Shown here: positions 1 to 29,191 of the stretch, piece by piece
Layout: each line of letters begins with the position of its first letter
Position numbering within the stretch: the stretch's first letter is position 1
IMG/VR virus record: IMGVR_UViG_3300025122_000100
Span: 1-29,191 of that record
From: a virus
Reading direction: 5' to 3' (one strand)
Length of the DNA stretch: 29,191 bases
Position numbers and translations under genes: made by a program
The notes under the pieces: generated by a model
Seen by the model: the letters and a program-made list of their open reading frames with translations, nothing else
Databases searched by the model: none
What the model was told of the DNA's origin: nothing

Positions 1-52
1 TCTGTCTCTCCTTGCTTGAGTAAAAGAAACGACCCCGTGGCCTCGCAACACC

Positions 53-69
53 GGTTGTCGGTAACAACC
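53..69. other. Small perfect hairpin
   Basis: GGTTGT at 53-58 and ACAACC at 64-69 are perfect reverse complements around a 5-base loop. No T-run follows, so this is not a standard rho-independent terminator. It could be an operator or a structural element; no function is shown. Confidence 0.35.
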
Positions 70-126
70 ATAGAGAACCACTAGGTACCTCTAGAAGAAT
101 TTCCAGAAATCTCTCTTCCCCAGCTT

Positions 127-160
127 TTTCCAATCCCTGTTACCCATCTTGGAAAGTTTT
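127..160 (+). terminator. Possible weak terminator hairpin
   Basis: TTTCCAA at 127-133 pairs with TTGGAAA at 149-155 across a 15-base loop. The right arm is followed by GTTTT (156-160). The stem is short and AT-rich and the T tract has only four bases, so this would be a weak terminator at best. It could end transcription of genes upstream of the window. Confidence 0.25.
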
Positions 161-234
161 CCCAAATTCCCGATTTCTTGGGGTAATCCTTGTCACCGCG
201 CCGATTATCCTCCCACCGTATCCTTCAACCATGT

Positions 235-240
235 TATTAT
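235..240 (+). promoter_or_regulatory. -10-like element, candidate promoter
   Basis: TATTAT differs at one position from the sigma-70 -10 consensus and lies 38 bases before the first start codon. No recognisable -35 box is seen at 16-18 bases upstream. If this is a promoter, it would need an activator or a phage-specific factor. Confidence 0.2.
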
Positions 241-278
241 CTATATAGAGGAGAGGAGATAGAACCAAGGAGTGCACA

Positions 279-488
279 ATGAACTATCAGGAACTAAGAC
301 TTGTCGATGACGGACAGATGCTGGTACAGTCAACGCTAGCGAGAGTATTGAGAGAGTACGAAGGAATTGATCCCAAATACCTCGATATCGGAACGATTCA
401 GAGAGAACTTGAAGAAGCTTTCACCTGGATGACCGCTAAGCCTACCGTATCCGTAGAATATGACAGGCTCTGCATTACTTTCGCATAA
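279..488 (+). CDS. Small hypothetical protein, 69 aa
   Basis: The gene is preceded by AAGGAG at 267-272, six bases before the ATG, so the start is well supported. The product is acidic and mostly charged and helical, followed by a short beta-like C-terminal stretch (VSVEYDRLCITFA). It has no signal peptide, membrane segment or catalytic motif that I recognise. It is the first gene after the leader and lies 12 bases upstream of the next gene, so co-transcription is likely. Function unknown. Confidence 0.7.
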   Translation: MNYQELRLVDDGQMLVQSTLARVLREYEGIDPKYLDIGTIQRELEEAFTWMTAKPTVSVEYDRLCITFA

Positions 489-500
489 GCGGAGGAAGGT

Positions 501-923
501 TTGTTAACAGATAGACAACAGGGTATATGTGAAGCTACCGGTATGTCCTGGCAGGAATTTGATGTCATGATGCTGGGGCTTTACGAGCTTCAGAAACTGC
601 TTGAAGCGGATTTCGTTAGGAAGTACAATGAGATACGCAGATTCTCAGAACAAGGGAACAACTGCAAATATGCGATTATCGCAGGGCAGCTCTTCACTGA
701 CAGACAGTGGCCTAGAGTACGGCTCATTATGGAAACCCTTGCTTCTCTGGGCTCTTGTCCAGAGGAGTCTAGGTCCGAAGGGCCATCAAGTACGGAGGCA
801 CTGGATGTCAGAGAAGAAGAAAGAAGAGAAGAAGGTGGGGAAGCCGGAGAGACTCAAGAAGGTCGGGAGGCCATCGAAGAAGTCCGGGAACCTACCAGAG
901 AAACTACACCCCAAACGACCTAA
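501..923 (+). CDS. Hypothetical protein, 140 aa, acidic C-terminus
   Basis: Translation probably starts at the TTG at 501, because GGAGG at 491-495 sits five bases before it and no better ATG is available. Residues 1 to about 92 look like a compact helical protein (LYELQKLLEADFVRKYNEIRRF). The last 40 or so residues are low-complexity Glu/Arg/Gly. That tail is read from DNA that also encodes the basic N-terminus of the next gene, which starts at 805 in the +1 frame. A small protein before a larger overlapping one and then a very large gene recalls tail-assembly chaperone pairs, but I see no slippery heptamer and no sequence support for that role. Confidence 0.6.
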   Translation: MLTDRQQGICEATGMSWQEFDVMMLGLYELQKLLEADFVRKYNEIRRFSEQGNNCKYAIIAGQLFTDRQWPRVRLIMETLASLGSCPEESRSEGPSSTEALDVREEERREEGGEAGETQEGREAIEEVREPTRETTPQTT

Positions 924-1860
924 CCTGAACTTGCGGAACACCTCCAACCCTTGGAATGCTCCGAACTGGCTAAAGAAGAATGGTAACAAAGGTGGAGTCA
1001 AGAAGCGACTGGATAAGGAATACGCGATGATCAAGGAAGAGGAAATGCTGAACTCCATCGTGGCTATGGAGGAAATGGGTGACGAAGTGGAGCCAGTGGA
1101 GCTTGAGCGGGTCAAGGAGCGTCTTGATGAGATTGCTGAGACCCGCAAGGAGACCAAGGAGCTGGCTCAGACACCACCACGCCGCTGGTGGTCCACCATG
1201 GACATCAAAGAGACGATGTACCCCAACCTCCAACTCACCAAGGAAGAGCAGAGACGAGTGGAGGTGTCCGCTCGCTTCCTCAAGACTGGACTTGCCTCGC
1301 AAGTCCCCATGACTTGTACCGGAAGGAACAAGTGCCCGTTTGCCAGAGGTTGGGAGCGAGGTGGGGGACATTGTGAGTACGCGAAGATTCAGAAAGAGCC
1401 TCTTGGAAAGCCATGCATCGTTGAGATGGATTTCATCATTGATAGGACGCAAGCATACGCCGCACAGTTCGAGGTGGGGAGCTTGCCAGATGAAGCTGTG
1501 GACAGACTGCAGTGCATGGAGCTTGCCGAGTATGACGTATACGAGAGACGTGTGACGTTGGCTCTAGCTGAGGGACAAGCGGTAGAGTTGGTCGAAGAGA
1601 ATTGCATTGGGATGGATGAAGCGGAAAATCCAATTTTTGCGAGACAGATCGCTTTGGCATGGCACATCAAGATCCAGCTCAAGAACAGAAGGGACAGAGT
1701 GCTGCGCTCTCTGGTTGCCACCAGGGAGGCCAAGTACAAGAGGGATGCCGCAATGGGCACCAAGGAGGAGACGGATCACGCAACGGGCTTTGGTCAGATG
1801 ATGGGTATCCTCAAGGGGATGCAGCCAGTCGTAGACGCAGAGTTTTCTGAGGACAGCTAA
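805..1860 (+). CDS. Hypothetical protein with four-cysteine motif, 351 aa
   Basis: The open frame extends back to 601. The ATG at 805 is the better start because GGAGG at 794-798 lies six bases before it and the upstream part is covered by the preceding gene. The N-terminus is Lys-rich, with an AT-hook-like GRPSKK stretch, followed by a charged, probably coiled-coil region. A central cluster C171-x5-C177-x12-C190-x13-C204 (CTGRNKCPFA, HCEYAK, GKPCIVE) looks like a zinc or iron-sulfur site. The rest is helical. The stop overlaps the next ATG by one base. I do not recognise the family. A DNA-binding regulator or a small-terminase-like protein are possibilities based only on the basic N-terminus and Cys cluster. 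Confidence 0.75.
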   Translation: MSEKKKEEKKVGKPERLKKVGRPSKKSGNLPEKLHPKRPNLNLRNTSNPWNAPNWLKKNGNKGGVKKRLDKEYAMIKEEEMLNSIVAMEEMGDEVEPVELERVKERLDEIAETRKETKELAQTPPRRWWSTMDIKETMYPNLQLTKEEQRRVEVSARFLKTGLASQVPMTCTGRNKCPFARGWERGGGHCEYAKIQKEPLGKPCIVEMDFIIDRTQAYAAQFEVGSLPDEAVDRLQCMELAEYDVYERRVTLALAEGQAVELVEENCIGMDEAENPIFARQIALAWHIKIQLKNRRDRVLRSLVATREAKYKRDAAMGTKEETDHATGFGQMMGILKGMQPVVDAEFSEDS

Positions 1861-4800
1861 TGGCCGGCGGGCTGCTCAAGCGCGGATATACCTTCGGTGG
1901 AAACGCTGCCCTGAGGGGTCGAGTCTTCGGCTCCCTCGCGCGGGCGTCATTCTTAGACATCGAAACAACGGGCCTACAGCCTGGCCGAGAGGGTGTAGGT
2001 ATATGGCAGGGAGCATTGGGTCGGCGCACCGCTACGGGCGGTGTGAGTATGCACACCAATATGCTCACCAACCCGGGGACCGCCTACGATCAGGCGTCTC
2101 CATGGACACGTGCATCTCTGGCTGAGACCGGAGTGGGCCAAGCCCCTTGGTCATCACCACACACACCATCAGACTTCATCAACAGATTCAACCAAGGCGT
2201 ACGAGGTACGGACTTGTGGGTGCAGAACCTCAAGTTTGAGTCTCGTCACCTGGGCCACGCCATGTCACCGGAGCAGTTCGGAGAGCTGGCCAGTTCCATG
2301 CAGACATATGGAGTTGAGAGAGATGGAGGGCTGATCAAGACCAGGAGGATGTACACAACCAGCGAGGGTGTGGACAGCGCTGTCAGTAGAGCGTGGGGAG
2401 CGGCACCAGAAGCCAGAGCCGGAGCCTGGGGCGACGTTTACGGAGCCATCAGGAAGGAGTTGGCTACAGACACACCAGCAGGCATGACCAGGATCTTTGA
2501 TATCCAGGATGTGTCCAGGGGCATGTTGGGGTTGGCGCAGCAGAAGGGCATCATCGCCAAGACAGGCGACGTGTTCACCGGCACCTCTGTTGATGTCTTC
2601 TCCCGTCTTGCATACGGCATCAAGGAGTCTCACCTAGCTGATAGAGACATCAAGCTGCAGAACATGATGCTTGAGTCGCACATGGCCATTGCAGAGAAGT
2701 TGTATACAGGGCAGAAACTCCACAAGAGCGAGACTGCGTACCTTCAGGGCATCTCTGACATGGTTCCAGATCTGAGAAAAGCAAATATCGCGAAGACCTT
2801 CGCTACAGCCCGCGAGGACATTGACAGACTTAACAGCCAGATGCCTGGGGCGCAGGGTTATGAGGTTCGAGGCAGGACGGGCACTGCTTGGGGCTGTGGA
2901 GTGGGCAGGTTTGACGGGTCACAGGGTTCAAAGTCCATCTTCGTACCCGACAAGGGTCATCTCACCTCGATGGAAGATGTCGTTCAGCACCTCAAGGGGA
3001 GAGAGCTGGAGCGTCATCCAGATATCCGTGTCGACATCGACGACATGCACAGGCAGTTCAATGCACACATGGCTGGCCCAGGGAGCACACAGGATCTGCT
3101 TCACAGCTGGGGAGCCAGCAAGAGTATTGGTGATGCCCATGTAGCAACAGCTCTAGCCACCAAGCCTGCAACCAAGCCAGGAATGATGGCTGATGCCATG
3201 GGCTTCGGCAAGAAGCACTGGAAGTGGTTCGCAGGGGCTGCTCTTGGCCTTGGTGCAATCAGGATGTTCGGCAGTAAGCAGGACTCTGATTGGGAGCCAA
3301 TGGCGGATGCCCCAGCACTGCCCCTAGAAGAGGCTCTAGCACCCAAGGAGTTCAATCCGAGGGGTGGGTTCTTCCAAGGGGCGATGGACATCTTCAGCGG
3401 CCTCACAGACGGCCCACCGGGGATGAACGAGAAGTACAAGGGACCGGTCGCCTCAGTCACCGTACCCACCAGATTCCTTCGGGCGGAGGACGCAGATACG
3501 GTCATGCTGGCTATGGGTGGCAACACCCACTCCATTCGTCTTGCCGGAATCGACGCACCCGAGACCGGACACGGAGGGTTAAGGGGCAACCAGCCTTTTG
3601 GTGACGATGCTACGGATCAGCTAGGGGCTCTCCTGGACTCCAACAGATCTATCTCTGTCATGTTCGACCCTACAGCTCCTACATCCTATGGACGTACAAC
3701 CGGTGTGCTTGTCGGTAAGAATATGTTCGGGGAGGACCAGAACATCAACCAGGCACTGGTCGCTCAGGGTGGGGCGTCCTTCCTTCCATTCGGCAAGGCA
3801 TCCAGATCATTGATTGACAGGTCTGCATTCAAGCAGGCTGAAAGGCAGGCGTTTGAGCGTCGTGCAGGAATGTGGGGTTCGCCGGCGTGGGTGGTCGAGC
3901 ATACTCTGACAGAGAAGCAGCAACGGCGTATCACGCACACTACCCTTACCAACCCCTCAAGACTGGAAGATAACTTCCGTGCTGCCAAGGTCTTTAGAGC
4001 TATGGGTAACACCATCCCAGGCTTCGACGATGCCTACAACACAATCGAAGGTATGCGCCACGGTTGGTTTGGTCAGGAGCGTAGGTTCAACACGGACTTC
4101 GGCTCTGGTTGGCAAGGCTTGTTCCAAGTTCACAGACAGAAGCTGTATGACTTCTTGTGGGGAGGCAAGAATTCGGGGATGGCGTTTGTAAAGGGAATCA
4201 AAAACCTTCAGCATGACTTCAAGAGAAACAAAGGATATATCCGTCGACAGGGGCTCAATGAAGGTGTTGGGCATGTTCGCAATCTTCTGAAAGAAGCACA
4301 GGACGAGGGACTCACAAAGGCCGGATTCATCAGTCCAGGTGTTGTCGGAGACGACCTTCTGGACGCACTGCATCATGAGGCAGTGCACCTTTATATTCCT
4401 CAGCATGTCGAATCAAAGCTGAAGAAGGCCTCCCTCTCTCTTCAAAGAGGCTTGAATCTGCCAAAGGAAACGTCGTGGTATGGATACCCTCATCATATAC
4501 TGGAAGAGATAGCGGCCTACTCTGCCGAGCCAGGGGGAATGGTCTTAAAGCGTCCTTCGGGGGCTATCGGAGACCTTGTAGACGAGACCCACAAGATTAT
4601 CGACAGGAACAGACGTTTCTATAGCGGAGAGATCGATATCAACAGAGGGCATGGTTTCTCTGGTTTTGATGATGCCTACAACGTGATTGAAGGTTTGGGT
4701 CATAAGGGTCTCGCGGGTGAGATGCGGAAGATCTTCACAGATGTCTCAGGCGCAGGTTTCGGCTCCGGCTTCCAGGGCAATTTGAACAAGGGGTTCATGG

Positions 4801-6425
4801 GAGCCTTGTATGGCGGCGACATGGAGAAGTTCGCTGCTGCCTCTGCAGAGGACGTCTGGGGTCGTGTCCAGTCCTACATGTATGGCATCAGCGGTGGAGA
4901 CATCCGAAAGGGAGACTTTGGCGCGGCTGTAAGGAGCAGGTACTTCCAAGGCCCCACTGCGCCCCATCTGACCTCCAATCCGTTGCATAAGGTCCACTGG
5001 ACACACGAAGCCTCTGAGATGTGGCACGCTATTGAAGCTGGGAGGCTTAGCTCTGGCACCTCTTACGGCGGACACATGGGCCCAGGAGTTATCACTGATG
5101 AGCTCTTGATGGCTTCCAAGATGGGTCCAGACACCTTGAAGAAGATGGCTGACTTCAGGAGGACAGAGGCTGGTGAGTGGGCGGCGTCTCTTGAGAAGCG
5201 AGGCAAGGTTTCGTGGGGTGGTGCCGTCGCAGAGAATCCACAAGGATATATCGACGACCTCCGGGCTCAGGTCGCTCATTTCGAGGGAGGATCCCCGCTT
5301 GCCTCACCCGCTAAGCCAATCCACACACAGCCGATAAATCCCATCTCTACACCAAAGCCATCTCCAGTCAGAGCTGCGGTCCAGGAGAGCAGTCACGTTC
5401 CAGCCGCAGCTGCTCGTTCACCAATCCCTGTATCCGCAGATGCAGCGGAGACGGTTGTCAGGAAGGGCGGAAGCTCCTTCAAGGGAATGGCTGGAGCGGC
5501 CATTGGTATGGGTGGCATTGCCTTGGCTGGAGTCGGTGCCTACTATCTATACGACAAGTTTGCTGGCTCCAAGATCAGTGGCCTTCCTCACCAGGGGGTT
5601 GCGGCAGAGTCCCGTGGAGCGAACACTGACTTCGGGTCTCCATACAAGGGCCCTGGCACCAGCAATCGTATCACCTCCGAGGCCCTTGCTAGTGGATTGA
5701 AGCAGGACGTCCTTGGGTTCCAGGCTGGTATCAACCGGATCTTCGAGATCATGAGAGGTGGCGTATCCACTGCTGCAGGAGAGCAGTCACGTTCCAGCCG
5801 CGGGCTCGTTCACCAAGCCCAGTATCTTGACTTCCTCAATTACAACCTTCTTGAGACCTCCGTCAGTGAAGACGTCAGGGGGTTTCAGAACACCTTGCAC
5901 CGCCTTCATGCCCAGTCTGCACAGGCTGAGGCTCACATGATGCGTGTCGAAATGGGTGAGTTCAAGAGCTTGTATACAGACTTCCACAAGAGCATGGCGG
6001 ATTTCCACCATGCGGTTGGTGAGATGCCAATCATAGATGATTTGCCACAGGTTGACACACAAGGCAACAAGACGTTGATGCGGGAGCTCAAGAAGGTTGC
6101 CAGAGAGGAAGTCAAGACAGCCAGGAAGACTTCGCAAGCAGTCGTCAAGCATGTGAGCCCTGCCAGAGGGTTGAGAGGTAGTGGGAACATGGCTGGCCTC
6201 ATGATGGGCCTTGGCATCATCGGTGCTGGGGTTGTCGGAGCTACATACATAGACTCTCTCATGGAGAGGGATGCCCCTCGGCGAGAGGCCAAGGCCAGGC
6301 GCAAGAGGACCAGTGCAGGACAACGTGTACGGCATAAGAATGCAGTGACGACGGTCAAAAAGAACTTTGACAGGAAGAGCCGAGTTGGGCACCATAGGAT
6401 GGATACGCAGAGAGGAGTATTTTAA
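1860..6425 (+). CDS. Giant multidomain protein: DEDDh exonuclease, SNase-like nuclease and HExxH protease, 1521 aa
   Basis: Residues about 29-280 form a DnaQ-like 3'-5' exonuclease. Exo I is DIETTG (D33, E35), exo II is QNLKFE (N123, with E127 replacing the usual Asp), and exo III is HLADRD (H258-x4-D263). Residues about 533-676 match a staphylococcal nuclease: D544, D546, R560, D565, E568 and R612 fall at the exact spacings of SNase D19, D21, R35, D40, E43 and R87. A zincin motif HEAVH (H839, E840, H843) is followed by EEIAAY (E883 as a candidate third ligand). The motif GFDDAYNxIEGxxH occurs at 721 and 935, each followed by an FGSG[WF]QG segment, and a remnant TDFGSPYKG lies near 1256. Hydrophobic segments lie at about 451-470, 1207-1236 and 1443-1465, and the C-terminus is basic. 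It starts by TAATG overlap. The role as virion cargo or ejection protein is inferred; a tape-measure protein is an alternative. Confidence 0.85.
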   Translation: MAGGLLKRGYTFGGNAALRGRVFGSLARASFLDIETTGLQPGREGVGIWQGALGRRTATGGVSMHTNMLTNPGTAYDQASPWTRASLAETGVGQAPWSSPHTPSDFINRFNQGVRGTDLWVQNLKFESRHLGHAMSPEQFGELASSMQTYGVERDGGLIKTRRMYTTSEGVDSAVSRAWGAAPEARAGAWGDVYGAIRKELATDTPAGMTRIFDIQDVSRGMLGLAQQKGIIAKTGDVFTGTSVDVFSRLAYGIKESHLADRDIKLQNMMLESHMAIAEKLYTGQKLHKSETAYLQGISDMVPDLRKANIAKTFATAREDIDRLNSQMPGAQGYEVRGRTGTAWGCGVGRFDGSQGSKSIFVPDKGHLTSMEDVVQHLKGRELERHPDIRVDIDDMHRQFNAHMAGPGSTQDLLHSWGASKSIGDAHVATALATKPATKPGMMADAMGFGKKHWKWFAGAALGLGAIRMFGSKQDSDWEPMADAPALPLEEALAPKEFNPRGGFFQGAMDIFSGLTDGPPGMNEKYKGPVASVTVPTRFLRAEDADTVMLAMGGNTHSIRLAGIDAPETGHGGLRGNQPFGDDATDQLGALLDSNRSISVMFDPTAPTSYGRTTGVLVGKNMFGEDQNINQALVAQGGASFLPFGKASRSLIDRSAFKQAERQAFERRAGMWGSPAWVVEHTLTEKQQRRITHTTLTNPSRLEDNFRAAKVFRAMGNTIPGFDDAYNTIEGMRHGWFGQERRFNTDFGSGWQGLFQVHRQKLYDFLWGGKNSGMAFVKGIKNLQHDFKRNKGYIRRQGLNEGVGHVRNLLKEAQDEGLTKAGFISPGVVGDDLLDALHHEAVHLYIPQHVESKLKKASLSLQRGLNLPKETSWYGYPHHILEEIAAYSAEPGGMVLKRPSGAIGDLVDETHKIIDRNRRFYSGEIDINRGHGFSGFDDAYNVIEGLGHKGLAGEMRKIFTDVSGAGFGSGFQGNLNKGFMGALYGGDMEKFAAASAEDVWGRVQSYMYGISGGDIRKGDFGAAVRSRYFQGPTAPHLTSNPLHKVHWTHEASEMWHAIEAGRLSSGTSYGGHMGPGVITDELLMASKMGPDTLKKMADFRRTEAGEWAASLEKRGKVSWGGAVAENPQGYIDDLRAQVAHFEGGSPLASPAKPIHTQPINPISTPKPSPVRAAVQESSHVPAAAARSPIPVSADAAETVVRKGGSSFKGMAGAAIGMGGIALAGVGAYYLYDKFAGSKISGLPHQGVAAESRGANTDFGSPYKGPGTSNRITSEALASGLKQDVLGFQAGINRIFEIMRGGVSTAAGEQSRSSRGLVHQAQYLDFLNYNLLETSVSEDVRGFQNTLHRLHAQSAQAEAHMMRVEMGEFKSLYTDFHKSMADFHHAVGEMPIIDDLPQVDTQGNKTLMRELKKVAREEVKTARKTSQAVVKHVSPARGLRGSGNMAGLMMGLGIIGAGVVGATYIDSLMERDAPRREAKARRKRTSAGQRVRHKNAVTTVKKNFDRKSRVGHHRMDTQRGVF
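5382..5424 (+). repeat. Direct repeat copy 1 (in-gene)
   Basis: The 26 bases at 5382-5407 are identical to 5776-5801. After a short divergent gap, the 13 bases GCTCGTTCACCAA (5412-5424) match 5804-5816. This copy is read in the phase giving QESSHVPAAA, a Pro/Ala-rich linker before the second hydrophobic segment. Confidence 0.8.
5776..5816 (+). repeat. Direct repeat copy 2 (in-gene, different phase)
   Basis: This is the second copy of the 5382 repeat, two bases shorter in the gap. It starts in a different codon phase from copy 1 relative to the 1860 start, so the same DNA encodes GEQSRSSRG here rather than QESSHVPAA. A duplication read in two frames suggests a slippage or transposition-like event that the protein tolerated. 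Confidence 0.8.
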
Positions 6426-6631
6426 TGAAGAGAGATTTAGGACCCGGGCCACTAGAAGCTGGCCTTTTGTCAAAGTGGACCGTGGACAGACGCAACAAGG
6501 ATTTGATCACGGTGCTTTCTAGAGCAGGACTGACTACTCAGATAGTCCGCCGAGCACTCTATAACAGCCCTGTACCTGAGCTGCTAGATCCATTTGGTTT
6601 CAGAAACCTAACACAACTACAAGGAAGGTAA
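6425..6631 (+). CDS. Small hypothetical protein, 68 aa
   Basis: The ATG overlaps the stop of the 1521-residue gene by one base, and a GAGAGGAG ribosome site lies just upstream, so translational coupling is likely. The product is basic, with a helical centre (NKDLITVLSRAGLTTQIVRRAL) that might be a small nucleic-acid- or protein-binding helix pair. It has no membrane segment or catalytic motif. Its stop is directly followed by the next ATG. Function unknown; its position suggests it belongs with the large multidomain protein. Confidence 0.7.
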   Translation: MKRDLGPGPLEAGLLSKWTVDRRNKDLITVLSRAGLTTQIVRRALYNSPVPELLDPFGFRNLTQLQGR

Positions 6632-7609
6632 ATGTCAGGAAGAGCACTAGCAGTAGCGGCAGGAGACTTTGGTAATAGGTTTGGCAGCGCTGTTCCCACT
6701 CCTGCAGAGACAGCAAGAGGATTGTATGCAGGAGCCAGGTGGGCGGTAGGGAGTGGTCTTCCAGCTATTTCCCGTTGGGGTGCCAAAGCTGGTGGCTATG
6801 GTGCGCAGGGTGTCAGGGGTTACTGGGATATCATGCGTGGCGCTCAGCAGCTCGCTGCAGGAGCGGACCTACCAAGCATGACAGGGCGTTGGAGTGGCGC
6901 TGACGGCTCCTCTATTACCGGCAAGCAAGCTTACCCTGGAAGATCCGCCAAGTGGCAATCTAAGCTAGCCGCTAACGGCGGTGGCCCGAGCTATTACAAT
7001 ACATACACCGCTCCTAAGAGGTTTAACCGGATGGGCATGGGAATGCCAGGAGCTATGGAGGAGGGTATGGGTGCCTTCTTCAAGCGTGGGGCTATGGGGC
7101 ACATGGCAAAAGTTGGCACGAACATGAACTTCTCTGCAAGGGGGTTGACGGGCGGTTTGTTTGAAAAGGGCGGGGCACGTTGGATGGGTCTAATGGCAGG
7201 AGCCTTCTTGCATGGTGGAGCTATGCTACAGTCTAGTGACAACATCTTCAGTGCTCGTGATGGATACGCAAGACACCTCTCTAAAGGGTTTGGTGAGTTC
7301 ATTGGTGGCGACATTGGTATGGGTGTTGGCGCATCAATCGGAACGCTGTTACCCCTGCTTGGTCCGCTAACTCCTGTTATTGGTATGTTGGCAGGTGGTG
7401 CAGTTGGTTTTATGGCAGGCGCTGCTGTAGGAGATGCTCCTTGGCAAGCAGCCGAGTGGGGTGCTCAGCAAGGCAAGCCGTTTAGGACGCACTATCAAGA
7501 TTCTCAAAGAGCTGCTACAATGAGGCAGCGCTCACTGCAGATGATCTCTCGTAGTGAAATGAATGCAAGAGGGGCCCTGTCTCAAGAGGCGTCGGCCTAC
7601 CACCTATAA
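6632..7609 (+). CDS. Gly/Ala-rich membrane-active protein, probable virion-internal, 325 aa
   Basis: It starts directly after the previous stop, with AAGGAAGG just upstream. The protein is rich in Gly, Ala and Met. A long hydrophobic glycine-zipper stretch at about residues 224-270 could form two membrane helices, and a weaker hydrophobic segment lies near 180-200. The N-terminal part is small-residue rich and the C-terminus is polar and helical (RAATMRQRSLQMISRSEMNARG). There is no signal peptide or enzyme motif. Glycine-zipper proteins next to very large virion proteins are consistent with DNA-ejection or pore proteins, but no homology is shown. Confidence 0.75.
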   Translation: MSGRALAVAAGDFGNRFGSAVPTPAETARGLYAGARWAVGSGLPAISRWGAKAGGYGAQGVRGYWDIMRGAQQLAAGADLPSMTGRWSGADGSSITGKQAYPGRSAKWQSKLAANGGGPSYYNTYTAPKRFNRMGMGMPGAMEEGMGAFFKRGAMGHMAKVGTNMNFSARGLTGGLFEKGGARWMGLMAGAFLHGGAMLQSSDNIFSARDGYARHLSKGFGEFIGGDIGMGVGASIGTLLPLLGPLTPVIGMLAGGAVGFMAGAAVGDAPWQAAEWGAQQGKPFRTHYQDSQRAATMRQRSLQMISRSEMNARGALSQEASAYHL

Positions 7610-7621
7610 GGAGATTAGACA

Positions 7622-8089
7622 ATGCAACAGTTAGACATGTTTGGGCACACCGCTGCCGCGCCAAGAAGCTTCTGGAGTCAGAAAAGAATAGGCGAGGTTG
7701 GTGGCGCGGTCCGTGGAACATTTAGTGGGATGACCAAGAAGTATGGTGCGATCAAGTCTTGGCATGGTGCTGGCAACAAGTACCATTGGAAGTCTGCCGC
7801 TCTAGCAGCGGCAGGCATTGCAGCTTCATATGGTGGTAGCTATGCACCGAGCATGGCTGGCGCTGCTGCTGGTGCGTACTTGGGTGGTCGCGCTGGAATG
7901 GCGGCTATGTCTGGATCTGCTATTGGACGGGGTATTGCTGGAACAGCACGACGTGGCGCTGCAGGTGTCATTGGAAACAAGGCCGCTGGCATGATGACAA
8001 GTCGTAGGCTTGGTGGACTGGGCGGTGGCGCAGCAGGTGCAGTATTGGGTGGCATGGCGATGGGGATTAATCGCTGGGCCTGGAGCTAA
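7622..8089 (+). CDS. Gly/Ala-rich membrane-active protein, 155 aa
   Basis: AAGGAG at 7608-7613 overlaps the preceding stop and sits eight bases before the ATG. After a polar N-terminus of about 55 residues (basic, with SFWSQKRIGEVGG), the rest is almost entirely Gly/Ala/Met with small-xxx-small periodicity (AAAGAYLGGRAGMAAM, GGLGGGAAGAVLGGMAMG). This is typical of tightly packed membrane helices. It shares composition and position with the 6632 gene and may be its partner. It is the last gene before the endonuclease cluster. A role in membrane penetration is inferred. Confidence 0.7.
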   Translation: MQQLDMFGHTAAAPRSFWSQKRIGEVGGAVRGTFSGMTKKYGAIKSWHGAGNKYHWKSAALAAAGIAASYGGSYAPSMAGAAAGAYLGGRAGMAAMSGSAIGRGIAGTARRGAAGVIGNKAAGMMTSRRLGGLGGGAAGAVLGGMAMGINRWAWS

Positions 8090-8098
8090 TACTAGAAT

Positions 8099-8545
8099 GT
8101 GGCCAGAAGGATCCGTAGACTCAAGAAACGCACACGCGATCTAACCGACCCGAACAACACTCGCTATATCACAGTTGGCCTCTCTAAAAGAAAGAGGCGC
8201 AAGAGCAAGAAGAAGACATCCTCCAAGAGGAAGAATGTCTACAGCTTGCCGGAGTACAAGAGGTGGAGGAAGGCTGTCTTCAAGAGAGATGGCTATGCTT
8301 GCAAGTTATGCGGCAAAAAAGACTATATCGAGGCGCATCACCTTCTACGGAAGGCTGATTATCCCGATTTGATCTTTGACGTGAATAATGGCATGACCCT
8401 GTGCGGACCTTGCACAGACAGGTCTTCCTGTCACGGCAAAGTAACTGGAAAAGAGTATAGGTACCTTCCTACTCTTATGAAAGAGATGTCTCCCCGACAA
8501 CGCGGGCGCTTCCAACGGTTACTCCAGAGTAAGGAGTTATGGTAA
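8099..8545 (+). CDS. HNH homing-type endonuclease, 148 aa
   Basis: The start is a GTG. The nearest GGAG (8082-8085) is 13 bases away, so the initiation site is less certain than for its neighbours. The first 45 residues are highly basic and probably bind DNA. The catalytic domain shows C68-x2-C71, E78-A-H80-H81, N97, C102-x2-C105 and H112, which is the arrangement of a zinc-stabilised HNH (beta-beta-alpha metal) nuclease. A basic helical tail (RQRGRFQRLLQSKEL) follows. The stop overlaps the start of a GIY-YIG gene. It is likely a free-standing mobile endonuclease lying between structural genes and terL. Confidence 0.85.
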   Translation: MARRIRRLKKRTRDLTDPNNTRYITVGLSKRKRRKSKKKTSSKRKNVYSLPEYKRWRKAVFKRDGYACKLCGKKDYIEAHHLLRKADYPDLIFDVNNGMTLCGPCTDRSSCHGKVTGKEYRYLPTLMKEMSPRQRGRFQRLLQSKELW

Positions 8546-9186
8546 TGGAACTGCATCCGTATTATGTCTATGAGTTAAGAGTCTCTGGTGATAAGAGCCC
8601 ATTCTATGTTGGAAAAGGTTCCAAGGATAGGATGTATCACCATGAACGAGCTGTTAGAAATGGTCGAATCCCCAACAAAAACCCTCATTTAGCAAACAAG
8701 ATTAAGAAAGCCTTAGCCGGATCTGGAATTGAATATCGGAAGGTATTCGAGTCTAGCAACGAGTTGGAGTGTCTGTCCTACGAGCGGGCACTTATCTCTA
8801 AGTACGGATTGGCCAATCTATGCAACATTGCGCCTGGTGGGAACCAACCACCGTCTACCAAAGGAAAGCCTGGGCCCAACAGGGGAAAGAAGCTTTCGGC
8901 AGAGCATAGAAGAAGGCTAAGCGAAGCTGGAAAAAGAAGGGTTACATCTGAAGCTACGAAGCGCAAGCTTAGTCTGGCTGGGCGGGGGAGGGTTGTGTCA
9001 GTCGAAACAAGGGAGAAGATAAGTTCTGGGCGAAGGGGTCCAGCCAATCCTCTGGCCAGGAAAGACCTATGGGATTCAATCGATCAGATTAGAGAGGACA
9101 AGAAGTCGGGGATGAGTTGGAGAGCGGTTGGGCGGAAATATGGAACCAGCCATCAGGTGATTCAAAGGATGTTGTCTTATGTCTAA
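8545..9186 (+). CDS. GIY-YIG homing endonuclease with NUMOD3-like repeats, 213 aa
   Basis: The frame also has an ATG at 8539, but AAGGAG at 8531-8536 is only two bases from it. The ATG at 8545 has eight-base spacing and a TAATG overlap, so I prefer 8545. The N-terminus shows the GIY-YIG core as YVYEL and FYVGKGS (residues 7-26), catalytic-type R29 with H33 nearby, and E80 in the third motif. It is followed by NUMOD3-like DNA-binding repeats (LSAEHRRRLSEAGKRR, TSEATKRKLSLAGRG, SVETREKISSGRRG) and a C-terminal helix-turn-helix (MSWRAVGRKYGTSHQVIQRML). It overlaps the terL start by eight bases. The nuclease assignment is firm; the target site is unknown. Confidence 0.9.
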   Translation: MELHPYYVYELRVSGDKSPFYVGKGSKDRMYHHERAVRNGRIPNKNPHLANKIKKALAGSGIEYRKVFESSNELECLSYERALISKYGLANLCNIAPGGNQPPSTKGKPGPNRGKKLSAEHRRRLSEAGKRRVTSEATKRKLSLAGRGRVVSVETREKISSGRRGPANPLARKDLWDSIDQIREDKKSGMSWRAVGRKYGTSHQVIQRMLSYV

Positions 9187-11197
9187 CCTTACCCTACATC
9201 CCGCCTGCATCCGCTGCAAAGAAACCAACACATTAAAGAGAGACCTCGTTGATGACGATGGCAATGTCGAGATGCGCAAAGGCCACTGGCCTATTGACTG
9301 CTCTGGCATTCCCCTAGATTACAAGGAGCTCTTAGAGACCCGTATCGGCAATCCCGAACTGCTATCCAAATTTACAGAAGAAGAGAACGAGCTCTTGCTA
9401 CAAGGGCTTGATCCAACTCGATGGGCTAAGCGCTGGCTCCTCCAAGAGAAGGGTGGATGGAAGACTCGTGGAGCTACCCCCTTCAACATGGACAAATACC
9501 AGTTGGATGAGGATGCTAAAGAGTACCAAGAGATCATGCTTAAGTGCACGGCCCGTCGCAAGGTCTTCCGAATGGGTCGTCGTACTGGAAAGACAGAGGC
9601 CATCGCAGTCCGTATCCTTCACTCTATGGTTACCTGGGCTCACGGCAACTGCAAGGTTCTTCTAGTCTGTCCATACCGATCCCAGATTGATCTGGTCTTC
9701 AAGAGAATTAGAGAGCTTATCCATAGCTCCGCTACCCTACAGAACTCCATCCGCAGACAAGTATCTAACCCATACCATGAGATCGAGTTGTTCAATGGCT
9801 CTTACATCAGAGGGTTTAGTGCGGGTACGAACTCTGGTAGTAATGCGTCCTCCGTTCGTGGACAAGCAGCAGACATTATCGTAATGGATGAGATGGATTA
9901 CCTTAACCCTGGTGACATTGACTCCATCACGGCTATCTTGATGGACCACCAGGAAACCCAGCTCTGGGCCTCTTCGACCCCTACGGGTCGTAGAGATAAG
10001 TTCTTTGAGTTCTGTCACGCTCCTGAGTTTAAGCAGTTCTACTTCCCATCTATGGCCAACCCTAACTGGAACGACTCCATGGAAAGAGAGTTCCGCAGGA
10101 TCTCTACCAAGTCTGGTTATATCCATGAGGTTCTAGCAGACTTCGGTGAAGAGGATATCGGTGTGTTCAAGAAGACGGATATCGATACAGCCATCCAACT
10201 AGGAACCAATTACAGCTATGCAGAGATGATCCCTAACACAAGGTGGGCTTACTCTATAGGAGTAGACTGGAACCCTGTTAAGGGCACAGAGATTGTAGTA
10301 GTTGGGGCGCGGCGTCCCACTGAGGATATGGGCGACGTACGCTTCAGAGTTGTTGCTACTCATACAATTGAGAAGCAGGAGTTCACAGAGATGGCAGCAA
10401 ACGAGGCTATCATCGCACTCAACCGGCAGTGGAATCCGTTGGCGATCTATCTTGACTATGGTGGCGGTGGTGTCAATCATCTAGAGCAACTTCGCATGTT
10501 CTCTAAGGGAAAGGACACAAAGACGGCAGACGGTAGGATTCGCCTAATCACCAAAGTCATTGATTTTGGCAAGTCTATTGAGATCTTTGATCCATGGTCT
10601 AAGCAGTCAACCAAGAAGCCAATGAAGCCAGTCATGGTAGAGAACGCAGTTCGCAAGATGGAGCAGCACAGGATCGAGCTGTCCTCCCATGATAATGTGT
10701 TGACAGCACAGATGCAGAACTATATTATTCAGAAGGTCACTGTAACCGGTCGCCCGGTTTACGGAATGTCCAATGAACTTGTAGGCGACCACAGGCTGGA
10801 CGCCTTTATGTTAGCGATGTTAGCTTTCCAGATGGAGGCCACTGAATTTGGTAAGCCAAGATGGGCTACCGGAATCAGAATCGCTGGCAAGTTGGGTGAG
10901 AAAGTCTCCGACGCTGTACTGAGGGCGCAGGGCCAAGCCAAGAAGGGAATGCAGGAGGAGCTGAAGCAAGACCTTCAAGGTGCCCAGCAGAGGAATCCTG
11001 ATACAGGATTCGGGCCTCGGTTTTTTAAGGGAAAGAACGTTGGTTACGCGAGTGATCTTGACCACGAGAGGGCCTGGGACGCCAGGATCGCCAAGAAAAG
11101 GCGCTCCTCCTTTGGACGACATAGTGGCCAGGGAACTAGGTCTTCAGGCCCTTCTTCCAGAAACTCACGCGGTATACCTCGCCGTAAAAACATTTAG
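9179..11197 (+). CDS. Phage terminase large subunit, 672 aa
   Basis: This is the ATP-driven DNA packaging motor and headful/genome-end nuclease. The ATPase domain has Walker A GRRTGKT (residues 133-139), Walker B IIVMDE (D237, E238) and a coupling motif SSTPTG. The C-terminal RNase H-like nuclease has three acidic positions: D363 (GVDWNP), D426 (YLDYGG) and D537/D541 (DHRLDA). An N-terminal extension of about 100 residues carries a CIRC pair. The C-terminal 40 or so residues are basic and disordered, fitting contact with DNA or portal. AAAGGA lies nine bases before the ATG. The gene is flanked by GIY-YIG genes on both sides, and a terminator hairpin follows the stop. No intron or intein interrupts it. 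Confidence 0.96.
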   Translation: MSNLTLHPACIRCKETNTLKRDLVDDDGNVEMRKGHWPIDCSGIPLDYKELLETRIGNPELLSKFTEEENELLLQGLDPTRWAKRWLLQEKGGWKTRGATPFNMDKYQLDEDAKEYQEIMLKCTARRKVFRMGRRTGKTEAIAVRILHSMVTWAHGNCKVLLVCPYRSQIDLVFKRIRELIHSSATLQNSIRRQVSNPYHEIELFNGSYIRGFSAGTNSGSNASSVRGQAADIIVMDEMDYLNPGDIDSITAILMDHQETQLWASSTPTGRRDKFFEFCHAPEFKQFYFPSMANPNWNDSMEREFRRISTKSGYIHEVLADFGEEDIGVFKKTDIDTAIQLGTNYSYAEMIPNTRWAYSIGVDWNPVKGTEIVVVGARRPTEDMGDVRFRVVATHTIEKQEFTEMAANEAIIALNRQWNPLAIYLDYGGGGVNHLEQLRMFSKGKDTKTADGRIRLITKVIDFGKSIEIFDPWSKQSTKKPMKPVMVENAVRKMEQHRIELSSHDNVLTAQMQNYIIQKVTVTGRPVYGMSNELVGDHRLDAFMLAMLAFQMEATEFGKPRWATGIRIAGKLGEKVSDAVLRAQGQAKKGMQEELKQDLQGAQQRNPDTGFGPRFFKGKNVGYASDLDHERAWDARIAKKRRSSFGRHSGQGTRSSGPSSRNSRGIPRRKNI

Positions 11198-11198
11198 T

Positions 11199-11271
11199 CC
11201 CCCCCCCCTGGGCCCCCTCTGATGTCTGGTTTTCCTCCTCCTCCCAGCATCAGTGTGGGGCCCTTTTTTTT
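11199..11271 (+). terminator. Strong rho-independent terminator after terL
   Basis: GGGCCCC (11210-11216) pairs with GGGGCCC (11257-11263). After a small internal mismatch, CTGATG (11219-11224) pairs with CATCAG (11248-11253). The loop is about 23 bases and pyrimidine-rich. Eight T residues follow at 11264-11271, the classic layout. A run of ten C at 11199-11208 lies just before the stem. Only 14 bases separate the T-run from the next start codon, so no promoter fits in between. Confidence 0.85.
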
Positions 11272-11285
11272 ATTTGAGGTAGCAT

Positions 11286-11834
11286 ATGAAGAAGTCTGGA
11301 ATATACAGAATCAAACATAGAGACTCAGAGAAGTTCTATATTGGAAGTAGTAACGATATTGTTGCCAGGTGGCGATGCCACATGTCTGAGCTTAGACGTA
11401 ATGTGCACCACAACTCCCACTTGCAAAACGCTTGGAATAAATACAAGGAGAGGTTTAATTTTGAGGTGGTACTATATTGTGATCCAGAGGACTTGATCTT
11501 CTATGAGCAACGGTTTTTGGACTTCTACAAAAAGGATTGGAAAATGCTATATAACGTTAGAGTTGTTGCTGAGAGTAATAGAGGTGTTAAGAAGCGCCCT
11601 CACTCAGATGCAACGAAGAGAAAGATGAGTGAAGCTCGGAGGGGTAAGCCTTGCTTGGGCCTACGAGGAAAGCCTAGTAATCGTAGGACTCTGTCTGATG
11701 AGCAGGTGAGGGAGATTAGAGCTAGGTATACAGGTGCTTGGGGGCAAAAGAAGCGACTTGCTGTTGAGTTTGAAGCGAGTGAACGATCTATTGGAAGGAT
11801 CTTGAATGTGGAATCTTACCTGGAGGTTTTCTAA
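11286..11834 (+). CDS. GIY-YIG homing endonuclease, 182 aa
   Basis: This is a textbook GIY-YIG domain: GIY at residues 5-7, YIGSS at 18-22, R28, H32 and E74 (YEQRFL). It is followed by a NUMOD3-like stretch (SDATKRKMSEARRGKP) and a C-terminal helix-turn-helix region (LSDEQVREIRARY, LAVEFEASERSIGRIL). The start has GAGGT at 11276-11280. The DNA looks more AT-rich than that of neighbouring structural genes. It lies directly behind the terL terminator and overlaps the next structural gene by TAATG. It probably spreads by cutting a site in or near terL in related phages; the site is not known. Confidence 0.93.
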   Translation: MKKSGIYRIKHRDSEKFYIGSSNDIVARWRCHMSELRRNVHHNSHLQNAWNKYKERFNFEVVLYCDPEDLIFYEQRFLDFYKKDWKMLYNVRVVAESNRGVKKRPHSDATKRKMSEARRGKPCLGLRGKPSNRRTLSDEQVREIRARYTGAWGQKKRLAVEFEASERSIGRILNVESYLEVF

Positions 11835-12319
11835 TGGCCCTGGGGATCTACACATACGTACCTACCACCAACACCTTCTCCCTCGTTTCAGTGGGCACTC
11901 AGCTCAGTCCAATCACAGCTGCGTTGAATGGCAGGGATGGTGAGACAAGTACACAAAGACTATATCTAAGAAACAATGATGTAACACGATGGTATGACAC
12001 CATCACAATCACACCCAATCCACAATCTCTCACAGGTCCTGGCAATGTAAACAGCTGGACCGTTAAGGTTCTGGGTGGAGACGTAGAGCCGTCGGCAACG
12101 GACTGGTCCAACCGGATCTCTGGGACCGCGCTTACATCTACCGCCACTCTAGGAACCGCCTCACCTCGTAGGCACTTTGTCTCCAATGTAGGATCTGCTG
12201 CTGGAGGGACTGATGACTACTTCCCATTCTGGTTACAGATCGTTGTGCCACGCGGTACCCGCAACTCGGTTCAAACAGGCATCTCGCTGACACTCACATC
12301 TAATGAGATTGTTGTGTAA
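11834..12319 (+). CDS. Predicted beta-rich virion structural protein, 161 aa
   Basis: The start is by TAATG overlap with the GIY-YIG stop. The protein is Thr/Ser/Asn-rich with alternating hydrophobic residues throughout (DTITITPNPQSL, SWTVKVLGGDVEP, FWLQIVVPRGT, ISLTLTSNEIVV). This is typical of a beta-sandwich such as those in phage decoration or fibre proteins. It has no catalytic motif or signal peptide. It starts a run of coupled genes to 14946. It is probably a virion component; the exact position is unknown. Confidence 0.7.
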   Translation: MALGIYTYVPTTNTFSLVSVGTQLSPITAALNGRDGETSTQRLYLRNNDVTRWYDTITITPNPQSLTGPGNVNSWTVKVLGGDVEPSATDWSNRISGTALTSTATLGTASPRRHFVSNVGSAAGGTDDYFPFWLQIVVPRGTRNSVQTGISLTLTSNEIVV

Positions 12320-12426
12320 TGGCTGATATTGCTATCACCACCACGAGCCCCGCTCCGATCAAGAAGTTGAAGAAGTCTGACAAGGATGTCTTGCGTAAGA
12401 AGCCCATCAGAACCAAAGGTAAGTAA
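12319..12426 (+). CDS. Tiny gene, 35 aa, paralogue of the next gene's N-terminus
   Basis: The ATG overlaps the previous stop (TAATG) and the stop overlaps the next ATG the same way, so the frame is bounded by coupled genes. The product starts MADIAITTTSPAPI, followed by a Lys-rich part (KKLKKSDKDVLRKKP). The next protein starts MADITITVASPAPI, then DQLSESDQDILHTNP. The match covers about 30 residues and differs mainly at third codon positions at the DNA level, implying an old tandem duplication kept under protein-level selection. The charge is opposite: basic here, acidic in the neighbour. Function unknown. Confidence 0.7.
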   Translation: MADIAITTTSPAPIKKLKKSDKDVLRKKPIRTKGK

Positions 12427-12845
12427 TGGCCGATATCACTATTACAGTAGCCAGCCCAGCACCCATAGACCAGCTCTCTGAGTCAGATCAGGACATCCTT
12501 CACACAAACCCTGAGTTCAAGCCAAACAAGGAAAGTCGATTCGCAGAGGTTGAGTCAGAGCGTGAGGGTGGCACGGTAGACACAGAGCCAGAGTTAAAGC
12601 CTGAGGTTATTATCGAAGGTTACAAAGAAGTTGAGAGGAGGGTAGAGGGGTATCTTGGTGTAATTCAAGAGAGGGCCAGGGACCTCATCATGCCAATAGA
12701 CAGGGCTGCTAAGCCCGACTTGTACCGATGTGCCAACGAGTTGTATGGCGCTCCGGAACCTGTAACCGCTATTACCTTTGATATGTATTTGCAGGCTCTG
12801 CGGTATATCAAGGATGTTGGGTTGGAGATCGGGAGGAGTTCATAA
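12426..12845 (+). CDS. Hypothetical acidic structural-cluster protein, 139 aa
   Basis: Translation is coupled by TAATG at both ends. The N-terminal 30 or so residues are a diverged copy of the 35-residue protein just upstream. An acidic, disordered stretch follows (about residues 24-60), and then a helical domain with hydrophobic periodicity (VERRVEGYLGVIQERARDLI, FDMYLQALRYIKDVGLEI). No enzyme motif is present. Its size and place in the late cluster suggest a small assembly or head-completion factor, but no family was recognised. Confidence 0.7.
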   Translation: MADITITVASPAPIDQLSESDQDILHTNPEFKPNKESRFAEVESEREGGTVDTEPELKPEVIIEGYKEVERRVEGYLGVIQERARDLIMPIDRAAKPDLYRCANELYGAPEPVTAITFDMYLQALRYIKDVGLEIGRSS

Positions 12846-13249
12846 TGGCGTTGACACCACAACAGTTGCATCAACTTAACAAGTCACAAGCGGAGCAGGA
12901 GATTGAGCAGCTCAAGGCGCTCTATGCCCGACTGTATCCATTCATCATAAGAGACTTCTATCACAGGCTTGATCTAGACAAGTTCCTTCTTGAGCTGGAC
13001 ATCAAACTTGTTGGACACGTACACCCAGGTGTAACTAGTGGACCTGCAGCAACACTGATCCCAGGACTTCCCCCATCTACAATAGACGACACTCTTGGTA
13101 AGGCTCTAGTTATTAGCTCGCCAATCGTCGTTGCTGATGCACAAGCCAGTGGGCTGGCTGGGGGTGTTTCTGACACTGGCGTCTCTACCGCTATGTCAGA
13201 GGAGAGAGTTCCACTAGATGGGCGGCCTGATACGCCGTTGGTTGTGTAA
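12845..13249 (+). CDS. Hypothetical protein with N-terminal coiled coil, 134 aa
   Basis: The start is by TAATG overlap. Residues 5-30 (QQLHQLNKSQAEQEIEQLKA) look like a coiled coil. A short domain ends in GHVHPGVTSGPA, a His/Gly turn resembling those in baseplate- or spike-associated phage proteins, though this is weak evidence. The C-terminal half is Gly/Pro/Ser/Val-rich and probably extended. The gene is coupled to the 565-residue gene downstream. It is probably a minor virion or assembly protein, not identified further. Confidence 0.65.
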   Translation: MALTPQQLHQLNKSQAEQEIEQLKALYARLYPFIIRDFYHRLDLDKFLLELDIKLVGHVHPGVTSGPAATLIPGLPPSTIDDTLGKALVISSPIVVADAQASGLAGGVSDTGVSTAMSEERVPLDGRPDTPLVV

Positions 13250-14946
13250 TGAATGTACAGCTAGCTATGCAGCACATGACAAAGGCACAGTGTGTCGTTC
13301 AAGCCTACGAAGAGTTCCTGTACGGAAAGTTGCAGGAGGGTGGGTTTGGTGCGGAGTTTGCTGTCGATGCCATGCAGGCCAAGTATCTTGTTAAGCAACA
13401 AGAAAGCTCTGAGACGATGGTTTTTGCGATGGAGAATCGATTAGGCTCTCCTGACGCTCACCCTAACGTTGGGAGAGATTCGGAGCCTACTCCAGAGGAG
13501 TATGCTGCCGCACAAGCTGAGACTCAAGAGCGAGAGAAGAGGGATAGGGATAAAAACCCCCATGAGAATCCAGGCACGATTGATCTGGGCTTTGGTATTG
13601 GGACACTTGTCGACGACAAGGGAAATGACAAGGACGCGATTACCTTCTTTAAGAATCGAAAGGTCGGAGGGACTCTTGGCGGTATGTTCGGCCTAGACGA
13701 CTCAGGGCAGGAGTTGTCCGCTAGAGCAAAGGCCGAGAAGTTTATGGCCGACTGCATTCCGTGCGATGGCCGTGACTTCCCAGATATGGACTTCTTTCGC
13801 GACTCATTCCTAAGGACTCTGCAGCAAGATCTTAAGCAGCGCTTCGCCTGGATGGATCAGTTCGAGGGCTTCCTAAACAATATCGATCCTTTCGAGGGAC
13901 TCTGCAACCTGCTCAACCTGCTCAATTTCCTTTGCTTGCCTGACATCATGCTTATGTACATGGTCTTGATGAATACCTTGCGAGCAGAGATTGCCGCGCT
14001 CAAGAACATCAGTCTGGGAGATGCTGTCTTTGATATTGCAAGCGCTATCCTTCGCCCCTATATTGCTGGCCTCTCACAACTTCTAGATCTATGGATTAGC
14101 GCCCTCATCGCCCCTATTGAATGTGTTATTGATGCGATTCTGGCGCAGGCATCCAAGCTAGACTTCTCAGACGATAAAGAGACGACTCGGTCATGGAGGC
14201 AGCAGGCAAGCAAGACTAAGAGGGACGTAGTTGGCTGGACCAAGGCGACCTTGGATGGCTCCGGTCCCCGACGTACTACCACTGAATTCTACGAAGTTAG
14301 AGGCGATACCTTGGACCTTGATCATCGGGGTACACTCAAGCGTGATGTTAAGTCAGATCCTTCCCGTACAGTGGGTGAGTTTTCACCTCGTGGGGCCGGT
14401 CCTGGAGCAGTCAACGCAGCCAATACCATGTTAGAAAGACTAACAGATTCACTCATTAAGGGAGTGGCAGGATTAAGAGATGGGTTATTGGTAGTCGAAG
14501 AAGAGCTTAAGGCTCTTATGGGCGCAGAAAGCGACCGGATGGATAAGGCGCTGACACTCAGTCAGAACCTGAAGTTGATCGCCAGGCTCGTCAATATCTT
14601 TAGGCGATTCTGGGAGATCGGAGAGAAGTTCTCCAACGGAGAGCAGGTTAATATCTGTGCCGGGCCCCTGGAAGAAGAGGCGGTTCGTGAGATCGTTGAG
14701 ACCATCTTTGAGACGAAGGTACATGATGGGCTTGAGAGCGGGCCAAGGGAAGGCGGTGGAGCACGCATCATTGAAGATGAAGACGGTGCTTTCGAAGGTA
14801 TCGACTATTCGATTCCAGGATCCTACAAAGATGGAAGACCAGAGACCAAGTTCATCTCGATGGCTGGCTGCATGGGCCGCAGCCCAAGCACCGATGCCCT
14901 TAAGGTCCAACGTTGGATTCTGGAGATGGCCAAGGAAGAGGCATGA
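13249..14946 (+). CDS. Large unknown late-cluster protein, 565 aa
   Basis: The start is by TAATG coupling. Residues 1-65 are helical. Residues 75-120 are acidic and low complexity. A strongly hydrophobic helical block lies at about 218-300 (LCNLLNLLNFLCLPDIMLMY, FDIASAILRPYIAGL, LDLWISALIAPIECVIDAIL) and could be buried or membrane-inserting. The second half is mixed helical with several cysteines. It precedes the portal-side HNH gene and overlaps it by ATGA. The hydrophobic core is unusual for an external capsid protein and would suit an internal or neck protein, but I recognise no family. Confidence 0.75.
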   Translation: MNVQLAMQHMTKAQCVVQAYEEFLYGKLQEGGFGAEFAVDAMQAKYLVKQQESSETMVFAMENRLGSPDAHPNVGRDSEPTPEEYAAAQAETQEREKRDRDKNPHENPGTIDLGFGIGTLVDDKGNDKDAITFFKNRKVGGTLGGMFGLDDSGQELSARAKAEKFMADCIPCDGRDFPDMDFFRDSFLRTLQQDLKQRFAWMDQFEGFLNNIDPFEGLCNLLNLLNFLCLPDIMLMYMVLMNTLRAEIAALKNISLGDAVFDIASAILRPYIAGLSQLLDLWISALIAPIECVIDAILAQASKLDFSDDKETTRSWRQQASKTKRDVVGWTKATLDGSGPRRTTTEFYEVRGDTLDLDHRGTLKRDVKSDPSRTVGEFSPRGAGPGAVNAANTMLERLTDSLIKGVAGLRDGLLVVEEELKALMGAESDRMDKALTLSQNLKLIARLVNIFRRFWEIGEKFSNGEQVNICAGPLEEEAVREIVETIFETKVHDGLESGPREGGGARIIEDEDGAFEGIDYSIPGSYKDGRPETKFISMAGCMGRSPSTDALKVQRWILEMAKEEA

Positions 14947-15434
14947 AGGTTTGCATAAGGTGCAAAGAAGAAAAGTTGATGGCTGATTTCAATGCGAATA
15001 GTCGACAGTCTGATGGGAGGGATATCTATTGCAGAGAGTGCGCCAGACTCAAGCTTAAGGCATGGCGAGCTGAGAATTTTGAGCAGTACACTCAGAGTCG
15101 TCGTACCAGACTGGTGAAGCAATGGCACAAAGCATTGTGGAAGAGTGCTCGCAAAAGCGCCTCTGATCGAAATTTGGAGTTCAATCTGTCGCCCGAGGAT
15201 GTATTAGAACTTTATGAAGAGCAGGGTGGCCGGTGTTTCTGGTTTAATTTGGAGCTAAAGCCATCCGAAGTGCCTAGAGATCCCAGGCAACCATCTTTAG
15301 ATCGCTTGGATAACTCAAAAGGATATATAATGGACAATGTCGTTTTAACATGCTTAGCCGCAAATCTTGGCAGATGCATCACTCCACGCTCGGAATGGGA
15401 GCGCTTCCTAGAGTTGCTTAGAGAGGAGATCTAA
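14943..15434 (+). CDS. HNH-like homing endonuclease with N-terminal zinc ribbon, 163 aa
   Basis: The frame opens with a TTG at 14913, but the ATG at 14943 is preferred. It overlaps the preceding TGA as ATGA, and AAGGAAGAG lies just upstream. The N-terminus has C4-x2-C7 and C30-x2-C33, a zinc-ribbon layout seen in endonuclease-VII-like and HNH phage proteins. The C-terminal domain has C98, the segment SLDRLDNSKGY (118-128), N132 and C137 with N141, matching the SLDRID-GY-N-C-N pattern of a common phage HNH subfamily. It is inserted exactly between the 565-residue gene and portal, with TAATG coupling to portal. A mobile nuclease is likely; the classical catalytic His pair is not evident. Confidence 0.78.
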   Translation: MKVCIRCKEEKLMADFNANSRQSDGRDIYCRECARLKLKAWRAENFEQYTQSRRTRLVKQWHKALWKSARKSASDRNLEFNLSPEDVLELYEEQGGRCFWFNLELKPSEVPRDPRQPSLDRLDNSKGYIMDNVVLTCLAANLGRCITPRSEWERFLELLREEI

Positions 15435-17581
15435 TGAGTTGGTTTACTAATCTATTTAGGCGCGATGCTAAGAGAAAGCCCGCCCGGGTGGTCCGTGTGG
15501 CCAGGGTGCGAAATCTTATCGACCCCACTCTAAACTATGCCCAAACCACCAACGGTGCACGATGGGCAGGCGAGGGTTTTGATCCAGCAGAGTATGACCT
15601 CACAGAGATTGGGCAGGTTGAAGACACTGAGAGTTTGGTTATGCAAGCTCACAAGAAGAAGGTCGCCCTCATGTTCAAGGAGGGGCACTGCTTCTTCAGC
15701 CAGAACCTGAAGGCCAAGGACTATATTGAAAAGAGGATTGCCCAGATCGGCAGGGCGTCGGGCAAGTCCTGGAATGCTATTGTCCGATCCTTAGGTCACG
15801 ACCTTGTTCGTACATCTAACGCCTTCCTCGTTAAGACCCGCATCCTAGAAGACAGCAAGGGCAGAGCTATTTCTGGAGGGAAGATTCGCAAGACCCCCGA
15901 GGATCAGAAGCTTAAGCCTGTCGCTGCATATCATCGCCTCTCACCGGAGACGGTGGAGATCAAGCGCTCCAAAAGTAGTGGCAAGATCACCCACTACCGC
16001 CAGATCATGCCAGATGGTAGCAAGAAGATCTGGAGCAAAGACAGCATCGTTCACTTTGTCTTCAACCAGAAGGGCCACTTTAACGTCGGCACCCCAATGC
16101 TCGTACCTGTCCTCGATGACATCAGAGCACTCCGTCGCATTGAACAGAACGTAGAGATTCTGGTTTACCAGCACCTCTTCCCTTTGTATCAGTATACGGT
16201 TGGTGACAAGGATATGCCGGCTGATGTCTACACAGACGGAGAGGCAGAGATCGATCTTGTTCGTAGGGAGGTGGAACTCCTGCCCGCCGAGGGCATGATC
16301 GTCACCCCGTTCCATCACAGCATTGAAGCTATTGGAGCGGAGGGCAAGGCTCTTAAGATTGAAGGATACCTTGAGTACTTCAAGAAAAGGATCGTTGCTG
16401 GCCTTGGCATGTCCCAGGTCGACTTTGGTGATGGCGCTACCGCCAACAGAGCAACTGCAGACAATATGTCAAGGTTGCTTATCGACGATGTGAAGGACTA
16501 TCAAGAAGTCCTAAGTGACCAGATTCAGACATTTATTATCTCCGAGCTGTTATTGGAGAGTACGTTCGAGGGAGACGTCCTTGGAAAGGACTTCGCGGTC
16601 GGGCATCGATTCAAGGAAATTGACGTCGATACCAAGATCAAGAAGGAGAATGCAGCTCTACTCCTCTACCAAGGCAATGCCATTACAGAGGACGAGCTGA
16701 GAGAGGCGCTGAACAGAAACCCACTCACCGATGAGGAGCGACAGAAGCTCTTCATGAATGTGGTTGAGCAGCCAATGATGGAGAAGGAAGGGGAGTTGGC
16801 GATCAAGGTTGGCAACGCCCTACCTAAGCCGGCAGCAGCTGGAGCATCTCCTTCATCAGGCGGATCAGCTAAGACTAAGGCAACTAAGAAGGCGGTTAAG
16901 ACCAAGAGTCAGCCGACCAACCAACATAAGACTAATCCTGGTCCGACCAAGAAGAAGAGTTATCGGTTGGCAGATAGGAGCTTTAGGACACGATTCAACG
17001 AGTTGGAAGAAGATGTTTTGGGCCTCTATGGCAGAGATGGTGAGCGTGTTAACACTGACTATGTAAGGCAGATCGTTTTAGGTGGTGCCCGACAGGTCAA
17101 GGATGAGTATCGTGGAAGGGTTGTTGACGCTATGGCTAGAGGAGCCCGCAAGGGCGGCCTTGTAAACGGCCAGGCTACAATCCTTGCAGAGACTCGTGCC
17201 GCACCCCTAATCGATCGGTTTGACTTTGATGTCAGTAGATTGTATCGTGATGTCAATAGGTTAGTTGGCCGTATCTTGTTATCAAACTCCAACGATAAGG
17301 AGAGTGAGATCAAGATCGCATTTAACTCTTTGCGATACAGAACCAAGTTCATCGAGGCTACCGATATGGCTAGAGCCGAGAACTTTGGTCGTGCGAGAGC
17401 ACTGGCCGCTCTTGGATTCGATGAAGCTATCTCGATCCAGCATGGAGATACGGACGATATTTGCGCTGAGCTGCATGGTCAGCCAGTGGATATCCGAGGA
17501 ATTGGAATTGACCAAGTCCCGCCATATCACCCCATGTGCAATTGTGAACTAGTACAACCGGAGCAAACAAATGACAACTAA
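15434..17581 (+). CDS. Portal protein with C-terminal MuF-like domain, 715 aa
   Basis: The portal is the dodecameric ring at one capsid vertex through which terminase pumps DNA. The N-terminal ~450 residues follow a portal pattern: YHRLSPETVEI, a VHFVFNQKGHFNVGTPMLVPVLDDI turn, then a long helical crown-like region containing RIVAGLGMSQVDFG. Residues about 464-512 are a Lys/Pro/Ala/Thr-rich flexible linker. The last ~200 residues resemble an SPP1 gp7/MuF minor head protein: ATDMARAENFGRARALAALG, DDICAELHGQ and a final PPYHPMCNCEL. So this looks like a portal-minor head protein fusion. AGGAG at 15424-15428 precedes a TAATG start. The stop overlaps the next gene by 11 bases. Confidence 0.88.
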   Translation: MSWFTNLFRRDAKRKPARVVRVARVRNLIDPTLNYAQTTNGARWAGEGFDPAEYDLTEIGQVEDTESLVMQAHKKKVALMFKEGHCFFSQNLKAKDYIEKRIAQIGRASGKSWNAIVRSLGHDLVRTSNAFLVKTRILEDSKGRAISGGKIRKTPEDQKLKPVAAYHRLSPETVEIKRSKSSGKITHYRQIMPDGSKKIWSKDSIVHFVFNQKGHFNVGTPMLVPVLDDIRALRRIEQNVEILVYQHLFPLYQYTVGDKDMPADVYTDGEAEIDLVRREVELLPAEGMIVTPFHHSIEAIGAEGKALKIEGYLEYFKKRIVAGLGMSQVDFGDGATANRATADNMSRLLIDDVKDYQEVLSDQIQTFIISELLLESTFEGDVLGKDFAVGHRFKEIDVDTKIKKENAALLLYQGNAITEDELREALNRNPLTDEERQKLFMNVVEQPMMEKEGELAIKVGNALPKPAAAGASPSSGGSAKTKATKKAVKTKSQPTNQHKTNPGPTKKKSYRLADRSFRTRFNELEEDVLGLYGRDGERVNTDYVRQIVLGGARQVKDEYRGRVVDAMARGARKGGLVNGQATILAETRAAPLIDRFDFDVSRLYRDVNRLVGRILLSNSNDKESEIKIAFNSLRYRTKFIEATDMARAENFGRARALAALGFDEAISIQHGDTDDICAELHGQPVDIRGIGIDQVPPYHPMCNCELVQPEQTNDN

Positions 17582-19703
17582 GGGATTTATGAAGCTGAGA
17601 GACTTCGTTCAGGTAGACGTCTTAGACGTAGACCCAACGAAGAAGCGGCTCTTTGAGTGTAAGGATAACCACTCGTCTACAGGGTATTCCCTGGACATTC
17701 TGGCCGACGTTACGTTCGCCGGAGTACTCACGGCCAACCGCGCCATGTATCTACCCAAAGAGATCGCTGCAGCTAAGGACAGTTTCTTCTCCCCGTATCC
17801 GAAGCCAGTTCAACTGCATCATGCCGATCACAGGGACCCGATTGGTCGAGTAAAGAATACTCGATACTTGGATACCTCTGGCGATGTTCTTCGCGCACGT
17901 GACTCTAGACTACGTGATTTCTCTCACGACAGATTCAACCTATTTACAATGCGTGACAAGCGTACTGCATTCATGGAGCTAGCAATGCTATCCCAGGATG
18001 ATACATACACTGGCCTTGGCAGGCTCCGCGCCCACCTCAACATCACTGACTCTGCTGCTGTAGAGAAGGTTCTAGATGGAAGGTTCCTTACACTATCCTC
18101 TGGTTTTCGTACTAAGGAAGCTTGGTGTTCTACTTGCCTAGTAAACGACGAAGCAACAGATTGGGTGGCAGAGGGACCCTGCGACCATGATCTTGGTAAC
18201 AAGTACGATGGCGTTCCCATGTTCCTTATTCCGAAGGGCTTCTCTTATGACGAGGTTTCCTTCGTTAACAATCCAGCACTTCCGATGTCCCAGGTTGTAT
18301 CACTACACACCTCGGGATTTGAGGATTCCGCTGATCATACGTTTGAATTAGAGGTTAAAGACAGTGGACCCATTAAGGTATTTTTCGATGCCTTTGTCCG
18401 GAAACAGGATGGAAATGACCTTGACTCTGTTATTAGTATGAGAGAGGGTCAGGATACTAATATCTTGGATCACAGGAACTTACTCCACGACCTCTCAATG
18501 CTTGATCACAGAGGTGATCAAACAGAGGAGTACACTCTTGCTGAAGGCGCGAGCGTACTTACTCCAACAGCAGACAGCTTGCTCAAACTGGGAGACGCGC
18601 TAAGCGTGAAGTCTCTCGCTGACAAGATGATGATCGTTCGAGCTCACGATGAGCTACACCACTCCTGGGATTGGGATCTTCAGTACGCTGAAGAGAACAG
18701 CGGGCCAAAAGGCCCCTCCAAGGACAAAGTCGATCTACACCAAAGGCTACACAAAGTAGCTGAAGAAGGTGACTTCAATGACGCTCTCCTTCTGGGCGCT
18801 TTGGATGAAGCACTAACGGAGGCGTTCCCTCCGGGATTCAAGAAGGATCAAAGGGAGAAAGATATGTACAGTCTAAAGGATGTTACGAAGGACACCGCCT
18901 CAAACTACCAGCTGATGTGTGAGCATCTGGCTGAAGACAAGAGACTCAGTGATGAGGATCTTGGAAAGCTGGAGGACAGCGTGTTCTTAGGCCCCGAGCG
19001 GAACTTCCCAGTGCCAGATATGGCACACGTCGAAGCTGCCAAGAAGGTTCTAGATGAACTGGAGGATGGCGCAGGCGTCAAGGGTTTGCTTCTCGACTAT
19101 CTAAGTAAGAGAGAGGTTAAGTTCACGGAATCTGAGCAGGAAACGGACATCCAGGATAACACTGATGTTATTGATGAAACTAAGGTGGAAGATGACACCG
19201 CCGAAGCTCTTGCAGCTGAGCTTCAGACCTTGAAGGATCAGCTGGTTGATAAGGATGCTATGATTAGCATTCTAAAGAAGAGAGCAGATGCTCTAGAGAG
19301 TGAGTTGGACAAGGCAAACGATGCCCACGTCGATCTCACCACCGAAGCTCACCTGTTGCTGGCCGAGAAGGTCGTTGACAGGAAGCTCGCCCTTGGACAC
19401 GAGATTGATGATCGTGCTAAGGCTATCAGCGAGCATAAGGGTCGCACTTGGGATTCCCTCAAGGACTCACTGCAGGATCTAGGAACTGAGAAGCGGGCTG
19501 ATGGCCTCTCTCAGGAGACAGACCCCAACGCAGAGGTGGACGACCCCACCAAGACAACTGACGCCAATGACCTTACTGGATATCAGATGATCATTGACCA
19601 GTACAACGCAACTAAGAAATGGAACGGCAAGGCAGCAGCCGACATGTGGCTGAACGGCCTGAAGCAGCGAGGACTCTTCCCGCGCGACGCCGAGCTAAAT
19701 TAA
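17571..19703 (+). CDS. Prohead protease fused to coiled-coil scaffold, 710 aa
   Basis: Residues 1-240 look like a herpesvirus-assemblin-type prohead protease. The candidate catalytic His lies in LHHADHRDPIG (H83/H84/H87) and the candidate Ser in LTLSSGF (S176/S177). Right after it is a probable zinc site C186-x2-C189-x14-C204-x-H206. A poorly defined middle region (about 250-480) includes DELHHSWDWDLQYAEE. From about 520 a long acidic coiled coil (ETKVEDDTAEALAAELQTL, ISILKKRADALESELDKAN) fits an internal scaffold that would be degraded on maturation. GGAG lies seven bases before the ATG, which overlaps the portal end by 11 bases. It precedes the capsid genes, the usual order. Confidence 0.83.
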   Translation: MTTKGFMKLRDFVQVDVLDVDPTKKRLFECKDNHSSTGYSLDILADVTFAGVLTANRAMYLPKEIAAAKDSFFSPYPKPVQLHHADHRDPIGRVKNTRYLDTSGDVLRARDSRLRDFSHDRFNLFTMRDKRTAFMELAMLSQDDTYTGLGRLRAHLNITDSAAVEKVLDGRFLTLSSGFRTKEAWCSTCLVNDEATDWVAEGPCDHDLGNKYDGVPMFLIPKGFSYDEVSFVNNPALPMSQVVSLHTSGFEDSADHTFELEVKDSGPIKVFFDAFVRKQDGNDLDSVISMREGQDTNILDHRNLLHDLSMLDHRGDQTEEYTLAEGASVLTPTADSLLKLGDALSVKSLADKMMIVRAHDELHHSWDWDLQYAEENSGPKGPSKDKVDLHQRLHKVAEEGDFNDALLLGALDEALTEAFPPGFKKDQREKDMYSLKDVTKDTASNYQLMCEHLAEDKRLSDEDLGKLEDSVFLGPERNFPVPDMAHVEAAKKVLDELEDGAGVKGLLLDYLSKREVKFTESEQETDIQDNTDVIDETKVEDDTAEALAAELQTLKDQLVDKDAMISILKKRADALESELDKANDAHVDLTTEAHLLLAEKVVDRKLALGHEIDDRAKAISEHKGRTWDSLKDSLQDLGTEKRADGLSQETDPNAEVDDPTKTTDANDLTGYQMIIDQYNATKKWNGKAAADMWLNGLKQRGLFPRDAELN

Positions 19704-19718
19704 GGAGATATCTAAGAA

Positions 19719-20975
19719 ATGGTTAGACTCTATCAACCAACACACAGAAGGTACTCAGACCAGGGACTTATCATCCCGAATGTCGAGTTCTCTGAGGGCG
19801 TTCGCCCATGGATCGGTACCGAAGTGGCACCGTACCTACCTCTTCGTCAGTTCGAAGAGTATCACAATGATTACTACGTAATCCTCACTGGCAAGGCAGT
19901 CTCGATGGACAGCCTTGGCTTTGTCACCCTATCTGGTCTGCGCGCACAGCAGCACGCAATCCAGGACTTCGCTACCTACAACGCTGGTAACGACTTGGTT
20001 GACATTGGCTCCGGTGACGGTGACGGAATTGGACCGTTCACTCGCTACGACGCAGTTGATGTTGCGCAGGGCGTGCTGGACTCTGAGGGTCGAGCGGTAG
20101 TTGCACTACAGCCGGTCATCTGGTCCTTCATGAAGAACAACGCAAACCAGACTGAGCAGACTCAGGCAGCAGCAGCTTATGCTGAGGTCGCAACTGTTCA
20201 CGACATTGACACCGAGGCAGGTCAGGTTGACGGGTTCACATTTGAGAACGCCGGAGCGATCACCGTATCTGCTCCAGTCGGCGTCTCTCCATACTCGTAC
20301 TACCGTACATCCAGAGCTTCTGGACAGGCAGCTCCTTACGAGCTTCGCCCTTACGGTCATAGCATCACTGCTACCGACTACGCAGTATGGGATCCAACTC
20401 AGCTAAGATTCCACAACCACAACAAGCAGGGCCGTGTCGCAATTCTTTGTGACTACGCTTGCGAGTATCCGGTTGTATCGGCATTCGACTCAGCAGCAGT
20501 CGGCCTTGAAGACGTAGGTCTCATGGAAGGTGCATCTGCTTTCGTGGCAGCCCTGGCGAACATTCGCCCAGGTAAGTTCGTCACCTACGATGTCCACTCT
20601 AACCTAACGCTACAGGCGGAAGGTGGCGGTGGCTCAACGGTTGGCCTAGTCGATGCCTTTGAAGGTCCAAACTTGGATCAGCTAGACTTCGACGCAGAGG
20701 CAGGTGCTCTTGCTGAGCAGCAGACCTCTACATTGGTTGGTCGTTACATCAACGAGCGCTTGGGACAGATCATTCGATACATCCCTCGCCATGTTAATAC
20801 AGCTCACCTCGACAGAGTTCGTTCTCGCTTCGAAGCTGGTGCTGGCGCTGACTTTACGGATATTGACCGTCTACCAGGTACCGCTAACGCAGGATTGCCA
20901 TGGTCTAACTGGGTAACCGGTAGGACCGATAACAATGAAGATGGTACAATCGTAATTAACCTCACCACGAGGTAA
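19719..20975 (+). CDS. Predicted auxiliary head/decoration protein, 418 aa
   Basis: AAGGAG at 19702-19707 precedes the ATG by 11 bases. The protein is beta-rich, with motifs of the kind seen in phage head-associated proteins (YYVILTGKAVSMDSLGFVTL, TRYDAVDVAQGVLDSEGRAV, KFVTYDVHSNLTL). A helical patch near the C-terminus (RYINERLGQIIRYIPRHV) contains Arg residues. It sits between the protease-scaffold and the major capsid protein and is nearly the same length as the latter. It could be a second capsid-lattice or decoration protein. I do not see a clear HK97-fold signature, so a second major capsid protein is a less likely alternative. Confidence 0.72.
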   Translation: MVRLYQPTHRRYSDQGLIIPNVEFSEGVRPWIGTEVAPYLPLRQFEEYHNDYYVILTGKAVSMDSLGFVTLSGLRAQQHAIQDFATYNAGNDLVDIGSGDGDGIGPFTRYDAVDVAQGVLDSEGRAVVALQPVIWSFMKNNANQTEQTQAAAAYAEVATVHDIDTEAGQVDGFTFENAGAITVSAPVGVSPYSYYRTSRASGQAAPYELRPYGHSITATDYAVWDPTQLRFHNHNKQGRVAILCDYACEYPVVSAFDSAAVGLEDVGLMEGASAFVAALANIRPGKFVTYDVHSNLTLQAEGGGGSTVGLVDAFEGPNLDQLDFDAEAGALAEQQTSTLVGRYINERLGQIIRYIPRHVNTAHLDRVRSRFEAGAGADFTDIDRLPGTANAGLPWSNWVTGRTDNNEDGTIVINLTTR

Positions 20976-21001
20976 GAGAAAGGAGAATCAGGAGATAAAC
21001 A

Positions 21002-22240
21002 ATGGCTAAAGAATTCAAGGATCAGAGTGGCGTAAGCGCCTTCAAGCAGTTCGAGTTCATGTGGAGAAACTCGGGTAAGTGTATGGATGGTGATAATATC
21101 TCCATGAAGGACGCCCTAGCTACTCCAGAAGCAGCGTATTTCATCCCACGGGTGATTACAAATGCAATTCAGGAGGCAGTAGAACCACTACTGATCGGCC
21201 CTCGCCTACTACAGCGTCTTCAGTTCCAGCCTGGAACGTTCATTCAGCTCCCAATCATGGGCGCTCTGGATGGAGACTTCGATATGGCAGAAGAGGAAGA
21301 GTACCCAGAACTGAGGGTCACCTTAGGACCAGGCAGCCAGATCACGGCAGTCGGTAAGGTCGGTGTCGCAGTTAAGTTCTCGGAAGAGATCCTGCGCTAC
21401 TCTAACTTCGACGTTATTACGATGCACACCTCTCAGGCAGGTAAGGCACTTGCAAGGTTCAAGGAGATGAAGATCTTTAACACGATCACGTCTGTTGGAA
21501 CTCGCACTCACTCTAACACAGCACCAGCAACCTCCACGTTTGGTGTTACTAGAGGTAGGCAGCTTGATGGCGCTGCTAATGGCTCCGTCACGATGGACGA
21601 CTTGTTCGAGTGTTACTCAGCAATTCTAGCCAATGGCTTCGTCCCTGACATGCTACTGCTACACCCACTGACCTGGCTGATGTTCGTACAGGACCCAGTT
21701 CTGCGAGCATTCGCGCTACAGAACGGTGGTGGAGCATTCTTCCAAGGTTGGCAGGGCAGTCCTGCACACCAGGATTTCCCACCAGAGTTTGGTGGACAGG
21801 GAATGGCTGGTGGCGGCTATGTCGTACCACCTCAGGCAGGAGTTGAGGCTCCGTCTGCCCTAACGGCTTGGAGTCAGAACCTGACCTCCGCGCCAGAGAT
21901 TCCAGGCTACTTCGGCTTCCCAATGAAGATCGTAGTCAGTCCGTTCATTCCATTCACGCCGGCTACTAACCGCACGAATATCATCATGTGTGATTCTGCG
22001 GAGCTTGGCTACCTCGTCGTCGACCATGACCTCTTGGTAGATGAGTGGACTAACCCATCGAACGACATCCTCAAGGTAAAGATGAAGGAACGATATACCG
22101 TTGCCATCAAGAATGAGGGTCTTGGAATCGGTGTCATGGAAGACATCGTAGTTACGCCTAACGAGATCGTACTACCAGCTCAGACTACAATTGATGTGGC
22201 TGGCGCTGTTGCTCCGATTGTTCGCAACGTAGCAGTATAA
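21002..22240 (+). CDS. Major capsid protein, HK97 fold, 412 aa
   Basis: The order protease-scaffold, auxiliary protein, this gene, and the fold-like layout support a major capsid protein. An N-terminal helical arm ends at ALATPEAAYFIPRVITNAIQE. It is followed by an E-loop-like region with an acidic turn (DFDMAEEEEYPEL) and a spine-helix region (VAVKFSEEILRYSNFDVITMHTSQAGKALARFKE). A P-domain/A-domain segment includes FVPDMLLLHPLTWLMFVQDP and IIMCDSAELGYLVVDHDLLVDEW, typical of HK97-like major capsid proteins. AGGAG lies before the ATG at good spacing. No N-terminal delta domain is fused; the scaffold is in the protease gene. Confidence 0.9.
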   Translation: MAKEFKDQSGVSAFKQFEFMWRNSGKCMDGDNISMKDALATPEAAYFIPRVITNAIQEAVEPLLIGPRLLQRLQFQPGTFIQLPIMGALDGDFDMAEEEEYPELRVTLGPGSQITAVGKVGVAVKFSEEILRYSNFDVITMHTSQAGKALARFKEMKIFNTITSVGTRTHSNTAPATSTFGVTRGRQLDGAANGSVTMDDLFECYSAILANGFVPDMLLLHPLTWLMFVQDPVLRAFALQNGGGAFFQGWQGSPAHQDFPPEFGGQGMAGGGYVVPPQAGVEAPSALTAWSQNLTSAPEIPGYFGFPMKIVVSPFIPFTPATNRTNIIMCDSAELGYLVVDHDLLVDEWTNPSNDILKVKMKERYTVAIKNEGLGIGVMEDIVVTPNEIVLPAQTTIDVAGAVAPIVRNVAV

Positions 22241-22261
22241 AGCTGATATAGGAGATTACAA

Positions 22262-22816
22262 ATGCCAGATTGGAGTAAAGAAGCACTCGTAAACCGAGGA
22301 TATTCTCAGACCATTTTGCCTCCAGGTAACTGGCTTGGCATCGAGGGAGTGTGGACCGAGTCCTTTGACGACGTCGCCAACCTCATTAGAGTTCGGAAGA
22401 CTGCAGCGGCTAACGCTGATGACAGAATCCTTCTCTGCGCTCCTATGGAGGGCAGGTCAAGAGCAGGTGTTGCAAGCGCCTCAGCAGGTCTAAGGCTTGC
22501 AAGTGTTGAGTTGAACTATCAACTTACCGTTGAAGTTGCAGATGATGTAACAGTGACGGTACTGAGGTATAACACTCCTGCAAACACAGTTGCTGCGACC
22601 TCTACCGCACTAGTTGGAACCTATGCTGCCGCACACGACACGGCAGGAGAGCGTGGGGCAATCGCCTCCCACTCACTGGTGTTCAACATCACTACACCAG
22701 ATTACTTTGATGCGGACGAGGCCCTTATGGTCCTGGTCACCGTAAATGATGTTACCGGTGGAAATGCGGTCTTCGATTTGAGAAGCCTAGTCCTACACTG
22801 GAACGCAGGAGCATAA
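22262..22816 (+). CDS. Predicted beta-sandwich capsid accessory protein, 184 aa
   Basis: It follows the major capsid gene by 21 bases, with an AGGAG site. The sequence alternates hydrophobic and polar residues (VELNYQLTVEVADDVTVTVLRY, HSLVFNITTP, ALMVLVTVNDV, FDLRSLVLHWNAG), consistent with a jelly-roll or Ig-like sandwich. The Trp-rich start (DWSKEALVNRGY, NWLGIEGVW) may pack against the capsid. It is likely a head decoration or minor capsid protein; no family was recognised. Confidence 0.68.
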   Translation: MPDWSKEALVNRGYSQTILPPGNWLGIEGVWTESFDDVANLIRVRKTAAANADDRILLCAPMEGRSRAGVASASAGLRLASVELNYQLTVEVADDVTVTVLRYNTPANTVAATSTALVGTYAAAHDTAGERGAIASHSLVFNITTPDYFDADEALMVLVTVNDVTGGNAVFDLRSLVLHWNAGA

Positions 22817-22819
22817 ACA

Positions 22820-23332
22820 ATGGCAACTATTACAACTAAGGTTTCTGGAGCAGGCAGTGGTAGTCAGGCACTCTCAGGAACAGACACAGGAGAGGCAGCT
22901 GCGGTTGATCTTCTTGATGCTGCTGCATCCTTCCCTGTAGACAATGTCGAAGCTGCTCTGGCACTTCTGGGTACGCCACTGACCCTAACGATAGATGCTG
23001 AAGGACCCGATGTCGGTGACGTTATCAACGTTACCGTGGCTGGTCCAGCACATACTGCACAGTACATGGCACAGGTGTTTGACTCGAACTCGATCTTAGG
23101 TCTTGCCGCAGCGTGGACACTGGCAGAGGTCGGAGCGGGTGCTCCTGTCTTTGGTGATGGCACGCCTACGCTGCTGTTCACTACCGACGCCGCTGGGGCC
23201 GCACAGATTCGTGTGACCGACGTAGCAACAGGAACAAACGAGACAGTGCTGCTGGTCGTTACAGCGGTGGGAGCCTCCGGTGGGCTTGCGGGTGGACACG
23301 GAGCTGCAGTCAGATGTGACTTCGACACTTAA
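22820..23332 (+). CDS. Predicted beta-rich structural protein, 170 aa
   Basis: AGGAG at 22807-22811 is in the end of the previous gene, eight bases before the ATG. The protein is very rich in Ala, Gly, Thr and Val. An N-terminal low-complexity arm is followed by an apparent Ig-like or fibre domain (LTLTIDAEGPDVGDVINVTV, PTLLFTTDAAGAAQIRVTDV, ETVLLVVTAVG). It ends GGHGAAVRCDFDT, with the only cysteine near the end. It is probably a surface or decoration protein in the capsid cluster; function unproven. Confidence 0.65.
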   Translation: MATITTKVSGAGSGSQALSGTDTGEAAAVDLLDAAASFPVDNVEAALALLGTPLTLTIDAEGPDVGDVINVTVAGPAHTAQYMAQVFDSNSILGLAAAWTLAEVGAGAPVFGDGTPTLLFTTDAAGAAQIRVTDVATGTNETVLLVVTAVGASGGLAGGHGAAVRCDFDT

Positions 23333-23384
23333 GATTGACCTGAGCTAACATAACACATACCATGCACCTATTAGGAGGCAAGGT

Positions 23385-24017
23385 ATGAAAATTGAATTGG
23401 GATCCAGCATTGTATGGGGCCTTCCAGATTGGGAACGTAGTCAGATACTGACAGCCGAAAGCCCGAGGGTCGAGGTTGAATATGACAGTCTCTCGGACGG
23501 ATCGAAGAAGATCGTCGATGAGGGACTCAGGACAGGCAAGATCGTTAATCCAGACGCCCCAATCCCAAGCTTCACTGATCTCGGGACCGAGGAGGCGCTC
23601 CAGCTTCCTGTTCCTGAGTTCAGAGTGAAGATAATCACACCACTCATCGCATCCGGCGATAAACAAACTCTTCGTAAATTTTTGGCTACAGAACGATCCA
23701 CCTTAAATAGGCGGATCTATATCCAGACGATTGCGTCTGGTCTCATCCAGGTTCAGACAGCGGCGCTGCACAAGAGTGCAACGAACCACGCTGTCACACC
23801 CTCGGACCCGAGTCTAAGTGGCAGTCCGTTCCTACCTGCTATAGAGGTAGATGAAAACGTGGCGCAGATCTTCTTTGAAGAAGAGGAGCCCGAGCAGCAT
23901 AACGTTGCCGACCTCATTGAGAAGTTTGAAGCCTGGGCGGATGAAAACAAGAAAGAAAAGGACCAACCGTCCTTCCAAGAATATATGGAGCAAGTAAATG
24001 CCAGATCTATTATGTAG
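23385..24017 (+). CDS. Hypothetical head-module protein, 210 aa
   Basis: AGGAGG at 23373-23378 before the ATG gives one of the strongest ribosome sites in the window. The preceding 52-base gap is longer than most here and could hold a control signal, although no convincing promoter was found. The product is mixed alpha/beta with a central helical part (KIITPLIASGDKQTLRKFLA, STLNRRIYIQTIASGLIQVQ) and an acidic C-terminal helix (ADLIEKFEAWADENKKEKDQ). It could be a chaperone, a connector or a small structural protein. Not identified. Confidence 0.7.
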   Translation: MKIELGSSIVWGLPDWERSQILTAESPRVEVEYDSLSDGSKKIVDEGLRTGKIVNPDAPIPSFTDLGTEEALQLPVPEFRVKIITPLIASGDKQTLRKFLATERSTLNRRIYIQTIASGLIQVQTAALHKSATNHAVTPSDPSLSGSPFLPAIEVDENVAQIFFEEEEPEQHNVADLIEKFEAWADENKKEKDQPSFQEYMEQVNARSIM

Positions 24018-24588
24018 CGTAGACGCCGTCCTTCAGAGAGGCCAGGTTCTTAACTTGATTTCAGGGATGCCTATTGCTGGCTATAATCCTGAGGTCTTTG
24101 TTAACAACGCTGACATCGTTGAAGTGACTATGGAGTTCGAACGTCAGAACTTCAACAACGGCGCATCCTTCCGCAGAGAAACCTTCCGCAACGCAGCCAA
24201 TGATATTGTGCGCGTTGGTGCGTGGTTTCTAGAGAACCCACCTGTTATTGGTACACTGACACCAGCAACTGGATCCATTGGCACTAGGTCCCTCTCGGTG
24301 ACCATTGCTGGTAGCAGGTTTGGAGCAGATGCGGCTCAGATTCGAGTCTTCATGCTCTATACGCCACGACTCTATGGACGCCAGGTCCTTCTTTCAAACA
24401 AGGAGCTAAACTCCCTTGCCGCCACAATCACCACCGTGGCAGATACATCGATTGTCTGTACCTTTGATCTCACTGAGATGGGTGGAAGATCCTTTGACCC
24501 TGCAGGTCAAACGTTCATCATTGTGGACAGGGTAGAGCGACAGTTGAGAAGTGACCGAATGGCATTTACACTGACGGGAGTAGCATAA
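23998..24588 (+). CDS. Structural protein with IPT/TIG-like domain, 196 aa
   Basis: The ATG lies inside the end of the preceding gene (20-base overlap) with GGAG at 23987-23990. Residues about 83-130 (PVIGTLTPATGSIGTRSLSV, then VTIAGSRFGADAAQIRVFM) follow the P-x-I-x-x-x-x-P-x-x-G pattern of an IPT/TIG Ig-like domain. The N-terminus is helical and probably contacts other virion proteins. TIG-like domains are common on phage surfaces, where they may bind host sugars weakly. It is probably a surface or tail-associated protein. Confidence 0.68.
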   Translation: MPDLLCSVDAVLQRGQVLNLISGMPIAGYNPEVFVNNADIVEVTMEFERQNFNNGASFRRETFRNAANDIVRVGAWFLENPPVIGTLTPATGSIGTRSLSVTIAGSRFGADAAQIRVFMLYTPRLYGRQVLLSNKELNSLAATITTVADTSIVCTFDLTEMGGRSFDPAGQTFIIVDRVERQLRSDRMAFTLTGVA

Positions 24589-24589
24589 G

Positions 24590-25927
24590 ATGGCTGACAA
24601 TCACAAGAATATCCCCAGCAAGCATATGCTCGATGCTGAGCGCATTGATGTTGAATACGGCTCTGATATTGAGATCGGCGCAGTTGAGATCAAGAACGCG
24701 ACGACTGATGTAAGAGCAATCGTCTCAGGCGCAGGTTCTTTACATGTACTGGAAGACAACTCTGCTGCAATCGAGGCTGTCTTAGGAGCAATCGATACAG
24801 ACACAGGAAACATCGTAACTGCTGTTCAGCTATTGGACAATGTAGTCGGTGTAGAGGGTGCGGGTATGGTTACGAGTGGCAACGCCCTCATCCTGGATGA
24901 TGGTGCCAATGCCATTCTTGCACAAGCGAACGCAGCAGGAGACCTGAAGATCACCTTGGACGGTGAGGTTGTCAACGTTCTTCTTGCCAACACGAACGAC
25001 GACGATAGCGTTGCGTTTGCTTCGAATGATACCTTGGTCATTTCCAAGATGTATGGTTCTAACGGTGCGGACTGGGAGCGTTTGGTCACAGACGGCTCAG
25101 GAACGCTTACGGTGGTAGAGGACAACTCTACTGCAATTCTAGCCGATACTGCAGCCATCCAGACTGCCGTTGAGATCATGGACGATTGGGATGAGTCTGA
25201 CAGGGCCAAGGTCAACCTTATCGTAGGCCAGGCAGGCATTGCCGCAGGCACTGGTCCAGACGGAACAACTGTTCCTCGGGTCACACTAGCAACTAACGTT
25301 GGCCTTCCCCAAGGAGGCAGTGTCATAGGTGGTGTCTTTGGAGCCGCAGCAGAGGATGCAGCGGCTTCTGGTGCGCCTGTTCTTTCTGGAGGTCGCTATG
25401 ACCTTGTAGCACGTACCCTCGACACAGGTGACGTAGGAGCTATCGCTCTATCCACTACAGGTCACGTCCTTACCCAAGCAGATGGGTATGACTCTGGAAC
25501 GGACTCCAACAAGAGCTTTGAAGTCAACCCGCTCTCAGAGCATCATGTAGAGGAGACTGTTGTCGACGTAACCAATGCAGCAGATGGCGGAGGGGCAGTT
25601 CCTGGTGGAGACTTTGGATACTACTTTGATATGGATGGGTTTAGAAATTTTGGACTTCAACTTGAGTTGAATTGCGCTGGAGGTACGGTTACCGCAACTG
25701 TTGAAGCGACCCTTCAAGATGACGGAACCGCCGCAGCAAGCTGTGCATATGTCGATGTGACCAACGACTGGTTTGGGGCTGCAAGTCTTGTAGCTGCCGC
25801 AGGTTCGGCATCAGCTATTTGGATTATGGATACCGTCTGTGCTGTGAAGTATGTTCGTCTTAGGATCGACGCTAACACCGGCGGCAACTCCGGTGATTGG
25901 GCAGTGTACCTCAAGAAGTTGTATTAA
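24590..25927 (+). CDS. Fibre-like structural protein with repeats, 445 aa
   Basis: The start is one base after the previous stop. The N-terminal half alternates short helices and beta turns and contains a diverged repeat (LHVLEDNSAAIEAVL and LTVVEDNSTAILADT), with runs such as DTAAIQTAVEIMDDWDESDR. The stretch GTTVPRVTLATNVGLP resembles proteins often seen in uncultured phage structural clusters, from general recollection rather than a search. The C-terminal ~130 residues look like a beta-sandwich (FRNFGLQLELNCAGGTVTAT, AVKYVRLRIDANTGGNSGDW). It is likely a trimeric head or tail fibre protein. Confidence 0.7.
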   Translation: MADNHKNIPSKHMLDAERIDVEYGSDIEIGAVEIKNATTDVRAIVSGAGSLHVLEDNSAAIEAVLGAIDTDTGNIVTAVQLLDNVVGVEGAGMVTSGNALILDDGANAILAQANAAGDLKITLDGEVVNVLLANTNDDDSVAFASNDTLVISKMYGSNGADWERLVTDGSGTLTVVEDNSTAILADTAAIQTAVEIMDDWDESDRAKVNLIVGQAGIAAGTGPDGTTVPRVTLATNVGLPQGGSVIGGVFGAAAEDAAASGAPVLSGGRYDLVARTLDTGDVGAIALSTTGHVLTQADGYDSGTDSNKSFEVNPLSEHHVEETVVDVTNAADGGGAVPGGDFGYYFDMDGFRNFGLQLELNCAGGTVTATVEATLQDDGTAAASCAYVDVTNDWFGAASLVAAAGSASAIWIMDTVCAVKYVRLRIDANTGGNSGDWAVYLKKLY

Positions 25928-25937
25928 GGAGAAAAGA

Positions 25938-26195
25938 ATGGCAAAAGCAATCAAAGAAGCTTTAGAGCTAAGAGAGTTAGATGACTTGAAGTCGAAGGAA
26001 GTATCAGCAAGCTCTCCAAAGCTTCCCAACCTGACAAAAGGAAAGGTGAATGCAGCTCTTGATCTGCTTCGGGATCTTGTTGCAAACGGAGGTCTTCTTA
26101 GGATCTCTCGTGAAGTAGGTCTTCATTCTTCGCAGGTAAAAGAAATCTATCGTGCAATGCAGGCTCGCATTGGAGAGCTATCCAAGGAGAAGTAA
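25938..26195 (+). CDS. Small helix-turn-helix-like protein, 85 aa
   Basis: The frame is open back to 25851, but AAGGAG just before the ATG at 25938 marks the start. The C-terminal half contains a likely helix-turn-helix (LLRISREVGLHSSQVKEIYRAM) after a charged helical N-terminus (IKEALELRELDDLKSKE). This is small and basic enough for a DNA-binding regulator, which is out of place in a run of structural genes. A small structural adaptor with a coincidental HTH-like pattern is possible. It is the last AT-rich gene before the abrupt GC rise. Confidence 0.68.
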   Translation: MAKAIKEALELRELDDLKSKEVSASSPKLPNLTKGKVNAALDLLRDLVANGGLLRISREVGLHSSQVKEIYRAMQARIGELSKEK

Positions 26196-27548
26196 GTGTA
26201 CCCAAGACTCCCAGCAGAAGGTATCCTGTTCAGGGAGCTCTTCGACTCCTACGATTCTGTCGCAAGGAACAGCGGGGCCATTGCGGGCAACACAACCATA
26301 GTGGGCGGAGGGGCCATCTTCGACGGCGCTTCCGGCAGCATCAGCTATCCCTCCCATTCGACGATAGACGACATCTTCGACGGAGGCGGCACCGTGGAGG
26401 TGCTCCTCAACGTCACCTCTGATGGTGAGGGCAGCTTTGGAAGGGTCTACGCCAAGGGCCCCGTCCTTGTGTTTGTATTTGAAGAGGCCGGTGGCTTCGC
26501 CCGCTTTGGATTCCTCATGAACTGGAGCGGGGCGAACGGGAGCTGGGACTCCGCTGTAGGGGCCCTGACCCTGGGCGTCTTGCACCATCTCGTCATCACG
26601 TACGACAGCGACAATCCGGCCAACGACCCGATCTTCTATCTGGATGGTGCGCCGATCACCGTGGGGGCCGGATCTCCCACCGGAACCAGATCCACCGACG
26701 CCGCCGACCCCCTGTACATCGGGAACAGAGCGGCTGACGACAGGACCTTCGATGGCACCATTCACGAGACGCATTTCTACGACCGCATCCTGACCGCCGC
26801 CGAGGTTGCTGACAGGTTCGCCGCCACGACGTTCAGCGAGATCGATTCGGCACAGGCCATCATCCACCTGCCGCTGGAGACGAACTACAACAACGGATCC
26901 CAGGTCACGGACAACAAGGGGTCTGCGGGAGGGACCGTCACGCTGGGCGACGGGGCCACAGCGTCCACCTTCCCGACCCAGGGCGTCCCGCATGGGATGA
27001 ACTTCGACGGGGGCACGGACTACCTGGGTGCCGGGTTCGCAGCCGCCATCGCAGACATATTCGACGGCGGCGGCACCTTTTCCTGCTGGGTGCGGGTGGA
27101 GAGCGACGGCGAGAACAGCCTCGGGCACCTCTGCCACAAGAGCGATTGGCAGATCTTCGTCAAGACCGAGACGGACAACGCTGTGGAGTTGCAGCTCACG
27201 TATGCCTTCGACGGCGCAACCGGCAACTGGGACACCACGGTGCCGGAGATCTTCCTGAACCAGTGGACCCACATTGCCGTCGTGTACGACAACGACGACA
27301 CGACAAACGATCCGATCTTCTACATCGACGGTAGGGCCCTGACGGTCGGAGACGGCCTCACGGAGGGCGTGACCCCGGTCGGGACGAGGCTCTCTGATAG
27401 CACAAACACGCTGTTCTTGGGCGACACGAGTGGTCATGTCAATTCGTTCGATGGCGATCTTTGGGATCTGCGCCTCTACAACTTCGAGCTGACGCCCTTG
27501 CAGGTAGATTACTTGTACCGTCGGGGTCGCCGGGAGTTGTCGGTATGA
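26196..27548 (+). CDS. Tandem LamG-domain protein, 450 aa
   Basis: The start is a GTG directly after the previous stop, with AAGGAG at 26184-26189. Two concanavalin/LamG domains lie at about residues 40-210 and 245-440. Both have the signatures DIFDGGGT, a GxWD turn, (L/N)xxHxxIxY/HIAVVYD, NDPIFY[LI]DG, PxGTR and a closing LYNFELTPLQV-type strand. LamG domains bind carbohydrate or protein, so a receptor-binding or capsid-surface lectin is the best guess. The DNA is much more GC-rich than the genes upstream. It overlaps the next gene by four bases (ATGA). Confidence 0.88.
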   Translation: MYPRLPAEGILFRELFDSYDSVARNSGAIAGNTTIVGGGAIFDGASGSISYPSHSTIDDIFDGGGTVEVLLNVTSDGEGSFGRVYAKGPVLVFVFEEAGGFARFGFLMNWSGANGSWDSAVGALTLGVLHHLVITYDSDNPANDPIFYLDGAPITVGAGSPTGTRSTDAADPLYIGNRAADDRTFDGTIHETHFYDRILTAAEVADRFAATTFSEIDSAQAIIHLPLETNYNNGSQVTDNKGSAGGTVTLGDGATASTFPTQGVPHGMNFDGGTDYLGAGFAAAIADIFDGGGTFSCWVRVESDGENSLGHLCHKSDWQIFVKTETDNAVELQLTYAFDGATGNWDTTVPEIFLNQWTHIAVVYDNDDTTNDPIFYIDGRALTVGDGLTEGVTPVGTRLSDSTNTLFLGDTSGHVNSFDGDLWDLRLYNFELTPLQVDYLYRRGRRELSV

Positions 27549-29191
27549 CCGCCCCACTCAAGGAGACCCTCGCCGCCAACATCGTCCTGCGTGTGCCGCT
27601 GCATCGGGGGACGATCAAGGACATCGGCCCCAACAGCACGGACCTTGCGTTCACCGGCACGCCGCAGTGGATGAACTCGATCAGGGGCAAGGCGCTGTTC
27701 GTCGGGGGCACGGCGTCGCAGACGGCATTTGTGGCGTCCACCAACGTCGACGCCGTGCAGGGCAGCGTCTCGGGCTGGGTGAGGTTGTCCTGGGCCTCCA
27801 CCTCTGACTATGTCTTTGGGATCGGAGGAAACAACTTCTGCGTGGTGACCGGCGGGGGGACCACGCTTCGCATCTTCCATGACGACGTTCAGCGGGTGTC
27901 CGTGGATGTCGTGCCGTTTGGAGGTCTCACAGGCGTCTGGTTTCATGTCGTCGCCACGTACCTCACCGGTGGCAACTGCGTGTTGTTCATCAATGGCACG
28001 CAGGCGAGCAGCGCCGCAGCGGCGGTCGTGGACATGGACCCAACAGGGTTCATCGCTCTGGGGGCCTTCAACAATGTCGGCAACTCCCGGCTTGACGGTG
28101 CGCTGTCGGGCGACTTCACCGTCTGGGATATTCAACTGACCCCTGCCCAGGTGTCCCAGCTGTACCAGGAGGAACGCAGGGAGGCGGCGATGACCAAGAC
28201 TCCGACGAGAGCCTTGCCTCCGCAGCCTGTGAACACCTTGGACAACCTCGTCGGGCATTGGACCGGTCAGATCCAGGCGGGCGAACTTCGAGACCTTTCC
28301 GGCAATGATAACAACGCTGTCATGGTCAGCGGACGGACCAACCCCTTGGCCACGAAAGGGCCGTTCGGTCATGCCATCGAGGGCCACGGCAACCTCGACC
28401 ATCGCATGCAGGTCCCCGACCTCGCAGCGGTGCAGGACATCTGGGACGGGGGTGGAACCGCCGCCTTCTGGATGAAGTGCCGAAGTGCCGGAGAGGGTGG
28501 CGACGGTCGTGCATTCAGCAAGGGCAACGTCTGGTTCATCGTCACCCAGAACTCTGTCAGCGCCGGCTTCGGGGACATCCAGTTCGGACTGACGTGGTCG
28601 GGGGTCGACGGCAACTGGGAGACCACGACGGACGGGTTCGCCTTTGGCGAATGGGCGCACGTCGCAATCACCTACGACTCTGACGGGCCTGCTCCCGGCA
28701 GCGACCCCATCATCTACATCAACGGCGTCTCCCGGCCGATCACGGAGAACAGCACCCCAACAGGCACCCGCGACAGCGATGCCGGCCTCGCTCTGAACTT
28801 CCTGGGTCACGGCTCGGCCACCTCCAACGACTTCGATGGGGCCTTGGCCGACATGCGGCTCTACTCTGACATCCTCACCCCCGCCGAGGTCGCCGCCTTG
28901 TACACCGAGGGCGAGAACTTCCTGGCGCACTACGGCCTCGGGGACGACTGGGAGGTCAGCGCCGACAACGTGACCGCCGACTTCCTGGAGAACACCAGCT
29001 GGCGTCGGGATACCGGTACGTGGCGGGTGGACGACAGCGATGGCGGGTCCAAGCAACTGACAGCGACAGCTGGCTGGGCAACGACGTATTTGTCGAGCAC
29101 GCAGGCGTTTGGTCAGTGGGAATTTGACATCTTCAAGAAGCCGGGGAACACCTACACAGTCAACTTCATCGACACTATTCCGGGATTCATC
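27545..29191 (+). CDS. Tandem LamG-domain protein, truncated at window end, at least 549 aa
   Basis: The frame is open from the ATG at 27545 (ATGA overlap with the previous stop) to the last base, so the C-terminus is missing. Domain 1 (about residues 10-212) is a diverged LamG (SGWVRLSWAS, HVVATYLTGGNCVLFINGTQ, DFTVWDIQLTPAQV). Domain 2 (about 225-455) is close to those of the upstream gene (DIWDGGGT, GNWETTTDG, EWAHVAITYDSD, DPIIYINGV, PTGTRDSDA). A further beta-rich segment starts near 465 (TSWRRDTGTWRVDD, FGQWEFDIFKK). An internal start with a ribosome site lies at the junction (28190). It is probably a fibre or adhesin. Confidence 0.87.
   Translation, partial: MTAPLKETLAANIVLRVPLHRGTIKDIGPNSTDLAFTGTPQWMNSIRGKALFVGGTASQTAFVASTNVDAVQGSVSGWVRLSWASTSDYVFGIGGNNFCVVTGGGTTLRIFHDDVQRVSVDVVPFGGLTGVWFHVVATYLTGGNCVLFINGTQASSAAAAVVDMDPTGFIALGAFNNVGNSRLDGALSGDFTVWDIQLTPAQVSQLYQEERREAAMTKTPTRALPPQPVNTLDNLVGHWTGQIQAGELRDLSGNDNNAVMVSGRTNPLATKGPFGHAIEGHGNLDHRMQVPDLAAVQDIWDGGGTAAFWMKCRSAGEGGDGRAFSKGNVWFIVTQNSVSAGFGDIQFGLTWSGVDGNWETTTDGFAFGEWAHVAITYDSDGPAPGSDPIIYINGVSRPITENSTPTGTRDSDAGLALNFLGHGSATSNDFDGALADMRLYSDILTPAEVAALYTEGENFLAHYGLGDDWEVSADNVTADFLENTSWRRDTGTWRVDDSDGGSKQLTATAGWATTYLSSTQAFGQWEFDIFKKPGNTYTVNFIDTIPGFI
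28178..28192 (+). promoter_or_regulatory. Internal ribosome site and start codon between LamG domains
   Basis: AGGGAGG at 28178-28184 is followed after five bases by an in-frame ATG at 28190 (residue 216). This is exactly where one LamG domain ends and the next begins. It resembles the real gene boundary at 27545, where a LamG ending in RRELSV meets a new ATG. It could give a separate shorter product or be the relic of a fused gene boundary. Confidence 0.45.

Follow-up and report, generated by a model that had tools for sequence, protein, structure and literature searches.

What is the business of a single, very large protein with the marks of two nucleases and a protease, encoded just upstream of the large terminase subunit gene (terL) of a phage? 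The question is raised by the window analyzed here, the whole stretch of 29,191 nucleotides (positions 1 to 29,191) of the IMG/VR record IMGVR_UViG_3300025122_000100, and in particular by the gene of the multi-module protein P0001 (positions 1860-6425; this gene, its parts and its neighbors as far as terL are all on the + strand). An earlier note on this DNA had described a single frame of 1521 residues, and the frame indeed opens with an ATG, runs free of internal stops and encodes a protein for which homologues were found. The note's picture of two nucleases joined to a protease was largely right for this frame, but it undersold the case: P0001 belongs to a modular family, and the set of modules differs from protein to protein. 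The N-terminal part, moreover, has a homologue, ME3_11, in an isolated phage.

The most firmly established part of P0001 is its staphylococcal-nuclease-type (SNase) module (positions 3480-3989; residues 541-710), which was the only match in a Pfam search of the protein (PF00565, residues 559-672, E=1.3e-12). The thermonucleases of the PDB match this module from E=1e-9, and in the alignment with them D546, R560, D565, E568, and R612 occupy the places of SNase D21, R35, D40, E43, and R87, so that all five catalytic residues are present. An AF2 model of residues 1-720 was good in the SNase part only, with a TM score (target) of 0.81 against SNase structures. P0001 thus has both the OB-fold and the five catalytic equivalents of PF00565, and the SNase-like nuclease of the earlier note is firmly borne out by alignment and model. 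The SNase part was also all that PADLOC matched, and P0001 was accordingly rejected as a known anti-phage defense protein.

The nature of the N-terminal module (positions 1944-2864; residues 29-335) is reached by a less direct route. The five residues which had been taken to mark a DEDDh-type (DnaQ-like) exonuclease, D33, E35, E127, H258, and D263, lie exactly where they had been placed, and none of them differs in ME3_11 or in the homologues L012, L015, and L023. They fit the motifs DxE, (N)xxF[D/E], and HxxxxD, which in a DEDDh enzyme belong to one RNase-H-like fold, but the region of P0001 that contains them has no confident fold or direct match: it has no Pfam or PDB match of its own, even in a profile search against the PDB, and its AF2 model is not confident and is poor at motif I. 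In all of these proteins, moreover, the third acidic residue, that of motif II, is E (E127 in P0001) and not the usual D. The exonucleases of the family fall into two subgroups, A3 (P0001-like) and A8. Group A8 matches TREX-like exonucleases, DnaQ, and Cas2-DEDDh in the PDB (best E=2e-5), and the relative L115 connects A8 to the P0001 type; this transitive homology to solved exonucleases supports the identification of the P0001 N-terminus as a DEDDh-type exonuclease.

A third module (positions 4140-4529; residues 761-890) contains the sole HExxH of P0001 (residues 839-843; 0.09 expected from composition) and has homologues in L109 and L117. H839, E840, H843, E882, and E883 are invariant in the three homologous modules, which are otherwise 26-32% identical, and this conservation supports a putative zincin, probably a protease. 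Structural confirmation of the zincin that had been proposed here was not obtained: the profile search against the PDB returned nothing for the HExxH module, and a model of residues 715-1160, too weak for the search to be meaningful, gave no fold match. Scans for additional relatives of the exonuclease and HExxH modules led only to loci that were already known. P0001 also contains a second HE-containing module, not reported in the earlier note (THEASEMWH ... GGHMGPGVITDEL; positions 4983-5168; residues 1042-1103), with homologues in L012, L015, L018, L102, and L107; neither of the two HE modules gave a confident AF2 model.

The hydrophobic segments of P0001 are moderate in strength. The two at residues 1209-1227 (positions 5484-5540, 11 residues ahead of the third copy of the motif described below) and 1444-1462 (positions 6189-6245) stand as originally proposed, but the one at residues 455-474 (positions 3222-3281) is weak and below threshold, even if it aligns with a segment of L012 and L023. 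The protein ends in a tail (positions 6258-6422, ending in ...SRVGHHRMDTQRGVF) which is as basic as had been claimed, with 18 K/R versus 5 D/E in its last 55 residues, and most of the relatives carry short Gly/His tails akin to it.

The main feature of P0001 had escaped the earlier note. It is a junction motif of about 35 residues, with the consensus FSGxDDxYNTIEGLxHxGxAxxxRxxxTDFGSGW, which is repeated at the junctions of the modules; the repeat first recognized in the relatives had the consensus GxDDxYNTIEGLxHxGxAGxxRxxxTDFGSGW. Its three copies in P0001 are located at residues 721-754 (GFDDAYNTIEGMRHGWFGQERRFNTDFGSGWQGL; positions 4020-4121; E=4e-22), 935-973 (positions 4662-4778; E=5e-15) and, in a degenerate form, 1239-1264 (positions 5574-5651; E=1e-9). 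The motif is predicted to be unfolded (AF2 pLDDT ~30), and a hydrophobic stretch lies ahead of 71% of the first copies, as against 20% of the later copies and 4% of random positions. A motif scan of IMG/VR yielded 31 loci, and iterated profiles defined a family of 25 distinct IMG/VR proteins of 725-2419 aa with 1-6 copies each; there is one such protein per contig, nearly always at a single locus. In 27 complete records, some as long as 204 kb, there were 79 significant motif matches, and all of them fall within one open frame per record. A silent archive of cassettes elsewhere in these genomes was considered, and none was seen, each motif copy found being in the one gene. Among the 50,697 phage records no match to the motif turned up with a cutoff as loose as E=10, a scan of GTDB contigs gave no confirmed match, and the string TDFGSG was not found in the literature. 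Relatives of the whole protein were found neither by peptide patterns in IMG/VR nor by tblastn of the 50,697 phage records; homologues of P0001 were reached only via terL and via the junction motif. When P0001 was compared by tblastn with terL-neighboring IMG/VR loci, relatives were recovered upstream of terL, and individual stretches of P0001 each matched several places within one relative.

The locus occupied by these genes is a fixed one. The conserved order is g419, modular protein, small or glycine-zipper gene, terL, g161, g565, and portal; g419 (positions 691-1860 in the window), a homologue of ME3_9, precedes the modular gene in 22 of the 25 loci, and terL follows it by a few kb in 23, with the portal and capsid genes beyond. 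Between P0001 and terL (positions 9179-11197, of the 0305phi8-36/ME3 kind) the window encodes the glycine-zipper membrane protein g325 (positions 6632-7609), which has homologues in most of the loci and in KLEB27-3 (gp009; no paper on this phage was found), and a small glycine/alanine-rich membrane protein of 155 aa with no family match (positions 7622-8089). Acinetobacter phage vB_AbaM_ME3 has the same locus, in which ME3_9, ME3_11, and the membrane protein ME3_12 are followed by terL. ME3_11 (AND75172.1, a hypothetical protein of 530 aa) consists of the exonuclease homologue and one C-terminal hydrophobic segment; it shares with P0001 the five exonuclease residues, the hydrophobic segment and the locus, two genes upstream of terL, but has no SNase, HExxH module or motif copies. 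A wider group of terL relatives without the motif encodes, again at this locus, a DEDDh-transmembrane (TM) protein of 1000-1400 aa with the conserved tail DPLVTAGVVGNLDRxKIGHTxMG..KxNHLYG. Since both ME3_11 and these motif-less relatives occupy the same site, the exonuclease-TM-tail arrangement is presumably ancestral, and the cassettes would have been added in the group to which the window belongs.

Complete members of the family usually start with the DEDDh exonuclease, after which come a hydrophobic segment and then motif copy 1. Behind this start the modules are shuffled: SNase (found in ten family proteins), two HExxH-like modules, kinases, and others, including several unnamed module families, occur in varying order. 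Short kinases are present in many members, with Pfam Pkinase matches as good as E=1e-10 (in L107) and ABC1/APH/RIO matches elsewhere, and most of the kinase matches break off around position 146-156 in a Pfam model of 263 positions. An ART-like module in L012, L015, and L121 was judged by eye only, and L094 has an intein. The comparison of L012 with L015 reveals an actual exchange of one module. A comparison of ~20 kb of these contigs showed an identity of about 99%, and their 6.6-kb modular genes are essentially identical except for a segment of ~220 residues (protein ~1283-1505), where the nucleotide identity falls to ~0.3-0.7. One breakpoint lies within motif copy 2 (1279-1312) and the other just ahead of copy 3 (1510-1543). 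The swapped segment is the second HE module, of which both alleles have kept HExSExYH and FGSH...P.VI.DEL. An assembly chimera is argued against by the presence of each allele in two assemblies (L012 and L014; L013 and L015), though the samples may be related.

What purpose might such a protein serve? We lean towards the view that P0001 is a virion-delivered, polyvalent-like multi-effector of a large ME3/0305phi8-36-like myovirus, composed of exchangeable cassettes. The founding part would have resembled the stand-alone ME3_11, with a transmembrane segment behind a DEDDh exonuclease, and the extra enzyme modules (SNase, HExxH, second HE) would have been joined behind or between copies of the probably unfolded 35-residue motif. 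P0001 would be stored in the phage particle, and during DNA entry its hydrophobic segments, perhaps with the glycine-zipper neighbor, would insert it into the host inner membrane or thread it through. The modules could thereby be exposed to the cytoplasm, with nucleic acid and protein as their targets. The motif copies may in addition provide short conserved junctions for recombination between related phages, by which the arsenal could change at a fixed locus. The virion packaging, the ejection, the catalytic activity, and the targets of P0001 are what we infer here. Two kinds of observation support delivery by the particle, short of proof. In the relatives L092 and L094, one fused protein unites the exonuclease-TM-motif cassette with a homologue of ME3_35, which is annotated as a virion structural protein, and these fusion genes are situated directly behind the sheath, tube, and chaperonin genes. 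Furthermore, SNase modules occur in hub or lysin proteins of the isolates ME3 (ME3_37), MTATph1, and KLEB27-3, and in the hub of the BtI1 element, where no obvious reason for the SNase was found (PMC2147016). These fusions and hub SNases, together with the terL/glycine-zipper locus and the polyvalent-type kinases, make likelier the earlier note's suggestion of an ejected cargo, in which ejection itself, and host chromosome or defense proteins as the targets, are deductions. A locus adjacent to terL also fits a role in head assembly, and this we counted against a virion effector, along with the moderate strength of the hydrophobic segments, the lack of a confident model for the exonuclease and the two HE modules, and the failure to find polyvalent seed domains in P0001 (see below).

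The main rival is a membrane nuclease made in the infected cell. On this account P0001 would be seated in the membrane, be no part of the particle, and serve host-DNA breakdown, genome processing, or the exclusion of competing phages. Lytic phages commonly make nuclease arsenals in the cell, and a combination of hydrophobic segments with nucleases suits such a role, the packaging of P0001 itself being no more than probable; yet the late structural neighborhood of the gene, the tail structural protein to which L092 and L094 have the cassette joined, and the occurrence of SNase modules in the hubs of isolated phages all speak against it, and we consider it rather unlikely. Nor do we think it probable that P0001 is a head polyprotein, which the prohead protease would cut in the motif (...T-I-E|G...) into separate internal proteins that are ejected singly, even though the motif is located at the module junctions and is unfolded in the AF2 model. 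The proteases of giant phages cleave after Glu at S/A/G/T-X-E (PMC5694885), a site description that T-I-E|G fits, and the window does encode a homologue of the annotated KLEB27-3 prohead protease (positions 17571-19703). However, 35 conserved residues far exceed such cleavage sites, and several copies of the motif have no Thr/Ser at the position concerned.

An ordinary tape-measure-like structural protein, with enzyme-like modules that are decorative or decayed, seems very improbable. The fusion partner in L092 and L094 does occupy the place of a tape measure, but these two alone are located there, and as fusions; a tape-measure gene lies behind that of the tail chaperonin and its length tracks that of the tail, whereas P0001 and most of its relatives adjoin terL. 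The range of 725-2419 aa within one lineage is, moreover, unlike a ruler, and the catalytic residues of the SNase and exonuclease modules are kept in very diverged proteins. A bolder version of the virion-delivered effector, which we put forward only tentatively and regard as doubtful, is that the motif marks every exchangeable cassette of a particle-borne polyprotein weapon at one hypervariable locus; a dedicated protease, packaging, or threading factor would read the motif, and joining the motif to an enzyme would make that enzyme cargo.

Among known systems, the closest in manner are the polyvalent proteins, multidomain chains of 2-15 domains whose genes lie near packaging genes and whose entry into the host along with the DNA has been proposed (Iyer et al. 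2017, PMC5512222). Nucleases, zincins, kinases, and other effectors are mixed in these large chains, much as in the P0001 family with its putative zincin, and their kinases are devoid of the C-terminal lobe, which the kinases of the P0001 relatives also seem to lack. The passages drawn on do not mention SNase, and the 35-residue motif, the constant exonuclease-TM start, and the exchange at motifs do not occur in them (PMC5512222). P0001 has several effector-type modules in one chain (exonuclease, SNase, HExxH, and second HE) and is linked to late and packaging genes (terL, portal, and capsid genes downstream). The polyvalent seed domains (Ard, DarA/B, MuF, Alt-type ART, N4 RNAP, relaxase, and PolyVal zincin) gave no Pfam, NCBIfam, or PHROG match in P0001, and for this reason we place it as working like the polyvalent proteins and not as a proven member. 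The SNase hub proteins of ME3 (ME3_37), MTATph1, KLEB27-3, and BtI1 (PMC2147016) belong to the same virus lineage and likewise have an SNase inside a large protein; they are known or presumed virion parts, and they differ from P0001 in their carrier (hub or lysin), in their locus and in the absence of the junction motif. By analogy, P0001 would act like T4 Alt and the IPs, or the internal head and ejection proteins of the giant phage SPN3US (PMC5694885), enzymes that the head stores and that accompany the DNA into the host, but no sequence relation to any of these was found.

Our searches turned up no precedent for the junction motif, for the constant exonuclease-TM start of these proteins, or for module exchange bounded by the motif. 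If the virion-delivered effector is the correct interpretation, the family would represent a motif-marked, cassette-exchanging form of the injected multi-effector phage proteins, one absent from the 50,697 phage records searched. The SNase domains in the hub proteins of this lineage, a puzzle since 2007 (PMC2147016), would then have a possible answer, and the variable modules would become candidate anti-host or counter-defense enzymes. The motif itself would be a candidate signal for sorting, threading, or cleavage, and the manner in which giant phages select and load the proteins that are first to enter the host would become testable.

The terL (large terminase subunit) and portal genes of the window are flanked by one HNH gene, two GIY-YIG/NUMOD3 genes and one endonuclease VII/HNH-type gene (8099-9186, 11286-11834 and 14913-15434), all of which probably encode homing endonucleases. 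An intein-like insert interrupts the ATP-binding site of terL in Acinetobacter phage vB_AbaM_ME3 (L002:9152-11434), where the sequence reads GRR...HNTGKT, and in phage KLEB27-3 (L004:5296-8250); the window's terL lacks it. Another intein-like insert (Hint plus LAGLIDADG) lies at about residues 1290-1740 of the L094 protein, a fusion of the motif cassette to a tail virion-structural protein (L094:7835-15067). In six terL relatives (L025, L028, L048, L049, L064 and L080), the gene encoding a DEDDh exonuclease, a transmembrane segment and a conserved tail, located upstream of terL, does not form a single frame but is split over at least two; introns or frameshifts may be the cause.

The window's portal (15434-17581) is apparently a portal-MuF fusion, its C-terminal part (625-707) matching head-morphogenesis/minor head (MuF-like) proteins. 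The window's homologue (17571-19703) of the prohead protease annotated in KLEB27-3 has a coiled-coil C-terminal part. A concanavalin-A-like lectin domain protein of the window (26196-27548; Laminin_G_3, E=5e-31) matches virion structural families.

The C-terminus of most relatives among the motif proteins is a short, basic stretch that contains a Gly-rich/His element of the form GGxxH or GHxxM, exemplified by that of the window's member, P0001 (6380-6422), and this tail is possibly a packaging signal.
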